Shown here: positions 1 through 64,000 of the stretch, piece after piece
Numbering within the stretch: the first letter of the stretch is position 1
Layout: each line of letters begins with the position of its first letter
Assembly (NCBI GenBank): GCA_031081585.1
Contig: JAVHLY010000009.1
Coordinates: 1-64,000, forward strand
Length of the DNA: 64,000 nucleotides
Reading direction: 5' to 3'
Source: Armatimonadota bacterium
GTDB lineage: Bacteria; Sysuimicrobiota; Sysuimicrobiia; Sysuimicrobiales; Humicultoraceae
Program-made: the position numbers and the translations under genes
The notes under the pieces: model-generated
What the model saw: only the letters and a program-made list of their open reading frames with translations
What the model was told of the DNA's origin: nothing
Database searches by the model: none

Positions 1-1
1 G

Positions 2-415
2 CTGAAGGACGGGGTGATCGACGCGGCCTTCATCACCGCGGGCATCCCCACCGCGGCGGTGCAGGACATCGCCGCCGTGCGCGACCTGATGCTCCTGCCG
101 ATCCCGCGCGAGGTCGTCGACCAGCTGCGCGAGCCCTACCCCTACTACACCAGCGTGACCATCCCCGCCAACACCTACCGGGGGCAGGACACGCCGGTGG
201 AGACGGCGGCGGTGATGGCCATGCTGGTCACGCGCCAGGAGATGGCCGAGGACCTCATCTACAACCTGACCAAAGCGCTGTGGGAGAACGTCGACCGCCT
301 GCAGGCGGCGCACGCGCGGGGCAAGGACATCAGCCCGGCCACGGCGCGGCGCGGCATGCCGATCACCATGCACGCCGGCGCGCTGCGCTACTACCGCGAG
401 CGGGGCATCCGCTAG
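2..415 (+). CDS. TAXI-family TRAP transporter solute-binding protein, C-terminal part
   Basis: The reading frame is open from the window edge, so the N-terminus lies outside. The visible 137 residues match the C-terminal lobe of TAXI-type periplasmic solute receptors: the stretch DAAFITAGIPTAAVQDIA, the mention of YPYY followed by IPANTYRGQD, and the closing helix ending in H-AGALRYYRERG. Such proteins deliver small carboxylates or amino acids to a TRAP permease fused from DctQ/DctM parts, acting in the periplasm. No permease gene follows here; the next gene starts two bases after the stop. The substrate cannot be inferred. Confidence 0.85.
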   Translation: MKDGVIDAAFITAGIPTAAVQDIAAVRDLMLLPIPREVVDQLREPYPYYTSVTIPANTYRGQDTPVETAAVMAMLVTRQEMAEDLIYNLTKALWENVDRLQAAHARGKDISPATARRGMPITMHAGALRYYRERGIR

Positions 416-417
416 CC

Positions 418-1218
418 GTGACCGCCGGCCTCACCCGCGCCCAGGCGGCCCAAGCGGTGGCGACGGCGCGAGTGGCGCCGCCGCTGTACCGTGACCTGCG
501 GCCGGCCTTCGCCGGGCTGGAGGCACTCGTCACCCTGTTGCGGCGCCGCGGCTTCTCCGGCCTCGTGGCGGCGGTGGGACGCGCCGGGGAGGGTGCGGTG
601 TGGGTGCAGCACGGGCACCTGCGCGGGGGGTGGCTGTTGCCGCGGGACAACCCCGAGGTCCTGCAGTGGGACGACCCCGTCGAGGTGCTGCGGCGACTGT
701 GGACGGACGAGGAGGCCGTCGTGACGGTCTACCCGGCCAGCCCCGCTGCCATCCCCGCCGTGACGCCACCACGGACCGTCCCCGCGCGGGCGGCGCCGGG
801 GGCCACCCCGGGGACGAGCGGCGCCCCCGCGCCAGCGGCCCCCCCGGTGCGCGCACCGGCGGCTCCCGCCGACCGGGCGCCAGCGGCGACGCCTGCCACG
901 TCCCCACCGGCGACCGCGCTCCCCTGGGCCGCGCTGCTGGGCGGGGTGATGGTCGCCGCCCAGCGCCACCGCGGCGCCCGCGCGGCCCGGCGGCTCGAGG
1001 ACCTGGCCAACGCCATCCTCAACCCCGAGGCGATCGTCACGCACAGCGCGGTCCACGGGACGGTCAGCCCAGCGCGCGGTGAGGCGGCGCTCGCCGCGCT
1101 CGTGCGCGCGCTCGACGAGCTCGCCGGTCGGCGGTTCACCGACCGCCTCCTGGCCCGGCTGGGCGCGGAGCTGGAGTGTGCGGAGGCCCTGGCGGCGGTG
1201 CGGGAGCGGGCGACGTGA
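418..1218 (+). CDS. DUF4388-like protein with Pro/Ala-rich linker
   Basis: I start at GTG 418, directly after the preceding stop; the upstream open frame is only a shadow. The N-terminal ~100 residues carry a pattern typical of DUF4388-like modules (GFSGLVAAVG, then a hydrophobic strand ending V-QHG-LRGGWL). About 85 Pro/Ala/Thr-rich residues follow. The C-terminal ~100 residues begin with a short hydrophobic helix (LPWAALLGGVMVA) and continue with a charged helical domain I do not recognise. The gene overlaps or abuts the 8-TM gene downstream and resembles the protein at 2009 in overall design. In other bacteria DUF4388 proteins accompany roadblock proteins and small GTPases controlling motility. 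Function unknown. Confidence 0.6.
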   Translation: MTAGLTRAQAAQAVATARVAPPLYRDLRPAFAGLEALVTLLRRRGFSGLVAAVGRAGEGAVWVQHGHLRGGWLLPRDNPEVLQWDDPVEVLRRLWTDEEAVVTVYPASPAAIPAVTPPRTVPARAAPGATPGTSGAPAPAAPPVRAPAAPADRAPAATPATSPPATALPWAALLGGVMVAAQRHRGARAARRLEDLANAILNPEAIVTHSAVHGTVSPARGEAALAALVRALDELAGRRFTDRLLARLGAELECAEALAAVRERAT

Positions 1219-1238
1219 GTGCGCGACGAGGTGCGGTG

Positions 1239-2009
1239 ATGCGAGGGCTGGCTCCACTCATGCTCCCGCTGGCGCTGCTGGCCGCGGGGGTGGCCGTGCT
1301 GGTCCCCGGCCCGGCGACCACCGCCTCGCGCGTGGCCCAGCACCTCCTCAGTCTGACGATCCAGCTCCTGGCGTCGGCGAGTGCCGCGGCCCTGGCCTGG
1401 CAGGCCACGCGCACCTACGGGCCCCGCGACCGGGAGCGCGTCGTCTGGTTCGGGCTGACCGCGGCGGCGGCGCTGTGGACCGGGGGGCTGATCCTCTACG
1501 GGGCCGCGGAGTGGTCGGGGCGAGCGCGCCCCTACCCCTCGTCCGCCGACGTGGCCTTCGCCGGGGCGGTGGTGGTCCTGGCGCTGGCGCTGGTCGGGGA
1601 GTGGCGGGCCGTGGCCGCCATGCTCACCCCGGGCGAGCGTCGGGCGCTGCTCCTCGGTGGGGCGGCGCTCGCCGCGGTCGTCGTGGTGGCGGTGCTGTGG
1701 CCGATCGCGCTGACGCCGATGGACCCGCTGGAGAAGGCGCTCGACCTCTTCTACCCGGTGGCCGGGTTGCTCCTGGTCCCGCTGGGCCTGGCGCCGGCCG
1801 TGGCCTTCCGGGGCGGGGCCGCCGGCGGGGTGTGGGCGATGCTGGCCGTGGGGGTCTTCACCCTGGGTGTGGGGGGCGTCGGCGTCGCCTACCTGACCTG
1901 GTTCGACCTCTACACCGACGTCCACCCGGTGAACCTCCTGCGCATCGGCGGGTTCGCCTGCATCGGGGCGGCGGCGGCCTGGCACCGGCGCGCCAGCGAG
2001 GTGATCTGA
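1239..2009 (+). CDS. Eight-TM membrane protein resembling the sensor half of some diguanylate cyclases
   Basis: About eight hydrophobic helices fill the 256 residues. The motif PYPSSADVAF between helices 3 and 4 resembles the P-x-PS-x-AD motif found in eight-helix N-terminal membrane regions of many GGDEF/EAL proteins, but no GGDEF domain follows. I chose ATG 1239 because GAGGTG lies five bases upstream; a GTG at 1215 overlapping the previous stop is the alternative. The next gene overlaps its stop (TGATG), so the three genes 418-3061 should be translationally coupled. Possibly a membrane sensor or anchor for the flanking DUF4388-like proteins; this is inference. Confidence 0.6.
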   Translation: MRGLAPLMLPLALLAAGVAVLVPGPATTASRVAQHLLSLTIQLLASASAAALAWQATRTYGPRDRERVVWFGLTAAAALWTGGLILYGAAEWSGRARPYPSSADVAFAGAVVVLALALVGEWRAVAAMLTPGERRALLLGGAALAAVVVVAVLWPIALTPMDPLEKALDLFYPVAGLLLVPLGLAPAVAFRGGAAGGVWAMLAVGVFTLGVGGVGVAYLTWFDLYTDVHPVNLLRIGGFACIGAAAAWHRRASEVI

Positions 2010-3061
2010 TGGCGCGCACCGCCGTCTCCACCGCTCCCCTCACCCCGGCCCAGTGGGCCGCCTGGGTGGGGCAGCGGCACGAGTGGAGCGGGCTGCTGTG
2101 GCTGCGCTGGCCCGACGCGGAAGCGGTCTTGCTCTTCGTCCAGGGCCAGCCGCTGATCCGCCTGTGGGAGCGGGAGGGGTGGGCGGACGGCGGCCACGCC
2201 CTCTCGGCGGTGGCGCAGCGCCTGGGGCGCGTCCCGCCGCGCTGGGGCCGCATCCCCCTGGCGCCGGAGTGGGCGCGCCAGCTCCGTGACCTCACGGTGG
2301 TGCACCCGGCGGTGCCCGTCGGGGTCATCCGCCCCGACGCCTGGCTGGCCTGGGCCAGCCTGGAGCGCTTCGAGGGGCTGGCCCTCCTCCTGGACGAGGA
2401 GCCGCGCGCCTGGATCCTGCACGACGGGGCCGTCACCGCGCTGCGCTTCCAGGACGGGCTGCTGGTGCCGGCCGAGACGGACGGCGTCGAGGAAGCCGCT
2501 GCGGCGGACGGGCTCTTCTGCGTCTACGCCGGGCGGGTGACCGCGCTGGCGCCGGCCGGGGAGCGCAACGGCGCTCTGGGGGCGGCACCTACCGCTCCTC
2601 CTCCGGCCGGTCCCCGCACCGGGGAACCGGCCAGCGGGACCACCGCCCAGGCGGACGACGCCGCCGTGCTCGCGCCGAACGGCGCGGAGACGCCGGCGGC
2701 CGAGCCTCCGCCGCCGTCGGTGAGCGCGCCTCCTGCGCAGGCGCCTCCGGCCGCCGCCCCTGCCGGGCTGTCCGCTGCGGCGGGGGAGCCCACAGGGGAA
2801 GGGTCTCGTCGATTTCGGGGCGACGAACGCTTCCTTCTGGCCCCCGCCGCAGACGGGCGCTGCGAGGAGACGGAGGAGGCGGTGGCGGCCCGCTTCGGCC
2901 GGAGCGTCCTGGAGTGGCTCCCGCTCCTGGACGGCACGCGCACCGTCGACGAGGTGGCGGGGGCGGCGGGCGCGCCACGGGAGGTGGTGGACCGCGTGGT
3001 GGCCTTCCTGCTGGAGCGGCGTCTCGTCTTCCGCTACCTGGGACGGCGGCCGTCAACCTGA
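2009..3061 (+). CDS. DUF4388-like protein with C-terminal winged-helix-like module
   Basis: The 350-residue product starts at an ATG overlapping the previous stop. The N-terminal ~185 residues are Trp-rich and contain the pattern WSGLLWLRW followed by a strand ending FVQG-P, similar to DUF4388 modules. A Pro/Ala-rich linker of about 85 residues follows. The C-terminal ~75 residues (ETEEAVAARFGRSVLEWLPLL, then DGTRTVDEVAGAAG) look like a small helical winged-helix or PqqD-like fold. It is the last gene of the 418-3061 unit and lies directly upstream of the c-di-GMP riboswitch transcript. A role in polarity or motility control is a guess from family context. Confidence 0.6.
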   Translation: MARTAVSTAPLTPAQWAAWVGQRHEWSGLLWLRWPDAEAVLLFVQGQPLIRLWEREGWADGGHALSAVAQRLGRVPPRWGRIPLAPEWARQLRDLTVVHPAVPVGVIRPDAWLAWASLERFEGLALLLDEEPRAWILHDGAVTALRFQDGLLVPAETDGVEEAAAADGLFCVYAGRVTALAPAGERNGALGAAPTAPPPAGPRTGEPASGTTAQADDAAVLAPNGAETPAAEPPPPSVSAPPAQAPPAAAPAGLSAAAGEPTGEGSRRFRGDERFLLAPAADGRCEETEEAVAARFGRSVLEWLPLLDGTRTVDEVAGAAGAPREVVDRVVAFLLERRLVFRYLGRRPST

Positions 3062-3144
3062 AGGCCGGGTGCCGGGCGGTCCGATGCCGGACGGTGCGCG
3101 CCTTCCCGGAGCTTTCGAAGAATCTCGGCCGATGTGAGAAGGAG

Positions 3145-3176
3145 TTGACGCCGCGACGGAGAATACTGGCGATTAC
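3145..3176 (+). promoter_or_regulatory. Probable housekeeping promoter of the riboswitch-sigma transcript
   Basis: A near-consensus -35 box TTGACG lies at 3145-3150. The -10 box is ambiguous: GGCGAT (3168-3173) has the ideal 17-base spacing, GATTAC (3171-3176) is a better AT-rich match but 20 bases away. Transcription from here would start just before the riboswitch. Seen by eye only. Confidence 0.45.
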
Positions 3177-3190
3177 CAAGTTCATACGGG

Positions 3191-3276
3191 AAACCTCGAA
3201 ACGGCAAACCCGTCGCGAGACGGGGGCGCAAAGCCACGGGACCAGGCAGTCGGTCGGCCGGGCTACCGAAGGGTTG
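3191..3276 (+). promoter_or_regulatory. Cyclic-di-GMP class I (GEMM-I) riboswitch
   Basis: The leader contains the GEMM-I hallmarks in order. GGCAAACC (3203-3210) comes first. A stem CCCGTC/GACGGG follows, closed by the GNRA tetraloop GCGA (3209-3224). The conserved GCGCAAAGCC is at 3226-3235, and a second arm ends in GGGCTACCGAAGG. A basal P1 helix can form between AACCT (3192-3196) and GGGTT (3271-3275). The family binds c-di-GMP, and a minority of variants bind cGAMP; I cannot settle the specificity base without a structural alignment. It sits about 210 bases upstream of the sigma-factor start and is followed by a terminator-like palindrome. Confidence 0.9.
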
Positions 3277-3285
3277 GAACACGTC

Positions 3286-3317
3286 GAACCCCCTCGGTGG
3301 CGCCACCGAGGGGGTTC
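3286..3317 (+). terminator. Perfect 16-bp-arm palindrome, probable riboswitch expression platform
   Basis: Two 16-base arms are exactly complementary, apex GGCGCC, ten bases after the riboswitch P1 helix. The following bases (GGTCTTCATCATC) are pyrimidine-rich but lack a strong T-run. AACCC (3287-3291) in its left arm can also pair with GGGTT (3271-3275), the 3' strand of riboswitch P1. That gives a plausible mutually exclusive antiterminator. Confidence 0.7.
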
Positions 3318-3483
3318 GGTCTTCATCATCAGTCTTCATCGGGCGACCGTCGCACTCCTTCGTCGTACCCATGCCTGCCGCGCGGGAGGGCCTCTCGCGG
3401 CGAGGCCGCCAGAGCGGAGACGCATCCGGTCCGGGCGGGATGGCGTCGTGTCTCGCCGTCGGATCGTCGGGGAGGGACACGGC

Positions 3484-4335
3484 ATGGGCGTGCGTGGCAC
3501 GACCGTTCGACCGGGCGGAGCCCGGCAGACCGCTCGGGGGAGCCGGCCGGAGGCCGGCCGCGAGGGGGGCGAGGCCCCGCCGGCCTCAGAAGACGTCCTC
3601 GTCGCCCGCTACGCGGAGACGCGCGACCGGCGCCTGCGCGACGACATCGTGCAGGCCTGCACGCCCCTGGTGCGGCGCATCGTCAGCGACTTCGTCTTCT
3701 CCGGGGTGCCCACGGACGACCTGATGCAGGTCGGCTACATCGGCCTGCTCAACGCCATCGAGGTCTTCGACCCCGGCCGCGGCGTCAAGTTCGCCACCTA
3801 CGCCAGCCACCTCATCCGCGGCGAGATCCGCCACTACCTGCGCGACCACCGCGACACCATCCGCAAGCCCCGGTGGCTCGTCGGGCTGAACCAGCAGATC
3901 GACGAGGCGGTGGGGCGCTACCTCAGCACGGAGGGGCGGTACCCCGCCATGGACGAGCTCGCTTCGGAGCTCAACGTCGAGGAGCAGGACCTGCTGGAGC
4001 TGCTGAAGACCCGCGAGGTCCTGCGCACCATCTCGCTGGAGACCGACGAGGAGACGGGGGAGCTGCGCGTCGACCGCGACCGCGGGCGCACCCGGGGCGT
4101 GCCGGCCACCCCCATCCCCATCGAGGACCGGCTCACGCTCATGGGCGCCATCGAGAAGCTCAACCCGCTGCAGCGGCGCGTCCTCTACTACCTGTTCTTC
4201 ACCGACCTGACGCAGATGGAGGCGGCGAAGCGGATCGGCATCTCGCAGAAGCACGTCTCCCGCGTCCTCGCCAGTGCACTGCTCAAACTCCGCGGCCTCC
4301 TGGACGGGGCCGAGGACGGGAAGGAGTCCAGATAG
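3484..4335 (+). CDS. Alternative sigma factor, SigB/SigF/SigG type
   Basis: This is a 283-residue sigma-70 family protein with no region 1.1. Region 2 starts near residue 79 (DLMQVGYIGLLNAIEVFDP, then FATYASHLIRGEIRHYLRDH). Region 3 covers about residues 155-180. Region 4 spans about 220-270, with a helix-turn-helix QMEAAKRIGISQKHVSRVL. The GEIR-x-YLRDH block is typical of the SigB/SigF/SigG group of stress and development sigma factors. ATG 3484 has GGGGAGGG seven bases upstream. Its leader holds a c-di-GMP riboswitch and a terminator-like hairpin, and the roadblock gene follows after three bases. Three GTCTA-N14-GGGTAT sites in front of pilus operons match the promoter type of this sigma group. 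No RsbW-like anti-sigma factor is nearby. Confidence 0.88.
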   Translation: MGVRGTTVRPGGARQTARGSRPEAGREGGEAPPASEDVLVARYAETRDRRLRDDIVQACTPLVRRIVSDFVFSGVPTDDLMQVGYIGLLNAIEVFDPGRGVKFATYASHLIRGEIRHYLRDHRDTIRKPRWLVGLNQQIDEAVGRYLSTEGRYPAMDELASELNVEEQDLLELLKTREVLRTISLETDEETGELRVDRDRGRTRGVPATPIPIEDRLTLMGAIEKLNPLQRRVLYYLFFTDLTQMEAAKRIGISQKHVSRVLASALLKLRGLLDGAEDGKESR

Positions 4336-4338
4336 CCT

Positions 4339-4692
4339 ATGTCGCAGATTCGGGATGTCCTGACGGAGCTCGCCAAGGTGGAGGGTGTCCTGGCCGCCCT
4401 GGTGGTGGGCCGCGACGGCTTCGTCATCGAGGGGATCACCACCGAGGACGTCGACCTGGAGTCGGTGGGGGCCATCGTGGCCAGCAACATGGCCGCCGCC
4501 GAGACCATGGGCAACGAGATGGTCCGCGGCATGATCCGCGGGCTGCTGGTGGAGTTCGACGAGGGCCCGGTGGCGGTCGGCCCGGCCGGCCCCGACGCCC
4601 TGCTGGTCGTCGTGGGCAACGCCCGCTGCAACCTGGGCCGCATCCGCCTGGAGATGAAGCGCAACAGCCAGCTGGCCGCCGCGCTGGTCTAG
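4339..4692 (+). CDS. Roadblock/LC7 (MglB-like) protein
   Basis: The 117-residue product is a single roadblock/LC7 fold: an N-terminal helix LTELAKVEGVLAALVVGRDG, a central helix with GAIVASNMAAAETMGNEM, and strands GPVAVGPAGPDALLVVVG. In bacteria such proteins act as dimeric regulators of Ras-like GTPases; MglB is the GTPase-activating protein of MglA, which positions type IV pili. No MglA-like GTPase lies in the window. Only three bases separate it from the sigma gene, so it should share the riboswitch-controlled transcript. It may instead regulate the sigma factor; nothing in the sequence decides this. Confidence 0.85.
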   Translation: MSQIRDVLTELAKVEGVLAALVVGRDGFVIEGITTEDVDLESVGAIVASNMAAAETMGNEMVRGMIRGLLVEFDEGPVAVGPAGPDALLVVVGNARCNLGRIRLEMKRNSQLAAALV

Positions 4693-4740
4693 TCGCGGCC
4701 ATCGCCGGTCGCCCGTTCACCGTTCCCCCCGCCGGAGCAG

Positions 4741-4766
4741 GTCTATCCCCGGGCCGGGCTGGGTAT
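4741..4766 (+). promoter_or_regulatory. SigB/SigF-type promoter upstream of minor-pilin operon 1
   Basis: GTCTAT (4741-4746) and GGGTAT (4761-4766) are separated by exactly 14 bases. The same architecture recurs at 18077 and 51816. It fits the G-N-N-T ... GGGTA(T/C) promoter type of SigB/SigF sigma factors. The predicted leader to ATG 4813 is about 40 bases. Confidence 0.7.
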
Positions 4767-4812
4767 ACATGTTAGGTTACGCCGATCGGTCCCGTGGAGG
4801 AGGCGGCAGGCG

Positions 4813-5289
4813 ATGCGCACGCTCAAGGCCCCGGAGACGTCCGTCCGGTGGCGCCCCTGGAGCACCCGGGGGGCCAGCGCCCTGGAACTGGTCATTGTCG
4901 CCTCGGTGGCGGCCGCGTTGCTGGGGCTCAGCGTCCCGTCCCTGCGGGGGGCGGCGGCGCGGCAGCGCCTGGAGGGCTGGGCGCGGACCATGACGGCGGA
5001 CATCGGGGTGGCGCGGCAGGCGGCGATGCTGCGGCGGACCACTGCCGCGGTGACCATCACCGCCACCGGCTACCTGGTGGCGGCCGTGGACGGCGGGATC
5101 GTCCGTCAGGCAACCGTCCCCCAGGATGTCACCCTGAGCAGCACCTGCCCGGGGGGGATCTGCAGCTTCAACCGATTCGGCATCCCCATCACCACGGGGA
5201 CCGTGACGCTGCGCAGCAGCCTCACGTCCACCCGATACCTCATCACCATCGAAGAGGGGACGGGACGCGTCTCGTTCCGGGAACAGTGA
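4813..5289 (+). CDS. Minor pseudopilin, FimT/GspH type
   Basis: A 158-residue prepilin. The cleavage site is G before ASALELV, so the +5 glutamate is kept although the usual +1 aromatic residue is Ala. The hydrophobic helix follows (VIVASVAAALLGLSVP). The C-terminal half is a beta-rich domain with a Cys pair (CPGGIC). GGAGG lies upstream of ATG 4813. It is the first gene of a four-gene operon with overlapping stops and starts, matching the H-I-J-K order of type II secretion pseudopilins and the fimT-pilV-pilW-pilX order of T4P, where these proteins form the pilus priming tip complex. Confidence 0.85.
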   Translation: MRTLKAPETSVRWRPWSTRGASALELVIVASVAAALLGLSVPSLRGAAARQRLEGWARTMTADIGVARQAAMLRRTTAAVTITATGYLVAAVDGGIVRQATVPQDVTLSSTCPGGICSFNRFGIPITTGTVTLRSSLTSTRYLITIEEGTGRVSFREQ

Positions 5290-5723
5290 TGCCTCCGGCG
5301 GCGATCCGGCAGGACGAGGGCGGGTTCAGCCTGGTGGAGATCGTCGTGGCCACGGCCCTGGTGGGCGTGCTGGCGACGATCCTGCTGGGCGGTCTCCTCT
5401 TTGCCCTGAAAGAGGCCCGGCGGGGAAAGGTGCGGGCCGCCGCAGCGGCCTGGGTCCAGGCCGAGCTCGACTACCTCCGCATCCAGGGCTACTCCGTCCC
5501 GGCCGCCAGCCGGACGCTGACCCCGACGAGCGGGTACACCGCCTATGGTGACCTGGAGGAGCCACGGCTGCCGGAGGAGTTCGACCGGGCGGAGATCGTG
5601 ACCGAAGACCTCGTGTCCCCGCCGGTCCGCCGCCTCACCGTGCGGCTCTACGAGACGGCCTCCTCGCCCCCTTACACCATCCTGAGCACCTACGTCTCCA
5701 ACTTCACCTATGCGACCCCGTAG
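5289..5723 (+). CDS. Minor pilin, PilV/GspI type
   Basis: A 144-residue prepilin starting at an ATG that overlaps the preceding stop. The leader is short (13 residues) and the site is GG before FSLVEIVVATALVGVLATI, with the +5 glutamate present. The size and position between the FimT-like and PilW-like genes indicate the PilV/GspI role in the initiating minor-pilin complex at the inner membrane. The frame overlaps the next gene by 14 bases, so coupled translation is likely. Confidence 0.82.
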   Translation: MPPAAIRQDEGGFSLVEIVVATALVGVLATILLGGLLFALKEARRGKVRAAAAAWVQAELDYLRIQGYSVPAASRTLTPTSGYTAYGDLEEPRLPEEFDRAEIVTEDLVSPPVRRLTVRLYETASSPPYTILSTYVSNFTYATP

Positions 5724-6510
5724 GGCACGCCGCACAGGGCCGGTGAGCCGTCGTGATGCTGTCGCCTGGCGGGCCGCCTGCGTCGGAGCCGCTCCCGGGC
5801 GGGGCCGGCGCCCCCGGGCCCGCGCTGTCGGCGAGGGCGGCATGACCCTCCTGGAGGTGCTCGTCTCCATCGGGCTCATGGTCACGCTGGCGGCCTCCAT
5901 GACGACGCTGCTCGGTGCCGCCGTGCGCAGCAAGCAGGTGATCGGCCTGCGCACCATCGATGCCGAGACGGCCCGGACCAGCCTGGAGTGGATGTCGGAG
6001 CGGCTGCGGAATGCCGGTCTCAACCTCCGCCCCGCCGAGCAGACCGAGCCCCGATGTCAGGACATGGTCGTGGCCCTGGACGCGGCGCTCCGGCCCACGG
6101 CCAACGCCCTCCACGTGAGCGGCGAGATGCTGAACAGCAATACCATCGCCGGGGACGAGGTCATCACCCTGGGCTACCGGGTGGGCGACGACCCGGTGAC
6201 CGGCGTCCCGGTGATCATGGAGTACCGGCAGGACTGCACCCCGGGGGCCATTGCCACGCTCCGGCCCCTCTCCGATCCCCAGGTGCGGGTGACCCAGCTG
6301 GCCTTCGACTACTTCGCCCCCAACGGGCAGCGCATCACCGACCTGACGACCCGCTCCGAGATCCAGCGCATCCGCGTGGTGCGCATCACCCTGCAGACCG
6401 AGAGCTCCCAGGGCACCTCCGGCGTGCTGCGGCGCACCTGGAGCCGGGACGTCATGCTGCGGAACCCGGAGCCCAACCTGAACGACTGGAAGAATCCCAG
6501 CGAACCATGA
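5710..6510 (+). CDS. Minor pilin, PilW/GspJ type
   Basis: A 266-residue prepilin with a long basic leader (about 44 residues from ATG 5710; GTG 5743 is an alternative start). The cleavage site is GG before MTLLEVLVSIGLMVTLAASM. The middle region (TARTSLEWMSERLRNAGLNL) is the conserved PilW/GspJ helix and the remainder is beta-rich with several Cys residues. It overlaps both neighbours, as expected for a single minor-pilin operon. PilW-like proteins help prime pilus assembly and may remain at the tip. Confidence 0.85.
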   Translation: MRPRRARRTGPVSRRDAVAWRAACVGAAPGRGRRPRARAVGEGGMTLLEVLVSIGLMVTLAASMTTLLGAAVRSKQVIGLRTIDAETARTSLEWMSERLRNAGLNLRPAEQTEPRCQDMVVALDAALRPTANALHVSGEMLNSNTIAGDEVITLGYRVGDDPVTGVPVIMEYRQDCTPGAIATLRPLSDPQVRVTQLAFDYFAPNGQRITDLTTRSEIQRIRVVRITLQTESSQGTSGVLRRTWSRDVMLRNPEPNLNDWKNPSEP

Positions 6511-7862
6511 ACCCTTCCCACGGATGCACGGGCGGCGCAGGCGGACACCCCCTCCGGGCGGAGCGCGGGGCCATCATGCTCTACATCCTGCTGATCAGCG
6601 CGCTGGTGGGCACCGTCACCTCGGCGGTGATCCTCTTCATCATCGCGGACCTCACCGCTAGCGTGCGCCAGCTGCAGGTCGTCCGCGCCTTCAACGTCGC
6701 CGAGGGAGGGGTGCACTACGCGCTGGGGCGGCTGCAGGAGGCCAACGCGGAGAGCTACGCCGGCGAGACGCTGACCGTGAGCGACGGCGGGGTGGTGCTC
6801 GGGACCGCGACCATCACGGTACGGTGCCTGGACGGCAGCCTCCCCCCGTGCTCGGGGAGCGATGCGCGCTACCGCCGGGTGGCCGCCACCGGCGTGCTGC
6901 CGGCAGGAGGCCCCCGGCGCACGGTGGTTGCGGTGGTGGAGGGCTTCCCCACCGGGCTGACCGGCTACGCCATCTGCGCCCTGGGGAACGTGACCATCAG
7001 CCAGGGCATCACCGTCTACGGGGACGTGGCGGCCAACGGCAACATCTCGCTGCAGGGCCCGGAGAGCAACTACGGGAAGATCGACAACGACCCTCCGCCG
7101 CCCTACACCAACAACGGCTACTACACCGGCAGCGCCCGGGCCTCCGGCAGCATCACCTGCTCGGTGAGCTGCGCCGTGCAGGTGGCCGGCACCACCTCGC
7201 CCAACGCCCCCTCCAACCCCTGTCCCACCGACGTGGCGCTGCCCCCGTTCGCGCCCGGCACCGCCGACCGCACGGTGAATCCCCCCGGGTGGACCATGGA
7301 CGCCACCACCGGCTACGACTGGGATGAGATCACCCTCAACGCCGCGGGGGACGCCAACGGGTGCAGCACCGGCTTCACCGACCTGCGCATCCAGACCGGG
7401 GCGGCCGGGACGACCACGGTGGTGAACATCCGGAAGCTCACCCTGGGGCGCTGCGGGCGACTGGTGATCCTCGGGGACGGGCGGGTGGACCTGCGCATCA
7501 GCGAGGAGGCCACCACGGCCCTCTACGCCGGCCAGTACAGCCGCTTCGGGATGCTCAGCACCGACACCTGGAGCACCCCGGCCCCGGCCCCGGCCGGCCG
7601 GCTGATCGTCAGCATCCGCTCCTCCGCCGACCCGGCCGTGCACTTCGACCGGGCCAGCGTCATCGCCGGCTCCTTCAACGTCCCCAACGGGGTCTTCGAC
7701 ACCGACCGGGGTGCGGCGGGCTCCGGTGAGTTCTACGGGGCGGTGCTGGCCCACGACGTGGAGATCGACCGGGACTTCGTCTTCACCTACGACCCCACGG
7801 CCACGCTGGGCGCCTCGACCTTCGGGAACTTCAACCGCCTGCGCTCCTGGAAGGACCAGTAG
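6507..7862 (+). CDS. Minor pilin, PilX/GspK type with large beta-rich domain
   Basis: A 451-residue protein whose N-terminus (RGAIMLYILLISALVGTVTSAV, about residues 20-42) has the PilX/GspK form without the classical +5 glutamate. A helix FNVAEGGVHYALGRLQ follows, then about 330 residues of Gly/Thr-rich strands with scattered Cys (AICALGNVTISQGITVYG, GDVAANGNISLQG). These look like a parallel beta-helix or ComZ-like module. It shares less with the other three PilX proteins of this window than they share with one another. It ends the operon that begins at 4813; a convergent gene follows. Confidence 0.8.
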   Translation: MNPSHGCTGGAGGHPLRAERGAIMLYILLISALVGTVTSAVILFIIADLTASVRQLQVVRAFNVAEGGVHYALGRLQEANAESYAGETLTVSDGGVVLGTATITVRCLDGSLPPCSGSDARYRRVAATGVLPAGGPRRTVVAVVEGFPTGLTGYAICALGNVTISQGITVYGDVAANGNISLQGPESNYGKIDNDPPPPYTNNGYYTGSARASGSITCSVSCAVQVAGTTSPNAPSNPCPTDVALPPFAPGTADRTVNPPGWTMDATTGYDWDEITLNAAGDANGCSTGFTDLRIQTGAAGTTTVVNIRKLTLGRCGRLVILGDGRVDLRISEEATTALYAGQYSRFGMLSTDTWSTPAPAPAGRLIVSIRSSADPAVHFDRASVIAGSFNVPNGVFDTDRGAAGSGEFYGAVLAHDVEIDRDFVFTYDPTATLGASTFGNFNRLRSWKDQ

Positions 7863-7884
7863 GCGGCGTCGCCCGCCCGTCTAG

Positions 7885-7903
7885 GACCCGCCTTGCGGGG
7901 TTC
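7885..7903. terminator. Weak hairpin between convergent genes
   Basis: CCCGC-CTT-GCGGG (within 7887-7899) forms a five-base-pair stem between the ends of the converging pilX-like and pilB genes. There is no T-run; a possible bidirectional terminator only. Confidence 0.3.
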
Positions 7904-7915
7904 ACCGCCGCGGCG

Positions 7916-10321
7916 TCAGTCCGCCACGTAGACCACGCGCAGGATCTCGTCGATGGTGGAAACGCCGGAGAGGACCTTCTCCAGCCCGTCGTCGCGCAGC
8001 GTGCGCATCCCCTCGCGCACCGCCTGGGCCTTCAGCTCGGCGGCCGGCGCGCGGCGAACGATCAGCTCCCGCAGCGAGTCGGTCACCACCAGCAGCTCGA
8101 AGACGCCGATGCGCCCCTTGTACCCGGTGTGGCGGCAGGCCTCGCACCCGGCCCCGCGGTAGAGCGTCACCCCCTCGGCCGTGTCCAGGCCGAGGCGCTT
8201 GAGGGCGTCGGGGGGCGGGGAGTAGCCGGTCTTGCAGTCGGAGCAGATCTGCCGGGCCAGCCGCTGCGCCAGGATGGCGATCACCGAGGAGGAGACGAGG
8301 AAGGGCTCGATGCCCATGTCCACCAGGCGGCTCACCGCGCTGGCTGCGTCGTTGGTGTGAAGGGTGGAGAGGACCAGGTGGCCGGTGAGTGCGGCCTGCA
8401 CGGCGATCTCCGCCGTCTCCCGGTCACGGATCTCGCCCACCATGATGATGTCCGGGTCCTGCCGCAGGATGCTGCGCAGGCCGGTGGCGAAGGTGAGCCC
8501 GGCCTTGGGGTTCACCTGCACCTGGTTGATCCGCGGCAGCTGGTACTCCACCGGGTCCTCCACGGTGACGATGTTCTTCTCCAGCGTGTTCAGCGTGTTC
8601 AGCGTGCCGTAGAGCGTCGTCGACTTGCCGCTGCCGGTGGGGCCGGTGACCAGGATCATCCCGTAGGGCTTGTTCACCGCGGCCTCCCACTGGCTCAGCG
8701 TCTCGCTGTGGAAGCCCAGGTGGCTGAGCCCGATGAGCGGCGTGGATTGGTCGAGGATGCGCATCACCACCTTCTCCCCGTAGACCGTGGGCAGGGTGGA
8801 GACCCGCAGGTCGATGGCCCGCCCGGCGGTGCGCAGGTGGATGCGGCCGTCCTGGGGCTTGCGCCGCTCGGCGATGTCCATGTCGGCCATGATCTTCACG
8901 CGGGAGATCAGCGGCGACTTCAGGTTGAGCGGCGGCTTCATGACGTCGTGCAGCACGCCGTCGATGCGGTAGCGGACCAGCAGCCCACTGCGCTGGGGCT
9001 CGATGTGGATGTCGCTGGCCCGCTCGCGCACGGCGTCCTCGATGATCATGTTCACCAGCCGCACCACCGGGGCGTCCTCGACGAGGGCCTTGAGCTGCTC
9101 GACCGAGACATCCTCCTCCGCCCCCTCGGCCTCGGGGGTCTCCCGGAGGAGGTCCTCGGAGACGCTGCGCGCCGTGTCCACCTGGTAGACCCGGTTGATG
9201 GCGCCGAGCAGCTCCTCCTCGGTGGTGATCACCGGCTCGACCTCGTGCCCGGTGATGAGGCGGACGTCGTCGATGGCGATGACGTTGAGCGGGTCGATCA
9301 TCGCCAGGACCAGCCGCCCGTTCTGCCAGCCGATGGGGATGACCCGCAGGCGCAAGGCCAGCGTGTGGGGGAGGAGGCGGCTGGCCTCCTCGTCGATCTT
9401 GCTGTCGCGCAGGCTGACGTAGCGGTAGCCCCACTGCACCCCCAGGGCCATGGCCAGCTGCTGGTGGGTGAGGACCTTCATGTCCACCAGGACCTGGCCC
9501 AGCCGCTCCCCCGTGCGCTGGTGGATCTCCAGCGCCTGGCGCAGCTGCTCCGCCGTGACCAGCCCCAGCTGCAGGAGGGTCTCGCCCAGGGACTCGGTCT
9601 TGCGGCCGGGTAGTCGCTGGGTCCGGGCCACACCGTTCTTCCCCTGGACGTCCGGCTCCGCCGCCCGGCGCCCGCGCGTGGCGGTGCCGCTCGTCGGGGC
9701 GCTGCCGCCTGCCGGCGGTGCGTCCTCCGGAGCGGTCCCGGCGGCCGGGGGCGGGCCGGCGCCCTGGCCCGGTGGCTCCGCGGGAGCGGGGCGGGCCCGG
9801 CCCGGGGCGGCCGGCGGCGCCAGCGGCGGGGCGGGGGATGCCGCCCCCGCGCCGCTCGTGTCCGGAGCCATGGCCGGGCGCCGCGGCGCGGGCGGGGCCT
9901 CGGTCGGGGATCCCGGGGCCCCCGGCGGGCTGAGCAGCCGCGCCCGGATCTCAGGGTCGTCGGGGGCCAGCGTGGCCGCCTGCTCGTACGCCCGCAGCAC
10001 ATCGTCGGTCCGCCCGAGCCGCAGGTAGACGTCGGCCAGGGTGAGGAGGACGACCACCGCCTCCTGGGTGCTCCCGCGCTCGGTGTAGAGGGCCACCAGG
10101 TCTTCGTAGACCCAGGGCTCGTCCGCGACGAGCTCCAGGAGCCGCTTGTAGGCGGCGATGGCCTCGTCGGTGGGCCCGCGCTCGGCGAGGCGGCGGGCGT
10201 CGTGGTAGCGCAGGGCGGCCTCGAGGGTGAGGTCCTCGGGGGCGAGCCCCAACGCCGCTTTGTAGGCCTGCAACGTCTGGCCGTTCACCGGCTCCGGCTC
10301 TCCGTTCGGCTGTACCACCAC
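7916..10321 (-). CDS. pilB: Type IV pilus extension ATPase PilB (copy 1), with N-terminal TPR region
   Basis: An 801-residue GspE/PilB ATPase. The N-terminal ~150 residues are TPR-like (TDEAIAAYKRLLELV, then GRTDDVLRAYEQAATLAPDDP), followed by about 90 Pro/Ala residues. An MshEN domain (about 245-390) begins LGETLLQLGLVTAEQLRQAL and is the module that binds c-di-GMP in some homologues. The ATPase core has Walker A GPTGSGKST (about residue 560), the Asp box VTVEDPVEYQ, Walker B IIMVGEIRD, the His box STLHTNDA, and a zinc tetracysteine motif (CSDC and CEAC). It powers pilus extension at the inner membrane. It is the only motor gene on the minus strand; a second PilB lies at 13052. Confidence 0.93.
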   Translation of the reverse strand: MVVQPNGEPEPVNGQTLQAYKAALGLAPEDLTLEAALRYHDARRLAERGPTDEAIAAYKRLLELVADEPWVYEDLVALYTERGSTQEAVVVLLTLADVYLRLGRTDDVLRAYEQAATLAPDDPEIRARLLSPPGAPGSPTEAPPAPRRPAMAPDTSGAGAASPAPPLAPPAAPGRARPAPAEPPGQGAGPPPAAGTAPEDAPPAGGSAPTSGTATRGRRAAEPDVQGKNGVARTQRLPGRKTESLGETLLQLGLVTAEQLRQALEIHQRTGERLGQVLVDMKVLTHQQLAMALGVQWGYRYVSLRDSKIDEEASRLLPHTLALRLRVIPIGWQNGRLVLAMIDPLNVIAIDDVRLITGHEVEPVITTEEELLGAINRVYQVDTARSVSEDLLRETPEAEGAEEDVSVEQLKALVEDAPVVRLVNMIIEDAVRERASDIHIEPQRSGLLVRYRIDGVLHDVMKPPLNLKSPLISRVKIMADMDIAERRKPQDGRIHLRTAGRAIDLRVSTLPTVYGEKVVMRILDQSTPLIGLSHLGFHSETLSQWEAAVNKPYGMILVTGPTGSGKSTTLYGTLNTLNTLEKNIVTVEDPVEYQLPRINQVQVNPKAGLTFATGLRSILRQDPDIIMVGEIRDRETAEIAVQAALTGHLVLSTLHTNDAASAVSRLVDMGIEPFLVSSSVIAILAQRLARQICSDCKTGYSPPPDALKRLGLDTAEGVTLYRGAGCEACRHTGYKGRIGVFELLVVTDSLRELIVRRAPAAELKAQAVREGMRTLRDDGLEKVLSGVSTIDEILRVVYVAD

Positions 10322-10672
10322 TACATGCCCGTCCCTCGCCGAATCGAGACAGGTTTCCTGCGGCCCGTGCCGGGGCCGGTCCCCCCCGCCGCTTGCGCGA
10401 CAGGGAACGGCGCGTCACGACTACGCCCTGAAGCTCCTGGGCATATCCAGACGTGCTACACGAAGCTTTGGCCGCACTCTGCCATAACTTTGGCGCGGCT
10501 CCGTGTCTGCTCCCCGGGGGCCGGCAGGGGCCGTGCGACGCCGCAGCGGCCCCTTGAGTCGACCGGGGGAGGGCGGCAGGGCCGGCGCGAGGCAGGGGAC
10601 GGGCGACGCTACGCCAGCGTGACCGGAGACGAGGAGATTGAGGACCGCGGCACGGCCGGGCTGGGGGACGTG
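10322..10672. other. Intergenic region between divergent pilB and dnaB-like genes
   Basis: 351 bases without a convincing gene. An AT-richer patch at 10441-10500 (GCATATCC, CCATAACTTTGG) could hold divergent promoters, but I find no paired -35/-10 boxes and no GTCTA-N14-GGGTAT site on either strand. Confidence 0.5.
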
Positions 10673-12298
10673 ATGGAGTACCACCGCATCGAGACCGCTC
10701 TCCTGAGCGGGCTGATCCGGGACCGGCAGCTCTACGTCCTGGCGCTCAATCAGGGGTTCCACGCCGACCAGCTCAGCCACTCCGCCGGCAAACGTCTGCT
10801 GAAGGCGGTGGCCGAGCTCTACGGCGCGGGGCGCCCGGTGGACGACCTGACGGTGCGCGCCTACCTGGAGGACCAGGGCCTCTACTCCGAGGACATGGCG
10901 CGCTACCTGGCCACGGTGCTGGCCCAGCGCCCGCCCACCGCCGGCCAGCTGGTGGCTTACCTGGAGATCCTGCGGGCGCGGGAGAGCCGGGAGCTGCTGC
11001 TGCGGCTCCACGAAGAGCTCGGCGCCTTCATCCACCGGGGCAGCGACGCCCACCAGGACATCGTCGCCTTCACCACCGAGGCCATCCGCCAGCTCCTGGA
11101 CATCCAGAAGCGCCGGCTGCGCCGCCAGGTCCTGCCGGTAGCGGAGGCGGTCGGCAGCCTCGTCGACGACGCCGAGCGCCGCGGAGGCGGGCAGCTCGGC
11201 TACTCCATCTACCCCTTCGAGCGGCTCAACGCCCTCCTCTCCGGGCTGCGCAAGGGGTTCTACTACGGTCTGGCCGGCGCGCCGCGCCGCGGCAAGACCA
11301 ACTTCGCTCTGGAGCTGGCTACCTACGTCGCCGCCAACCACCGCGTGCCGGTCCTCTACTACACCTGGGAGCAGACCCGCCGGGTGCTGGCGGCCCGGCT
11401 GCTGGCCCGGGAGGTGGGGATCAACCCCACCCTCATCCTCTCGGGCGTCGACCCCGCGGGCCGCTCGCTGGCCTCGCGCCTGCGCGAGGCCCAGACGATG
11501 GTGAGCGCCTACGCCCCCTTCCTCTTCGTGGTCGAGGCGGGGCGGCGGGAGACCCTGGACCGCATCCGCGCCCACGCCTACAACCTCATGCAGGAGTTCG
11601 AGACGAACGAGGTGGTGATCTTCTTCGACTACCTGCAGAAGATCCCCACGCGGGAGTACGTCGACGACCCGCGGGCGCGCACCGACGCCATCTCCACCGC
11701 GCTGGCGGAGATGAGCCTGGAGCTCAACTGCCCCATCTTCGCCATCTCCCCCCTGGACAAGGAGGGGTGCCGGCTGGACGAGAAGCCGGCGGACGAGAGC
11801 CAGGAGACCGACCTCTACCACCGCCCCACCATGCACCACAGCATGGGGTCGGGGGACCTGGAGTACGACCTGGACGTGGCCATGGTCCTGGCCAAGGACT
11901 GGAAGGCCACCCACGACCTCCACCAGCTCCTGGAGTCGAAGGCGCGCGCGGAGGGGTTGGACCCGCAGGCGATGCCGCGGGTGGACATCGTCAACCTCTT
12001 CGTGGACAAGAACCGGGACGCGCCCGAGGCGGCCAGCTACATCGTGCAGTACGCCTTCTTCGTCACGCTGAACAAGTTCATCGAGCTGGACTACAAGCTG
12101 GAGAAGGAGTACCGGCCCGACTTCCACGGCTTCACGAAGATCCAGGACATCTACGGCTACCTGCGACAGCAGGGGTACATCCCCACCCGCGAACCGGGGA
12201 CGCCGGCGCCGGCGCTGGCGTCCCTGGGCGGGGTCGCCGTCCCGAGGGCGGCCAGCGGTGGCGGACCGGGCGCTGCCAGCGCCGCGTCCATCGGCTGA
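10673..12298 (+). CDS. DnaB-like RecA-fold ATPase in the pilus locus
   Basis: A 541-residue protein built like replicative helicase DnaB: an N-terminal helical domain (residues ~5-90, ending YLATVLAQRP) and a RecA-like core. Its P-loop is GAPRRGKT (about 202-209), replacing the usual G-x-PSMGKT, and a DnaB-like Walker B reads EVVIFFDYLQK (about 313). Past the core it keeps a DnaB-like order but has an insertion rich in Lys/Asp (about 360-400) and an unfamiliar C-terminal extension (EYRPDFHGFTKIQDIYGYLRQQ). I chose ATG 10673 with GGGGGA upstream; GTG 10619 is possible. It is probably not the main replicative helicase. Substrate unknown. Confidence 0.7.
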   Translation: MEYHRIETALLSGLIRDRQLYVLALNQGFHADQLSHSAGKRLLKAVAELYGAGRPVDDLTVRAYLEDQGLYSEDMARYLATVLAQRPPTAGQLVAYLEILRARESRELLLRLHEELGAFIHRGSDAHQDIVAFTTEAIRQLLDIQKRRLRRQVLPVAEAVGSLVDDAERRGGGQLGYSIYPFERLNALLSGLRKGFYYGLAGAPRRGKTNFALELATYVAANHRVPVLYYTWEQTRRVLAARLLAREVGINPTLILSGVDPAGRSLASRLREAQTMVSAYAPFLFVVEAGRRETLDRIRAHAYNLMQEFETNEVVIFFDYLQKIPTREYVDDPRARTDAISTALAEMSLELNCPIFAISPLDKEGCRLDEKPADESQETDLYHRPTMHHSMGSGDLEYDLDVAMVLAKDWKATHDLHQLLESKARAEGLDPQAMPRVDIVNLFVDKNRDAPEAASYIVQYAFFVTLNKFIELDYKLEKEYRPDFHGFTKIQDIYGYLRQQGYIPTREPGTPAPALASLGGVAVPRAASGGGPGAASAASIG

Positions 12299-12342
12299 GC
12301 GGCGCACCGGCGAGGCGACGCATGTCGGAGGAGGAACGCGTG

Positions 12343-12696
12343 ATGATCGTCGACCGGCGAGTGCCGATCTATCCCATCCGCACCGTGGCCCAGCTCACGG
12401 GCGTGAACCCGCGGCGCATCCGGGCCTGGGAGGAGCAGTACCACCTGATCGCCCCCGCACGCACCGGGGGCGGGCACCGGCTCTTCTCCGAGGAGGACGT
12501 GGAGCGCATCCGCTGGATCAAGGCGATGGTGGACCGGGGGATGAGCCTCAAGGGCATCCAGCGACTCCAGGCCCAGGCCCAGGCGGAGGTGGCGACGGAC
12601 GGCCGGGGCACCGAGCCGGCCAGCGGGGCCCCCGGGACAGTCGGGGCCGGGACGGGGGCTCCCCGGGTGACCGCCCGGCGCACGGGACAGGGGTAG
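12343..12696 (+). CDS. MerR-family transcriptional regulator
   Basis: A 117-residue protein with a winged helix-turn-helix (IRTVAQLTGVNPRRIRAWEEQ), the HRLFSEEDVERIRWIK wing and a short helix ending in GMSLKGIQRL. These are MerR/HspR-type features. No sensory domain follows; the last ~45 residues are low-complexity. ATG 12343 is preferred because GGAGGAGG lies eight bases upstream; that same purine run falls after the in-frame ATG 12322, arguing against the longer form. It sits between the DnaB-like gene and the second pilB and may regulate one of them. Confidence 0.8.
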   Translation: MIVDRRVPIYPIRTVAQLTGVNPRRIRAWEEQYHLIAPARTGGGHRLFSEEDVERIRWIKAMVDRGMSLKGIQRLQAQAQAEVATDGRGTEPASGAPGTVGAGTGAPRVTARRTGQG

Positions 12697-12760
12697 CGGG
12701 CCCCGCCAGGACGATGGGCCGCCCGCCAGCGCGGCGCGGCCGGAAGATGAGGTGACGGGC

Positions 12761-13027
12761 ATGGCCAAGGTCGTGACGTTCAACATCATGGTGCGGGATG
12801 CGGTGGGCAACGTCTCCGTCACGGGGGCGACGGGCGCCATCGACGAGCCGCCGATCATCGAGCGGGTCGTGGTGGACCCGCCGGTGGTCCCCTCGGGCGG
12901 GGAGGCCCGCGTGACGGTCATCGCGCGCGACCCGGAGAACGACGTGCTGACCTTCGAGGTCCTGGCCAGCGAGGGGACCATCGAGCCGACCTCGGAGCCG
13001 AACGTCTTCATCTGGCGCGCCCCCTGA
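12761..13027 (+). CDS. N-terminal part of an Ig-like/PKD-type domain, ended by an in-frame TGA
   Basis: An 88-residue product starting at ATG 12761 (GAGGTG six bases upstream). The segment PPVVPSGGEARVTVIARDPENDVLTF reads as the first half of a bacterial Ig-like or PKD domain. It stops at TGA 13025-13027 just after the strand VFIWRAP. The same frame then resumes, with no other stop, in the 13052 gene. That gene begins ADLNITVRDRFGQSASQRVVV, the missing last strands of the same domain. Either the TGA is a recent mutation or read-through occurs, or the two products are made separately. No signal peptide is visible. Confidence 0.55.
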   Translation: MAKVVTFNIMVRDAVGNVSVTGATGAIDEPPIIERVVVDPPVVPSGGEARVTVIARDPENDVLTFEVLASEGTIEPTSEPNVFIWRAP

Positions 13028-13051
13028 GACCACCCCCGGTCCCGGGAGACC

Positions 13052-14944
13052 ATGGCGGACCTCAACATCACCGTGCGGGACCGCTTCGGCCAGAGCGCGT
13101 CCCAGCGCGTGGTGGTCGAGGTCCACGGACGACGCCCGGCCGGCCGGGGGCGGGCGGAAGCCGCCGCAGGGGCGCCCCCGGCCCCGGCGGTCCCGGCCGA
13201 CCGCCCGGCGCCGACCCCCTATACTAGGGGCACAGCCCAGAGCGGGGGAGGCCGGGTGCAGCAGACCCGCCGGCGCGTCTTCATCGGCCAGGTCCTCGTG
13301 GAAGCGGGCCTCATCACGCCCAGCCAGCTCGACCGGGCCCTGGAGGAGCAGCGGCGCTCCGGCGAGCGGCTGGGCAAGGTCATCATTGACCTGGGCTGGG
13401 CCAGCCCCTACGACATCGCCCAGGCGCTCTCGCGCCAGCTGGGGCTGGAGTTCGTCAGCCTGGCCGACACCCTCCTCGACGAGCAGACCCTCAGCCGCAT
13501 CCCCGAGCACCTGGCCCGCCGCCACAGCGTCATCCCCGTCCGGGAGGAGAACGGCACGCTGGTCCTGGGGATGGTCGACCCCCTGGACATCGTCGCCATC
13601 GACGACCTGCGCCGCTTCACCGGGCTGGACATCCAGCCGGCGGTCATCACGCCGGAGGACTTCCAGCGGGCTATCACCCAGTACCCGGCGCTGGGGGGCG
13701 CGGTGGACCAGATGCTGGCCGAGATCCGGCCGGCCGAGGGCGAGCCCGAGGAGACCGCCGACCGGCTGCGGGCGGTGGCCGAGGACGCCCCCATCGTCCG
13801 CCTGGCCAACCTCATCATCGTCCAGGCCATCCGCCAGGGGGCCAGCGACATCCACGTGGAGCCGCAGGAGACCCGGGTGCGCATCCGCTACCGCATCGAC
13901 GGCGCCCTCTACCCGGTGATGACGCCGCCCAAGCACATCCAGGCGGCGCTGGTCTCCCGCTTCAAGATCATGGCGAACATGAACATCGCCGAGCGCCGCC
14001 TGCCCCAGGACGGGCGCATCGAGATGAAGGTCGACAACAAGGACATCGACCTGCGCGTCTCCACCATCCCCACGGTATGGGGGGAGAAGGTGGTCATGCG
14101 CATCCTGGACAAGAGCGGGGCCTTCGTCGGCATCGAGAAGCTGGGGCTGCTCCCCGAGGACCACCGCCGGTTCGAGGCCATCATCAGCAAGCCCTACGGC
14201 ATCATTCTCATCACCGGTCCCACCGGCAGCGGCAAGACCACGACGCTCTATGCCATCCTCAACCGTCTCAACCGCACCGAGGTGAACATCACGACCATCG
14301 AGGATCCGGTGGAGTACCAGCTGCCGGGCATCGCCCAGGTGCAGATCAACCCCAAGGCGGGGCTGACCTTCGCCAGCGGCCTGCGCGCCTTCCTGCGCCA
14401 GGACCCCGACATCATCATGGTGGGCGAGATCCGCGACGAGGAGACCGCCCGCATCGCCATCCACGCGGCGCTGACGGGGCACCTGGTGCTCTCCACCATC
14501 CACACCAACGACGCCCCCGGCGCGCTGCCGCGCCTCATCGACATGGGGATCGAGCCCTTCCTGGTCTCCTCCTCGGTGGTGGGGGTGATCGCCCAGCGGC
14601 TGGTGCGCGTACTCTGCCAGCGCTGCAAGGCGCCCTACGACCCCAAGCCCGAGCTGGTCCGCCGCGTCGGGCTCGACCCCGACGGCGGGGCGACCTTCTA
14701 CAAGCCGGTGGGGTGCGAGTTCTGCAACCACATCGGGTACAAGGGGCGCACGGGCATCTTCGAGATCATGCCCGTGGACGAGAGCATCAAGGGGCTGCTG
14801 GTGAAACACGCCCCCAGCAGCCAGATCAAGGAGGTGGCCGTGGCCGCCGGGATGCGTACGCTGCAGCAGGACGGCGTGGCCAAGGTCCTGAGCGGCATCA
14901 CCTCCCTGGAGGAGGTCCTCCGGGTGGTCTTCGTGGAGGACTAG
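13052..14944 (+). CDS. pilB: Type IV pilus extension ATPase PilB (copy 2)
   Basis: A second GspE/PilB ATPase, 630 residues from ATG 13052, which has GGGAG close upstream. Residues 1-28 are the end of an Ig-like domain and 29-68 a Pro/Ala linker; the PilB homology (RRRVFIGQVLVEAGLITPSQL, MshEN domain) begins only at residue ~74. A GTG at 13256 preceded by GGGGGAGG, with a TATACT box upstream, is therefore a credible true start. The core has Walker A GPTGSGKTTT, VTTIEDPVEYQ-type Asp box, Walker B IIMVGEIRD, STIHTNDA and a zinc site (CQRC, CEFC). pilT and pilC follow, so this copy heads the classical BTC motor set. Confidence 0.92.
   Translation: MADLNITVRDRFGQSASQRVVVEVHGRRPAGRGRAEAAAGAPPAPAVPADRPAPTPYTRGTAQSGGGRVQQTRRRVFIGQVLVEAGLITPSQLDRALEEQRRSGERLGKVIIDLGWASPYDIAQALSRQLGLEFVSLADTLLDEQTLSRIPEHLARRHSVIPVREENGTLVLGMVDPLDIVAIDDLRRFTGLDIQPAVITPEDFQRAITQYPALGGAVDQMLAEIRPAEGEPEETADRLRAVAEDAPIVRLANLIIVQAIRQGASDIHVEPQETRVRIRYRIDGALYPVMTPPKHIQAALVSRFKIMANMNIAERRLPQDGRIEMKVDNKDIDLRVSTIPTVWGEKVVMRILDKSGAFVGIEKLGLLPEDHRRFEAIISKPYGIILITGPTGSGKTTTLYAILNRLNRTEVNITTIEDPVEYQLPGIAQVQINPKAGLTFASGLRAFLRQDPDIIMVGEIRDEETARIAIHAALTGHLVLSTIHTNDAPGALPRLIDMGIEPFLVSSSVVGVIAQRLVRVLCQRCKAPYDPKPELVRRVGLDPDGGATFYKPVGCEFCNHIGYKGRTGIFEIMPVDESIKGLLVKHAPSSQIKEVAVAAGMRTLQQDGVAKVLSGITSLEEVLRVVFVED
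13220..13225 (+). promoter_or_regulatory. TATACT -10-like box inside the annotated 5' end of pilB copy 2
   Basis: TATACT is a near-consensus -10 hexamer and stands out in this GC-rich DNA. No good -35 box lies 17 bases upstream (CCGACC). A transcript from here would start near 13232 and reach GGGGGAGG and GTG 13256 within about 25 bases. Confidence 0.4.
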
Positions 14945-15043
14945 CGTCGCGGCCCGGCCGCAACCGGGCGGCTGGCCGCCCAACCCGTCCGGGCCGCTCG
15001 GGGCTCGGACGGAGGCGCGGGGCGGCGGTGGAGGCGAGCGGAC

Positions 15044-16240
15044 ATGCACATCGACGACCTGCTCCGCGAGGTGGTCGAGGCCAACGGCTCCGACCTGCAC
15101 CTGACCGCCGGCATCAAGCCGACGATGCGGGTGTGGGGCAAGCTGCGGCCGATGGAGCACTACGAGGTGCTGACGCCGGAGGACACCTTCCAGCTCGGCT
15201 ACAGCATGCTCAACACCTTCCAGAAGCAGAAGTTCGAGAAGTTCTGGGAGCTGGACCTCTCCTACGGCGTCCCGGGGCTGGGGCGCTTCCGGGTGAACAT
15301 CTACCGGCAGCGGGGGGCGGTGGGCATCGCCGCCCGCGTCATCCCCATGACCATCCCCAGTGTCGAGCAGCTCAACCTGCCGCCCATCCTCAAGGAGCTG
15401 ACCCGCAAGCCGCGGGGGTTGGTGCTGGTGACCGGGCCCACCGGGCACGGCAAGTCCACCACGCTGGCGGCCATGATCGACTTCATCAACTCCGAGCGGG
15501 CCGTCCACATCGTCACGGTGGAGGACCCCATCGAGTACCTGCACACGCACAAGAAGTCCATCGTCAACCAGCGCGAGCTGGGCTTCGACACCCAGTCCTT
15601 TCCCAACGCCCTGCGGGCGGTCCTGCGCGAGGACCCCAACGTCGTCCTCATCGGCGAGATGCGCGACCTGGAGACCATCAGCGCCGCGCTGACCATCGCC
15701 GAGACCGGGCATTTGGTCTTCGCCACGCTGCACACGGCCACCGCCGGGCAGTCCATCGACCGCATCATCGACGTCTTCCCGCCCTACCAGCAGCAGCAGA
15801 TCCGCATCCAGCTGGCCATGGTCATCGAGGCGGTCATCTCCCAGCAGCTCCTGCCCAACGCCCGCTACAACCCTGCCGGCGGCGGGCGGCGCACCCCGGC
15901 CCGCTCCCGCCTGGGGAGTGCGTCGGGCAGCGCGTGGCCCTCGCTGGAGGAGATCGGCCGCGTGCCCGCCGTGGAGGTGATGATCGCCACCCCGGCCATC
16001 CGGAACCTCATCCGCGAGGCCAAGGCCCACCAGATCGAGACGGCCATCCAGACGGGGAGCCAGTACGGGATGCAGACCATGGACCAGTCGCTGCGGGACC
16101 TCTACCTGCGCAAGCTCATCACCTACGAGGACGCCATGGGGCGGGCCATCCACCCCGAGGAGCTGCGCAAGATGATCGCCGAGGCCGGCGGCGACGTCCC
16201 CGAGTACACGATCCGCGCCTCGAGCCCGGCCCGGCGGTAG
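15044..16240 (+). CDS. pilT: Type IV pilus retraction ATPase PilT
   Basis: A 398-residue PilT with the N-terminal PAS-like region (GSDLHLTAGIKPTMRVWG) and Walker A GPTGHGKSTT (about 129-138; His replaces the usual Ser/Gly). It also has the Asp box VTVEDPIEY, Walker B VVLIGEMRD, a His-box TLHTATA and the PilT-specific AIRNLIREAKAHQIETAIQTG region. Between QQLLP and RVPAVEVM (about residues 270-305) it carries some 30 extra Gly/Arg/Ser-rich residues absent from typical PilT. It disassembles pili at the inner membrane, giving twitching and DNA uptake. It follows pilB copy 2 after 99 bases. Confidence 0.93.
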   Translation: MHIDDLLREVVEANGSDLHLTAGIKPTMRVWGKLRPMEHYEVLTPEDTFQLGYSMLNTFQKQKFEKFWELDLSYGVPGLGRFRVNIYRQRGAVGIAARVIPMTIPSVEQLNLPPILKELTRKPRGLVLVTGPTGHGKSTTLAAMIDFINSERAVHIVTVEDPIEYLHTHKKSIVNQRELGFDTQSFPNALRAVLREDPNVVLIGEMRDLETISAALTIAETGHLVFATLHTATAGQSIDRIIDVFPPYQQQQIRIQLAMVIEAVISQQLLPNARYNPAGGGRRTPARSRLGSASGSAWPSLEEIGRVPAVEVMIATPAIRNLIREAKAHQIETAIQTGSQYGMQTMDQSLRDLYLRKLITYEDAMGRAIHPEELRKMIAEAGGDVPEYTIRASSPARR

Positions 16241-16399
16241 GCCCGCCGCGGTCGCGGCCGGCGCCGTCCCGACCGGCGCGACCCGGCCGGTGCCACCCGA
16301 GGGGCGCCATCCGACCGGCGCCATCCAGGGCCCCGCCACCGGCGTGTCCCCCTGGAAACCGGCATCGATCTTCCGATAGGGTGAGGGGAGAGGCGAGGC

Positions 16400-16805
16400 A
16401 TGGCGCTCCCGGTCGCGCAGCGGCGGTTCACCTGGGAGGAGGTCCTGCGGATGACGCAGGCCGGCATCCTCCACGAGGACGACCGCCTGGAGCTGGTGCA
16501 GGGGCACCTGGTCGAGATGCCGCCCATCGGGGAGAGACACGCCCACCCCGATGGCAGAGGGGAGGCCAGATGGCTCTCCCGCTGACCCCCGGGCCGGCGT
16601 GCCCGAGGTGTGGATCGTCGACGTTCCCCACCGCCGGGTCGAGGTCTACCGGGCCCCGCGGGAGGGCAGGTACCACGAGGTCGACCACGCCACTCCCGGG
16701 ACGGTCCTGGTCCCCGGCGCCCTGCCCGACCTGCGCCTCCCCGTGGAGGAGGTCTTCGACGGGCCTCCCGGGGGCAGAGAGACTGGCGAGACCCACGTGA
16801 GGTGA
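16400..16805 (+). pseudogene. Remnant of a Uma2-family (DUF820) endonuclease gene
   Basis: The first frame gives the Uma2 N-terminus (RRFTWEEVLRMTQAGILHED, then LVQGHLVEMPPIGERH) and stops at 16585. A second frame, open from 16551, gives the Uma2 C-terminus (PEVWIVDVPHRRVEVYR, then LVPGALPDLRLPVEEVF). The central ~80-90 residues, which carry the PD-(D/E)XK catalytic core, are missing and the frame is shifted. The gene is therefore dead. It sits between pilT and pilC, where it must have been inserted and then decayed. Confidence 0.8.
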
Positions 16806-16809
16806 CCTC

Positions 16810-18033
16810 ATGGCCATCTACCGCTACAGCGCCAAGGATCCCAGCGGGCGCGTGATCGCCGGCACCATCGAGGCGGACTCGGACGCCGCCGTCGTCGAGC
16901 GCCTGCGCGACATGGGGTTCTTCATCACGAACCTGGAGAAGCAGGCCCCGCGGCGCGAGCTGGGGGACCTCCTGCAGGGGCTCTTCGGGGTCGGGCTGAA
17001 GGACCTGGCCATCTTCAGCCGCCAGTTCTCCACCATGGTGAACTCCGGCCTCTCGCTGGTGCGCACGCTGTCCATCCTCGAGCAGCAGACGGCCAACAAG
17101 AAACTCCGGGAGATCACCGCCCAGGTGCGCCTCGACGTCGAGTCGGGCAAGCCGCTCTCGGAGGCCCTGGGGCGTCACCCCCGGGTCTTCAGCAGCCTCT
17201 ACGTGAACATGGTGAAGGCGGGCGAGACGGGCGGGGTGCTGGACGAGGTCCTGAACCGCATCGCCACCTTCCTGGAGAAGGAGCAGGAGCTGCGCAGCAA
17301 GATCCGTGCGGCCATGGTCTACCCGGCGCTGCTGACCGCGGCGGCGCTGGGCGGGTTGATGTTCATGACCATCGTCATCCTGCCCCAGTTCCAGAACCTG
17401 TTCAAGGAGCTGGGCGGGGACGCCAGCCTGCCCCTGCCCACGCAGGTCGCCATGGCGGTGAGCGTCACCCTGCGCACCTACTGGTACGTCTTCCTCGGGG
17501 CCATCGCCGCCGCGGTCTACGGCCTGCGCCGCTACCTGCGCACGCCGGCGGGCCGGGCCCGCTACGACCGCCTGAAGCTCAGCTTGCCGGTGCTGGGCGA
17601 CCTGAACCGCAAGATCGTCGTCTCCCGCTTCAGCCGGACGCTGGGGACGCTCATCGCCAGCGGCGTGCCGATCATGCAGGCCCTGGAGGTGGTGGCCAAG
17701 GCCATCGACAACACCGTGATCGGCGAGGCGGTAGACGCGGTGCGCAACAGCATCCGGGAGGGGCAGTCCATCGCCATCCCCCTGCAGTTCAGCGGCGTCT
17801 TCCCGCCCATGGTCGTGCAGATGACCAAGGTGGGTGAGGAGACCGGCGCCCTGGAGAGCATGCTGCAGAAGGTGGCCGACTTCTACGACGTGGAGATCGA
17901 GACGACGGTGCAGAGCCTGACGTCGATGCTGGAGCCCATGCTCATCATCTTCATGGGGGTGGTCGTGGGGGCCATGGTCATCTCGCTCTACCTGCCGATC
18001 TTCTCGCTGGCCACGGGCGGGGGGATCAAGTAG
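16810..18033 (+). CDS. pilC: Type IV pilus inner-membrane platform protein PilC
   Basis: A 407-residue GspF/PilC protein with two repeats of the T2SSF domain. The first (about 70-195) starts FSRQFSTMVNSGLSLVRTL and the second (about 272-395) starts FSRTLGTLIASGVPIMQALE. Three membrane helices lie near 170-190, 220-240 and at the C-terminus (MLIIFMGVVVGAMVISLYLPIF). The family forms the platform on which PilB and PilT turn, directing pilin insertion. ATG 16810 has GAGGTGACCTC upstream. It ends the pilB-pilT-pilC set and precedes the pilA promoter. Confidence 0.93.
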   Translation: MAIYRYSAKDPSGRVIAGTIEADSDAAVVERLRDMGFFITNLEKQAPRRELGDLLQGLFGVGLKDLAIFSRQFSTMVNSGLSLVRTLSILEQQTANKKLREITAQVRLDVESGKPLSEALGRHPRVFSSLYVNMVKAGETGGVLDEVLNRIATFLEKEQELRSKIRAAMVYPALLTAAALGGLMFMTIVILPQFQNLFKELGGDASLPLPTQVAMAVSVTLRTYWYVFLGAIAAAVYGLRRYLRTPAGRARYDRLKLSLPVLGDLNRKIVVSRFSRTLGTLIASGVPIMQALEVVAKAIDNTVIGEAVDAVRNSIREGQSIAIPLQFSGVFPPMVVQMTKVGEETGALESMLQKVADFYDVEIETTVQSLTSMLEPMLIIFMGVVVGAMVISLYLPIFSLATGGGIK

Positions 18034-18076
18034 GGGGCGCCCGCGGCCGGGCGGCGGGCGCCCGGCCCGCCCGGCC

Positions 18077-18102
18077 GTCTATCCCTCTCCCATCCTGGGT
18101 AT
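18077..18102 (+). promoter_or_regulatory. SigB/SigF-type promoter upstream of pilA
   Basis: GTCTAT (18077-18082) and GGGTAT (18097-18102) are 14 bases apart. The match to the 4741 site extends further: both read GTCTATCCC, nine bases, CTGGGTATA. Transcription would start near 18109, giving a leader of about 170 bases before pilA. Confidence 0.72.
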
Positions 18103-18108
18103 AGGGGC

Positions 18109-18276
18109 ATGGTGGGCTGCAGGATCCCCCACCGACAGTCTCGAGAGGGGTGGGAGGTGATGGCCGGGCCAGGAGGACCTGGCCGCAGTGGAGGGTAGGA
18201 CCCTGTGGGCGCGCCCCGGAGGGAGCCGGCCGCAGGGAGAGGGGACTCACGAAAGCACGAAGGGAGGTCGGTATCG
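18109..18276 (+). other. Structured 5' leader of pilA
   Basis: The ~168-base leader can fold a seven-base-pair hairpin (GGCCAGG-AGGA-CCTGGCC, 18167-18184) and a short stem GGGT-AGG-ACCC further on, and ends with GGGAGGT before the start. It does not match the GEMM-I core seen at 3191. A cis-acting RNA or translational control element is possible. Confidence 0.4.
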
Positions 18277-18702
18277 TTGCTTCGGTTCTTCTGGCAGCAG
18301 AAGCGGCGGGCCGGCACTGAGGGCGGTTTCACCCTCATCGAGCTGGTCGTCGTGCTCGCCATCCTGGGCATCCTGCTTGCGCTCGCCGTGCCCCGCTACC
18401 TCGGCGCCCGCAAGCGCGCGTACAAGGCTGAGGCGGACAACATCCTCCAAGAGGCCAAGACCCTCTCCTGGGCCTACTACCAGGAGTACAGCCAGTTCCC
18501 CTCGGCCATCGGCGACATCAGCTTAGTCATGCCGGGCGGCACCGCCTGGACGACCCCCACGATCGGCGCGGGCGGCGGGTCAGCCAGCAGCATCCGGTGG
18601 GACATGTCCGGCTTGTCGGGAGGCGCTCCAGTCGAGCCCGGCGACGTGTGTTCCGTCACCCTGAACAACGACGGTTCATCCACTCAGGGCTGCAACTTCT
18701 AA
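18277..18702 (+). CDS. pilA: Major type IV pilin PilA
   Basis: A 141-residue type IVa-like prepilin. The site is GG before FTLIELVVVLAILGILLALAV, followed by PRYLGARKRAYKAEADN. Two Cys residues near the C-terminus (VCSVTLNNDGSSTQGCNF) form the usual pilin D-loop. I place the start at TTG 18277 because GGGAGGT precedes it by eight bases; the only other option is GTG 18205 with a longer leader. It lies after pilC, behind its own SigB-type promoter, and ahead of a terminator hairpin, which fits high-level separate expression. A clear homologue is fused to the transglutaminase at 27512-30211. Confidence 0.9.
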   Translation: MLRFFWQQKRRAGTEGGFTLIELVVVLAILGILLALAVPRYLGARKRAYKAEADNILQEAKTLSWAYYQEYSQFPSAIGDISLVMPGGTAWTTPTIGAGGGSASSIRWDMSGLSGGAPVEPGDVCSVTLNNDGSSTQGCNF

Positions 18703-18727
18703 ACAGCCTCTACGTTGTGTGCACAGT

Positions 18728-18752
18728 GGAGGGCGGGCTGACCCCGCCCTCC
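18728..18752 (+). terminator. Hairpin after pilA
   Basis: GGAGGGCGGG and CCCGCCCTCC form a perfect ten-base-pair stem with a five-base loop 25 bases after the pilA stop. The tail (AATGTCTTAT) has few Ts, so termination may be partial, allowing read-through to the glycosyltransferases. Confidence 0.6.
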
Positions 18753-18766
18753 AATGTCTTATCGGC

Positions 18767-20416
18767 ATGACGATCCGCTTGGTCGACGCGCCGCTCACTC
18801 CTCGCCCGGTCTGGCATCGGGCCGTCTGGGACACGAGGCTCACCGCGCCAATCCTGCTCGGCTGCCTCGTGATCGTGGGTGTGCTCGTGCGAGCCTATGG
18901 CCTCTCGCGAGGCCTGTGGTTCGACGAGACCTACAGCGTCTTCATCGCCCGGGCGCCCCTCGCCGAGATCCCCCGGCTGCTGCGCTCGTACGATACCCAT
19001 CCGCCCTTCTACTATGTCCTCCTGCACCTGTGGATGGCTGTTGCCGGCGAGTCCGAGCTCGTCCTGCGCCTCCCCTCCCTCGTCGCCGGGGCGGTGGCCA
19101 TCGCCCTGACCTTCCTGCTCGGCCGTCGAGTCGGCGGCTCGATGAACGGTCTCCTGGCGGCGCTCTTCCTGGCCGCGTCGCCGTATGCGGTGGCCGCTTC
19201 CCAGGAAGCCCGCATGTACGCCCTGCTGACGGCGTTCGCGCTCGGGTCCACCTACACGCTCTGCCTGGCGCTCGAGCATCCCCTCCGCCGGCACTGGATC
19301 CTCTATGCGGCCCTGCAGGGGCTCGCCTTGTACACCCACCATTTTGCCCTGCTCGTCGTCCTGGCCCATGGGGCGTACGTCCTTCTGTCGGTGGGGAGTA
19401 GGGCTCACGCCCGTGCGTGGCTGGCGTCCATGGTGGTTGCGGCGCTCCTCTACCTGCCCTGGCTGCCCAGCCTGCCCGCACAGATCGCCACGGTGCGCTC
19501 GTGGCCGTCTATCCGCCCGCCGCTCCGCCCCTCGGACATCGCCGACGTCTTTGCCCTCTGGAGTTTTGGAGGGGGTCTCTTCGGCACGGCCACCTATCTC
19601 CACGCCGGGGCCTACGCGAATGTCCTCCCGGAGACGTGCAGGCTCGTGCCCCTGCGGTTCACCGACCCTTCGCCGCCGTCGGTCTGCCTCCCGCAACCGG
19701 CGTATCCCCTCGTGGCGCTCCTCCCCATTCTCCTGCTCCTCCTGGCAGGGATGACCCACCTCCGCACCGGGGAGCGGCGGCTCCTTCTCTGGACGTGGCT
19801 GCTGCCGTTCGCCGCGGTCACCGTGGTGTCGCTGGAGTGGAACCTGTTCCAGAAGCGCTACTTTGCCTTCCTCACCCCGTTCTTCGCCATCCTCCTTGCT
19901 GCCGGGGTGGTCAGGGTTGCGCGGGCGGTCGGCGGGATGCGATTTCCGGTGGCCCTGGCGGTGACCCTTGCCGTGCCGGCCCTCTACGTCGCCCCCGCCC
20001 TGAACGGCCTCCTCACGACGCCTCCCACCCATGACTGGCGGGGCGCGGCCGACTACCTGCGTCTCCAGGCCGGACCGGGAGACGTGTTGCTCTTCATCCC
20101 GGCGTTCACGCGGTTGCCGTTCGAGTACTATTACCGGAGGCCCCACACCATCCTCACGGCCAATCCTCAGGAGATTGTGGAGGGCGGGCGGGTGGTGGGC
20201 TTCCGCACCGGCGACGCTCTGTCGGTCCCCCTGCAGGCGCTCGCGCGTCACCGCACCCGCCTGTGGGTCGTCGCCGCGGCGCCGATTGGCGTGGAGGCCC
20301 GCCTCGCCCTCCTGCGCCAGACAGCGGGCAGCTTCCGGGAGAGCCGCCATGCGGGCTTCGGGTACCTCCACCTCTTTCGGTGGGACAGCTCTCTGCAGCG
20401 GGACCAGAGGCCATGA
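18767..20416 (+). CDS. GT-C type membrane glycosyltransferase (ArnT/PMT-like), copy 1
   Basis: A 549-residue polytopic protein. The GT-C signature acidic pair is in the first loop (LWFDETYSVF, about residue 51), followed by HPPFYYVLLHLWM and the SQEARMYALL segment common to this group. About ten membrane helices precede a C-terminal extracytoplasmic domain of ~120 residues (DWRGAADYLRLQAGPGDVLLF). Such enzymes move a sugar from a polyprenyl-phosphate carrier to a lipid, glycan or protein outside the inner membrane. ATG 18767 has no strong ribosome site. The next gene is a tandem paralogue overlapping by four bases. Its position after pilA allows a role in pilin glycosylation, as with Pseudomonas TfpO/TfpW, but that is inference. 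Confidence 0.8.
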   Translation: MTIRLVDAPLTPRPVWHRAVWDTRLTAPILLGCLVIVGVLVRAYGLSRGLWFDETYSVFIARAPLAEIPRLLRSYDTHPPFYYVLLHLWMAVAGESELVLRLPSLVAGAVAIALTFLLGRRVGGSMNGLLAALFLAASPYAVAASQEARMYALLTAFALGSTYTLCLALEHPLRRHWILYAALQGLALYTHHFALLVVLAHGAYVLLSVGSRAHARAWLASMVVAALLYLPWLPSLPAQIATVRSWPSIRPPLRPSDIADVFALWSFGGGLFGTATYLHAGAYANVLPETCRLVPLRFTDPSPPSVCLPQPAYPLVALLPILLLLLAGMTHLRTGERRLLLWTWLLPFAAVTVVSLEWNLFQKRYFAFLTPFFAILLAAGVVRVARAVGGMRFPVALAVTLAVPALYVAPALNGLLTTPPTHDWRGAADYLRLQAGPGDVLLFIPAFTRLPFEYYYRRPHTILTANPQEIVEGGRVVGFRTGDALSVPLQALARHRTRLWVVAAAPIGVEARLALLRQTAGSFRESRHAGFGYLHLFRWDSSLQRDQRP

Positions 20417-21966
20417 TGGTGCCAGCGGTCCGCGTCGCGCAGCCGGGGTGGCGCACCGGAGGGGAGCGCCGGACGTCGTTCCTGCTGATGGCGGCGCTCC
20501 TCCTGGCGCTGGCGGTGCGCCTGTACGCCCTCGACCACAAGACCCTCTCCTTCGATGAACTGTACAGCGTCTTCGTGGCCCGTCATCCCCTGGCGCAGAT
20601 CATCACCCTCGTCGCCCAGCGGGATGCGCATCCCCCGCTCTTTTACTTCATGCTACGCGGATGGATGACTTTCGTGGGCGATACGGAGTTTCGGTTGCGG
20701 CTCCTCTCCGTACTCGGCGGTCTACTGACTGTCGGGCTCACCTATCTCCTCGGTGCGCGACTGATCTCCGCTCAAGTGGGGCTGCTGGGGGCGTTCCTGC
20801 TAGCCATCTCGCCGTTCCACGTGCAGGCGAGCCAGGAAGCCAGGATGTACCCCTGGCTGGCGGTGTGGGTCTGGACCGCGGGCCTCGCCCTCTTCCGGTG
20901 GGTCGAGGAGGGACGTGCCCGGTGGCTGCTGGCGTACGGCCTGTCCACGCTGCTGGCGCTGTACACGCACTACCTGGCGTTCTTCGTCCTCCCCGGTCAC
21001 GTGCTCTTCCTCGCCCGCACCCGGCTGTCACGGTCTCGCCTCGCCATGTTCGCAGCATGCGCCGTGGGGGTGGGGGTGCTCTACCTTCCCTGGGTGCCCG
21101 CGCTGCTGCAGCAGCTGGCCGACGGGCGCGGATGGCCGTCGTTCCGACCTCCGCTCACGCTGCAGACCCTCGCCGACCTGCTCGGATTGCTGGCCTTCGG
21201 CGGCCGGCTCTACGGGCTGGGAACGTACTACACGGTCGGGACGACCGGGTTCGTGCTGACCGCCCCGCTGCTCCTGCCCTTTGCGCTCCTCGCGGCCTAC
21301 GGCATCGCCACCTGCCCGAGCCGATCCTCGGCGTGGTTCCTGGCCCTCGGCACGCTCGTCCCGCTCGGGCTGGCCGGGCTGGTTTCCCTCAGGTGGAACG
21401 TCTTCTACTCCCGCTACTTCTCGTTCGTGCTGCCGGCGGTCGCCCTGGCCCTGGCCGGCGGGATGTGGACACTGGCGGCCGGGTTTGCCGACAAACGGCG
21501 GGCCCTGGCGGCGTTGCTGGTGCTCCCGGTGTCGAGTGTGGTCCCCGTCCTGAGCGAGTACTACCGGGTGCCCGGCTACGGGGACTGGCGGGCCGCCGCG
21601 CGCTACCTGGACGCGCACCTAAGACCGGGTGATATCGTGCTCTTCGTCCCCGCGTCCGGGGCGGAGGTCGTCACGTACTACCTGCCGCGCAGGATCCCTT
21701 CGATGGCCTTGGACCCCGGCGAGGTCCTGGCTCCAGCCGCAACGGGACCGGGGGGTCCCCTGGCGCCGCGTCGGGTCCAGGCGCTGGCCGCCGGCCACCC
21801 CCGCCTGTGGATCGTGGCCACGCTGCCCCTGGGCTACCCGACACGCCGGCGCCTCGGCGAGACGCTGGCCCCCCACTTCGTCGAAGCCTGGGGTCGGGAC
21901 TTCCACCGGGTCTACCTGTTCCTCTGGCTCTCGCGCCGCCACCAGCACCAGGAGAGCTCGTCGTGA
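20413..21966 (+). CDS. GT-C type membrane glycosyltransferase, copy 2
   Basis: A 517-residue paralogue of the preceding gene with the same landmarks: LSFDELYSVF near residue 46, HPPLFYFMLRGWM, SQEARMYPWLA, ALYTHYLAFF, and the C-terminal DWRAAARYLDAHLRPGDIVLF domain. The start ATG overlaps the upstream stop (ATGA). Base composition is lower in GC than the pilus genes; the row from 20641 is about 52 % G+C by count. The two copies may transfer different sugars or act on different acceptors. Acceptor and donor are not visible in the sequence. Confidence 0.8.
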   Translation: MMVPAVRVAQPGWRTGGERRTSFLLMAALLLALAVRLYALDHKTLSFDELYSVFVARHPLAQIITLVAQRDAHPPLFYFMLRGWMTFVGDTEFRLRLLSVLGGLLTVGLTYLLGARLISAQVGLLGAFLLAISPFHVQASQEARMYPWLAVWVWTAGLALFRWVEEGRARWLLAYGLSTLLALYTHYLAFFVLPGHVLFLARTRLSRSRLAMFAACAVGVGVLYLPWVPALLQQLADGRGWPSFRPPLTLQTLADLLGLLAFGGRLYGLGTYYTVGTTGFVLTAPLLLPFALLAAYGIATCPSRSSAWFLALGTLVPLGLAGLVSLRWNVFYSRYFSFVLPAVALALAGGMWTLAAGFADKRRALAALLVLPVSSVVPVLSEYYRVPGYGDWRAAARYLDAHLRPGDIVLFVPASGAEVVTYYLPRRIPSMALDPGEVLAPAATGPGGPLAPRRVQALAAGHPRLWIVATLPLGYPTRRRLGETLAPHFVEAWGRDFHRVYLFLWLSRRHQHQESSS

Positions 21967-22727
21967 TCTGGGTTCTGCTGCCCGCGTACAACGAAGCCCG
22001 CAACCTCCCCGCGCTCTTCGGGGAGATTGACCGAGCCCTGCGGGGCAGCGGGATCCCTTACCGGATCGTCGTTGTCGACGATGGGAGCACGGACGAGACG
22101 CGCCGGGTGGCCCTCGCCGCCGCTGCGCGTCTGCCGGTCCGGGTTCTCGGGCACGAGCAGAACCGGGGGCTTCCGGCTGCGCTCCTCACCGGGCTGCGCG
22201 ACATCCTGGCCCAGGCAGATCGGCAGGACGTCATCGCCACGATGGATGCGGACAACACCCACCCACCGGGGCTGCTCCCTGCGATGGCCAGGGCCCTTGA
22301 GGACGGTGCCGACGTCGTGATCGCCTCGCGATACGCGCCCGGAGGTCGGCAGCGCGGGGTCCCTCTGCTGCGCCGGTTTCTCAGCTGGCAGGCGAGGGTT
22401 GTACTCACGCTCCGGTTTCGCCTTCCGGGCGTCAGGGACTACTCCTCAGGGTATCGGGCCTGCCGGGCGGGGCTGCTCCGGCAGGCGTTGGCGCACTACG
22501 GGAACCGTCTGGTGGAGACACGAGGATTTGCCGTGATGCCCGAGCTCCTCGTGAAGCTTCGACCGTTTCGCCCTCGCGTGCGAGAGGTCCCGCTGGACCT
22601 GAGGTACGACCGGAAGCAGGGGCGGAGCAAGATCCGCCTCGGTCAGACGCTCGGGGCGTACCTGCGCCTGCTCCTGCCGCGAGGCGTCCTGCACCGTGAC
22701 GGGAGGCCGTTCCATGCCGGTTTCTAA
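21963..22727 (+). CDS. Family 2 glycosyltransferase, polyprenyl-phosphate sugar synthase type
   Basis: A 254-residue cytoplasmic GT-A fold enzyme without C-terminal membrane helices. Motifs are LLPAYNEARNLP, VVVDDGSTDETR, the DxD-like ATMDADNTHPP and a conserved QGRSKIRLGQTL near the C-terminus, as in dolichyl-phosphate mannose/glucose synthases. It would charge a polyprenyl phosphate with the sugar used by the adjacent GT-C enzymes. GTG 21963 overlaps the upstream stop (GTGA). Confidence 0.85.
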   Translation: MIWVLLPAYNEARNLPALFGEIDRALRGSGIPYRIVVVDDGSTDETRRVALAAAARLPVRVLGHEQNRGLPAALLTGLRDILAQADRQDVIATMDADNTHPPGLLPAMARALEDGADVVIASRYAPGGRQRGVPLLRRFLSWQARVVLTLRFRLPGVRDYSSGYRACRAGLLRQALAHYGNRLVETRGFAVMPELLVKLRPFRPRVREVPLDLRYDRKQGRSKIRLGQTLGAYLRLLLPRGVLHRDGRPFHAGF

Positions 22728-24186
22728 TGCCCCAGGGCTGCGCGGCCGGTGGGTCGGCACTGGGCTGCGGGCGGCCCCGTCGGTCGGGCGAATGGCTGAC
22801 GGTGTCACGGAGCGGGCGCGCGCCGCGGCGGTCGGATGGGGTGCTGTGCAGGCCGGGCTCATCGGCTTCGCCGCGGTCGCCCCGCTCATGCCGACCAATG
22901 ACCTCAAAGTCGATTTCACCCTGCTCTCAGCGCTCCTCAGCCTCGTCGGTCTGTACGGACTGTGGCGCGGAGGGATACGGGCCTCTCGGTCGCGCCTGGA
23001 CCTTCCCCTGGTGGCGTTCCTGCTGGCGATGGCCCTCGCCACGCTCCTGGCCCCACGGCCCTTCTTGAGCTTCTTTCCGTCCAGGAGCCGCGGTGACGGC
23101 TTCCTCACCTATGTCGCTTACCTCCTCATGGCCTGGACGGCCACACGCCTGCCTCCACAGCGTCTGCAGCCTGTGCTGAAAGTCATCGTGGCCAGTGCCG
23201 CCCTCATCGGGGCCATCGGGCTGGCACAATATTATGGAGCGGACCCGCTGGGCTGGGTGGGGTTCCGGCCGGTGGACCCCGCCGCCTTCTTTGGGGTCAT
23301 CCCCGACCCATCACGGGGACGTCCCTACTTCGGCTGGCGAGCATTCGCCACGCTTGGGAACCCCGTCTTCCTGGGCGGGTACACGCTGCTCCTGATCCCG
23401 GTGCTGCTGGCAGCCCTCCTGACCAGCAGTGAGGCACGCGCGCGCCGGTCGTTCCTCCTTGGGATCCTGGCGCTGGTGTACGGCGCCCTGGTGGCGTCGG
23501 GGACGCGAGCCGCGTTTGCCGGCTTCGTGCTGGCCGTCCTCGTGTTGGTGGTCCGCCCGCCCCGCCACCCGATGCCCCGGAAACCGGCGCTGGGGGTAGG
23601 CGCATGCCTCGGGGCCCTCACGATCCTGCTGACGCTGACCGGTCCGGGAGGCGAGCTGGTCGGGCGGACTACTGGAGACCTCGGCACGGACAACTCCCTG
23701 CGGATGAAGCTCTTTGTCTGGAAGCACATCCTTCCTCTTATCGCGGATCGCCCGCTGTTTGGCTGGGGCCTCTCCAGCCTGGCCGGGCGTCTCCCCGGTC
23801 TTGGCTCCCGTGAGTACTTCGAGCTGTACGGGTTCGCGCTGTCCGGGATCGACACGGCGCACAACGAGGTGCTGCACATCGCCTTCAGTGCCGGGCTGTT
23901 CGGTCTGGCGGCCTACCTGTGGATCTGGCTCGTCGTTCTCCGCTCCCTCCTGGCGACGGTACGGGCCGGAGGGGAGGCCCAACGCGTCGGCACGGGCCTG
24001 CTTGCCGGACTGGCCGGTTATGCCCTCTGGTTGCAATCAGCCTGGAGTCACATCGGCCCGGCCAACGTCTTCTGGACGGTCGCAGGGCTGGCGCTGAGTG
24101 TCCGCCACCTCCCCGGGGGCGAACATACCTCTCAGGGAGGAGCAGGAGCTCATGACGGGACCCCCGGGTGGGGAGGGGGACCTTGA
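22714..24186 (+). CDS. O-antigen ligase / O-oligosaccharyltransferase-like (Wzy_C) protein
   Basis: A 490-residue polytopic protein of the O-antigen ligase superfamily. The large loop carries the TDNSLRMKLFVWKHILPLI and RPLFGWGLSS block, and DTAHNEVLHIAFSAGLFGL is the conserved His-containing motif shared by WaaL and the pilin/protein O-oligosaccharyltransferases PilO/PglL. ATG 22714 (GGGAGG seven bases upstream) is preferred over GTG 22696. The protein could ligate glycan to protein, to a lipid carrier or to a surface polymer. With no O-antigen or LPS genes and pilA only 4 kb upstream, a protein acceptor is attractive but unproven. Confidence 0.75.
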   Translation: MPVSNAPGLRGRWVGTGLRAAPSVGRMADGVTERARAAAVGWGAVQAGLIGFAAVAPLMPTNDLKVDFTLLSALLSLVGLYGLWRGGIRASRSRLDLPLVAFLLAMALATLLAPRPFLSFFPSRSRGDGFLTYVAYLLMAWTATRLPPQRLQPVLKVIVASAALIGAIGLAQYYGADPLGWVGFRPVDPAAFFGVIPDPSRGRPYFGWRAFATLGNPVFLGGYTLLLIPVLLAALLTSSEARARRSFLLGILALVYGALVASGTRAAFAGFVLAVLVLVVRPPRHPMPRKPALGVGACLGALTILLTLTGPGGELVGRTTGDLGTDNSLRMKLFVWKHILPLIADRPLFGWGLSSLAGRLPGLGSREYFELYGFALSGIDTAHNEVLHIAFSAGLFGLAAYLWIWLVVLRSLLATVRAGGEAQRVGTGLLAGLAGYALWLQSAWSHIGPANVFWTVAGLALSVRHLPGGEHTSQGGAGAHDGTPGWGGGP

Positions 24187-24683
24187 ACCCGGTGGTATCC
24201 TGGGCCACGATGGCGTCTCCACTCCCGGCGATCCGACGGCTGCTCGTCCCCACGCTGCGGGTGCGTCCCGTGCGGTTTCTCCTTGTCGGGTTGACGGGCA
24301 TCGGGGTGAACTCGCTGGTGCTCTGGCTGGCGACAGGGGTTGGGACCTTGGCCACACCGGTCGGAGGTGCCCTCGCCGCCGTGGTGTCCACTTTCACCAA
24401 CTTCCTCCTGAACGACGCCTTCACGTGGTCGGACCGCCGCTCTCGGGGATGGAGGGCCAAGGGAAAACGGTTGCTGCGGTACTATGCCACGACGGGCCTG
24501 GGCAACCTGATCTACCTGGGCACCCTCACCGTCCTGACCCGGATCCCCCTGCCCCTCCTGGGGGCCAACATGCTGGCCATCGGCGTGGGGGGCGGCTTCA
24601 ACTACCTTGTCCACAATGTGTGGACCTGGCAGCGAACCGCCGGACGGAGGGACGGCCTGGCCCGGACGGCGGAGGGGCGTTGA
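24183..24683 (+). CDS. GtrA-like membrane protein
   Basis: About 166 residues with four membrane helices. The first reads VRFLLVGLTGIGVNSLVLWL, followed by STFTNFLLNDAFTWSDR and the closing NYLVHNVWTWQR, all GtrA-family hallmarks. GtrA proteins are thought to flip polyprenyl-phosphate sugars and usually partner a GT2 and a GT-C enzyme, all present just upstream. The start is uncertain: TTG 24183 overlaps the preceding stop and follows GGGGAGGGGG; GTG 24168 and ATG 24210 are alternatives. Confidence 0.8.
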   Translation: MNPVVSWATMASPLPAIRRLLVPTLRVRPVRFLLVGLTGIGVNSLVLWLATGVGTLATPVGGALAAVVSTFTNFLLNDAFTWSDRRSRGWRAKGKRLLRYYATTGLGNLIYLGTLTVLTRIPLPLLGANMLAIGVGGGFNYLVHNVWTWQRTAGRRDGLARTAEGR

Positions 24684-24702
24684 ACAGACCTGGAGGCTTC
24701 GC

Positions 24703-25746
24703 ATGACCTCTGTCGGCAGACCACCGGCAGGTCCCTTCGTGCCCGCCAGAGACCTAATCATGCCGGAAGAGATGGCCATCAGCAACCTCGTCGCCAACAT
24801 CGAGCGCGTCATCTTCGGTACGCGCCAGACCGTTGAGCATGTGGTTATCGCGCTGCTCGCCGGCGGGCACGCGTTGCTGCAGGACGTCCCCGGCGTGGGG
24901 AAGACGATGCTGGCGCGGGCGCTGGCCCGCTCTATCGGCGGCGAGGTCTCGCGGGTGCAGTGCACCCCCGACCTCCTGCCCGCCGACATCACCGGCAGCG
25001 CCATCCTGGACCCGCGCACCGGGGAGCTGCGCTTCGTCCCCGGGCCCCTCTTCGCCCACGTGGTGGTGGCCGACGAGCTCAACCGTGCCACCCCGCGCGC
25101 CCAGGCCGCCTTCCTGGAGGCCCTCGACGAGGGTCAGGTGACCGTGGAGGGGCGCAGCCACCCGCTGCCTCGCCCCTTCTTCCTCCTGGCCACCCTCAAC
25201 CCCGTCGAGCACCACGGCACCTTCCCCCTGCCCGAAGGGCAGCTCGATCGCTTCATGGTGGCCACCTCGCTGGGGTACCCGAGCGGCGACGACGAACTCC
25301 GCATGCTAGCCTCGCACGTCGCCGCCCACCCCATCGAGACCCTGGAGCCAGTGGTGACCGTCGAGCAGGTGGTGGCGCTGCAGCGCGAGGTGCGCACGGT
25401 GCACGTCAGCGAGGCGGTGCGGCGCTACGCGCTGGAGCTGGTCCGGCGGACGCGTGCTGCACCGGAAGTGGTGCTGGGGTGCAGCCCGCGGGCGGGGATC
25501 GCCCTGCTGCGTGCGGCCCAGGCGCGGGCGGCACTGCAGGGGCGCAGCTTCGTCCTCCCCGACGACGTGAAGGCCCTGGCTGTCCCGGTCCTGGTGCACC
25601 GGCTCGTCCTGCGGGAGGAGGGCCCCGGCGAGGGACAGGCGGCCGGGGCGGGTGTGGTGGAGCGTCTCCTCAGAGACGTGCCCGTCCCCCTGCACACCGC
25701 CGCGGCGGAGGAATCGCGCGTGGCGCGGCGCCGTGCCGACGCGTGA
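24703..25746 (+). CDS. MoxR-family AAA+ ATPase
   Basis: A 347-residue MoxR ATPase: Walker A DVPGVGKTM (about 62-70), Walker B HVVVADELNRA, sensor 1 LLATLNPVEHHG, LPEGQLDRF and the sensor-2 region GCSPRAGIALLRAAQA. MoxR proteins are chaperone-like ATPases often encoded with DUF58 and transglutaminase-like membrane proteins, exactly the partners found at 25733 and 27512. ATG 24703 has GGAGG six bases upstream. The cellular task of these modules is poorly known. Confidence 0.92.
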   Translation: MTSVGRPPAGPFVPARDLIMPEEMAISNLVANIERVIFGTRQTVEHVVIALLAGGHALLQDVPGVGKTMLARALARSIGGEVSRVQCTPDLLPADITGSAILDPRTGELRFVPGPLFAHVVVADELNRATPRAQAAFLEALDEGQVTVEGRSHPLPRPFFLLATLNPVEHHGTFPLPEGQLDRFMVATSLGYPSGDDELRMLASHVAAHPIETLEPVVTVEQVVALQREVRTVHVSEAVRRYALELVRRTRAAPEVVLGCSPRAGIALLRAAQARAALQGRSFVLPDDVKALAVPVLVHRLVLREEGPGEGQAAGAGVVERLLRDVPVPLHTAAAEESRVARRRADA

Positions 25747-26734
25747 GGGGGCCGTCACCCTCGCCCTGGCCGGGTTCTTCTTCTTCCTGGCCACGAACCT
25801 GCAGGCCGGGTGGCTCTTCCTCCTGATGGGGGTCCTGCTCGCCGCGCTCGTCGTGGGGTGGTGGAGTGCGCGGAGCGGCGTGCGCGGCCTGGTGGTCGAG
25901 GTGCGCGCTGTGCCGCCTGTGGTCGAGGGGGAACCGGTGGCCGTCCCGCTCGAGATCAGGAGGCGAGGGCGCGGGTGGGCGCTCCTGGTCGAGGGGGACA
26001 TCGCCGGGTGCGTGGGGCGGGTGGCGCTGCCCTCGACGCCTCGGGGATGGCATGGACAGGCGTCACTCTCCTTCTCGGGCCTACCGCGGGGCGCGCACCG
26101 GCTGCGTGTCCTCCGCATCGCCTCGCCCGGCCTGCTCGGGCTGGCGCGCGCCCGCACCGCCTGCCCGGTGGACGTCGAGGTCGTCGTGCGGCCACGGGCT
26201 CACCTCCTCCCGGCCTTGCCGGCAGGGACAGGGTTAGGTAGTACGGGAGGCGCACCGCGCTGGGCCCAGGAGGGTGAGCCGGGGACGGTGCGGGAACACC
26301 GGCCGGGCGACCCCGCGCGGTTGATCCACTGGCGGGCCACGGCCCGACGGGCGCGGCTCATGGTGAAGGAGCTGGAAGCTCCTCCGCCGCGCACGCTGGC
26401 TGTCCTGTTGCACGCGCCGGCCACAGCGCCCCGCGAGACGCTCGACGCCGCGGCCAGGGCGGCGGCCTCGCTGCTGCGGACGGCGATGGCGCGCGGCCAT
26501 CCGGCCCGCCTCATCCTGCCGGGTCCCACGGGACGGCCGGTCGCGCTCGACCGGTGGGAAGGGCAGTGGGACGCCCTGGCGCGCTGGCAGGGAGGGGGGC
26601 CGGACCGTTCCGTGGCAGTGAGTGCGGGCCGGGCGATCGCACGAGACTGCACGCTGGTCCTCGTGGCGACAGAGCCCGGCGGGACGGGCGTGGAGGAAGT
26701 GGTGGTCGTGGCTCCGGATGCCCGGTCTGGCTAG
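25733..26734 (+). CDS. DUF58 domain protein
   Basis: About 333 residues: two N-terminal membrane helices (ALAGFFFFLATNLQAGWLF, LMGVLLAALVVGWW), a beta-sandwich region, and the DUF58 core REHRPGDPARLIHWRATAR followed by LMVKELE. The frame overlaps the moxR end, and GTG 25733 is the first usable start though without a clear ribosome site. DUF58 proteins partner MoxR and often resemble von Willebrand A domains. The usual next gene, a transglutaminase, is separated here by a minus-strand coiled-coil gene. Confidence 0.85.
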   Translation: MPTREGAVTLALAGFFFFLATNLQAGWLFLLMGVLLAALVVGWWSARSGVRGLVVEVRAVPPVVEGEPVAVPLEIRRRGRGWALLVEGDIAGCVGRVALPSTPRGWHGQASLSFSGLPRGAHRLRVLRIASPGLLGLARARTACPVDVEVVVRPRAHLLPALPAGTGLGSTGGAPRWAQEGEPGTVREHRPGDPARLIHWRATARRARLMVKELEAPPPRTLAVLLHAPATAPRETLDAAARAAASLLRTAMARGHPARLILPGPTGRPVALDRWEGQWDALARWQGGGPDRSVAVSAGRAIARDCTLVLVATEPGGTGVEEVVVVAPDARSG

Positions 26735-27309
26735 GCGCTGCCACCCGGGCTCACGGCACGTCCGTCGAGCACGCGCCACACGCCGGCCAGCGTAGCCTCG
26801 CGCTCGGCGTCCGGGAGGATCTGTTCTCCGGCCACGACGGCGAGCACGGGCGCTCCGACGACGCGCTTGCAGAGGGCCGCCCGCCGAGCCGCACGCTCCA
26901 CATCTCCCTTGTCAATCACCACCGAGACCTCCGCCAGCAGGTAGGCGTCCGTCTCCTGGTCGCGGCGGCGCCCTCGCGCCACCACATCCGCGAGGAGGAG
27001 GTCCTGGTGCTCGGGCCCGGAGAGGATTCCGCGCCGCTGGGCGTCGTGGGCGAGGCGGGCCAGCTCGTCTCCCGTCACTACCTCGAGGCGGGTTAGGAAC
27101 CCCATGAAGTATGCGTGGGCCCGCTCCCGGTACCGGCGTTCCAGCGCGTCGCCCACGAGCCAGGACACCCGCTGGTCGATCCGATCCACCCTGGCGGTCA
27201 GCTGGTCCAGGCGCCGGGCGAGCTCGGCGACGGTGGCGGTCAGCTGGGCCTGAGCCTCCGCAAGGCGCTGCAGGGCAGCTTCCAGCCTGTCCACACGGGC
27301 CTCGAGCAT
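26731..27309 (-). CDS. Coiled-coil protein with possible PD-(D/E)XK-like tail
   Basis: A 192-residue protein. The first ~60 residues are a heptad-rich coiled coil (ARVDRLEAALQRLAEAQAQ), followed by a helical segment (YFMGFLTRLEVVTGDELARL). The alpha/beta tail (AYLLAEVSVVIDKGDVERAA) has a pattern seen in coiled-coil proteins linked to PD-(D/E)XK nucleases, but I see no intact catalytic triad. ATG 27309 is chosen because AAGGGA precedes it and the shorter paralogue at 30294 begins at the same point. It interrupts the MoxR-DUF58-transglutaminase order on the opposite strand. Function unknown. Confidence 0.6.
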   Translation of the reverse strand: MLEARVDRLEAALQRLAEAQAQLTATVAELARRLDQLTARVDRIDQRVSWLVGDALERRYRERAHAYFMGFLTRLEVVTGDELARLAHDAQRRGILSGPEHQDLLLADVVARGRRRDQETDAYLLAEVSVVIDKGDVERAARRAALCKRVVGAPVLAVVAGEQILPDAEREATLAGVWRVLDGRAVSPGGSA

Positions 27310-27511
27310 GGTCCAGATTCCCTTCACGCGTAGCGTAGCACAGACCTACCCGGGACAAGGCGACTTCGAGAAAACCATCGGCGAGTTGGGCATGGACTTC
27401 GGGGGGCCTGTGACCGGCCGGTCCCGACGGACGCCCTTGCCAGGGCCGGCAAGGGGTCCGGCCGCCCCTGAACGCGGGCCTCAGAGGAAGTCCCAGAGCA
27501 TCGTGGAGCCC

Positions 27512-30211
27512 ATGCCGCGGCGTTCTCTGGCACGGAACGGCAGCCCGACCGCACCGGCCGGTCCGGCAGACCACGCGCATCTTCCCAGCACGGGCTCAGG
27601 GGCGCTGCGCGTGTGGGTCTACCTCTGCGTCCTCCTCAGCATCCTGGCCATCACCGCGCACCAGGACTTCGGGACTCTGCGCTGGGAGATGCTGGCCCTG
27701 GCCACCTGCGGGTTCGTCGTCTCCTGGTACCGCCGCCGGCGGCGCAACACCTGGCTGAAGGCGGCGCTGGCCCTGGGGTGCCTCCTCGCCGGGTGGGCCT
27801 TCCTGCGGGCGCTGGCGGCGGCGCCGTACCACACCAGCATCCCCCTCACCGTCTTTTTGCTGTGGCTGCAGGTGCTGCACAGCTTCGACCTGCCGCGCCG
27901 GCGCGATTTGCTCTTCAGCCTCCTCACCTCGCTGGTGCTGATGGCCGTGGCGGCGGCCTTCAGCTTGGACCTGCGCTTTGCCCTCTACCTGACCCCCTAC
28001 CTGGTGGCCGCCGTCGCGGCGCTGATGCTGAATGCCGCCGAGGCGGCGCGCGAGGCGGCAGGAGGCGGGAGGCCCGCGCCGGCTGCGGAAAGGGCGACGG
28101 AGGGGGGCCGCGTGGGGAGCGGCCTGCGGGTCCTGGCGGGGCTGCGCGAGACCGGCAGCTCGGCCGTGCGCGCCGCGGTGCCGCTGGCGGCCCTCGCCGT
28201 CGTGGTCTTCCTGGCCACCCCGCGCCTGGACGGCCTCTTCATCACCTCGTTCCCCTTCACGCCGCGCGTCCCGCTGGGACCGACGCTGGACGGCGAGGTG
28301 GTCAACCCGGCCTACCCCGCGGGCACGGCGGGCGGCACCACCGTCTTCAACCCGCACGGGTACTTTGGCTTCAGTCCCACCGTGGAGCTGCGGCTGCGCG
28401 GTCGGCTCAACGACGCCCTGGTCATGCGCGTGCGCGCCGGGGAGCCGCGGCTGTGGCGGGCGCTGGTCTTCGATGTCTACACCGGGACGGGTTGGCGCAT
28501 CGGCGACGACCGGGTACGCCGCCACACCGCCGTCGTCCCTCCCATCGAGGTCCTCCGCGGCCGCGACGACAGCTACGCCTCGTCGCGGGGGGCACGGCGC
28601 CTGATCCAGACCTTCTACGTCGAGCGCGAACAGCCCAATGTCGCCTTCGCCGCCCCCCGCGTGGAGGAGGTCTACTTCCCGGGGCGGCACGTCTTCGTCG
28701 ACCGCTACTCGGCGGTGCGGCTCCCCTTCGTGCTCGAGCCGGGGATGATCTACACCGTCGTCTCGCGCGTGGTCGACCCCACGCCGGCCCGGCTGGCCGC
28801 CGCCGGCGACCGCTACCCGGACGAGCTCCTGGCGCGCTACCTGCAGGTGCCCGACACAGTGCCGCAGCGGGTCCGGCGGCTGGCCGAGGCGATCACGGCG
28901 GGCGCGCGCACCCCCTACGAGCGGGCCCTGCGGGTCAACCGGTACCTCTGGACGCACTACCGCTACGACCTCACCATCCCGCCGCAGCGCCGGCCGGGGG
29001 ACGCGGTGGACTACTTCCTCTTCGAGGAGCGGCGGGGGTACTGCGAGCAGTTCGCCAGCGCCATGGCTGTTCTGCTGCGCCTGGTGGGGGTCCCGGCGCG
29101 GCTCGCCACCGGGTACACACCCGGCACCTTCCACCCGCTGACCGGGCTCCTGGAGGTGCGCAGCAGCGACGCGCACGCCTGGGTCGAGGTCTTCTTCCCG
29201 GAGGTCGGCTGGGTGGAGTTCGAGCCCACACCGGGGTTCGCCGAGCCGGCGGCGCTGCCCCGGACGGCGCCGCGGTGGGGCTTCGAGGGGCTGGCCCGCT
29301 ACCTGCGCACGCGCTGGCCGGGGCACCCCGACGGGTCTGCGGGGCGGCCGGGGTGGGCATCCCCTCTATGGGCCCCGGCAGCGCAGGCCGCACTCCTCCT
29401 GATCCTCATCATCCTGGTCGGGGCCCGGATGGGGCGTCGTCGACGGCCGGCCGACCCGCGGGACGGCGTCCTGGCGGAGTATGCGCGCTGCCTGCGCGTG
29501 CTGCGCCGCCGCGGGTTGGCGCGCGGCGAGGCGGAGACGCCACGGGAGTTCGCCGGGCGGGCCGAGCGCGCGCTGGGCTGGCCGGAGGTGAGGAGGATGA
29601 CGGCCGTGGTGGAGGAGGCGCTCTACGGACCGCGCATCACGCCGCACCACCTGGAGGCGATCCGCGCCGCGGCCGACGCGGTAACGGCGCGCGCTGCAGC
29701 CAAGGCCGCGACGGCCCGGGGCGTCACAAGGTGGCGCGGGCGGCTGCGCAGGGGACAGGGCGGGCCTGCGGGGAGTGGCCCTGGCCGCGACGGACCCGAT
29801 CCCGCAGCGTCCGGCTTCACCCTGGTCGAGCTGGTGGTGGTGCTGGCCATCCTGGGGGTCCTGCTCTCACTGGCCCTGCCGCGGTACCTGGGCGCCCGGG
29901 AGGGGGCCCTGGCCGCCGAGGCCCACCAGGTCCTCATCGAGCTGAAGCGCTTCGCCTGGATGCACTACCAGGAGTACGACACGTGGGTCGGCATCACCGA
30001 CCCGGCCCAGCTCGGCTTCGTGCCACCCCCGACCTCCGGTTCGTGCTGGGCGTACGAGATCGTCCCGCCGGGTGGCACCGCCACAGAGATTCAGATGCGG
30101 GCGACCGGTCAGGCCGGCGGGGGCCGGCCGATGAAGTGCGGGCTGGTCGCCGGCGAGTCCATCCTGGTGACGCTCTTCGCCGACGGTTCCTCCACCAAGG
30201 TCGGGCCCTGA
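27512..30211 (+). CDS. TgpA-like membrane transglutaminase fused in frame to a prepilin
   Basis: An 899-residue fusion. Residues ~30-260 hold six or so membrane helices (DUF3488). An extracytoplasmic transglutaminase-like domain has GYCEQFASAMAVLLRL (Cys near 510), DAHAWVEVFF (His near 552) and GWVEFEPTPGF, with Glu where the third triad residue is usually Asp. A membrane helix (LLILIILVGARMG) and a cytoplasmic DUF4129-like tail follow. Then, without stop or plausible new start, comes ASG before F769-TLVELVVVLAILG and a 131-residue pilin body resembling PilA (PRYLGAR, HYQEY, ADGSSTK). The prepilin site would face the cytoplasm, where PilD works. ATG 27512 is tentative. Confidence 0.85.
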   Translation: MPRRSLARNGSPTAPAGPADHAHLPSTGSGALRVWVYLCVLLSILAITAHQDFGTLRWEMLALATCGFVVSWYRRRRRNTWLKAALALGCLLAGWAFLRALAAAPYHTSIPLTVFLLWLQVLHSFDLPRRRDLLFSLLTSLVLMAVAAAFSLDLRFALYLTPYLVAAVAALMLNAAEAAREAAGGGRPAPAAERATEGGRVGSGLRVLAGLRETGSSAVRAAVPLAALAVVVFLATPRLDGLFITSFPFTPRVPLGPTLDGEVVNPAYPAGTAGGTTVFNPHGYFGFSPTVELRLRGRLNDALVMRVRAGEPRLWRALVFDVYTGTGWRIGDDRVRRHTAVVPPIEVLRGRDDSYASSRGARRLIQTFYVEREQPNVAFAAPRVEEVYFPGRHVFVDRYSAVRLPFVLEPGMIYTVVSRVVDPTPARLAAAGDRYPDELLARYLQVPDTVPQRVRRLAEAITAGARTPYERALRVNRYLWTHYRYDLTIPPQRRPGDAVDYFLFEERRGYCEQFASAMAVLLRLVGVPARLATGYTPGTFHPLTGLLEVRSSDAHAWVEVFFPEVGWVEFEPTPGFAEPAALPRTAPRWGFEGLARYLRTRWPGHPDGSAGRPGWASPLWAPAAQAALLLILIILVGARMGRRRRPADPRDGVLAEYARCLRVLRRRGLARGEAETPREFAGRAERALGWPEVRRMTAVVEEALYGPRITPHHLEAIRAAADAVTARAAAKAATARGVTRWRGRLRRGQGGPAGSGPGRDGPDPAASGFTLVELVVVLAILGVLLSLALPRYLGAREGALAAEAHQVLIELKRFAWMHYQEYDTWVGITDPAQLGFVPPPTSGSCWAYEIVPPGGTATEIQMRATGQAGGGRPMKCGLVAGESILVTLFADGSSTKVGP

Positions 30212-30213
30212 TC

Positions 30214-30242
30214 CTCGACGGTTCGCATAGCGCATCGTCGAG
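30214..30242 (+). terminator. Hairpin after the transglutaminase-pilin gene
   Basis: CTCGACG (30214-30220) and CGTCGAG (30236-30242) form a perfect seven-base-pair stem with a 15-base loop immediately after the stop, followed by CTCATTTG. Probable terminator. Confidence 0.5.
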
Positions 30243-30293
30243 CTCATTTGACACCCCCAGCCCCCACTTCTAGGATGGGCCCGGAGATCCGCC

Positions 30294-30554
30294 ATGGCGC
30301 TGGATGCCCGTGTCGACAGGTTAGAGGCTGCTCTGGCCCACGAGGCCGAACGCCGGCAGGTGCCCCTCCCCGACCTCCAGGCCCTGCTGTTCGCCGATGT
30401 GGTCGTGCGCGGGCGCCTGCGGGTGCGGGATGCCGAGGGATACCTCGTGGCCGAAGTCTCTGCGGTGGTGGACGAGCACGACGTGGCGCGGGCGGCCGGG
30501 GTCTGGCGGGTCGTCCACGGGCAGGCGCTGCCGCCTGACAGCCCGCCGTCCTGA
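30294..30554 (+). CDS. Internally deleted paralogue of the 26731 coiled-coil gene
   Basis: An 86-residue product that aligns end to end with the protein at 26731-27309: DARVDRLEAAL at the start, LFADVVVRGRLRVRDAEGYL in the middle and GVWRVVHGQALPP at the end. Two internal blocks are missing: about 80 residues of coiled coil and helical region, and about 37 residues before GVWRV. GGAGAT lies five bases upstream of ATG 30294, so it may still be translated. Likely a decaying duplicate; the two copies flank the transglutaminase-pilin gene in opposite orientation. Confidence 0.6.
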   Translation: MALDARVDRLEAALAHEAERRQVPLPDLQALLFADVVVRGRLRVRDAEGYLVAEVSAVVDEHDVARAAGVWRVVHGQALPPDSPPS

Positions 30555-30590
30555 GGGACAATCGAGCCGCTCACCTCCGTACCCAAGTCG

Positions 30591-31799
30591 GTGTCGCGTC
30601 CCCTGGTCCTGCTCGCCGCCGTCTTGCTCTTCGCCGGCGGCGTCCGCGCCTTCCGCCTCGCCGAGCCGCCCGCCATGATCTTCGACGAGATCTACTACGC
30701 CAAGGCGGCACGCCAGTACCTGGCCGGGCAGGAGATCACCGAAGAGATCACCCACCCGCCCATGAGCAAGCTCCTCATCGCCGCCGGCATGGCGGTGGCC
30801 GGCGACCGGTCGCTGGGGTGGCGGCTGGCCCCCGCGGTGAGCGGGACCCTGCTCGTGCTCCTCGTCTTCCTCCTGGCCCGCGAGGTCACCGGCAGCGCGT
30901 CCACCGCAGCCATGGCGGCGGTGCTGCTGGCCCTGGACGGTCTGGCCTTCGTGGAGAGCCGCATCGCCAAGCCGGACATCTTCCTCGTCACCTTCCTCGT
31001 CGCCGCCTACTGGGCGTTCTGGCGCTACCTGCGGTCGGGCCGGGTCGGGTGGCTGTACCTCTCGGGGGCGGCCGCGGGGATGAGCGTGGCCACGAAGTGG
31101 ACAGGGGCGGCCCCGCTCGGGGTGATCCCGCTCTTCCTGGCGCTGCTGCTGTGGCAGGGGTGGGCGCGCCTGCCACGGCGGCACTGGGCCCACCTGGCCG
31201 GGGCCTACGGCCTTGTGCCGCTCCTCGTCTACCTCCTGGCCTGGACCCCCTACTTCCTGCGCGGGCACGACCTCGGGGAGTGGGCGCGCTTCCACGTCTG
31301 GATGTTCCGCTTCCACGCCGGGCTCACCGCCACGCACCCGTACCAGTCGGCGTGGTGGTCGTGGCCCCTGCTGGTGCGGCCGATCTGGTACGACTACCAG
31401 GACCTGGGCGGCGGGCAGGTGCGCGGCATCATCGCGCTCGGCAACGTGGTGGTGTGGTGGGCGGCGCTGCCCGCCTTCCTCCTCCTGGGGTGGGAGACGG
31501 TACGCCGTCGCACACCGGCCGGCACCTTCGTCCTGGCCGGATTCCTGGCCAGCTACCTCCCGTACGTCTTCATCGGCCGGGCGCTCTTCCTCTACCACAT
31601 GCTCCCCGCCCTGCCGTTCATGGTGCTGGCCCTGGCGTTGACCCTGGCCCGCGGGCGCGCGCGGGCCGGACCGGCCGTCGTGGGCCTCTACCTGGCTGCG
31701 GCCGCCCTGTGGTTCGTCGCCTACTACCCACTGCTGTCGGCACTGCCCCTGGCCCAGGCGCGCTTCCAGCGGCTGATGTGGTTCGGGACGTGGATCTGA
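30591..31799 (+). CDS. PMT-family protein O-mannosyltransferase
   Basis: A 402-residue polytopic GT39 enzyme. The catalytic acidic pair sits in the first loop (MIFDEIYYAKAARQYL, about residue 29), followed by THPPMSKLLIAAGM, DGLAFVESRIAKPD and KWTGAAPLGVIPL. These are close to bacterial protein O-mannosyltransferases such as the actinobacterial Pmt. Such enzymes transfer mannose from polyprenyl-phosphate mannose to Ser/Thr of secreted proteins outside the inner membrane. GTG 30591 is the start; the next gene overlaps its end. The Thr-rich tails of minor pilins at 38854 and 43326 are candidate acceptors. Confidence 0.82.
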   Translation: MSRPLVLLAAVLLFAGGVRAFRLAEPPAMIFDEIYYAKAARQYLAGQEITEEITHPPMSKLLIAAGMAVAGDRSLGWRLAPAVSGTLLVLLVFLLAREVTGSASTAAMAAVLLALDGLAFVESRIAKPDIFLVTFLVAAYWAFWRYLRSGRVGWLYLSGAAAGMSVATKWTGAAPLGVIPLFLALLLWQGWARLPRRHWAHLAGAYGLVPLLVYLLAWTPYFLRGHDLGEWARFHVWMFRFHAGLTATHPYQSAWWSWPLLVRPIWYDYQDLGGGQVRGIIALGNVVVWWAALPAFLLLGWETVRRRTPAGTFVLAGFLASYLPYVFIGRALFLYHMLPALPFMVLALALTLARGRARAGPAVVGLYLAAAALWFVAYYPLLSALPLAQARFQRLMWFGTWI

Positions 31800-32536
31800 G
31801 CGCCGTCCTCCCCGCCTTCAACGAGGCGGCCAACCTCGAGCGCACGGTGCGCGAGCTCACCGCCGCGCTGGCGGCCACCGGGCGGTCCTACGAGGTGCTC
31901 ATCGTCGACGACGGCTCCACCGACGGGACGACGGCCGCGGCCCAGGCCCTGGGGCGCGCTGACCCGCGGGTGCACCTGCTGCGCCACGCTCGCAACCAGG
32001 GGTACGGTGCGGCGGTGCGCACGGGCTTCGCCGCCTCCCGCGGGACCTGGATCCTCCTGATGGACGCCGACGGGCAGTTCGTCCCGGCGGAGCTGCCGCG
32101 GCTGCTCGCCGCCGCCGGCGAGGGCGCGGACTTTGTCCTGGGCTACCGCGTCCACCGCGCCGACCCGCTCCACCGCCGCTGGTTCGCCGCGCTGTGGCGG
32201 CGGCTCATGGCGGCGCTGCTGGACGTGCGGGTGCGGGACGTGAACTGCGCGTTCAAGCTGCTGCGCGGCGACCTGGTGCGCGCGCTGCCGCTGGAGTCGC
32301 GCGGCGCCTTCATGACGGCCGAACTGCTGGCCCGGGCGCGACGGGCCGGGGCGCGGTTCGCCGAGGTCCCGGTCTCCCACCGGCCGCGGCGGGCCGGGCG
32401 CCAGACCGGCGGACGGCTCCGGGTGATCCTGCGGGCCTTCTACGACCTGTTCCGCCTGTACTGGCAGCTCAGGAGCGCGGCGGGAGGACGAGCGCCCGCA
32501 GCAGGAGCGGCAGGGTCGCTGCCGCCAGGGCGCTGA
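31790..32536 (+). CDS. Family 2 glycosyltransferase, dolichyl-phosphate-mannose-synthase type
   Basis: A 248-residue GT2 enzyme starting at GTG 31790 inside the end of the PMT gene. Motifs are AVLPAFNEAANLERTV, IVDDGSTDGTT, ILLMDADGQFVP and DVNCAFKLLRGDLV. It most likely makes the polyprenyl-phosphate mannose used by the overlapping PMT gene. Its 3' end overlaps the convergent GT-C gene by 68 bases. Confidence 0.85.
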   Translation: MDLSAVLPAFNEAANLERTVRELTAALAATGRSYEVLIVDDGSTDGTTAAAQALGRADPRVHLLRHARNQGYGAAVRTGFAASRGTWILLMDADGQFVPAELPRLLAAAGEGADFVLGYRVHRADPLHRRWFAALWRRLMAALLDVRVRDVNCAFKLLRGDLVRALPLESRGAFMTAELLARARRAGARFAEVPVSHRPRRAGRQTGGRLRVILRAFYDLFRLYWQLRSAAGGRAPAAGAAGSLPPGR

Positions 32537-33770
32537 GGACCCGGGTGGCCGGCGGGCTGAAGAGTGTGGCCTCCAGCCACCCCGGCAGCGTCACCGTCTG
32601 CAGGTAGGGACGGGTGTAGGCGTAGAGCAGGTTCAGCGTCAGGACGAGGCTGAGGAGCCCGGCGGGGAGCCGGACGCGCCGGTCGGCCGCCCCCGCCACC
32701 AGCAGGAAGGGGAGGGCCGGCAGAAGATAGCGCTCGTGGATCCGCGTGGGGAGGAGGAAGGCGGCCGTGAGCGCCGTGGCGGCACCGGTCACCACGGTGC
32801 GCTCGTCGGGACGGCGCCACACCGCCCACAGCACCACGGCCTGCGCCACCGCGGTGAGCGCGATCCCCCATTGCAGCGGCGGCCAGCCCGCCACCGGCGC
32901 GAGGTCGCTCTGCCAGAACCCCTGCACGGCCCCCCACAGGTTGAAGGCCATGACGCTCCCGTAGGGGTAGACCTCGGCGGCACTGCGCAGGAGGTGGAGC
33001 AGGCCGAGCAGGCCGACCCCGAAGGGGGCGGCGACCAGCACGGCCGTGGCCAGGAAGAGGGGGAGGGCCGCGGCGACGGGGCCGGGCTGCGGCCGGAATG
33101 CGGGAGGACGCTCGGGCGGCCACAGCGCCCGGCGCAGCAGCAGGACCCCCATCACGCCCAGCAGCGGTGCGGTCTGCGGCTTGGCCAGGACGGCCAGCGC
33201 CGCCACGCTCCACGCCAGCAGATGGCCCTGGAGCGCCAGCCACAGGGCGGCCGCCCCCAGGAGCCCGCCCACGCTGTCGGCCTGTCCCCAGTAGGCCGTC
33301 GTGAAGAGCAGCGCGGGGTGGAGGAGGTAGAGGACGGCCACGGTCACCGCGCCCGCCTCCGGCAGGACGCGGCGGGCGAGCCGCAGCACCACCGCCGCAC
33401 CGAGGAGGTCGGCGAGCGCGGCGGGGAGCTTCAGCAGGACGAGCGCAGCGGCGTCGTTGAGGCGGAGGGCGGCCGTCAGCTCACCCACGCCCCACAGCAC
33501 GTACAGGTAGCCGGGCAGGTAGTCGGCAAACCCCCGGCCGTAGAAGCCGCGGGGCCCGTGCTCGGCCAGCGTGGCCGCCCACGCCTTGAAGGAGGCGATG
33601 TCCGACGGGAAGCCCCCGTGCGGCAGGATGGCCACGCGCAGGGCCGCGGCCACCGCCAGCCACACCCACAGACGGCGCGCCTGCGCCGACGCCGCAGGGA
33701 GGCGCTCGGGTGGCTCGGGGAGCGGGTCCGCCACGAGGCCGGGGCCGGCCGGACTCCCGGTCACGCTCAC
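32469..33770 (-). CDS. GT-C membrane glycosyltransferase, GT87/DUF2029-like
   Basis: A 433-residue protein with about ten membrane helices. The first extracytoplasmic loop has GGFPSDIASFKAWAATL, with the Asp expected of GT-C enzymes, then FADYLPGYLYVLW. Later come AYWGQADSVGGLL, AVLAKPQTAPLL and PTRIHERYLLPALPF, features of GT87-like polyprenyl-phosphate-dependent mannosyltransferases. GTG 33770 overlaps the stop of the upstream gene by four bases. The two minus-strand genes form one unit converging on the PMT pair. Acceptor unknown. Confidence 0.75.
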   Translation of the reverse strand: MSVTGSPAGPGLVADPLPEPPERLPAASAQARRLWVWLAVAAALRVAILPHGGFPSDIASFKAWAATLAEHGPRGFYGRGFADYLPGYLYVLWGVGELTAALRLNDAAALVLLKLPAALADLLGAAVVLRLARRVLPEAGAVTVAVLYLLHPALLFTTAYWGQADSVGGLLGAAALWLALQGHLLAWSVAALAVLAKPQTAPLLGVMGVLLLRRALWPPERPPAFRPQPGPVAAALPLFLATAVLVAAPFGVGLLGLLHLLRSAAEVYPYGSVMAFNLWGAVQGFWQSDLAPVAGWPPLQWGIALTAVAQAVVLWAVWRRPDERTVVTGAATALTAAFLLPTRIHERYLLPALPFLLVAGAADRRVRLPAGLLSLVLTLNLLYAYTRPYLQTVTLPGWLEATLFSPPATRVLSALAAATLPLLLRALVLPPRS

Positions 33771-35029
33771 CACCCCAGCCGTTGCACCCAGTAGACGCCG
33801 AGCGCGTTCATGGCGATCCCGGCGGCGAGCAGCAGGTAGTCCACCACGCGTGGCGCGGGCCGCAGCGCGTAGGCCAGCGGCACCAGCAGGAAGACCCACC
33901 AGTCCAGACTGTAGCGGTACCCGAACTGCACCCACCCCACCGAGAAGTAGGCCAGCATCGGCAGCACGAGCGAGAGGACGACAGCGCCCCACGGCCACCA
34001 GACCTCCGGGGGTGGCGGCGTGAAGAGGAGCCGCGCCGCGAGCGGGCTCGTGAAGATCAAGGCGAGGCCCCATGGGGAGGGGCGGAGGAAGGGAGGTCCC
34101 TCCATCAGTTCCGGCCCCTGGAGGAACATGGCGTAGAGGTGGTGGGGGATGTAGCGCACGTTGAAGAAGCCCCACCGCGCCACCGCCTCCGCGTTGGGCG
34201 CCCCCATCGAGAGGAGGCGGTACCCGAGCTGCAGGGGGTCCCCGAAACGGGCCTGGTTGAAGGCCAGATAGATGAGGAGCCCCACGACCTGCACCGCGGC
34301 GAAGGCCCACAGGGCTGTAGGCCGGCGGTGGCGGGTCCAGAGGCACAGGGCTACCGCCGGCGCTGCCGGGAGCAGGCTCACCCGGCTCAGCCAGGCTGCC
34401 GCCAGGAGTGCACCTGCCACCGCGCCTCGAGCCGGCCCGGCCAGCTCCCAGACCAGCGCCGCCGCCGCCAGCACCACGACCACCTGGGCGAAGAACCAGG
34501 TCGTGCCGATGGCCGTGGCAGGCCACAGCACGCTCCCGAAGGCCAGCGCCGCCGCGGTGCACAGGCGCACCGCCCGGGGCAGTCCCAGCCGGCGCAGCCC
34601 CGCCGTGAAGACGGCGACGGCGAGCGCGGCCAATACCTGCCCGACCCGCCCCTGGTCCAGGTCCGTCCCCACCACCGCCACCAGAGGGAGGAGGAGGACG
34701 GCCGGCACCGGGGGGAAGGGGGCGTAGACCTTCCCATCCAGGTGGACGACGTCGTGGTAGTACGCCGGGAGGCCGCGCAGGTCGACGTGGCCGTGGAGGA
34801 AGGCGTCCGCCTGGTAGACGAAGTGGCGGTAGGCCTGGTTCGTCCGGGGCGTAGCGGCCAGGTAGACGGCCAGGACGGCGGCGAAGACGAGCAAGGTTTC
34901 TGCCGCTGTGCGGCGCGCGTCCACCTGCGCCGCGGAGCCGGCGGGCCGCCCGCGGCTCCTGCGTTCGAGCGCGTGTGAGGGCTCCCTCAGCGCCTCCCTC
35001 GTCTCCTCCGCGACCTCGCCGGTCTCCAC
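33767..35029 (-). CDS. Polytopic membrane protein, probable GT-C glycosyltransferase
   Basis: From GTG 35029, which has GGAGGAGGG just upstream, the product is 420 residues; an open frame reaches to 35269 but would overlap the divergent minor-pilin start. After a ~45-residue charged N-terminus come some ten hydrophobic helices. Loop motifs YQADAFLHGHVDL, HLDGKVYAPFPPVPAVLLLPL and the C-terminal FGYRYSLDWWVFLLVPLAYAL are common in uncharacterised GT-C proteins of high-GC bacteria. It is coupled to the GT87-like gene. No catalytic assignment is possible. Confidence 0.65.
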   Translation of the reverse strand: METGEVAEETREALREPSHALERRSRGRPAGSAAQVDARRTAAETLLVFAAVLAVYLAATPRTNQAYRHFVYQADAFLHGHVDLRGLPAYYHDVVHLDGKVYAPFPPVPAVLLLPLVAVVGTDLDQGRVGQVLAALAVAVFTAGLRRLGLPRAVRLCTAAALAFGSVLWPATAIGTTWFFAQVVVVLAAAALVWELAGPARGAVAGALLAAAWLSRVSLLPAAPAVALCLWTRHRRPTALWAFAAVQVVGLLIYLAFNQARFGDPLQLGYRLLSMGAPNAEAVARWGFFNVRYIPHHLYAMFLQGPELMEGPPFLRPSPWGLALIFTSPLAARLLFTPPPPEVWWPWGAVVLSLVLPMLAYFSVGWVQFGYRYSLDWWVFLLVPLAYALRPAPRVVDYLLLAAGIAMNALGVYWVQRLGW

Positions 35030-35258
35030 GCGTCCCTCCTCCACGCGTCCCTCGCTCGGCTCCGGAGGCCGTTGTCCTGAGGATACGCCGGAACGGGACC
35101 GGGATTCCGCCAGGACCGGGGCCGGGGGGGAGGAGGGTTCTGGCTGATCCGGTAGTAGGTTTAAGGAAGGTCCCGTGCTACGCTCCCTCCACGGTTCCCC
35201 ATCCCCGCCACTCCGGGCTCCTGCGTGCGCCCAGAGACCGGCCGCGTCAGGAGGGGAT

Positions 35259-36095
35259 ATGCCCGCCATGCGCCGGGGCTGCGAACTCGACCGAGGCGAC
35301 GCCGAGCGCTCCGGGAGCGATGCCGGCTACACCCTCATCGAGATCGTCGTCGGCCTGGCCGTCGTGGCCGTCGCCCTGGCGGGGGTCTACGGCCTGGTCC
35401 TCACCGCCATGCAGTCCTTTGGACTGGTGGAGGATGCCCTGGATGCCCAGCAGGCGGGGCGCCTCGTGGCCGAGCGGCTGGGCGAGGAAGTCCGGTGGGC
35501 GGAAGCGATCCTGCCTCTCGCCGGGTGCGGGGCAACCGGCCTGTGCCCCGACCGGGTGGCGCTGCGCATCCCCGCCGCCAATCCCATCCGTCCGGGCCGC
35601 CCCTACGGGGTGGAGTTCCGGTACGACCCGCGGCGCCAGGAGGTGGTGCGCCGCCAGGACGGCCAGGAGGCGGTGCTCGCCTCCGGCGTCGCCCAGCTCA
35701 CCTTCCGGTACCTGACCGCGCAGGGTGGGCAGCCCGCCCACGCCCGCGAGGTGGCCCGCCTGCAGGTCGAGGTGACCACGGCCTCCCCCGGCGGGAGGGG
35801 CGTGCGCAGGACCACACCGGCCGACATCCTCCTCCGCAACGTCGGGGTGGCGGAGCTCCCCTCGCCCGTTCCGACCGAGCCGCTCGCCGGTGAACCCGGA
35901 CGGGATCTCTCCTGGCGGCCCACCCCTCGGCCCGTGACGGCGCTCACCGCCGATGACCGAGCGCAGCCCTCCGCCCGGGCTAGGGGAGAGCGGCCGCCAG
36001 GCTCGGGCGAGGCCGTGCCGGAGGACGAGACCGCTTCCACGGAGGAGCGACCCGCCCCCGCCCCCACCCACGCGCCCGCCGGCTACCCGCGCTGA
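35259..36095 (+). CDS. Minor pilin PilW type, cassette A
   Basis: A 278-residue prepilin: leader of 30 residues, site AG before YTLIEIVVGLAVVAVALAGV, then [15 protein letters not shown] and LCPDRVALRIPAANPI. These are shared almost word for word with the cassette C protein at 43326. The final ~75 residues are Pro/Glu/Arg-rich but lack the regular Pro-Thr repeats of the other two copies. ATG 35259 has AGGAGGGG upstream. Cassette A has no PilV partner; a PilX-type gene follows four bases later. Confidence 0.8.
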   Translation: MPAMRRGCELDRGDAERSGSDAGYTLIEIVVGLAVVAVALAGVYGLVLTAMQSFGLVEDALDAQQAGRLVAERLGEEVRWAEAILPLAGCGATGLCPDRVALRIPAANPIRPGRPYGVEFRYDPRRQEVVRRQDGQEAVLASGVAQLTFRYLTAQGGQPAHAREVARLQVEVTTASPGGRGVRRTTPADILLRNVGVAELPSPVPTEPLAGEPGRDLSWRPTPRPVTALTADDRAQPSARARGERPPGSGEAVPEDETASTEERPAPAPTHAPAGYPR

Positions 36096-36099
36096 TTCC

Positions 36100-37971
36100 A
36101 TGCCCCGGCACACCCGTCCCGCCCCGGTGCGAGGTGCGGCGCTGCGCATGCGGCTGACCTCCGGCCGGGGAGGCCCGCTGGGGCGGGAGGACGGGGTCAT
36201 CTTCGTCACCGTGCTGGGGGTCATCCTCATCGTCACGCTGCTGGTCGGCGCGCTCGTGGTGGCGACGATGAGCGAGACGGCCCTCTCCAGCGGGCAATTG
36301 CGCGGGGCCCAGGCCCTCTTCCTGGCCGAGGCCGGGGCCTACCGTGCCCTGGCGGAGCTGCGCCACCGCCTCGCCGTGCAGCTCGACGCCCGTCTGGCCA
36401 CGGCGATAGGTGACGTACTGGCGGCGTGGTGCGCATCCGACCAGGGCGCCATGGTCGTGGCGGAGTTTGCCCACTTCGAGGGTCCCAGCGACTGGGGGGC
36501 CGATCCCGGCCGCAGTGAGGCGGTGCTGGCGCTGGGCGGCGGACGACCCATCGCGGCGCTGGGCCGGGACGGGCGAGAGGTCGGCACGTTCACCGCCGCG
36601 GTCCGGGTCCGTTCCGCCGGCGGTGACGCGCCACCGCCGGAATGCCGGTCCGGCGCCGAGGCGGAGGAACGCTACCGGTTCTTCGTCCACTACGAGGTCC
36701 TCTCCGTGGGGTCGGCCGGGGGGGCGCGGCGCGGCGTGCGCCTGAGCAGCCCGCCCGACCGGCCGGTGGAACTCCTACTGGAGCGGGCCAGCCTGGCGCG
36801 GTGGGCGCTCCTGCTGCTGGACACCTCAGAGACCTGGCTCACCGACGGCACCGTGGTGGACGGCCCCGCGCACACCAACGGGGAGTGGTGGATCTGGGGG
36901 GCGCCGGTCTTCGGGGGCCCGGTGAGCAGCGCGGCGCCCACGATCCGCTTCGGCAACTGCGGCGCGCCGGTGAGCCTGCGGCAGGCCGACAATCCCAGGA
37001 GCGGGAGCTGTGCGGGCGACCACCCGGTGTACCGGGGCGGGCAGCCACACCTGGGCGTCTCGCGCGTGGCCTTCCCGGACAGCCCGCCGAAGCCGGCGCG
37101 CGCGGCCCTGGGGCTCGACCCCGAGGGGCCCGACCCGGTCGACGCCGACATCCAGCGCGCGACCGCCGACCAGGCCGGCGCGCGTGGCGCGGTGCTCGTG
37201 GCCAACGACGGCGTCTCGGTGCGTCACCCGGACACGCGGCGGCCGGGCGGGCTCTACATCCGCGGCGACGTGGAGCGCATGGTGCTGGCCGCCGAGGGCC
37301 CCCGCCAGGTGATCCTGCTGCGGCTGGCCGAGGGACGGTCGCCGGTCTGGCGCGTGGAGATCGACTGGGCCGCGGAAGAGGTGCGGGTCGGCCAGGGCGA
37401 GCGCGCCGGGGCCGGCCGCACCTACCGGGGCCGTCCCAACGGGGTCGTCTTCGTCGAAGGGGCGATCAGGGGCCTGTCGGGAACGGTGCACCGCGACAGC
37501 GTCCTGACCATCGCCGCCTCGGGCGACATCCGTCTGGTGGACCACCTGGTCTACGCCGAGCCGCCCGGGCGGGGGGGCGAGGCGGTGAACCTCCTGGCGC
37601 TCTACAGCACGACGGGCAGCGTGCTGGTGGACGGGGCCGAGGCGCCCCGCGACCTCTACGTCGATGCGGTGGTGCTCGCCCCCCGTGGCCGCTTCGCCGT
37701 GGACGGGCACGACACGGTGGAGGACCGCGGGACCTTCCACTTGCTGGGCGGCATCGTGCAGGCCACCTTTGGCCCGGTGGGATCCTTCGACCCCCTGGCG
37801 GACCTGCGGCGGGGGTACGCCCGGGTGATCCGCCACGACAGGCGGCTGCAGGACCGGACCCCCCCGGCCCTGCCGCGGTCGGCGCGCTTCGCGGCGGTGC
37901 GACGCCCGCCCGACAGTCTCTACGACAAGCCGGTCTGGCAGGAGATCCCCGTGCCCCAGCGGTCGCCGTGA
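36100..37971 (+). CDS. Large PilX/ComZ-like minor pilin, cassette A
   Basis: A 623-residue protein. The N-terminal helix (IFVTVLGVILIVTLLVGALVVATM) is followed by a PilX-type [19 protein letters not shown]. The rest is a long beta-rich region resembling DUF4900/ComZ proteins. Landmarks shared with the 39962 and 44255 proteins are GPAHTNGEWWIWGAPVF, DSVLTIAASGDIRLVDHLVY, RDLYVDAVVLAPRG and the terminal SLYDKPVWQEI. In Thermus, ComZ is a tip minor pilin with a beta-solenoid insert. The repeated GLYIRGDVE / VVFVEGAIRG strands here fit such a solenoid. A pilus-tip adhesin or DNA-binding role is inferred. Confidence 0.8.
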   Translation: MPRHTRPAPVRGAALRMRLTSGRGGPLGREDGVIFVTVLGVILIVTLLVGALVVATMSETALSSGQLRGAQALFLAEAGAYRALAELRHRLAVQLDARLATAIGDVLAAWCASDQGAMVVAEFAHFEGPSDWGADPGRSEAVLALGGGRPIAALGRDGREVGTFTAAVRVRSAGGDAPPPECRSGAEAEERYRFFVHYEVLSVGSAGGARRGVRLSSPPDRPVELLLERASLARWALLLLDTSETWLTDGTVVDGPAHTNGEWWIWGAPVFGGPVSSAAPTIRFGNCGAPVSLRQADNPRSGSCAGDHPVYRGGQPHLGVSRVAFPDSPPKPARAALGLDPEGPDPVDADIQRATADQAGARGAVLVANDGVSVRHPDTRRPGGLYIRGDVERMVLAAEGPRQVILLRLAEGRSPVWRVEIDWAAEEVRVGQGERAGAGRTYRGRPNGVVFVEGAIRGLSGTVHRDSVLTIAASGDIRLVDHLVYAEPPGRGGEAVNLLALYSTTGSVLVDGAEAPRDLYVDAVVLAPRGRFAVDGHDTVEDRGTFHLLGGIVQATFGPVGSFDPLADLRRGYARVIRHDRRLQDRTPPALPRSARFAAVRRPPDSLYDKPVWQEIPVPQRSP

Positions 37972-38214
37972 CGCCGGAGGGGATCGTCACCACACCCAGC
38001 CCTGGTGGGGCCCAGGGGCGCCGCCATCCGGCGGACGGACAGACGCCTGACCACCCCCGGAAAATCCACCGGAACCGGCCGTTTCCCATACCGGGCGGCA
38101 GCCCGGCCGGCGTGCGGATCGGGCCTCCCCCGGCCGGGCATGTCGCCTCGGGGAGCGCGGGGGACGGTCTGGAGCGCACGCCAACGGGGCACGGTCTTCG
38201 GGAGGGGAGCCGGG

Positions 38215-38850
38215 ATGGGCCGGATGAGAGGCCAGCGGGGATTTACGCTCATCGAGATCCTGGTGGCGCTGTCGCTGCTGGCGGCCGTCATCCTCCTGAT
38301 CACCCGGGCCTTCCTCACGATCCTCAGCGTCACCGCCCAGGGCGGGAGCGTGACGGTGGCGACGGGACTGGCGGCACGTCAACTGGAGCAGCTGCGCACG
38401 TCGGTGGAGGCCCAGACGACCCGCGTGGGCTGGCGGAACGCCTTCTGCGCCATCGCCAACACCCCGCCCAACCCCAGCGATCCCCCGATCCCATTCGCGG
38501 CGCCCTTCGGGGCGTACAGCTACCGGATCCTGGTGAACGAGGCGGCGGTGACGGCGCGGGCGGGCCAGGAGGCGCTCCTCCTGCCGGCCTGGAACGTCGA
38601 GCCGAGCCTCCCGGGCGCCTCCCCCTACGCCCCGGACTGCGCGCGCGACGAGGACCCCTCGGTGGACGACCGGGTCCGCTGGGTGACGGTCGAGGTCTAC
38701 TTCCGCGCCCGTCCCGTGCCGGGCGAGGGGACAACGCGCCGGCCCCCACCGCACGTCTCCTGCCAGCTCGACCCTGCAGCCCTGCCCGACGAGGCCATCT
38801 GCGTCGTGCGCATGACGACGGCCATCCTGCGGGGGGCGTACCACCGCTAG
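38215..38850 (+). CDS. Minor pilin PilV type, cassette B
   Basis: A 211-residue prepilin with a nine-residue leader and site RG before FTLIEILVALSLLAAVILLITRA. The body contains PFAAPFGAYSYRILV and ends MTTAILRGAYHR, both matched in the cassette C PilV ([23 protein letters not shown]). GGGAGGGG precedes ATG 38215. The 243 bases upstream hold no gene and no recognised promoter. The PilW gene follows four bases after the stop. Confidence 0.82.
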   Translation: MGRMRGQRGFTLIEILVALSLLAAVILLITRAFLTILSVTAQGGSVTVATGLAARQLEQLRTSVEAQTTRVGWRNAFCAIANTPPNPSDPPIPFAAPFGAYSYRILVNEAAVTARAGQEALLLPAWNVEPSLPGASPYAPDCARDEDPSVDDRVRWVTVEVYFRARPVPGEGTTRRPPPHVSCQLDPAALPDEAICVVRMTTAILRGAYHR

Positions 38851-38853
38851 CCC

Positions 38854-39936
38854 ATGCGCCGGCGCGGTCCCATCCCCACGCTGCGGCGCTGGCCGCCACC
38901 GCGGGCCACGCGCGGCGTCACCCTGCTCGAAGTCCTCGTGGGGATCGCCGTCCTGGTGATCGTCGTCGGGTCGCTGTACGGGATGGTGCGCGAGTCGCTG
39001 CGCTCGGCGAGTGTGAACGAGGCCTTCATGGAGGTGCAGCAGCAGGCCCGCGTCGGCCTCTCGCGCATCGCCCAGGAAGCCCGGTGGGCCGCCGGCGTGG
39101 ACGTGGCCACCCTGGCCTGTCCGGCGCCGGCCCTCGCGCCCGACTGCGTCACCCTCGCCATCCCCGCTGACAACCCGCTCACCCGCACCGCCTACCGGGT
39201 GACCTTTCGGCTGAACGCCGCCCGCCAGCAGCTCGAGCGCGTGGAGGAGCGCGGCGTCGCGACGACGACCACGGTGCTGGCGACGCAGGTCAGCGACGTG
39301 GTCTTCCGCTACTTCGACGCCGCGAACGCGCCCACCACGATCCCCCTGAACGTCGTCCGCATCCAGGTGGACCTGCGGCTGACGCGCCCCGCCGGGCTGG
39401 CGCCGGCCCAGGGGGCCGGGCTCCTGGAGGGTGCGGTGCAGAGCGATGTCTTCCTCCGCCGCGCGGTGGCCACGCCCGGGATCCCTGTTCCCCCGGTGGC
39501 GGGCACGCCGCCGCCGCGCCCGGTCGTGACGCTCGGCGCCGGCGCGCCCACCCCCACGCCGACCCCGACGCCCACCCCCACGCCGACGCCCACCCCGCCT
39601 CCCACCCCGACCCCGGCGCCGACACCGACCCCCACGCCACGACCGAGTCCCACGCCGACCCCCCAGCCGACGCCGACGCCGGCGCCCACCCCGGCCCCGA
39701 CGCCCACGCCGGGACCCACGCCGCCACCGCCACCACCGACCCCGCTGCCGACACCGAGCCCGTCACCGAGCCCCAAACCCACCCCGACGCCCACCCCGAC
39801 GCCCAGGCCGACCCCGGCGCCGACACCCACCCCCACGCTTGCGCCGACCCCGCGGCCGACGCCGACCCCGCGGCCGACGCCGACCCCGACGCCGACCCCG
39901 ACCCCGACGCCCAAGCCGACGCCGCGGGGCCGCTGA
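38854..39936 (+). CDS. Minor pilin PilW type with long Pro-Thr tail, cassette B
   Basis: A 360-residue prepilin: site RG before [20 protein letters not shown], the PilW helix [20 protein letters not shown], and a beta domain with [12 protein letters not shown]. From about residue 231 to the end the protein is almost pure Pro and Thr (P-T-P-T with Ala, Arg, Lys, Ser, Gln interruptions and one six-proline run). Such tails are extended stalks and frequent O-glycosylation sites. Combined with a pilin helix, this would give a minor pilin projecting a rod from the pilus tip or surface. A PMT mannosyltransferase is encoded 7 kb upstream. Confidence 0.85.
39547..39927 (+). repeat. Pro-Thr coding repeat in cassette B PilW
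   Basis: About 380 bases of imperfect tandem units, mostly CC(C/G)AC(G/C), coding P-T repeats of about 125 residues. The opposite strand reads as Gly-Val repeats and is a shadow. Such tracts are prone to length change by slippage. Confidence 0.9.
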
Positions 39937-39961
39937 GCCAGGAGGAGAGGTGACCTCGACG

Positions 39962-42013
39962 ATGTGGAAGGCCCTCGGTCGCGATCAGGCAGGCGTGGCC
40001 CTGTTGAGCGCCGTTCTGGCCGTCATCGTCCTGACCATCGTCGTGGCCGCGCTGGCCATGGCCACGATGAGCGAGACGGGTCTCTCCTACGCCCAGAGCC
40101 GCGGCGCCCAGGCGCTCCACCTGGCCGAGGCCGGCGCCTACCGCGCGCTGGCCGAGCTGCGCTACCGGTTGCGCCACCCCAACCAGCTCTCCGCCCGCGT
40201 GACCTTCGCCGACGGCAACCTCCTGCGCACCTGGTGCCAGACCAACCGCGGCCAGGCGTGGAAGGTGGTGGCCGCCTTCGCCGGCGACCCCGGCGAGTGG
40301 CAGGAGGACGACGCGCAGCGCTACGCCTGGCTCCCGCTGGGGAGCGCGGCCGTCCCCATCGAGGTCCGCGACGCGGCGGGGAACGTCGTGGGCGCGTGGT
40401 ACGCCACGGTCTACGTGCGGCCGGCCGACAACTCCCCGGGGCCGGGGTCCAACGACTGCCAGCCACCGCCGCCCTTCCCCCCGCAGTACTTCCGCATGCC
40501 GCTCGACTACTTCATCGTGGCCACCGGCGTCACCCAGGAGGCTCGCCGCACCATCTGCCTGAAGTCCGTGGCCAACACCGCCGCCTGCGGCGCCTGGCTG
40601 GCCGCCCCCGACAAGGGCGACCCGCGATGGGACAGCGACCAGGGGTTCCCCCTGGTTATCGGGCTGCGCTGCTACGTTTGCTTCGCCTCGGCCACGCTGG
40701 ACACGGCGTTCGACGCGACCAACCCGGTCTGGTTGGTGGACACGACGGTCTTCTCCGGGCCGGTGCACACGAACAGCCGCTTCGCCATCTGGGGGGCCCC
40801 GACGTTCCGCTCCACGGTGAGCCAGGTCCTGTCCAACGTGCTTTTCGGCAACTGCGGCACGCCCCAGCTCCTCGCCGCGGACAGCAACCCGTCCTGCGAC
40901 CGGCCGGCCTACCAGGGCGCGCCGCTGGCGCGCGGGCCGGCCGACAACGTGCAGGTGCTGAACCCGCCCGGGGACTACAGCCCCTTCCGCGCCGTCATCG
41001 GCGATGCCCCCACCACGCGGCCCCTCCAGCCCAGTGAAGCCCAGGTGCGCAGCCGCACCACCGACCCGGCCATCGACGTCGCCGCCCGCAACCAGACGAT
41101 CAACGGCGTGCGGCTGCCCCCGGGCATCTACTTCATGGACGAGTGCGCCGCGGCGACCTGCGGCGGCATCTTCGTCCATGGGGACGTCCGCAACCTGGTG
41201 CTGCAGTGCACGGCGATGCCTTGCCGCGCCGGCCTGCAGGAGATCGTGGTCGTGCACGCCGACCCCGCGGTCCCGGCGAAGAAGTTCGTCCTCCTGCCGG
41301 GCGGAGCGGTGCGCGTCTGTCCGGGGGCCGTGGCCTGGAACGACGCCGCCTGCGTCGACACGGGGAAGCAGTGGAACGGCATGCTCTTTGTGAACGGCAG
41401 CGTGCTGAGCGATCCGCGCGACCCGCGGACCGGCCTGTACGGCACCGTGCACCCCGACACCCGCCTGACCATCGCCGCCGACGGCGAGATCCGCGTGACC
41501 AACCACCTGGTCTACGCCCAGCCGCCCACCGGGCCCACTGACCCGGTGGCCAACGTGCTCGGGCTGTACGCCTGGTGCTCCAGCCCCCGCACCGGCGACC
41601 CGTCCTCCTGCGACGCGAGCAACCCGCGCGACGACGCGCCGCGGATCCGTCCCCGGGACGTGACGGTCGTGGGGGACATGACCCCCAACGACCTCTACAT
41701 CGACGCCGGGGTGCTCGCGCCGTGGGGACAGTTCTGGGTGGAGGGGTGGAACAGGCTGCCCGACAAGGGGACCCTCCACTTCCTGGGCGGGGCCACCCAG
41801 AAGCGCTTCGGGGAGTTCGGCGGCTTCGATCCCATCACCGGGTACGGGCGCGAGATGGCCTTCGACCAGCGCTTCCTCTACAACACGGCCCCCCCGTTCA
41901 TCCCGCTGACCACGCAGTTCACCGCGCTGCTGTGGCCCAACATGCCCGACCCGCGCGATCGCGTCGACCTCCTCTACGACCGCCCCATCTGGGAGGAGCT
42001 GGTGCGCGACTAG
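39962..42013 (+). CDS. Large PilX/ComZ-like minor pilin, cassette B
   Basis: A 683-residue protein from ATG 39962 (GAGGTGA upstream; GTG 39950 possible). It has the N-terminal helix [24 protein letters not shown] and the PilX segment [20 protein letters not shown] large Cys-containing beta region has the family landmarks [78 protein letters not shown] and [11 protein letters not shown]. Repeated strands such as [16 protein letters not shown] and [10 protein letters not shown] fit a beta-solenoid. Paired Cys residues suggest disulfides in the envelope. It is the longest of three paralogues; probable pilus-tip protein. Confidence 0.82.
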
Positions 42014-42025
42014 GCCGGCAGGGGC

Positions 42026-42547
42026 ATGGCGGAGGCGGACGGAACAGGGATGGCGATGGGACGCTCCTCCGCTGGACCGGGCCGTGACCAGCAGGGCCTC
42101 TCGCTGGTCGAGGTGGTCGTGGTGGTGGTGCTGCTGGGCATCCTCCTGGCGCTGAGCCTGGGGGGCCGCAGCCTCATCGACGACCGCCGGCTGGCCGGCG
42201 CCGCCCGCACGCTGGTCGGGGACCTGCGCCTGGTGGAGCAGCGGGCCCGCACCGAGCGGCGCTGCTGGCGGGTGACCTTCGACCCGGCCGGCGAGGCCTA
42301 CACCCTGCAGTTCACCACCGATCCGTGGGACGTCACCACCGGGTGCCCGGCCACCGGCTGGCAGCCGCTGCGGGCCGTGACCCTGCCCTCGCGCATCGAC
42401 CTGGCCAGCACCTCCTTCGCGGGCAACACGATGACCGTCTCGCCGTTCGGCAACCCCAACGCGGGGGCCGTGGTGCTGCGCACGCCCGGCGGGGGGCAGC
42501 GCCGCGTGGTGGTGAACGTGGGCGGCCGCGTCGAGCTCGCCCCATAG
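42026..42547 (+). CDS. Minor pseudopilin FimT/GspH type, cassette C
   Basis: A 173-residue prepilin with site QG before LSLVEVVVVVVLLGILLALSL, followed by an amphipathic helix (AARTLVGDLRLVEQRARTERR) and a beta domain ending VVVNVGGRVELAP. These are FimT/GspH features, with two Cys in the middle. ATG 42026 gives a 23-residue leader; ATG 42050 is also possible. It is 13 bases after the cassette B PilX gene. Its strong similarity in type to the 4813 gene makes cassette C a complete H-I-J-K set like operon 1. Confidence 0.78.
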   Translation: MAEADGTGMAMGRSSAGPGRDQQGLSLVEVVVVVVLLGILLALSLGGRSLIDDRRLAGAARTLVGDLRLVEQRARTERRCWRVTFDPAGEAYTLQFTTDPWDVTTGCPATGWQPLRAVTLPSRIDLASTSFAGNTMTVSPFGNPNAGAVVLRTPGGGQRRVVVNVGGRVELAP

Positions 42548-42744
42548 CCGGATCGGGAGAACTTCCCCGGACGTTCAGGCCAAACTCCCGGCACGCTCCC
42601 GTCCATCCCCCTGCGACCAAATGTCAGCAAATGTAGCGAAACGAGGGACGCGCGCCAGGGGCGTCGAATGAGCCCGTGTTCACAGACCAGCCGACAACCC
42701 TTGTCGCTGCAGCACTCACGGCCGAGTGGAGGGAGTGGCGTCTC

Positions 42745-43314
42745 GTGCCCTGGCCGCCTGGAAACCTGTCTCACCCTCCCTGCCGTGCGCGTCCGACCCG
42801 GATCCCGCGCCGCGGGCAGGGACGATGGGCCGAGCGCGGCCTCACCTTGCTGGAAGTCGTGGTGGCCCTCACGCTGGCGGCACTGGCGCTGCTCTTTGCG
42901 GCGCGTGCTGCCGCCACCATCCTGGTCGTGACCAACCGCAGCGGCAGCGCGACGGTGGCGGCGAACCTGGCGGCCCGCACGCTCGAGGAGGTGCGGGCGC
43001 GCGTCGAGGCCCAGCCCACCCTGGCGCAGTGGACCGCGGCCTGGGACGCCCTGACCTCGCAAGGCCCGACCCCCTTCGCCCCGCCCTTCGGGGCCTACGC
43101 CTACGAGATCCTGGTGGACCAGGTGGCGATGGCGTCCGCCCCGGTGCCCTGCCGCGTGGCCCGCGACCCGACCGGGCCCCCGTGCCCCATCACGGGGAAC
43201 GCCGCCACGGACAGCAACCTGGTCAAGTGGGTGACCGTGCGGGTCTACCACGACGGCCTGCTGCGGGCCGAACTCTCCTCCGCGATCCTGCGCGGGATGT
43301 GGTGGCGGAGTTGA
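42745..43314 (+). CDS. Minor pilin PilV type, cassette C
   Basis: A 189-residue prepilin from GTG 42745 (GGAGGGAG nine bases upstream; GTG 42676 would lengthen the leader by 23 residues). The site is RG before [21 protein letters not shown]. Its body matches the cassette B PilV in [27 protein letters not shown] and the terminal [10 protein letters not shown]. The preceding 197 bases contain an AT-richer patch with a near repeat (AAATGTCAGC, AAATGTAGC, 42617-42640) but no recognised promoter. Confidence 0.78.
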
Positions 43315-43325
43315 GGGCGGTGGGC

Positions 43326-44234
43326 GTGTCCAGGTCTCGCCGGCTGATGGCCAGCGGCCTCTCCCTGCTGGAGGTGGTCGTGGCCCTGGCGGTCCTCGCC
43401 ATCGCCGCGGTGGGGCTCTATGCGATGGCGGTGAGCGCTGCCTCAGGGGTCCTGGTGAGCGGAGAGTTCCTTGAGGCGCAGCAGGCTGCGCGCCGGGGGA
43501 TGGACCATCTGGCCGAGGAGGTCCGCTGGGCCGAAGCGGTCGTGGCCGATGCGGGGTGCACCGGCAGTCTCTGCCCCGACCGGGTCACGGTGGAGGTCCC
43601 GCCGGACAACCCCATCTTCCCGGGGTGCCGCTACCGGGTCCGCTTCCGGCACGACGGGTCGAGCACGCCGCCGACGTTGCGGCGCGAGCTGGTGGACGGG
43701 ACGGGCCCGGGCTGCCCGGTGACCTCCGGGGCCATCGTCCTGGCGGCGCGCATCGAGGAGTTTCACGTCGAGTACTGCGACGCGGCCGGGGGGTGCACGC
43801 CGACCGCCTCACCCGCGCCGGGGGACGTGGTCAGGCTGCAGGCCCGCGTGGGGGTACGCCGCTCCACCCGGTTGCCGTTCGGCCTGTGGCGGGTGAGCAC
43901 CGACCTGTTCCTGCGCTCGGCCCCCACAGGGGCGGGCGGCGGGAGCGGGGGAGGGGGTACGGTCCCGGGGCGCCCGACGCCCGGGCGGGCGATCGCGCCG
44001 CCCACACCCACGCCAACCCCCACGCCCGTGCCCACGCCCACGCCGACCCCACGACCCACTCCGCCTCCGACGCCAACGCCCGCGCCCACACCGACGCCGA
44101 CACCACGACCGACGCCCACGCCGACCCCGACCCCCACCCCCACGCGGACGCCGACGCCCGCGCCGACGCCCACCCCCACACGGACGCCGACACCCACACC
44201 CACACCACCGCCGACGCCCCCGCCGCCGCGGTGA
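43326..44234 (+). CDS. Minor pilin PilW type with Pro-Thr tail, cassette C
   Basis: A 302-residue prepilin starting at GTG 43326 with GAGGG upstream. The site is SG before [35 protein letters not shown] and [16 protein letters not shown] closely match cassette A PilW. After a Gly-rich hinge ([10 protein letters not shown]) the last ~80 residues are Pro-Thr repeats, as in cassette B. Thus one parental PilW has apparently been copied twice, with tails added or lost. Confidence 0.82.
43997..44231 (+). repeat. Pro-Thr coding repeat in cassette C PilW
   Basis: About 235 bases of imperfect CC(C/G)AC(A/G/C) units coding roughly 78 residues of P-T repeats, of the same kind as at 39547. Opposite-strand Gly-Val frames are shadows. 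Confidence 0.9.
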
Positions 44235-44254
44235 GCAGGGAGGTTCGAGGCGCG

Positions 44255-46237
44255 ATGCCGGTCCGGTTCCTCGTGCACCTGGTCGACGACGAACGTGGGG
44301 TGGCGCTCATGGCCGCCCTGGCCACCATCCTCGTGCTCACGCTGCTCGTGGGCGTCATGGCCCTCACCACCATGGGCGAGCGCACCATGTCCGCAGACCA
44401 GCTCCGCAGCGTCCAGGCCCTCGCCGCTGCGGAAGCGGGCGCCTACTACGCGCTGGGGGAGCTCCGCCAGCGCTTTGCCGTCGATCTCAACGTCCGCGTG
44501 GCCGGTGCCGCTCAGAGCCAGCTCCTCGCCCCCTGCACGGCCGAACAGACCGGCACTCCGGGGGCCGGTGCCTGGCAGATCGTGCGGGACTTCGCCTACC
44601 CGCTCACGCTGGGCAGCACGGACTGGGTCGAGGACGCGGCCAACCGCGAGGTGCGGCTGGCGGTGGGGACGCCCGCGGCTCCCGTGCAGCTCACCGACAG
44701 CCCCGCGGGGCGCTCGCTGGGGCGCTTCCACGCCACGGTGACGCTGCGGCCCACCCGGCGGACGGGCGTGGTCTGTCAGGTCGGCGGCCCGCTCGCCCCC
44801 GAGCGCTACCTGATGTGGTTCGACTACCGGATCGTGGCGACAGGGACGGCCGGGAACGCGCAGCGGACGGTCTGCCTGGTCGGTCCGCCCACCGGGGCCG
44901 TCCCCTGCGACGCCTGGGAGCCCCCCACCGCGGCATGGACGGGGAGCGGGACCGGGTTCCCCATGCTGATCGAGCGGGCGGCCTACCACGAATGGGCGCT
45001 GGGGATCCTCAGCAGCGACCCGGCCGACTCGGCCACCTGGATGTACACCACGAGCGTCTTCACCGGACCGGTGCACACGAACAGCCGCTTCCAGATCTGG
45101 GGACGGCCGACGTTCAACGACCCGAGCACCACCCAGGTGGACGCGGACATCCGCTACCACAACTGCGGGTTCACCGAGGACCGCCCGGTGACGCTCCTGC
45201 CGCAGCAGTCGAGCGGCACGAGCGGCGGCGCCCCATGCGACGCCGTGCAGGGGGCGGTGATCCGCCGGGTGGCCCCGCTCGCGCCGCCCACCCTCACCGG
45301 CCCCGGGTCGGTCCACCCGGCCCGGGCCGCGGTCGGCGACACCCCGCTGTGGGGCGGTCCGCCGGGCCCCGCGGCCATCCGGCGCGGCACCAGCGACCTG
45401 CCCGACGTCGGCGGCCCGCCCCCGCCGGGGATCTACGTGATGGACACCTGCGGGAGCCTGGGGTGCGGGGGCCTCTACATCCAGGGGGACGTGCAGGCCC
45501 TCGAGCTGCGCGTCGAGAGCGGGCGGCAGGTCATCATCGTCGAGAGCGCCTGCACCGCCGGGTGCGGTACCGCCCGCACGCGGAAGATCGTCCTCGACCC
45601 CGCCGGCACGCGCATCCAGGCCTGCCAGGGGCCGGGGTTCGCCACCTGCACCACCTACACCGCCCTCTTCAACGGGATGGTCTACGTCGAGGGGCAGATC
45701 CGCAGCAACTCGGCCAATCCCGCCAACCCCGGCGGCCTGTGGGGGACGGTGCAGCGCGACACGCGCCTGACCATCGCCGCGAGCGGCGACATCCACATCA
45801 CCGACCACCTGGTCTACGAGCGCCCGCCCGTCGTCACCGACCCGCTCGACCTGCCCGGCAACGTCCTGGGCCTGTGGTCGCTGGGCGGCCGGATCACCAT
45901 CGACGGGTTCGTCACGCCGCGCGACCTGTACGTCGATGCGGCCGTCCTGGCCCCCAACGGGCAGTTCTGGGTGAAGGGGTGGGACACGGTGCCGGACAAG
46001 GGCGCGGTACACTTCCTCGGCAGCGTCGTCCAGTTTCGGTTCGGGGAGTTCGGGGCCATCACCTCACCCCCGAAGGGCTACGGCCGCGACTTCACCTACG
46101 ACCCGCGCCTGCGCTCGGCCATCTCCCCGCCCTTCTTCCCCCTCACCGGCGTCTACGCCGCCCGCCGGGGACCCGGGGTGGGCCGGGAGGACTCGCTCTA
46201 CGACCGCCCCCGCTGGATGGAGCTGGGCGCGCCCTGA
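44255..46237 (+). CDS. Large PilX/ComZ-like minor pilin, cassette C
   Basis: A 660-residue paralogue of 36100 and 39962. The N-terminal helix reads GVALMAALATILVLTLLVGVMALTTM, followed by ALAAAEAGAYYALGELRQRF. It has [78 protein letters not shown] and SLYDRPRWMEL. Several Cys pairs (CGSLGCGG, CTAGCG) decorate the predicted solenoid. Divergence in the central region between the three copies, against strong conservation at both ends, suggests different ligands on a common scaffold. Confidence 0.82.
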   Translation: MPVRFLVHLVDDERGVALMAALATILVLTLLVGVMALTTMGERTMSADQLRSVQALAAAEAGAYYALGELRQRFAVDLNVRVAGAAQSQLLAPCTAEQTGTPGAGAWQIVRDFAYPLTLGSTDWVEDAANREVRLAVGTPAAPVQLTDSPAGRSLGRFHATVTLRPTRRTGVVCQVGGPLAPERYLMWFDYRIVATGTAGNAQRTVCLVGPPTGAVPCDAWEPPTAAWTGSGTGFPMLIERAAYHEWALGILSSDPADSATWMYTTSVFTGPVHTNSRFQIWGRPTFNDPSTTQVDADIRYHNCGFTEDRPVTLLPQQSSGTSGGAPCDAVQGAVIRRVAPLAPPTLTGPGSVHPARAAVGDTPLWGGPPGPAAIRRGTSDLPDVGGPPPPGIYVMDTCGSLGCGGLYIQGDVQALELRVESGRQVIIVESACTAGCGTARTRKIVLDPAGTRIQACQGPGFATCTTYTALFNGMVYVEGQIRSNSANPANPGGLWGTVQRDTRLTIAASGDIHITDHLVYERPPVVTDPLDLPGNVLGLWSLGGRITIDGFVTPRDLYVDAAVLAPNGQFWVKGWDTVPDKGAVHFLGSVVQFRFGEFGAITSPPKGYGRDFTYDPRLRSAISPPFFPLTGVYAARRGPGVGREDSLYDRPRWMELGAP

Positions 46238-46269
46238 GGGGCCCCCGAACGGCCGCTCCTCGGGGCCCC
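46238..46269 (+). terminator. Hairpin after cassette C
   Basis: A GC stem of ten base pairs with one bulge (GGGGCCCCCGA against TCGGGGCCCC) starts directly at the pilX stop. No T-run follows. It probably ends the 35259-46237 minor-pilin region. Confidence 0.5.
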
Positions 46270-46538
46270 GGCGCCGCCCGGCCCGGCCGTCGCCCCGCCT
46301 CCCCCACCGGGCAGCCTGCCGCCTTCCCGCATGAGGCGCGCCTGAAGGATCCTCCAAACGGGCATAAGGGCACCGAGGCAGGCAGCCGGCCGCAGGGCCC
46401 GGCGGGCTCGCGTCGAATACGCGGACGGCCGGGCCGCCGCCACGTCGTCGGCCCGCCCTGTTCTCCGGCGCCTCCCGGCCGATAACACTCCTGGGAGCGG
46501 AGCCGGGACGTCCGAGATCACCAGAGGCGGTTGTCTAC
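46270..46538 (+). other. Leader region of pilMNO
   Basis: About 270 bases without a gene. GCCGATAA at 46478-46485 equals a sigma-28 -10 box but has no TAAA-like -35 partner, and no GTCTA-N14-GGGTAT site is present. The promoter of pilM is not identified. Confidence 0.5.
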
Positions 46539-47624
46539 ATGGGCCTGTTCAAGTTCTCCTCCGGATCCCTGGTCGGGCTGGACATCGGCAGCGACCGGTT
46601 GAAGGTCGTGGAGCTGGTCCGGGCCGGCCGCACCTACCGGCTGGCCCGCATGGCCACGCTCCCCTCGCCCGCCGGCGCCTTCCGGGACGGGGTGCCGGTC
46701 GCCCCCGACGAGGTGGGGGCGCAGGTGCGGGCGCTCTTCGACAAGGCCGGCATCCGCACCGACCGCGTCGTCGTGGGCGCCGGCGGCCAGAACGTCACGG
46801 TGCGCGAGGTGCGCGTCCCGCCCATGACCGCCCAGGAGCTGACCGCGGCGGTCCGCTACGAGGCGGAGCGCTACCTCCCTTACAACATCCAGGACGTCTA
46901 CATGGACTACCAGGTGCTGGGGGAGTCCACCGAAGACGGGCGCAAGATGCTGGACGTCGTCGTGGTGGCCACGCGCCAGGACGTGGTCCAGCGCATCATC
47001 GAGACGGTGGAGGCGGCCCGCCTCACCCCCATCGTGGTGGACGTCGAGTCCTTCGCCGTGCTGCGGGCCCTGCGCCCCGCCCAGGCGCCGGAGCGCACCG
47101 TGGTCTTCATCGACCTGGGTGCCGAGGCCAGCGACATCGTCATTACCGAGGGGGACCGCCTGCGGCTGACGCGCAACATCCCCATCGGCGGCACTTCGCT
47201 CGTGCACGCCGTCCAGGAGGCCATGGGCCTGGACGAGGGGGCGGCCCGGCAGCTGCTGGAGGAGCGCGGGGAGATCCTGGACGAGAACGCCATCCCCGAC
47301 GACCTGACCGTGCAGCGCATCCACGACGCCATCGCCCCGCAGGTGGGCGACCTGATCACCGAGGTGCGGCGCTCCCTGGACTACTACCAGACGCGCACGC
47401 GCGCCGCCGTGGTCTCGCAGGTGGTGCTCACCGGCGGGCTGGCCCGGCTGCGCAACCTCGACCGCGTGCTGGCCGCCGAACTGGGCCTGCCGGTCGAGGT
47501 CGGCAACCCCTTCGCCCACCTGGAGGTCAACGGCGCGGCCTTCGGCCCCGACGTCCTGGCCTCCACCGGCCCCGTGATGTCGGTGGCCGTCGGCCTCGCG
47601 CTCAGAGGGGGAGAGGAGCGATGA
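46539..47624 (+). CDS. pilM: Type IV pilus inner-membrane assembly protein PilM
   Basis: A 361-residue actin/FtsA-fold protein. Nucleotide-binding motifs are VGLDIGSDRLKVVEL near the start and VVFIDLGAEASDIVI in the middle. The pilus-specific LPYNIQDVYMDYQVLG segment is present, and the C-terminal VVLTGGLARLRNLD. PilM forms a cytoplasmic ring bound to the PilN N-terminus and couples the motor to the alignment complex. Stop and start overlap with pilN (ATGA), typical of the pilMNO operon. Confidence 0.93.
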   Translation: MGLFKFSSGSLVGLDIGSDRLKVVELVRAGRTYRLARMATLPSPAGAFRDGVPVAPDEVGAQVRALFDKAGIRTDRVVVGAGGQNVTVREVRVPPMTAQELTAAVRYEAERYLPYNIQDVYMDYQVLGESTEDGRKMLDVVVVATRQDVVQRIIETVEAARLTPIVVDVESFAVLRALRPAQAPERTVVFIDLGAEASDIVITEGDRLRLTRNIPIGGTSLVHAVQEAMGLDEGAARQLLEERGEILDENAIPDDLTVQRIHDAIAPQVGDLITEVRRSLDYYQTRTRAAVVSQVVLTGGLARLRNLDRVLAAELGLPVEVGNPFAHLEVNGAAFGPDVLASTGPVMSVAVGLALRGGEER

Positions 47625-48181
47625 TCCGGATCAACCTCCTGCCGCGGCGGCCGCGGCGCCAGGTGCCCGGCGGGGCGCTCCTGGCGGTCGCCCTGCCCGT
47701 GGCGGTGCTCGTCGTGCTCGTCGTCGTCTACCTGAGCCTCTCCGCCCGCCTCGCCGCCCTGCAGGGGGAGCTGCGCCGGGCCGACGCGCGCATCGCCGAG
47801 CTGCAACCGCAGGTGGCGGAGGTCCAGGCGCTCAAGCGGCAGATCGAGGAGGCCCGGCGCAAGGAGGACCTGCTGGCGCAGCTGCTGGCCAGCCAGCTCC
47901 CCGCCTCCTCCATCCTGGCCAACATCCGGGTGCTCATCCCCCGGGACGTCTGGATGACTACCCTGAACGTGCCCGACACCGGGTCCTTCACCATCGACGG
48001 GATGGCCATGAGCTTCGTGGCGGTGGCGCGGCTCATGGACAACCTGGAGTCCAGCCGCCTCTTCGACGGCCTCGACCTGAGCTCCGCCGAGCGTGAGCGG
48101 GTGGGCGAGGTCGAGGTCGTCCGCTTCCAGGTGACCGGACGCCTGGTCAAGCCCGGCGCCACCCCGGAGAGCAGCCGATGA
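47621..48181 (+). CDS. pilN: Type IV pilus assembly protein PilN
   Basis: A 186-residue bitopic membrane protein. The cytoplasmic INLLPRR motif (residues 4-10) binds PilM. One membrane helix follows (LLAVALPVAVLVVLVVVYL), then a coiled coil and a ferredoxin-like periplasmic domain. PilN pairs with PilO to align the inner-membrane motor with the secretin. It overlaps both neighbours by four bases. Confidence 0.93.
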   Translation: MIRINLLPRRPRRQVPGGALLAVALPVAVLVVLVVVYLSLSARLAALQGELRRADARIAELQPQVAEVQALKRQIEEARRKEDLLAQLLASQLPASSILANIRVLIPRDVWMTTLNVPDTGSFTIDGMAMSFVAVARLMDNLESSRLFDGLDLSSAERERVGEVEVVRFQVTGRLVKPGATPESSR

Positions 48182-48816
48182 AGACCAGCCCACGCGAGCG
48201 ACTCCTCGTCAGCGTGCTCGTCACGCTGGCGCTGGCGGCCGGGTTCTACTTCTTCGTCTACACGGGGAAGCAGGACGAGATCCGCCGCCTCAGCGCGCAG
48301 CTCACCCAGAAGCAGCAGCAGGTGGCGGAGATGGAGCAGCTGGCCGCCCAGCGCGAGGACCTGGAGCGGGAGTACCGGGCCCTGCAGGACCGCATCCAGG
48401 CCATCGAGGCCAAGCTGCCCCCGGCGCGGGAGATCCCCACGCTGCTGCGTCAGATGCAGGCGGTGGCCAGTGAGGTCGGGGTGAAGATGAACCTCATCCG
48501 CCCCGGCGCCCTGGAGGCCCCCACCGGCCAGGCCGGCGCCGGGCCGCGACAGGGGCAGCCGCCCGCGGCCGCCCCTGCCCCGGCCTCCGGGCAGGGGCAG
48601 CAGGCCCAGCCGGCCGCCCCGCCCTACCAGCAGTTCCGGCTGGAGCTCTCCTTCGAGGGGACCTACGACACGCTGCTCAGCATGCTGCGCCGGCTGGAGA
48701 ACTTCCCCCGCTTCATCGCCATGACCCAGCTCGCCATCTCGCCCCAGCAGCCGCTGCCCCGCCTGCGACTGAACGTCGTCTCCAACACCTTCGTCCTGCC
48801 CGAGGCGCGGCCGTAG
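48178..48816 (+). CDS. pilO: Type IV pilus assembly protein PilO
   Basis: A 212-residue bitopic protein: membrane helix LLVSVLVTLALAAGFYFFVY, a coiled coil (QLTQKQQQVAEMEQLAAQRE), and a periplasmic domain interrupted by a Gln/Pro/Ala-rich insert (about 120-150), ending in FEGTYDTLLSMLRRLENFPRF. It heterodimerises with PilN. Unusually, no pilP or pilQ gene follows directly; those lie 3.2 kb downstream behind their own promoter, with a diguanylate cyclase and pilD in between. Confidence 0.92.
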   Translation: MKTSPRERLLVSVLVTLALAAGFYFFVYTGKQDEIRRLSAQLTQKQQQVAEMEQLAAQREDLEREYRALQDRIQAIEAKLPPAREIPTLLRQMQAVASEVGVKMNLIRPGALEAPTGQAGAGPRQGQPPAAAPAPASGQGQQAQPAAPPYQQFRLELSFEGTYDTLLSMLRRLENFPRFIAMTQLAISPQQPLPRLRLNVVSNTFVLPEARP

Positions 48817-48843
48817 GGCCGGAGGCCGGGATGTCCCGGGGAG

Positions 48844-48873
48844 ACGGCGCCGGGTGGGTCCGCCCGGCGCCGT
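48844..48873 (+). terminator. Terminator hairpin after pilO
   Basis: ACGGCGCCGGG (48844-48854) and its exact complement (48863-48873) make an eleven-base-pair stem with an eight-base loop, followed by TCTGTC. It separates pilMNO from the diguanylate cyclase. Confidence 0.65.
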
Positions 48874-49027
48874 TCTGTCAGTCCGCGCTCCGGGCGGGTG
48901 CCCGGCCGCCGGTTCAGGGAGCGGTCGTCCCGCCGTCGGCAGGCCAGCGCGCGGCCCGCGATCCGTCGCCCGCGGCCTCCTGCCGGGCGGTCTCAGCCGG
49001 CTCGGGCCCGGGCATAGGGAAATGGTT

Positions 49028-50020
49028 ATGGAAGCGGTGCGCCTGCACGCCACCCTGAACTGGCTGATCGACACGGCCGCCGAGGTCGCTCCCGGGCAGG
49101 ACCTGGAGGAGACGCTGGAGCGCTACCTGGACCGCCTCCTCCAGTGGGTAGACGCGGAGCAGGGGTCCATCCTCCTGCGGGACGGGGATGGTCTCGCCCT
49201 CGTGGCCGCCCGGGGCCTCAGCGCCGAGGTCACGCCGGGCATGCGCATCGGCCTGCAGGAGGGTCCGGCGGGCGAGGTGGCGGCGGAGGGCACCCCGCGC
49301 CTCCTCTACGGCGAGCTGCCGTCGCCGCGGGCGACCCCACGGCCCCGCTCGGCGCTGATCATCCCCATCCGCAGCCGGGAGCGCGTCATCGGCGTGCTCA
49401 ACCTGGGGAAGCTCTCGGGCGCCCGCGACTTCACCCCCGAAGACCTCCAGGTCATCTCGGTGGTGGCCGCCCAGTTGGCCTGGCTGCTGGCCAACTTCGA
49501 GCTCATGTCCAAGATGTGGCGGCTGGCCATCACCGACGAGCTCACCGGGCTGTACAACCGGCGCTACTTCTTCCTGCGGCTGCGTGAGGAGATGCAGCGG
49601 GCGTTGCGCTACGACAAGCCGCTGTCGCTGGTGATGCTGGACCTGGACGGGTTCAAGGAGCTCAACCGCAGCCACGGGCTGCTGGTGGCGGACGAGGTCC
49701 TGGCCAAGGTGGCGGGGGTGATCCAGCGCAACCTGCGGGCCGTGGACGTCGCCGCCCGCTACGGGGGCGACGAGGTGGTGGTGATCCTGCCGGAGACGCC
49801 GGCCGGCCCGGCGGCGTCGATCATCGCCCGGCTGCAGCGGGCCGTGGCCGACGAGACCTTCGTGGGGCGGAACGGCATGCCCGTCCACCTGAGCGTCTGC
49901 GCCGGGATCGCCCAGTTCCCGGCGGACGGGGTGGACCCGGAGGACCTCATCCGCAAAGCCGACGCCGCCCTCATCGAGGCGAAGCGCGCAGGCAGCGGAC
50001 GCCTCCTGTTGGCGGAGTAA
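49028..50020 (+). CDS. GAF-GGDEF diguanylate cyclase
   Basis: A 330-residue soluble protein. A GAF domain (about 20-155, EQGSILLRDGDGLALVAARG through IPIRSRERVIGVLNLG) is followed by a GGDEF domain (about 165-325) with DELTGLYNRRYF and DLDGFKELN. The signature reads YGGDEV, with Val in place of Phe; the catalytic Gly-Gly-Asp-Glu is intact. An RAVD sequence five residues before it is the canonical RxxD inhibitory site. It should make c-di-GMP, with product feedback. ATG 49028 fits AGGGA upstream; ATG 49022 is possible. Position right after pilMNO and presence of a c-di-GMP riboswitch in this window tie it to pilus control. Confidence 0.88.
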   Translation: MEAVRLHATLNWLIDTAAEVAPGQDLEETLERYLDRLLQWVDAEQGSILLRDGDGLALVAARGLSAEVTPGMRIGLQEGPAGEVAAEGTPRLLYGELPSPRATPRPRSALIIPIRSRERVIGVLNLGKLSGARDFTPEDLQVISVVAAQLAWLLANFELMSKMWRLAITDELTGLYNRRYFFLRLREEMQRALRYDKPLSLVMLDLDGFKELNRSHGLLVADEVLAKVAGVIQRNLRAVDVAARYGGDEVVVILPETPAGPAASIIARLQRAVADETFVGRNGMPVHLSVCAGIAQFPADGVDPEDLIRKADAALIEAKRAGSGRLLLAE

Positions 50021-50024
50021 CCTC

Positions 50025-50048
50025 GCGCCGCTCCCGCGGGAGCGGCGC
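50025..50048. terminator. Palindromic hairpin between convergent genes
   Basis: A perfect 24-base palindrome with eleven-base arms (GCGCCGCTCCC and its complement) just after the diguanylate cyclase stop and before the converging 50099 gene. Probably a bidirectional terminator. Confidence 0.6.
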
Positions 50049-50098
50049 AGCAACCTGGCGGCCTGCCGGGGCTTAGAGGCTCCCCCAGGCCCCGACGC

Positions 50099-50752
50099 TC
50101 AGCCCCGCACCTGCGCCTGCTCGCGGATGATCCGTCCCGCCTCGGCGTAGGAGAGCCAGATGCCGCTCTGCTCGAAGACCAGGTAGCGCAGGTACCCGGC
50201 CAGCGACATGAACCGCGTCTCCGGCGAGAAGGGCTTGAGGGTCTCCACCCGCGGCAGCGAGACGAAGGCCGCGTGCGCCTCGGTGCGCGGCGGGTAGACC
50301 AGGATGACGGCTACGCTGCCCCGCTCGAAGCCGAAGGCCAGGCCCAGGTGGTCGTAGGCGATGCCGGCCAGGCCCTCGACCACGGCCGGGCTGAACTGCG
50401 CGCCGTACACCCGGCGCACCTCCGCCTCGCTCACCCCGAGCCCGATCCCCTCCGGGGTGCGCAGGAGGCTGTTGGAGGCGGAGACGGCGGTGATGGTGTC
50501 CCCGTCGGCGTAGACGGTGATGCCGAAGCGGGTGAAGAGGAGGAGCGTCCCCTCCCGCACCGTGCGCATCTCCGCCGGCGGGCCGAGCCGGGCGATCACC
50601 GACCGCACCGAGCGGCCCAGGACGACGCCGGCCACGCTGTGGCCGGGCACGATGAGCACGGGGGAGGGAGCGACGGGCGGCTGCTGGGCCAGGAGGGGGA
50701 GCGAACCCCCGAGAATCGCTCCGATCGCAAGACCGACAGCGGCGAGTCGCAC
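50099..50752 (-). CDS. Exported protein of unknown function
   Basis: A 217-residue protein starting at GTG 50752 with GAGGAGGC upstream. A signal peptide (LAAVGLAIGAILGGSLPLLAQ) precedes two similar segments, VPGHSVAGVVLGRSVRSVIARLG and GIGLGVSEAEVRRVYG. These are SmpA/BamE-like beta-alpha units in which a short strand precedes a helix and LG-P turn. A third, unrelated C-terminal domain follows. The cellular role is unknown. Divergent from pilD with 261 bases between the starts. Confidence 0.6.
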   Translation of the reverse strand: MRLAAVGLAIGAILGGSLPLLAQQPPVAPSPVLIVPGHSVAGVVLGRSVRSVIARLGPPAEMRTVREGTLLLFTRFGITVYADGDTITAVSASNSLLRTPEGIGLGVSEAEVRRVYGAQFSPAVVEGLAGIAYDHLGLAFGFERGSVAVILVYPPRTEAHAAFVSLPRVETLKPFSPETRFMSLAGYLRYLVFEQSGIWLSYAEAGRIIREQAQVRG

Positions 50753-51013
50753 GGGTGAGCCTCCTCTGCGTCGGGCAGCCCGGCGCGCGCGGGCTGCGGA
50801 TCGAGCGGTCCGTCGTCACAGGGCACGAGTCCGGGGCCCGTACCCTGCACCATCGATGTATGTGCCCCGTTTCGTGTCGGCTGAGGCGGTTTCCTGCCCC
50901 TCCGGCTGGCGGAGGCCCCGGTGCGGGAGGGGAGGCCCGGGCTCGGGAGGGGCGCGGCGACACCCGCAAACCGGCCCGGGCGGGCCGATGGGAAAGGAGG
51001 ACCGGAAGGACGG

Positions 51014-51760
51014 ATGACGGCCGTGCAGGGGCTGGTGGCGGCGGTGGTGGGAGCCATGGTGGGCTCCTTCGCCAACGTGGTGATCTATCGGGTGCCGCGC
51101 CGGGAGTCGGTGGTGGCCCCGCGCTCGCGCTGTCCGGCCTGCGGCCACCCCATCGCCGCGCGGGACAACGTGCCGCTCCTCAGCTTCCTCCTGCTGCGGG
51201 GCCGCTGCCGCCACTGCGGGACGGCCATCTCGTGGCGCTACCCGCTGGTGGAGGCGCTGACGGCCCTGCTCTTCGTGGCGGTCTGGCGGGCCTTCGGCCC
51301 CACCTGGGAGGGCCTGCGCGCCGCCCTCTTCGTGCTGATCCTGGTGGTCGTCGTGTTCGTCGACCTGGACCACCGGCTGATCCCCAACGCCGTGACCTAC
51401 CCGGGGATGGCCGCGGGCCTGCTGCTGGCGCTGCCCGACGGCCCCGCCGCCCTGGCGGAGCGGGTCCTGGCCGGCGTGGGGGCCGGAGCGTTCTTCCTGG
51501 CCGTCGCTGTGGTCAGCCGGGGCGGGATGGGCGGCGGTGACGTCAAGCTGGCCGCCGTGATGGGCCTCTTCCTGGGATGGCCGACCATCGCCGCTGCCCT
51601 CTTCCTCAGCTTCCTCGCCGGGGGGCTCGTGGGCATCGCCCTGATCCTGCTGGGACTACGCCGGCGGAAGGACGCCATCCCCTTCGGCCCCTTCCTCGCG
51701 CTCGGCAGCCTGGCAGGGCTGTTCTGGGGGGCCTCCCTCGTCCGGTGGTACTTCGGGTGA
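51014..51760 (+). CDS. pilD: Prepilin peptidase/N-methyltransferase PilD
   Basis: A 248-residue A24 aspartic peptidase. The N-terminal domain has GSFANVVIYRVPRRES and a zinc-type tetracysteine motif (Cys 40, 43, 65, 68), characteristic of bifunctional enzymes that also methylate the new N-terminus. Catalytic aspartates are in VDLDHRLIPN (about 117) and GGGDVKLAAV (about 175). It cleaves prepilins at the cytoplasmic face after Gly. The window has at least 13 putative substrates, including the pilin fused to the transglutaminase. ATG 51014 is supported by the AGGAGG/GGAAGGA stretch upstream. Confidence 0.93.
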   Translation: MTAVQGLVAAVVGAMVGSFANVVIYRVPRRESVVAPRSRCPACGHPIAARDNVPLLSFLLLRGRCRHCGTAISWRYPLVEALTALLFVAVWRAFGPTWEGLRAALFVLILVVVVFVDLDHRLIPNAVTYPGMAAGLLLALPDGPAALAERVLAGVGAGAFFLAVAVVSRGGMGGGDVKLAAVMGLFLGWPTIAAALFLSFLAGGLVGIALILLGLRRRKDAIPFGPFLALGSLAGLFWGASLVRWYFG

Positions 51761-51815
51761 GACGGCGGAAGAGCGGGAACCGCGTGCGGAGAGGCGTCAA
51801 ATGCAGGATCACAGT

Positions 51816-51841
51816 GCGTCTAGACCGAATTACTTTTGGGT
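51816..51841 (+). promoter_or_regulatory. SigB/SigF-type promoter upstream of pilP-pilQ
   Basis: GTCTAG (51816-51821) and GGGTAT (51836-51841) are separated by exactly 14 bases, here AT-rich. This is the third copy of the element at 4741 and 18077. The predicted leader to ATG 51974 is about 125 bases. Confidence 0.72.
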
Positions 51842-51973
51842 ATCGCGGGAACGAGTACGGCCACGGACCGCCACGGCTGTCGGTGGCCGGGTGATCCCGG
51901 TCACGAAGAGCCGGAGACGCCCCGAGCCCCCTGCCGGGGTCACGACCACTCGGTCGACAGAGGAGCCTGCCTG

Positions 51974-52669
51974 ATGGATCGCCTACTCTCCTACGTCCGG
52001 CGCAACCCCGCGATGGCGGGCATCATCGGGGTGCTCGTCGTGGGGATCGCCTACCTGTTGCTGACCGGCGGGGCTCAACCGCCCACCGGGGGATCGGCCG
52101 TGGTCGGCTCGGCGCCCTCCCCCGCGCCGGCTCCTGCACCCGCCGCTGCTTCCCCAGGCCCCGGCGGCGGCGTGATGCCGCCGCCGCCTACACCGGCGGC
52201 CGTCCCACCGCCGCCGCCTCCCCAGGCGGCCGGGCGGGCCGACCCCTTCGCCCCGCTGGTGAAGCCGCAGACCGCGGCCGCGGCGGCGCCCGTGCGACCG
52301 GCACCGGTCCCTCCGCCGGCACCGCTGCCCCCGCCGCTCTTCCCCAGCCCGGAGCCGCCGGCGGCGCCCGGGTCGCCGCCGGCTCCCGTCCCTGAGGCTC
52401 CCACTGCCCCGCCGTCTCCGCAGCGGCTCGCCGCCGGGGCGGAGCTCGTCGGCGTGCTGGGGGATGGCGGGGGTGTGGCCATCATCCGGGTGAGCAACCG
52501 CACGTGGATCGTGTCCGTGGGCGAGCTGATCGAGGACCGCGTCCGCGTGATCAAGATCGACGCGACCAACGGCATCGTCATCCTGCAGGAAGACGGCGAG
52601 AACTTCGAACTGCGTGCCGAAGAGGTGAACCCACCCTATGTCGCCCACTCCCTGGTCCGTGGCTCGTAA
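51974..52669 (+). CDS. PilP/GspC-like pilus alignment protein
   Basis: A 231-residue bitopic protein: an N-terminal membrane helix (AGIIGVLVVGIAYLLLT), then about 110 residues of Pro/Ala-rich linker with a six-proline run and the ADPFAPLV motif seen in PilP/GspC proteins. A C-terminal beta domain (ELVGVLGDGGGVAIIRVSNRTW, then VRVIKIDATNGIVILQEDGE) is an HR-like fold. It would connect PilNO to the secretin. The secretin gene overlaps its end by 32 bases. Confidence 0.78.
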   Translation: MDRLLSYVRRNPAMAGIIGVLVVGIAYLLLTGGAQPPTGGSAVVGSAPSPAPAPAPAAASPGPGGGVMPPPPTPAAVPPPPPPQAAGRADPFAPLVKPQTAAAAAPVRPAPVPPPAPLPPPLFPSPEPPAAPGSPPAPVPEAPTAPPSPQRLAAGAELVGVLGDGGGVAIIRVSNRTWIVSVGELIEDRVRVIKIDATNGIVILQEDGENFELRAEEVNPPYVAHSLVRGS

Positions 52670-54308
52670 GGGGTTCCTGACGACGCGCCACCGCACGCGC
52701 CTCGCCGTGGCCTGCCTGGCGCTGGCGCTGCTGATCGGTGCGCCGGCCTGGCCGGCCCAGGCCGCGGCCGCCCGGGTCACCGGGGTGACGGTGAAAGCCT
52801 TCCCCGGCATCGTCCAGGTGGCGGTGAGCGCCACGGGGCGGCTGACCTTCACGACCACCACGCTCGACGCCCCCACCCGCCTGGTCGTCGACCTCCCCGG
52901 CGCGGTCCTGGCCCACGGCGTGCCGGCCGTGGTCGAGGTGGGTCAGGGGCCGGTGCGGCGGGTGCGGAGCGGGCAGTGGCAGCGCACCCCGCCGGTGGTG
53001 CGCATCACCGTCGACCTGGCCGCGCCCACCGCCTATGAGGTGCGGGCCCTGGGGCCGGGGCTCGTGGTGGCGCGCCTGGCCGTCCCGCGCCCGACGGCGG
53101 GGACCCGGGCGCCCGCCCTCGCAACGGCGCCCCGGCAGGCTGTGGCCGCGGCGTCCGGACCGCGCCTGGCCCAGGCCCCGGCGCAGCAGCCGCCCCCGCC
53201 GGCCCAGGGCGGTCGCATCACCCTCGACCTGCGCAACACCGAGATCGCCGACGTCCTCTCCGCGCTGGCCAAGCTGTGCGGCTTCAACATCGTCACCGAC
53301 GCCTCCGTGCGCGGAACCATCACCGTCCGGCTGGTCGAGGTCACCTGCGACGAGGCGCTGCGCTTCATCCTGGAGGCGAACAACCTGGGCTTCCGCCGGG
53401 TGGGACGCAACCTCATCGTCATGTCGGCGGAGAAGCTGGCCCCGCCCCCGGAGGCGCCCGAGCCCGTGGTCTACATGCTGGGCTTCGCCAACGCCGATCA
53501 GGCGCGGGCGGCGGTGGCCGCGGCGGTGCCGGGGATCCGCGTGGCCATCGACCCGCGCACCAACGCGCTGGTGGTCTTCGGGACCCCGAGCCAGCAGGAG
53601 CAGGTGCAGAAGATCCTGCAGAGCCTCGACATCAAGATCGCCCAGATCCTCATCGAGACCCGCGTGGTGGACATCAGCACGACCGTCCTGCGGGACGCCG
53701 GGCTGGACTGGGGGCTGACCGGGGTGCCGATCACCCAGATCCAGGGGGTTTTCCCGAACCAGATCACGGTGGGCGTCTCCACCTTCGACATCTTCGGCCG
53801 GTTGACGGCGCTCATCCGCGACGGGCGCGCCCGCGTGATCACCGCGCCGCGGCTGGCCGTCCTGGACGGCAACAAGGGGATGGTCAACCTGGGCGAGGAG
53901 ATCCCCATCCCCCAGGTGGACGCCCAGGGCCGCATCACCTTCACCTTCAAGCCGGTGGGGGTCGTGCTGGAGATCACGCCGCGGCTGGGACGCGACGGGA
54001 TCATCACGACCCAGATCACGCCGGAGGTCAGCTCGGTGATCGAGTTCCTGCAGACCGCCGCGGGGCCGGTACCGCGCCTCTCCACCCGCCGGGCCAATAC
54101 GGTGGTGCAGGCCCGCAGCGGCGAGTCCATCGTCATCGCCGGCCTGATCAGCGCCCAGGAGCGGCGCACCATCGTGCGGGTGCCGCTGCTGGGGGATATC
54201 CCGGTGATCGGCTCCCTCTTCCGCCGCACCACGACCGACCGGACGGAGACCGAGGTGATCTTCATCATCACCCCGCAGGTCGTCGACCCGCCGGCGCCCC
54301 GCCCCTGA
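52638..54308 (+). CDS. pilQ: Type IV pilus secretin PilQ
   Basis: A 556-residue secretin with signal peptide (LAVACLALALLIGAPAWPAQA). An AMIN domain (about 48-150, VSATGRLTFTTTTLDAPTRLVVDL) would bind peptidoglycan. A Pro/Ala linker follows, then a secretin/TonB short N domain (about 195-265, DLRNTEIADVLSALAKLCGFN) and an N1/KH-like domain (VVFGTPSQQEQVQKILQSLD). The C-terminal secretin barrel domain has VITAPRLAVLDGNKGMVNLG, VGVVLEITPRLG and VPLLGDIPVIGSLFRR. It forms the outer-membrane pore and is the best evidence for a diderm envelope. Confidence 0.93.
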   Translation: MSPTPWSVARKGFLTTRHRTRLAVACLALALLIGAPAWPAQAAAARVTGVTVKAFPGIVQVAVSATGRLTFTTTTLDAPTRLVVDLPGAVLAHGVPAVVEVGQGPVRRVRSGQWQRTPPVVRITVDLAAPTAYEVRALGPGLVVARLAVPRPTAGTRAPALATAPRQAVAAASGPRLAQAPAQQPPPPAQGGRITLDLRNTEIADVLSALAKLCGFNIVTDASVRGTITVRLVEVTCDEALRFILEANNLGFRRVGRNLIVMSAEKLAPPPEAPEPVVYMLGFANADQARAAVAAAVPGIRVAIDPRTNALVVFGTPSQQEQVQKILQSLDIKIAQILIETRVVDISTTVLRDAGLDWGLTGVPITQIQGVFPNQITVGVSTFDIFGRLTALIRDGRARVITAPRLAVLDGNKGMVNLGEEIPIPQVDAQGRITFTFKPVGVVLEITPRLGRDGIITTQITPEVSSVIEFLQTAAGPVPRLSTRRANTVVQARSGESIVIAGLISAQERRTIVRVPLLGDIPVIGSLFRRTTTDRTETEVIFIITPQVVDPPAPRP

Positions 54309-54350
54309 GGCGGCCGTGGCCGGAGCTTTCTCCGAGGTGGTGTTCAACCC

Positions 54351-54724
54351 ATGCACAGCTCCTGGCGTCACACCTTCATTCTGCCACTCTCGCCCTGACG
54401 CTCTCCGCGTGCAGCCTGGTGGGACTCGGCACCGGGTGGCTCCTGGAGGCGCCGCAGCTCATCTCCCCGCCCAGCGGGGCCACGCTGCCCTGTGGCGCGA
54501 CGTTCGCCTTCTCGTGGAGCCCCGTGACCAATGCGAACCACTACGTCATCGAGGTCTACAACGCCACCAGCGGCGCCCTGGTGACCTCGGCGCAGACCGA
54601 TGCCGACGCGCCCACGGCGACGCTCATCCTGGCCTGCGCCACCTCGTACCGCTGGCGGGTGGCCGCGGCGGCCACCAACGGGGGTCGTCAGTGGAGCGCG
54701 TCGTGGACCTTCGCGGTGCAGTAG
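54351..54724 (+). pseudogene. Lipoprotein with FN3/Ig-like domain, frameshifted in its signal peptide
   Basis: ATG 54351, with GAGGTGG upstream, starts MHSSWRHTFILPL but meets a stop after 15 codons. A one-base backward shift at the CTCTC tract (about 54391) restores LLALTLSAC, a proper lipobox, and runs to the stop at 54724. The mature part is a single fibronectin-III/Ig-like domain (FSWSPVTNANHYVIEVYNA, then TSYRWRVAAAATNGG). The alternative in-frame reading of the second part has no start codon. A sequencing error, a real mutation or programmed slippage all fit. It directly follows the secretin gene. Confidence 0.65.
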
Positions 54725-54732
54725 ACGGAGCG

Positions 54733-55209
54733 GTGCGGCGACTCGCCGTGCTGCCCGGGACCCGCCGGCCCGTGCGCTCCGCCCACGCGGCGCTCCTCGT
54801 GCTGCTGCTCCTTCCCCTCGCCGCCGGGCGGGTCGCCGCTCAGGCGCCGTCCGCCGTGCCGCCTTTCGACACCAGCCGCGTCTACGCCAGCGAGGCGGCG
54901 TTCCAGCAGGCCATCCAGCCCTACCAGGCGGCCATCACCGCCAACCCGGCCAACGCCCGCGCCCATTACTGGCTGGGCGTGGCCTACTTCCACGCCTACC
55001 GCCTCTGGCGGGCCGGCCTCGCTCCCTACGCCGCCGGCTACCTCCCCCGGGCGATCGCGTCCCTGCGGGAGGCGGTGCAGCGCGATCCGGCCTGGCTGTC
55101 GGCCTACCTGGTCCTCCACGACGCCCTCTTCATGGCGGAGCGGCACGACGAGGCGGCCAGGGTGCTGCAGACCTACCTCGACCGGACGCGTCCGGCCGCA
55201 CGGCCCTGA
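54733..55209 (+). CDS. Exported TPR-like protein
   Basis: About 158 residues from GTG 54733, whose ribosome site is weak. A signal peptide (AALLVLLLLPLAAGRVAAQ) is followed by two helical-repeat units: YQAAITANPANARAHYWLGVAYF, then YLPRAIASLREAVQRDPAWL and LVLHDALFMAERHDEAARVLQ. This is a TPR-type scaffold expected in the periplasm. Small TPR lipoproteins or periplasmic proteins (PilF-type) often assist secretin assembly. Its position two genes after pilQ makes that attractive but unproven. Confidence 0.65.
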   Translation: MRRLAVLPGTRRPVRSAHAALLVLLLLPLAAGRVAAQAPSAVPPFDTSRVYASEAAFQQAIQPYQAAITANPANARAHYWLGVAYFHAYRLWRAGLAPYAAGYLPRAIASLREAVQRDPAWLSAYLVLHDALFMAERHDEAARVLQTYLDRTRPAARP

Positions 55210-55320
55210 GCGGGCAGCGACCGGCCGACTCGACCCGACCTCACCGCCCTTCCCACCGGGAACTCCCTGCCCGCCTCGCGCGCTTGCAGGGTGAGACCCT
55301 GCTGCGAGGAGGGATGACCG

Positions 55321-55692
55321 ATGCGGCATGCGCTCGTGCTCTCCGTGATCGGTGTGGCTGTCCTGGCCCTCGCCGTCCCGTCCGCCCTGGCCGCCGCCCC
55401 GGCCACCAAGGCCCCGGCGGCCGCGCAGCCCCGGCCCCGGTCCTTCGTGGTCGAGGGCAAGGTCGTCAAGGTCTCCGGGGACACCTTCGAGATCACCGTC
55501 ACGAAGGTCATCGGCGGCACCGGGGTCAAGGTGGGGGACCACCTCACCATCACCGAGCGCGCGCGAACCCGGTTCCTGCTGAAGGGCAAGGCGGTGAACA
55601 AGAGCGCGCTGAAGGCCGGAGAGCTCCTCCGGGTGGCGGGGGAGTACAAGCCGGCCGGCTTCGAGGCGGTGACGGTGACGATCCTGAAGTGA
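55321..55692 (+). CDS. Small exported beta-rich protein
   Basis: A 123-residue protein with signal peptide (LVLSVIGVAVLALAVPSALA) and a compact beta domain (FVVEGKVVKVSGDTFEITV ... VAGEYKPAGFEAVTVTILK) with the look of an OB-like fold similar to DUF5666 proteins. GAGGAGGGATG lies just upstream of ATG 55321. No partner is obvious; an ECF sigma operon starts eight bases after the stop. Confidence 0.6.
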   Translation: MRHALVLSVIGVAVLALAVPSALAAAPATKAPAAAQPRPRSFVVEGKVVKVSGDTFEITVTKVIGGTGVKVGDHLTITERARTRFLLKGKAVNKSALKAGELLRVAGEYKPAGFEAVTVTILK

Positions 55693-55700
55693 GGTGACGG

Positions 55701-56336
55701 GTGGGCGCGGGTCCGCCGCGCCCACCACCCTCGTGTGGGCGGTCGGTGAAGGACGCCTGGGCGCGGGCGCGGCCGGTGCCGGAGGATGCCGGAGGGGCGG
55801 CGGGAGAGGCGACGCCCCGCGACTTTGCCGCCCTGCTGTCGCGGCACTGGCCGCAGGCCTACCGGTTCGCCTACCGGCTGGCCGGGCGTGCCGACGAGGC
55901 GGAGGAGCTGATGCAGCAGGCCGCGGAGGAAGCCTTCCTCGCCTTCAGCCGGTTCAGGCCGGGCACGCGGTTCGACCGCTGGTTCATGCGCATCCTCTAC
56001 ACGACGTTCCTCGACCGAACCCGGCGGGAGCGCCGCAAGGTCTTCTCCCTGGACGACCTGCCGGAGGGCGCGCTGCCGGCCGGCGCGCAGGGCGACCCCG
56101 AGGCAGCGCTGCTGCAGGCGTTGGACGGCCCGGTGCGCCGGGCGCTGGCCGCCCTCCCTGCCGAGTACCGCGCGGCAGTCGTCCTGGTCGACCTGGAGGG
56201 CCTGCCCTACGACGACGCGGCGGCCATCCTCCACTGCCCCGTGGGCACACTCCGCTCCCGACTGCACCGGGGCCGCCTGGCGCTGCGGGAGTGGCTGCGC
56301 CCCTACGTGGACGCGCTGAGGCGGGAAGAGGCGTGA
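55701..56336 (+). CDS. ECF-type RNA polymerase sigma factor
   Basis: A 211-residue sigma factor with regions 2 and 4 only: LSRHWPQAYRFAYRLAGRADEA, then FRPGTRFDRWFMRILYTTF, and a region-4 helix-turn-helix (GLPYDDAAAILHCPVGTLRSRL). GTG 55701 follows GAGGTGA and is preferred over GTG 55746. The next gene overlaps by four bases and encodes its probable zinc-finger anti-sigma factor, followed by an RseB-like protein. The set resembles the envelope-stress sigma-E module. Confidence 0.88.
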   Translation: MGAGPPRPPPSCGRSVKDAWARARPVPEDAGGAAGEATPRDFAALLSRHWPQAYRFAYRLAGRADEAEELMQQAAEEAFLAFSRFRPGTRFDRWFMRILYTTFLDRTRRERRKVFSLDDLPEGALPAGAQGDPEAALLQALDGPVRRALAALPAEYRAAVVLVDLEGLPYDDAAAILHCPVGTLRSRLHRGRLALREWLRPYVDALRREEA

Positions 56337-56791
56337 CGGACGGCCACCCGGGCGACCGGCTCACCGCCTACCTCGACGGGACGCTGCCGTCGGAGGAGGC
56401 CACCGGGGTGGCCGCCCACCTGGCCGCCTGCCGGGCCTGTCACGGCGTCCTGGAAGACCTGACCGCCGTCCGCCGGCTCCTCCGCGCCCTCCCCGACCCG
56501 GAACCCCCTCCGTGGGTGCTGCCGAAGGTGCTGGCGCGCATCGCGGCCAGGCGGCGGCGGAGGACGCGCCTCCGGTGGATGGTGGCCGCGGCCTGTGCGG
56601 GGGCGCTGCTGGCCCTCGCGCTGAACCTGCCCGTGGACCGCGGGGCGGAACGCACCCTGCCCGGCGCGCACTTCCGACAACACGCCGAGGCTTCCATGCT
56701 CCACCCCCTGGCCGACATCACCCTGGCCGGGTACCTGACAGACGCGTGGCCGTACGAGCCGCTCCACGGCCTCAGGGGGGAACGGCCGTGA
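56333..56791 (+). CDS. Anti-sigma factor with zinc-finger (zf-HC2) domain
   Basis: A 152-residue bitopic protein. Residues 1-45 form the anti-sigma zinc module (LTAYLDGTLPSEEATGVAAH-LAACRACHG), with the H-x3-C-x2-C pattern. A membrane helix (MVAAACAGALLALALNLPV) and a short periplasmic tail follow. It would hold the upstream ECF factor at the membrane. GTG 56333 overlaps the sigma stop and its own stop overlaps the next start. Confidence 0.85.
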   Translation: MTDGHPGDRLTAYLDGTLPSEEATGVAAHLAACRACHGVLEDLTAVRRLLRALPDPEPPPWVLPKVLARIAARRRRRTRLRWMVAAACAGALLALALNLPVDRGAERTLPGAHFRQHAEASMLHPLADITLAGYLTDAWPYEPLHGLRGERP

Positions 56792-57858
56792 TCCCGCTGC
56801 TGTCGGTGGCCGTGGCCTTCCTGCTGCTGGCCCCGGCCGCACCCGTGCGGGCGTCGCCGCCGGCGGCACCGTTGATCCGCGCCGCCCGGGCCGCAACGGA
56901 TGTGGCGTACCGGGGAGAGCAGCTGGTGGCCACGCACCTGGGCGGGGGGGTCCAGGTGACGCTGGTGCGCGTCGAGCACGATCCGCAGGGGTGGACCCGC
57001 TTGGAGTACCGCCCCGTGGGGACGGCCCGCCGGTGGGTGGTCCTGCGCCGCGCCCACGAGGTGATCCGCTACGACCCCGCCACCCGCCGCGGGACCTGGT
57101 CGTCCCGCGACCCGGCCGAGCAGCTCGACGATGACTTTGCGACAGGGCATCTGCCGCTGCTGCAGGACAACTACACGGTGGTCCGCGGGACGGCGACCTT
57201 GCTGGGCCGGCCGGTGGACCGGATCGAGCTGCGGCCGCGCAGCGGGGACCGTCCGACGCGGCGGATCGACGTGGACCGGACGACGGGGCTGGCGCTGCGC
57301 TCCGAGCGCGTGAGCCCCGACGGCCGCCTGGTGCAGCTGACGGCGTTCCTGTCGCTGGAGCTGCTGCCGGCCGGCTGGGCGGCGCGGGTCGGTCCGCCTC
57401 CCGACCTGCGCCTGAAGCGCCGCCCCGCCGCACGCGCGGTCACCCCCGAAGAGGCGGCGAGGCGTCTGGGGCGGCCTTCGCTTACCGTCGCTACCCCCGA
57501 GGGCTTCCGGCGCGTGGCCGACTACCTGCTGGACGGTCCCCGTCCCACCTGGCAGACGATCTACTCCGACGGCGCGAGCACGCTGCTCGTCTCGCGCGAG
57601 CCGGGTGCGTCGCCGCGGCCGCCGGTTGGTAGCCGCCGGCTGGACCGCGCCGGCGGCGCGGTGTGGGTGCACGACATCGGCCTGCAGCGCCTGGTGCACT
57701 GGGCCTACGGCGGGTGGCGCCTCACGATGGTCGGGGAGGTGAGTACCGACAGCCTGCTGGCCGCCGCCGATCGGACGGGGATCGCCGCTCCGCCACGGGC
57801 GTGGGACCGCCTCCTGGGGTGGCTGGCCGAGCGCGGGTTCCCGGGCTTCACGCCCTGA
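56788..57858 (+). CDS. RseB/MucB-like periplasmic regulator
   Basis: A 356-residue exported protein (signal VAVAFLLLAPAAPVRA). The N-terminal domain (about 25-200) has the LolA-like fold of MucB/RseB (VAYRGEQLVATHLGGGVQVTLVRVEH, then GTATLLGRPVDRIELRPRSGD). The C-terminal domain (AVTPEEAARRLGRPSL onward) matches the MucB/RseB second domain. In sigma-E systems RseB shields the anti-sigma factor from proteolysis and senses envelope lipids or LPS. GTG 56788 overlaps the anti-sigma stop. Confidence 0.78.
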   Translation: MIPLLSVAVAFLLLAPAAPVRASPPAAPLIRAARAATDVAYRGEQLVATHLGGGVQVTLVRVEHDPQGWTRLEYRPVGTARRWVVLRRAHEVIRYDPATRRGTWSSRDPAEQLDDDFATGHLPLLQDNYTVVRGTATLLGRPVDRIELRPRSGDRPTRRIDVDRTTGLALRSERVSPDGRLVQLTAFLSLELLPAGWAARVGPPPDLRLKRRPAARAVTPEEAARRLGRPSLTVATPEGFRRVADYLLDGPRPTWQTIYSDGASTLLVSREPGASPRPPVGSRRLDRAGGAVWVHDIGLQRLVHWAYGGWRLTMVGEVSTDSLLAAADRTGIAAPPRAWDRLLGWLAERGFPGFTP

Positions 57859-57883
57859 CGCCGCCGAGGGGAGGACGGAGCGC

Positions 57884-58084
57884 ATGCTGCCGAACGTCGG
57901 ATGGATGGAGCTGACGGTGATCCTGCTGGTCCTCCTGCTGGTCTTCGGCCCGCAGCGCCTCACGGGCCTCGGCGCCTCGCTAGGCCGGGCCCTGCGGGAG
58001 TTCCGGCAGGCTCTGCGCGATGCCGAGGAGGAGGAACCCCACACCCCAAGGACCGATCGCGGGGGGCCGCAGGCCTCAGCCTGA
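57884..58084 (+). CDS. tatA: Twin-arginine translocase subunit TatA/E
   Basis: A 66-residue protein with the Tat hallmark: a short membrane helix (LTVILLVLLLVFGP), the hinge FGPQRLTGLG and an amphipathic helix (ASLGRALREFRQALRDAEEEE). TatA oligomers form the translocation path for folded proteins. No tatC is nearby. It is 25 bases after the RseB-like gene and may belong to the same transcript. Confidence 0.88.
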   Translation: MLPNVGWMELTVILLVLLLVFGPQRLTGLGASLGRALREFRQALRDAEEEEPHTPRTDRGGPQASA

Positions 58085-58215
58085 CGCGGCTCCGCGCCCC
58101 GGGTCCCGACGTCCCCCCTCCCCCGGGCGGGCGCCGGGGGCGCGCGAGCGCGTCGTGGCGACGAGACCGCGGCCCTCCCGGTGCTTCTGGCATAGGCGAC
58201 CGCGGCGCGGCCTGC

Positions 58216-58221
58216 TATGCT
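58216..58221 (+). promoter_or_regulatory. Extended -10 box for leaderless ispD
   Basis: TGC precedes TATGCT (58216-58221), forming an extended -10 element. GTG 58229 lies exactly seven bases after it, where transcription should begin. No -35 box is evident. The pepP-like gene at 61778 has the same layout. Confidence 0.5.
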
Positions 58222-58228
58222 ACGGGCC

Positions 58229-58939
58229 GTGCCCGAGATGTGCGCCCTCATCGTGGCTGCCGGCGACGGGACCCGCATGGGTCCCGGCGAGGCCAAGCCC
58301 TTCCGCCTGCTGGCCGGGCAGCCGATCCTCCTCCACACCCTGACCGCCTTCGAGCGCTGCCAGGCCGTCGAGGCCGTGGTGCTGGTCGTCCGCGGCCAGG
58401 ACGTCGAGCGCGCGTGGGCGCTGGCCCGGGCGGCGGCCTGCCGCAAGGTCATGCGTGTGGTCGCCGGGGGGCCGACGCGGCAGGCGTCGGTGGGGCTGGG
58501 CGTGGCCGCACTGCCTCCAGACGTCGCCGTGGTGGCCGTGCACGACGGCGTCCGCCCGCTGGTGACGCCGGAAGCCATCGCCCGTGTGGTGGCGGCGGCC
58601 CGGACGACCGGCGCGGCGCTGCTGGCCACGAAGGTGGCGGAGACGGTCAAGGTCGTCGAGGGGGACCGGGTGACCCGCACCCTGGACCGCTCGTCGCTGT
58701 GGCTGGCCCAGACCCCGCAGGCCTTCCGCGCCGACTTGCTGCGGCAGGCGCATGCCTACGCGCGGGCCACGGGACTGCTGGCCACCGACGACGCCGCCCT
58801 GGTGGAGGCCATGGGCTACGCGCCGGCCGTGGTCGAGGGCTCGCCCGACAACCTCAAGATCGCCACCCCGGACGACCTGCGGCTGGCGGAAGCCATCCTG
58901 CGGGGGCGCGGGGCGGCCGCTCCGGAGCCGGTCGGGTAG
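58229..58939 (+). CDS. ispD: 2-C-methyl-D-erythritol 4-phosphate cytidylyltransferase IspD
   Basis: A 236-residue nucleotidyltransferase of the MEP isoprenoid pathway, joining CTP and methylerythritol phosphate. Motifs are ALIVAAGDGTRMG, VHDGVRPLVTPEAI, AETVKVVEGDRVTRTLDR, QTPQAFRADLL, TDDAALVEAMGY and NLKIATPDDL. The KQ(F/Y) usually found after the first motif reads KPF here. I use GTG 58229 because of the -10 box seven bases upstream; ATG 58217 and ATG 58238 are in the same frame. ispF follows nine bases after the stop. Confidence 0.92.
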   Translation: MPEMCALIVAAGDGTRMGPGEAKPFRLLAGQPILLHTLTAFERCQAVEAVVLVVRGQDVERAWALARAAACRKVMRVVAGGPTRQASVGLGVAALPPDVAVVAVHDGVRPLVTPEAIARVVAAARTTGAALLATKVAETVKVVEGDRVTRTLDRSSLWLAQTPQAFRADLLRQAHAYARATGLLATDDAALVEAMGYAPAVVEGSPDNLKIATPDDLRLAEAILRGRGAAAPEPVG

Positions 58940-58947
58940 GCGGCGAC

Positions 58948-59517
58948 GTGCGGGTAGGGATCGGCTACGACGTCCACCGGCTGACTCCAGGGCGGCCGCT
59001 GGTCATCGGTGGGGTGACGATCCCCTTCCCGCTGGGGCTCGAGGGGCACTCCGACGCCGACGTCCTCCTGCACGCGGTGGCCGACGCGCTGCTGGGGGCG
59101 GTGGGGGAGGGGGACATCGGCCGGCACTTCCCGCCGGACGACCCGCGCTACCGCCGAGCGCCGAGCACCGACCTGCTGCGCACCGTGGCCTCGCTGCTGG
59201 CGCAGCAGGGCTACGTCCCCGTGAACGTCGACGCCACCGTGGTCGCCGAGGCTCCCCCGCTGGCTCCGCACATCCCGCAGATGCGCCAGGTGATCGCCGC
59301 GATCCTCGCCCTGGACCCGCAAGCCGTCAGCGTCAAGGCCACGACCCACGAGCGCGTGGGCGGACTGGGCCGCGGCGAGGCCATCGCCGCGATGGCCGTG
59401 GTCCTGGTGGCGCGGCGTAGCTGTGAGGCCCAGGCGGAGGCGGCCGCTCCGGGCGGGGTCGCTAGGCCGGAGGGACGGGAAGGCCGGGGTGCCCCCGCGG
59501 GAGGGAGCGGCGCGTGA
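58948..59517 (+). CDS. ispF: 2-C-methyl-D-erythritol 2,4-cyclodiphosphate synthase IspF
   Basis: A 189-residue MEP-pathway cyclase. It has IGYDVHRLTPGRPL and the metal-binding GLEGHSDADVLLHAVADALLG, followed by DIGRHFPPDDPRY, and ends the core with KATTHERVGGLGRGE. The core is complete at about 157 residues; about 30 low-complexity residues extend it beyond the usual length. Starts at GTG 58948 and overlaps dxr by four bases. Confidence 0.93.
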   Translation: MRVGIGYDVHRLTPGRPLVIGGVTIPFPLGLEGHSDADVLLHAVADALLGAVGEGDIGRHFPPDDPRYRRAPSTDLLRTVASLLAQQGYVPVNVDATVVAEAPPLAPHIPQMRQVIAAILALDPQAVSVKATTHERVGGLGRGEAIAAMAVVLVARRSCEAQAEAAAPGGVARPEGREGRGAPAGGSGA

Positions 59518-60737
59518 CCGCCCCCCGGGGCGTGGCCATCCTGGGCTCGACCGGGTCGGTCGGCCGGGCCGCGCTCGAAGTCGTGCTCGCCTCCCCGAGG
59601 CGTCTGCGGGTCGTGGCGCTGGCCGCGCGTCGTGACATCGAGCGGCTGGCGGCCCAGGTCGAGCGTGCCCGGCCGCAGCTCGTGGCCGTCGCCGACCCTG
59701 AGGCGGCCGAGGCGCTGCGCCGACGCCTGGGCGACGCTGTCTCGCCCGCCGCCGGTGCACCCGAGACCCCCGGCCCGGCGGATGGCGGCCCCGTGGTCGT
59801 GGGGGGCCCCGAGGGTCTGGTGGCCGCGGCCACTCACCCCGAGGCCGAGGTCGTGGTGGTGGGGATCGTGGGGATCGCGGCCCTGCGCCCCACCCTGGCG
59901 GCGGCCGAGTGGGGAAAGCGCATCGCCCTGGCCAGCAAGGAGGTCCTGGTGGCGGCCGGCCCCCTGCTGCTGGCGGCCGCCCGCCGCCGCGGTGCGGTGA
60001 TCGTGCCGGCGGACAGCGAGCACAACGCCCTCTTCCAGTGCCTGGCCGGCGAGGCCCCGGAGAGTGTCGCCCGGGTGGTCCTCACCGCCTCGGGCGGCCC
60101 CGTCCTGCGCCGACCCCTGGAGACGCTGGACAGGGTGACGCCCGAGGAGGTCCTCGCCCACCCGGTCTGGCGCATGGGGCCACGCATCACGGTCGACTCC
60201 GCCACGATGATGAACAAGGGGCTGGAGGTCATCGAGGCGAGCCACCTCTTCGGTCTGCCGCCCGAGCGCATCGAGGTGCTGGTCCACCCCCAGGCGGTGG
60301 TCCACGGGATGGTGGAGTTCGTCGACGGCAGCGTGAAGGCCATCCTGGCCCTGCCGGACATGCGCATCGTCCTGCACCACGCCCTGCACCACCCGGAGCG
60401 GCGTCCGGCGCCCTTCGGGCATCTGGACCTGGCCGCGCTCGGCCCCCTGACCTTCGAGCGTCCCGACCCCGACCGCTATCCGGCCCTGTCCCTGGCCCGC
60501 CAGGCGGCCCGCGCCGGCGGGACGGCACCGGCGGTGCTGAACGCCGCCGACGAGGTGGCGGTGGCCCGCTTCCTGGCCGGGGCGCTCCCGTTTGGGGACA
60601 TCGTGCGGGTGGTGCGCCGTGTCGTGGAGGCCCACACCCCTGTGGCCGAGCCGGACCTGGAGGCGATCCTCGAAGCCGACCGGTGGGCCCGCGCGGAAGC
60701 CGCCCGGGTGAGCGACACCACCCGCGGGCGGGCGTGA
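59514..60737 (+). CDS. dxr: 1-deoxy-D-xylulose 5-phosphate reductoisomerase Dxr
   Basis: A 407-residue MEP-pathway enzyme converting deoxyxylulose phosphate to methylerythritol phosphate with NADPH. Motifs are the nucleotide fold ILGSTGSVGRAAL, the metal site VPADSEHNALFQCL, ASGGPVLRRPLE, HPVWRMGPRITVDSATMMNKGLE split over two blocks, and NAADEVAVARFL. The usual ANKE motif reads ASKEVLVAAG. GTG 59514 overlaps the ispF stop. It is placed between ispF and ispE so three further pathway genes sit side by side; the linked cdsA/rseP gene common elsewhere is absent. Confidence 0.93.
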   Translation: MTAPRGVAILGSTGSVGRAALEVVLASPRRLRVVALAARRDIERLAAQVERARPQLVAVADPEAAEALRRRLGDAVSPAAGAPETPGPADGGPVVVGGPEGLVAAATHPEAEVVVVGIVGIAALRPTLAAAEWGKRIALASKEVLVAAGPLLLAAARRRGAVIVPADSEHNALFQCLAGEAPESVARVVLTASGGPVLRRPLETLDRVTPEEVLAHPVWRMGPRITVDSATMMNKGLEVIEASHLFGLPPERIEVLVHPQAVVHGMVEFVDGSVKAILALPDMRIVLHHALHHPERRPAPFGHLDLAALGPLTFERPDPDRYPALSLARQAARAGGTAPAVLNAADEVAVARFLAGALPFGDIVRVVRRVVEAHTPVAEPDLEAILEADRWARAEAARVSDTTRGRA

Positions 60738-61756
60738 GGGCAGCTGCCCGCCCCGCGGCCCCACGGCGGAGTCTGCGCGGCCGGCGCCCCGCAGCCCAGC
60801 CGACACTCGTCGTCCGGGCCCGGGCCAAGATCAACCTGGCCCTCGACGTCCTGGGGCGCCGGCCTGACGGGTACCACGACGTGGCCACGGTACTCCACAC
60901 CATCGCCCTGCACGACACCCTGATGCTGCGTCCCCACCGCAGCGCGATCCAGCTGGCGCTGGCGCCCGGGGCGGCGGCCTCGGGGGTGCCGCTCAGCGAG
61001 CGCAACCTGGTGGTGCAGGCGGCGCAGCGCCTCCGCGAGCGTTTTGCCGTGCGGGCGGGCGCCCGGATCACCCTGCACAAGGCGATCCCCGTGGCGGCCG
61101 GCCTGGGCGGCGGCAGCGCCGATGCGGCGGGGGCCCTCGTGGGTCTGGCGCGCCTGTGGCGCCTGCGCGCGGATGCGGCGACGCTGCACGCACTGGCCGC
61201 AGCCCTCGGGGCCGACGTGCCCTTCCTCCTCAGAGGTGGGGCGGCGCTGGGGAGGGGACGGGGGGATCGGCTCGAGCCCCTGCCCGCGCTCCCCCCGCTG
61301 CCCGTCGTGCTGGCCCGGCCGCCTGTGGCCATCTCCACGGCCTGGGCCTATGCGGCCCTCGACCGGGCCCGTGGGGCCCACCCGGGAGCGGCCCGAGAGC
61401 GGGAGCACCGTGTCCAGCGGGTGCCGCGGCCGGACGTGGCCGCGGCGGCTCGGGCCCTCGCCGCCGGCGACCTGCGGGCGCTCGGCAAGGCCGCAGGGAA
61501 CGTCTTCTCAGCCGTCGTGGAGCGGCGCCACCCGATCGTCCGGGACCTCGCCGCCGTCCTGCGCCGGCACGGGGCCGTGGTGGCCGGTCTGTCGGGCAGC
61601 GGACCGGTGGTCTACGGAGTCCTGGAAGATGCCCGCCGCGCACGGGCCGCGGCGGCCGCGCTCCGCCGCCTCCCCGGCGTGGAGGTCTGGCTGACGCGCT
61701 TGAGCGCCCGGGGCGTGACGGTGGAGCGTCGGCGCCCGCAGGGGCCACGGTGGTGA
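60734..61756 (+). CDS. ispE: 4-diphosphocytidyl-2-C-methyl-D-erythritol kinase IspE
   Basis: A 340-residue GHMP kinase of the MEP pathway. After a basic Ala/Arg-rich leader (about 27 residues) come ARAKINLALDVLGRRPDGYH, the ATP loop PVAAGLGGGSADAAGALVGL, ADVPFLLRGGAALGRGRG and the C-terminal VAGLSGSGPVVYGV. Start GTG 60734 overlaps the dxr stop; an internal start nearer the conserved region is possible. Its stop precedes the leaderless-type promoter of the next gene. Confidence 0.92.
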   Translation: MRAAARPAAPRRSLRGRRPAAQPTLVVRARAKINLALDVLGRRPDGYHDVATVLHTIALHDTLMLRPHRSAIQLALAPGAAASGVPLSERNLVVQAAQRLRERFAVRAGARITLHKAIPVAAGLGGGSADAAGALVGLARLWRLRADAATLHALAAALGADVPFLLRGGAALGRGRGDRLEPLPALPPLPVVLARPPVAISTAWAYAALDRARGAHPGAAREREHRVQRVPRPDVAAAARALAAGDLRALGKAAGNVFSAVVERRHPIVRDLAAVLRRHGAVVAGLSGSGPVVYGVLEDARRARAAAAALRRLPGVEVWLTRLSARGVTVERRRPQGPRW

Positions 61757-61763
61757 GGTCTGC

Positions 61764-61769
61764 TATCAT
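61764..61769 (+). promoter_or_regulatory. Extended -10 box for leaderless M24 peptidase
   Basis: TGC-TATCAT (61761-61769) is a near-ideal extended -10 element. ATG 61778 is eight bases downstream, so the transcript would begin at or just before the start codon. No ribosome site precedes the ATG. Confidence 0.5.
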
Positions 61770-61777
61770 CCTGCTGT

Positions 61778-62884
61778 ATGTCTGCTGTGTGGCTGCCGCT
61801 CGATGAGCGCCTGTTGCGGGCGCGGGCCCGCCTGGAGGAGGAGCAGCTCGACGCCCTCGTCGTGCTCAAGCCCCAGAACCGCACCTACCTGACCGGCTTC
61901 ACCGGCGGGGGCCCGTCCCACGACACCTGGCGGGACGGCGTGGCGCTGCTCACCCCGACCGAGGTCCACCTGCTGATCGACTTCCGCTACCTGGACCAGG
62001 CCGTCCAAGAGGCGCCGCAGGCCCGGCACGTCCGCGTGAGCAACATGGCCGAAGGCCTGGCGGAGCTGGTCGGCCACCTGGGGGTGCGCCGCCTGGGCTT
62101 CGAGAGCGAGGTCCTGACCGTGGCCCAGTGGCGGCAGCTCGCCGAGCGCCTCCCGGAGGTGGAGCTGGTCCCCGTGGCCGGCCTCGACCGGATCCGCTGG
62201 CGCAAGGACCCGGAGGAGGTGGAGCGCATCCGCCGGGCGGCGGCCATCGGCGATACGGCGTTCCGCGCCGTGCTGCCGCTGGTACGGCCCGGCGTGCGCG
62301 AGCGCGAGCTGGCGCTGGAACTGGAGTTCCAGATGCGCCGCGCGGGAGCGGAGGCGCTGGCCTTCGACGTGGTGGTGGCCTCGGGCCCGCGCTCGGCCAT
62401 GCCCCACGGGCGGGCGTCCGACCGCCCGCTGCATGCGGGGGACCTGGTGACCTTCGACTTCGGGGCGGTCGTCGGGGGGTACCGCTCCGACTGCACCCGC
62501 ACCGTGGTTGTGGGCCGCGCCACCGCGGAGCAGCGGCGCGTCTACGAGGCGGTGCGGCGGGCCCAGGAGGCGGCCGAGGCGGGGTTGCGCCCGGGGATGA
62601 CGGGCAAAGCCGGGGATGCGCTGGCGCGCGACCTCCTCACCGCCGCCGGCTTCGGGGAGGCCTTCGGCCACAGCCTGGGCCACGGGGTGGGCCTGGAGGT
62701 GCACGAGGGGCCCACGCTCTCGCCGCGGGAGGAGGCGACGCTGGAGCCGGACGTCGTCCTCACCGTGGAGCCGGGAATCTACCGCTCGGGGTGGGGCGGG
62801 GTGCGCATCGAGGACCTGGTGGTCCTGCGCGACGGCGGCGTGGAGGTCCTCACCGGGCTGCCGAAAGACCTGCTGGAGGTGTAA
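61778..62884 (+). CDS. Xaa-Pro aminopeptidase/dipeptidase, M24 family
   Basis: A 368-residue pita-bread metallopeptidase. The N-terminal creatinase-like domain (about 1-125) has LKPQNRTYLTGFTGGGPSHDT. The catalytic domain has the metal ligands in VTFDFGAVVGGYRSDCTRT, GHSLGHGVGLEVHEGP, TVEPGIYRSGWGGVRIED. It removes N-terminal residues before proline or splits Xaa-Pro dipeptides. Such a gene very often precedes efp in bacteria, as here. A leaderless-type promoter overlaps the ispE end. Confidence 0.9.
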   Translation: MSAVWLPLDERLLRARARLEEEQLDALVVLKPQNRTYLTGFTGGGPSHDTWRDGVALLTPTEVHLLIDFRYLDQAVQEAPQARHVRVSNMAEGLAELVGHLGVRRLGFESEVLTVAQWRQLAERLPEVELVPVAGLDRIRWRKDPEEVERIRRAAAIGDTAFRAVLPLVRPGVRERELALELEFQMRRAGAEALAFDVVVASGPRSAMPHGRASDRPLHAGDLVTFDFGAVVGGYRSDCTRTVVVGRATAEQRRVYEAVRRAQEAAEAGLRPGMTGKAGDALARDLLTAAGFGEAFGHSLGHGVGLEVHEGPTLSPREEATLEPDVVLTVEPGIYRSGWGGVRIEDLVVLRDGGVEVLTGLPKDLLEV

Positions 62885-62901
62885 GACGGGGAGGGGAGGG
62901 C

Positions 62902-63465
62902 ATGATCGCGGCCAACGACTTCCGGCCGGGCATGGTGGTGGAGATCGACGGCGAGCTGCACGTGGTGATGGAGTTCCAGCACATCAAGCGCGGGCGCGGC
63001 ACGGCCATCGTCCGGACGCGGCTGCGCAATCTGAAGACCGGGGCCATCACCGAGCGCACCTTCATGCCCGAGGAGCGCTACCCGCGGGCGTTCATGGAGC
63101 GCAAGCCGATGCTCTACCTCTACCACGACGGGACGTACTACGTCTTCATGGACCAGGAGAGCTTCGAGCAGGTCTCCCTGGACGCGGCGCTGCTGGGCGA
63201 CGCCACGCGGTGGCTGCGGGAGAACACCGAGGTCCAGGTCGTCTTCCACGACGGCCGGCCCCTCGGTGTGGAGCTGCCCAACGCCGTGGAGCTGGCGGTG
63301 GTGGAGACCGCCCCCGGCGTGCGGGGCGACACGGTGCACGGGGGAGGGAAACCGGCGCGCCTGGAGACCGGGGCGGTGGTCCAGGTGCCCTTCTTCGTCG
63401 AGACCGGCGACCGCATCCGCGTGGACACCCGGACCGGGGAGTACATCGAGCGCGTGAAGCCATGA
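62902..63465 (+). CDS. efp: Translation elongation factor P
   Basis: A 187-residue EF-P with three beta-barrel domains: FRPGMVVEIDGELHVVMEF, RYPRAFMERKPMLYLYHDG and the C-terminal QVPFFVETGDRIRVDTRTGEY. The loop that reaches the peptidyl-transferase centre reads IKRGRGTA, with Arg at the tip where E. coli and Bacillus have a modified Lys. Arg is known from rhamnosylated EF-P, but the surrounding sequence differs. EF-P relieves ribosome stalling at proline runs, of which PilP and PilW here have six-residue examples. GGGGAGGG precedes ATG 62902. Confidence 0.93.
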   Translation: MIAANDFRPGMVVEIDGELHVVMEFQHIKRGRGTAIVRTRLRNLKTGAITERTFMPEERYPRAFMERKPMLYLYHDGTYYVFMDQESFEQVSLDAALLGDATRWLRENTEVQVVFHDGRPLGVELPNAVELAVVETAPGVRGDTVHGGGKPARLETGAVVQVPFFVETGDRIRVDTRTGEYIERVKP

Positions 63466-63486
63466 GCCGGCGGGGCGCGTGACCCG

Positions 63487-63900
63487 ATGAGCCCGCGGCG
63501 CCGGGCGCGCGACGTGGCGCTGCAGGTCCTCTTCCAGGCCGACGTGGGGAAGGCCCCGCTCGAGGACGTCCTCGAGCAGGTGCGGGCGGAGCGGCCTCGC
63601 GAGGAGTGGCCCTTCATCGTTGAGCTGTGCAGCGGGGTGTGGGCGCGCCGGGCGGAGATCGACCGTCTCATCGCCGAGCACCTCAGCGGGTGGACGCTCG
63701 ACCGCATGCCGGCGGTGGACCGGGCGGTGCTGCGCCTGGCCCTCTACGAGCTGCTGGCCATGGACACCCCGCCCAACGTCGTCATCAACGAGGCGGTGGA
63801 GCTGGCGAAGAAGTACGGGACGGAGGACTCGGGACGCTTCGTGAACGGGGTCCTCGGCGCCGTCTACCGGGAGCGCCTCTCCCGGGTGCAGGGGCAGTGA
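63487..63900 (+). CDS. nusB: Transcription antitermination factor NusB
   Basis: A 137-residue all-helical NusB: RRRARDVALQVLFQADVG at the start, DRLIAEHLSGWTLDRMPAVD and AVLRLALYELL in the middle, NVVINEAVELAKKYGTEDS and RFVNGVLGAV at the end. It binds boxA RNA with NusE in rRNA antitermination. efp-nusB adjacency is common. ATG 63487 is 21 bases after the efp stop. Confidence 0.93.
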   Translation: MSPRRRARDVALQVLFQADVGKAPLEDVLEQVRAERPREEWPFIVELCSGVWARRAEIDRLIAEHLSGWTLDRMPAVDRAVLRLALYELLAMDTPPNVVINEAVELAKKYGTEDSGRFVNGVLGAVYRERLSRVQGQ

Positions 63901-63902
63901 CC

Positions 63903-64000
63903 GTGGAGGAGGCCGCCGTCGTCCGCGCGCGGGTGCGGCTGCGCGGGCTCGTCCAGGGGGTGGGGTTTCGCTTCTTCGCCCAGCGCGAGGCGGCCCGCCT
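63903..64000 (+). CDS. Acylphosphatase, N-terminal part
   Basis: The frame from GTG 63903 runs off the window after 32 codons. It contains the acylphosphatase signature RLRGLVQGVGFRFFAQREA, with the catalytic Arg after GVGF. These ~90-residue enzymes hydrolyse acyl phosphates in the cytosol. A longer HypF-type protein beginning with this domain cannot be excluded because the rest is missing. Confidence 0.82.
   Translation, partial: MEEAAVVRARVRLRGLVQGVGFRFFAQREAAR

Follow-up and report, generated by a model that had tools for sequence, protein, structure and literature searches.

Riboswitches usually tune a single operon. In C. difficile, sigD is placed under the Cd1 riboswitch as part of the flgB flagellar operon (PMC6366702, PMC9262584). 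Cd1 is an experimentally characterised OFF switch in which the aptamer and the terminator do not overlap (PMC9262584). A second route from c-di-GMP to a sigma factor is the control of WhiG through an anti-sigma, as cited in PMC7288161. The class I aptamer, pili as its targets, sigD under Cd1 and the anti-sigma control of WhiG are therefore known elements. The DNA analysed here (the window) is a 64-kb stretch (64,000 nucleotides) on contig 9 of a 2.88-Mb draft genome that is 96% complete and belongs to CSP1-3/Sysuimicrobiota, a phylum that was uncultivated as of its 2024 description (PMC11604079). The window points to a circuit in which c-di-GMP controls type IV pili in two tiers; as a whole model it is judged probable. 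In the first tier, a dedicated sigma factor of the SigB/SigF type would be made from an mRNA whose leader carries a c-di-GMP-I riboswitch. In the second tier, this sigma would read the motif GTCTA-N15-GGG(C/T)A at the major-pilin, minor-pilin and secretin operons, and would also use promoters directly upstream of many other c-di-GMP riboswitches to close a feed-forward loop. The features of the sigma locus are as follows.

3194–3271, plus strand: class I c-di-GMP (GEMM-I) riboswitch aptamer (RF03167, RF01051, bases at the ligand positions)
3260–3275, plus strand: switching strand GGGCUACCGAAGGGUU, made of the aptamer 3' strand and the P1 3' strand, which pairs with 3287–3304
3285–3318, plus strand: perfect palindrome of 34 nt, read as a terminator hairpin of 15 bp with a 4-nt loop (fold, conservation)
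3484–4335, plus strand: SigB/SigF-group sigma factor of 283 aa, encoded at the head of the pilus locus (TIGR02980, PF04542, PF04545)
4339–4692, plus strand: Roadblock/LC7 protein, MglB-like (PF03259, E = 1.6e-17)

The single Rfam match within the 64-kb window is to c-di-GMP-I-GGC (RF03167) at 3194–3271 on the plus strand, with a score of 65.3 bits that passes the cut-off of 59 (E = 3.7e-13). The RF01051 covariance model scores 63.2 bits at 3193–3270 (plus strand), well above its gathering cut-off of 35. The ligand-contact bases G20, A47 and C92 are all canonical in the window aptamer, where the numbering follows PMC3764141 and A47-A48-A49 are the AAA of CGCAAAGCC. The RF01051 score and these three bases confirm the GEMM-I riboswitch that the earlier note had placed in the leader and had proposed to check with this model. 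These results identify the RNA as a class I c-di-GMP aptamer, with c-di-GMP as its predicted ligand.

The higher RF03167 score raises the alternative that the aptamer is a c-di-GMP-I-GGC variant or a cGAMP-type class that senses another cyclic dinucleotide. The covariance alignment shows that the RF03167 consensus has G at the A47 position, and we infer that "GGC" in its name denotes G20/G47/C92. The window copy has A at this position, so the RF03167 subclass was rejected for it despite the score. The bases G/A/C occupy positions 20/47/92 in 30 of 31 sigma leaders. The exception is the sigma riboswitch of genome G008 (G008:C11:6465-6542, locus L088), which carries G20A, a change known from cGAMP-sensing GEMM aptamers (PMC7288161) and a point in favour of another ligand; G20 is retained in its three congeners. 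With G20, A47 and C92 in the window copy, a different ligand for the window aptamer is very improbable, and c-di-GMP is retained as the predicted ligand. Elsewhere in the window genome (G000), a riboswitch ahead of a surface-protein gene (G000:C4, L015 9618–9693, minus strand) has C at position 20, and its ligand is uncertain.

The sigma gene starts at ATG 3484 and is preceded by GGGAGGG at 3470. Its best NCBIfam match is the SigB/SigF/SigG model TIGR02980 (E = 2e-51), with a score of 174.9 bits that lies below the model cut-off of 234. The protein is called a divergent SigB/SigF/SigG relative rather than a TIGR02980 member because of this sub-cut-off score. The roadblock gene that follows is frequently kept adjacent to the sigma gene in other genomes. 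The earlier description of a SigB/SigF-group sigma gene behind the riboswitch and a roadblock protein after it was thus borne out by TIGR02980 as the best, albeit sub-cut-off, match and by PF03259, and its coordinates were right. An RsbW/SpoIIAB-type anti-sigma partner is found beside a paralogue of the sigma gene only and not beside the riboswitch-linked sigma, and a homology search of the riboswitch-sigma loci with the genome's RsbW-like protein found no homologue.

Downstream of the roadblock gene the window encodes the following members of the type IV pilus cluster.

4813–5289, plus strand: GspH-type pseudopilin (PF12019)
5289–5723, plus strand: PilV-type pseudopilin (PF07963)
5710–6510, plus strand: PilW-like pseudopilin, by gene order and the N-terminal motif MTLLEVLVSIGLM; no Pfam match
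6507–7862, plus strand: PilX-like protein, last of the minor-pilin operon, by position and an N-terminal hydrophobic segment
7916–10321, minus strand: PilB-type ATPase with MshEN (PF00437, PF05157)
13052–14944, plus strand: second PilB-type ATPase with MshEN (PF00437, PF05157)
15044–16240, plus strand: PilT-type ATPase (PF00437)
16810–18033, plus strand: PilC (PF00482, two stretches)
18271–18702, plus strand: major type IV pilin PilA (PF07963, GFTLIELVVVLAILGILLALAVPRY), start codon uncertain
46539–48816, plus strand: PilM, PilN and PilO (PF11104, PF05137, PF04350)
48854–50020, plus strand: candidate GAF-GGDEF diguanylate cyclase (PF00990, E = 1.7e-42)
50921–51760, plus strand: prepilin peptidase PilD (PF06750, PF01478)
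52638–54308, plus strand: AMIN-secretin PilQ (PF00263, PF11741)

MshEN is a c-di-GMP-binding domain type. The GAF-GGDEF gene at 48854–50020 sits inside the pilus cluster, between pilO and the prepilin peptidase gene. The genome has six GGDEF hits, one of them inside the pilus cluster, and it can therefore probably make c-di-GMP. Because the sigma locus heads a type IV pilus cluster, the predicted output is a classic GEMM-I function after all. The earlier note had set the sigma target apart from the mostly pilin, flagellar, secretion or enzyme genes known for GEMM-I; it had seen neither this pilus output nor the complementarity of the putative terminator arm to the aptamer 3' strand, nor the other c-di-GMP riboswitches behind the same type of promoter, all described below.

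A search of named genomes with the sigma sequence found two close relatives only, with a 70–72% identical sigma and both labelled Armatimonadetes bacterium, one of them CSP1-3; the remainder were distant SigF-type sigmas, mostly from Collinsella. The phylum was compared across 43 genomes with a sigma orthologue search and riboswitch searches, the riboswitch sets being the matches listed and not the complete set. Sigma orthologues are present in most of these genomes. Among the matches listed, 28 of the 43 genomes have an aptamer on the same strand as the sigma orthologue and no more than about 600 nt upstream of it. The 28 span 14 genera and four families: ten genomes in f1, the window's family, ten in f3, seven in f4 and one in f6. 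For the window genome, with seven riboswitches and 600 nt behind each over both strands of 2.88 Mb, the chance of such a pairing comes to about 7e-4. The search for this pairing in related genomes, which the earlier note had proposed as a check, finds it conserved across genera and families. The typical setting of the pair is a type IV pilus locus, and in many genomes the sigma and roadblock genes lie together with those for pseudopilins and PilB (MshEN). In genomes G022, G023 and G028 the sigma gene belongs to a pilT-like operon and lies 1.4–2.5 kb from the riboswitch that heads this operon. Family f5 keeps the sigma gene and has no riboswitch near it. Two sigma paralogues stand in a row 3' of the riboswitch at the sigma loci of G025, G026 and G027 (L104-L106), and tandem or clustered c-di-GMP-I riboswitches occur at G018:C4:11974-12163, G012:C4:10603-10874 and G027:C57:3992-5316.

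Between the aptamer and the sigma gene lies the palindrome, which had been given as 32 bases; it is indeed perfect, and its length is 34 nt (3285–3318). A palindrome of this length is expected by chance about 4e-6 times in 64 kb (64000/4^17). The hairpin has a folding energy of -31.5 kcal/mol, is retained in G003-G005 and is followed by a weak U tract, GUCUUCAUC, at 3319–3327. A simple consensus terminator/promoter scan of the leader, which applies strict rules to a sequence with a poor U tract, gave no match. The 5' arm of the palindrome (3287–3304) doubles as an antiterminator strand: it pairs with 3260–3275 at -23.8 kcal/mol (z = -3.7 against dinucleotide shuffles). The P1 partner AACC starts at 3192. 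Minimum free energy folds of the nascent RNA form the antiterminator when the RNA ends at 3301–3310 and the terminator when it ends at 3320. The aptamer and the terminator do not overlap and can coexist, and the antiterminator competes with the aptamer. This arrangement explains the palindrome, since a single arm has to be complementary to its hairpin partner and to the aptamer 3' strand alike. The palindrome reads as the terminator of a putative OFF switch. Without ligand, 3260–3275 would pair with the palindrome arm 3287–3304 as an antiterminator, and transcription would continue as far as the sigma gene. Binding of c-di-GMP would make the aptamer hold its own 3' strand, the palindrome would fold as a terminator and sigma synthesis would drop.

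A comparison of the leaders shows a shared three-strand design. Strand 2 is the aptamer 3' end GGGCUnCCGAAnGGnn, which can lie inside the aptamer/P1 or pair with a downstream strand 3. In f1, strand 3 forms the 5' arm of the terminator hairpin, and in several f3 leaders it forms the 5' arm of a hairpin that covers the ribosome-binding site; in this sister family the same strand exchange would hide or free the ribosome-binding site. Complementarity was scored for a 16-nt strand 2 against the next 60 nt, with dinucleotide shuffles as the control (p<0.05). The six-base 5' extension of strand 2 in this test was chosen after the nascent-RNA fold of the window leader, so that the window is a post hoc case and the other leaders alone provide an independent test: all 10 of 10 f1 leaders beat the shuffles (mean z = -3.2), as did 8 of 10 in f3 (mean z = -2.8). 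None of 10 f4 leaders was significant, nor was f6, and an alternative local hairpin in the f4 leaders was not above chance; f4 has a different kind of platform. A shorter strand 2 (12 nt from C92) gave no signal in any family (mean z = 0.1).

The opposite polarity would be an ON switch in which c-di-GMP raises sigma and pilus expression, as happens with the class II riboswitch at pilA1 in C. difficile. It would agree with the promotion of type IV pilus genes by c-di-GMP in C. difficile (PMC6366702), with the preference of RNAfold alone for the terminator in the full-length leader, and with f4 expression platforms that give no clear sign. It would not account for an aptamer and terminator that do not overlap, or for a terminator arm whose alternative partner is the 3' strand of the aptamer itself. 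On these grounds the bound ligand should release the terminator, and an ON switch is considered unlikely. The OFF direction, with ligand-induced termination, is the direction suggested by the pairing. Upstream of the aptamer, within 3130–3170, the element AGGAGTTG-N11-(T/G)AGAA is common to G000 and G003-G005. It fits neither a SigA promoter nor the GTCTA motif and is possibly a promoter of another sigma.

In B. subtilis, SigB promoters follow the consensus GTTTAA-N12-14-GGG(A/T)A(A/T) (PMC8346170), and the phylum motif GTCTA-N15-GGG(C/T)A resembles it. SigB-type promoters were found at the likely targets as GTCTAN-N14-GGG(C/T)AT, compared with the expected GTTT..N14..GGGTAT. Three lie in the window.

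4741–4766, plus strand: predicted sigma-dependent promoter of the minor-pilin operon, GTCTAT-N14-GGGTAT, exact match
18077–18102, plus strand: predicted sigma-dependent promoter of the major pilin, GTCTAT-N14-GGGTAT, exact match
51818–51843, plus strand: predicted sigma-dependent promoter of the secretin operon, GTCTAG-N14-GGGTAT, one mismatch

A whole-genome search for GTCTAT-N14-GGGTAT returned two exact sites only, 4741 and 18077, both in the window; among the sites with one mismatch are those of the pilQ operon (51818) and of a further pseudopilin operon (C22:29877). Across f1, GTCTA-N15-GGGTAT occurs at 17 sites and the reversed pattern at 2. The motif with at most one mismatch lies upstream of the best pilA match per genome in 16 of 30 genomes (0.03 expected). 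The short motif has 22 exact sites in the window genome versus 12 for the reversed pattern, which means that many single sites are background. In f4 the motif is weak, and at the riboswitches and pilins of f3 it is all but missing. Family f3 has both the sigma and the riboswitch, yet no recognisable motif, and a search upstream of its riboswitches and pilins found no replacement. Autoregulation of the window sigma by its own motif is not claimed; a clear site of this kind is confined to G002 (an exact match) and G001 (with one mismatch). The motif defines a predicted pilus regulon of pilin, minor-pilin and secretin operons that this sigma would recognise, and this predicted regulon is new.

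These promoters bear on a simpler account, in which the RNA is an ordinary pilus-operon riboswitch and the sigma gene a mere passenger with another or a small local job. Pili are classic GEMM-I targets, the sigma gene lies within the pilus cluster, and in two f4 genera, g14 and g16, the sigma gene is part of a pilT-like operon headed by the riboswitch. A passenger would not be expected directly 3' of the riboswitch in 28 genomes (among the matches listed), and the pseudopilin operon has its own predicted SigB-type promoter at 4741. The same motif occurs at pilA and pilQ, far from the riboswitch, and is strongly enriched upstream of unlinked riboswitches. A passenger role is quite unlikely on these grounds, and a sigma dedicated to the pilus regulon is the reading carried forward.

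The enrichment was measured at 60 further riboswitch loci (among the matches listed) and the six others of the window genome. The 28 f1 riboswitches tested are those among the matches listed plus the window genome's own. Exact GTCTA-N15/16-GGG(C/T)A occurs within 120 nt upstream of 11 of these 28 (0.02 expected), and the motif with at most one mismatch upstream of 18 of the 28 (0.27 expected), again among the matches listed. The f1 sites are mostly 40–90 nt ahead of the aptamer. The window genome has the motif (at most one mismatch) upstream of all six of its other riboswitches, and two of its riboswitch operons are pseudopilin operons. A dyad search that assumed no motif returned GTCT-N16-GGGC and GTCT-N17-GGCA as the top pairs, each in 19 of 37 f1 sequences; the best shuffled pair reached 5 of 37. 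In other families (among the matches listed), the counts are 7 of 19 for f4 (0.16 expected) and 0 of 12 for f3. From these positions, mRNAs with a c-di-GMP riboswitch of their own are predicted to be transcribed by the sigma, and c-di-GMP probably has two points of action: the sigma itself and many of the mRNAs that the sigma targets. Whether a riboswitch-controlled sigma that transcribes mRNAs with the same riboswitch, and hence a feed-forward loop, is a design of the whole phylum is evenly balanced.

A different sigma could serve these promoters, either the RsbW-linked paralogue on contig C20 or the second pilus-type paralogue of f1, which would leave the regulon outside riboswitch control. 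The C20 paralogue of the window genome is SigB-like and adjoins a gene for an RsbW-like, anti-sigma-like HATPase, and SigB homologues are capable of promoter cross-recognition (PMC8346170). The motif occurs in the f1 genomes G001-G010 and in f5, which lack orthologues of C20 (defined by at least 50% identity). Six f3 genomes have such an orthologue, and there the motif is nearly absent. The second pilus-type sigma (49–58% identical) occurs in much of f1 and could share the motif; it is absent from the window genome, which still has the motif at all its other riboswitches. The motif thus tracks the riboswitch-controlled sigma, and its distribution fits this sigma and not the anti-sigma-linked paralogue. 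Service by another sigma is accordingly quite improbable, a little below the passenger role. The region upstream of the RsbW-linked SigB paralogue contains a 6S RNA (L119 2030–2222, 86.4 bits) at a distance of a few kb.

Against the two-tier model count the poor U tract, the lack of significance of the strand-exchange test in f4 and f6 and of its shorter version in all families, the scarcity of the motif in f4 and f3, the background of single motif sites, the second sigma in much of f1, and five f5 genomes, which have the motif at pilA without a riboswitch near the sigma gene. In f5 (L112-L117) the motif is at pilA in 5 of 7 genomes, and the sigma riboswitch has apparently been lost or replaced. 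The idea that a switch on a dedicated sigma extends c-di-GMP control to a whole regulon draws support from the canonical ligand-contact bases of the aptamer, the conserved pairing, the pilus promoter motif and the distribution of that motif, all read from genome sequences.

If the model is right, a riboswitch on a dedicated sigma turns c-di-GMP into a genome-wide on/off decision, and the repetition of the switch in the target mRNAs of that sigma makes a noise-filtering feed-forward loop. The predicted physiological output is repression of type IV pili by c-di-GMP, opposite to C. difficile. The analysis also gives a first regulatory map for pili in Sysuimicrobiota and a searchable promoter code. 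A literature search in which subscription papers were thinly covered found no riboswitch directly on a dedicated sigma gene, and no sigma whose target mRNAs carry the same riboswitch.

The window sigma shares its sequence group and predicted promoter type with the SigB/SigF stress and sporulation sigmas (TIGR02980); unlike them, it scores below the model cut-off, lies in a pilus locus and has a riboswitch in place of the usual anti-sigma partner. In Bdellovibrio, the FliA regulon and the merRNA similarly bring an alternative sigma and a c-di-GMP riboswitch RNA into one lifestyle programme, but the merRNA stands as an RNA of its own, for which the paper's table marks no FliA promoter, and the sigma gene is not described there as riboswitch-controlled (PMC3627812). 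As in WhiG control, at least as it is cited in PMC7288161, c-di-GMP would limit a sigma factor of the same broad group; there the limit is a protein anti-sigma, and here it would be an RNA switch on sigma synthesis, with no RsbW-like homologue found alongside. Another close parallel is Cd1, with which the window leader shares a class I c-di-GMP aptamer, an antiterminator/terminator exchange and an alternative sigma that would relay the signal, the OFF direction being a prediction here. In the Cd1 system sigD lies within a long flagellar operon, whereas in the window a SigB/SigF-type sigma stands directly behind the switch at the head of a pilus locus, and its predicted target mRNAs, unlike those of the Cd1 system, include many with a c-di-GMP riboswitch of their own.
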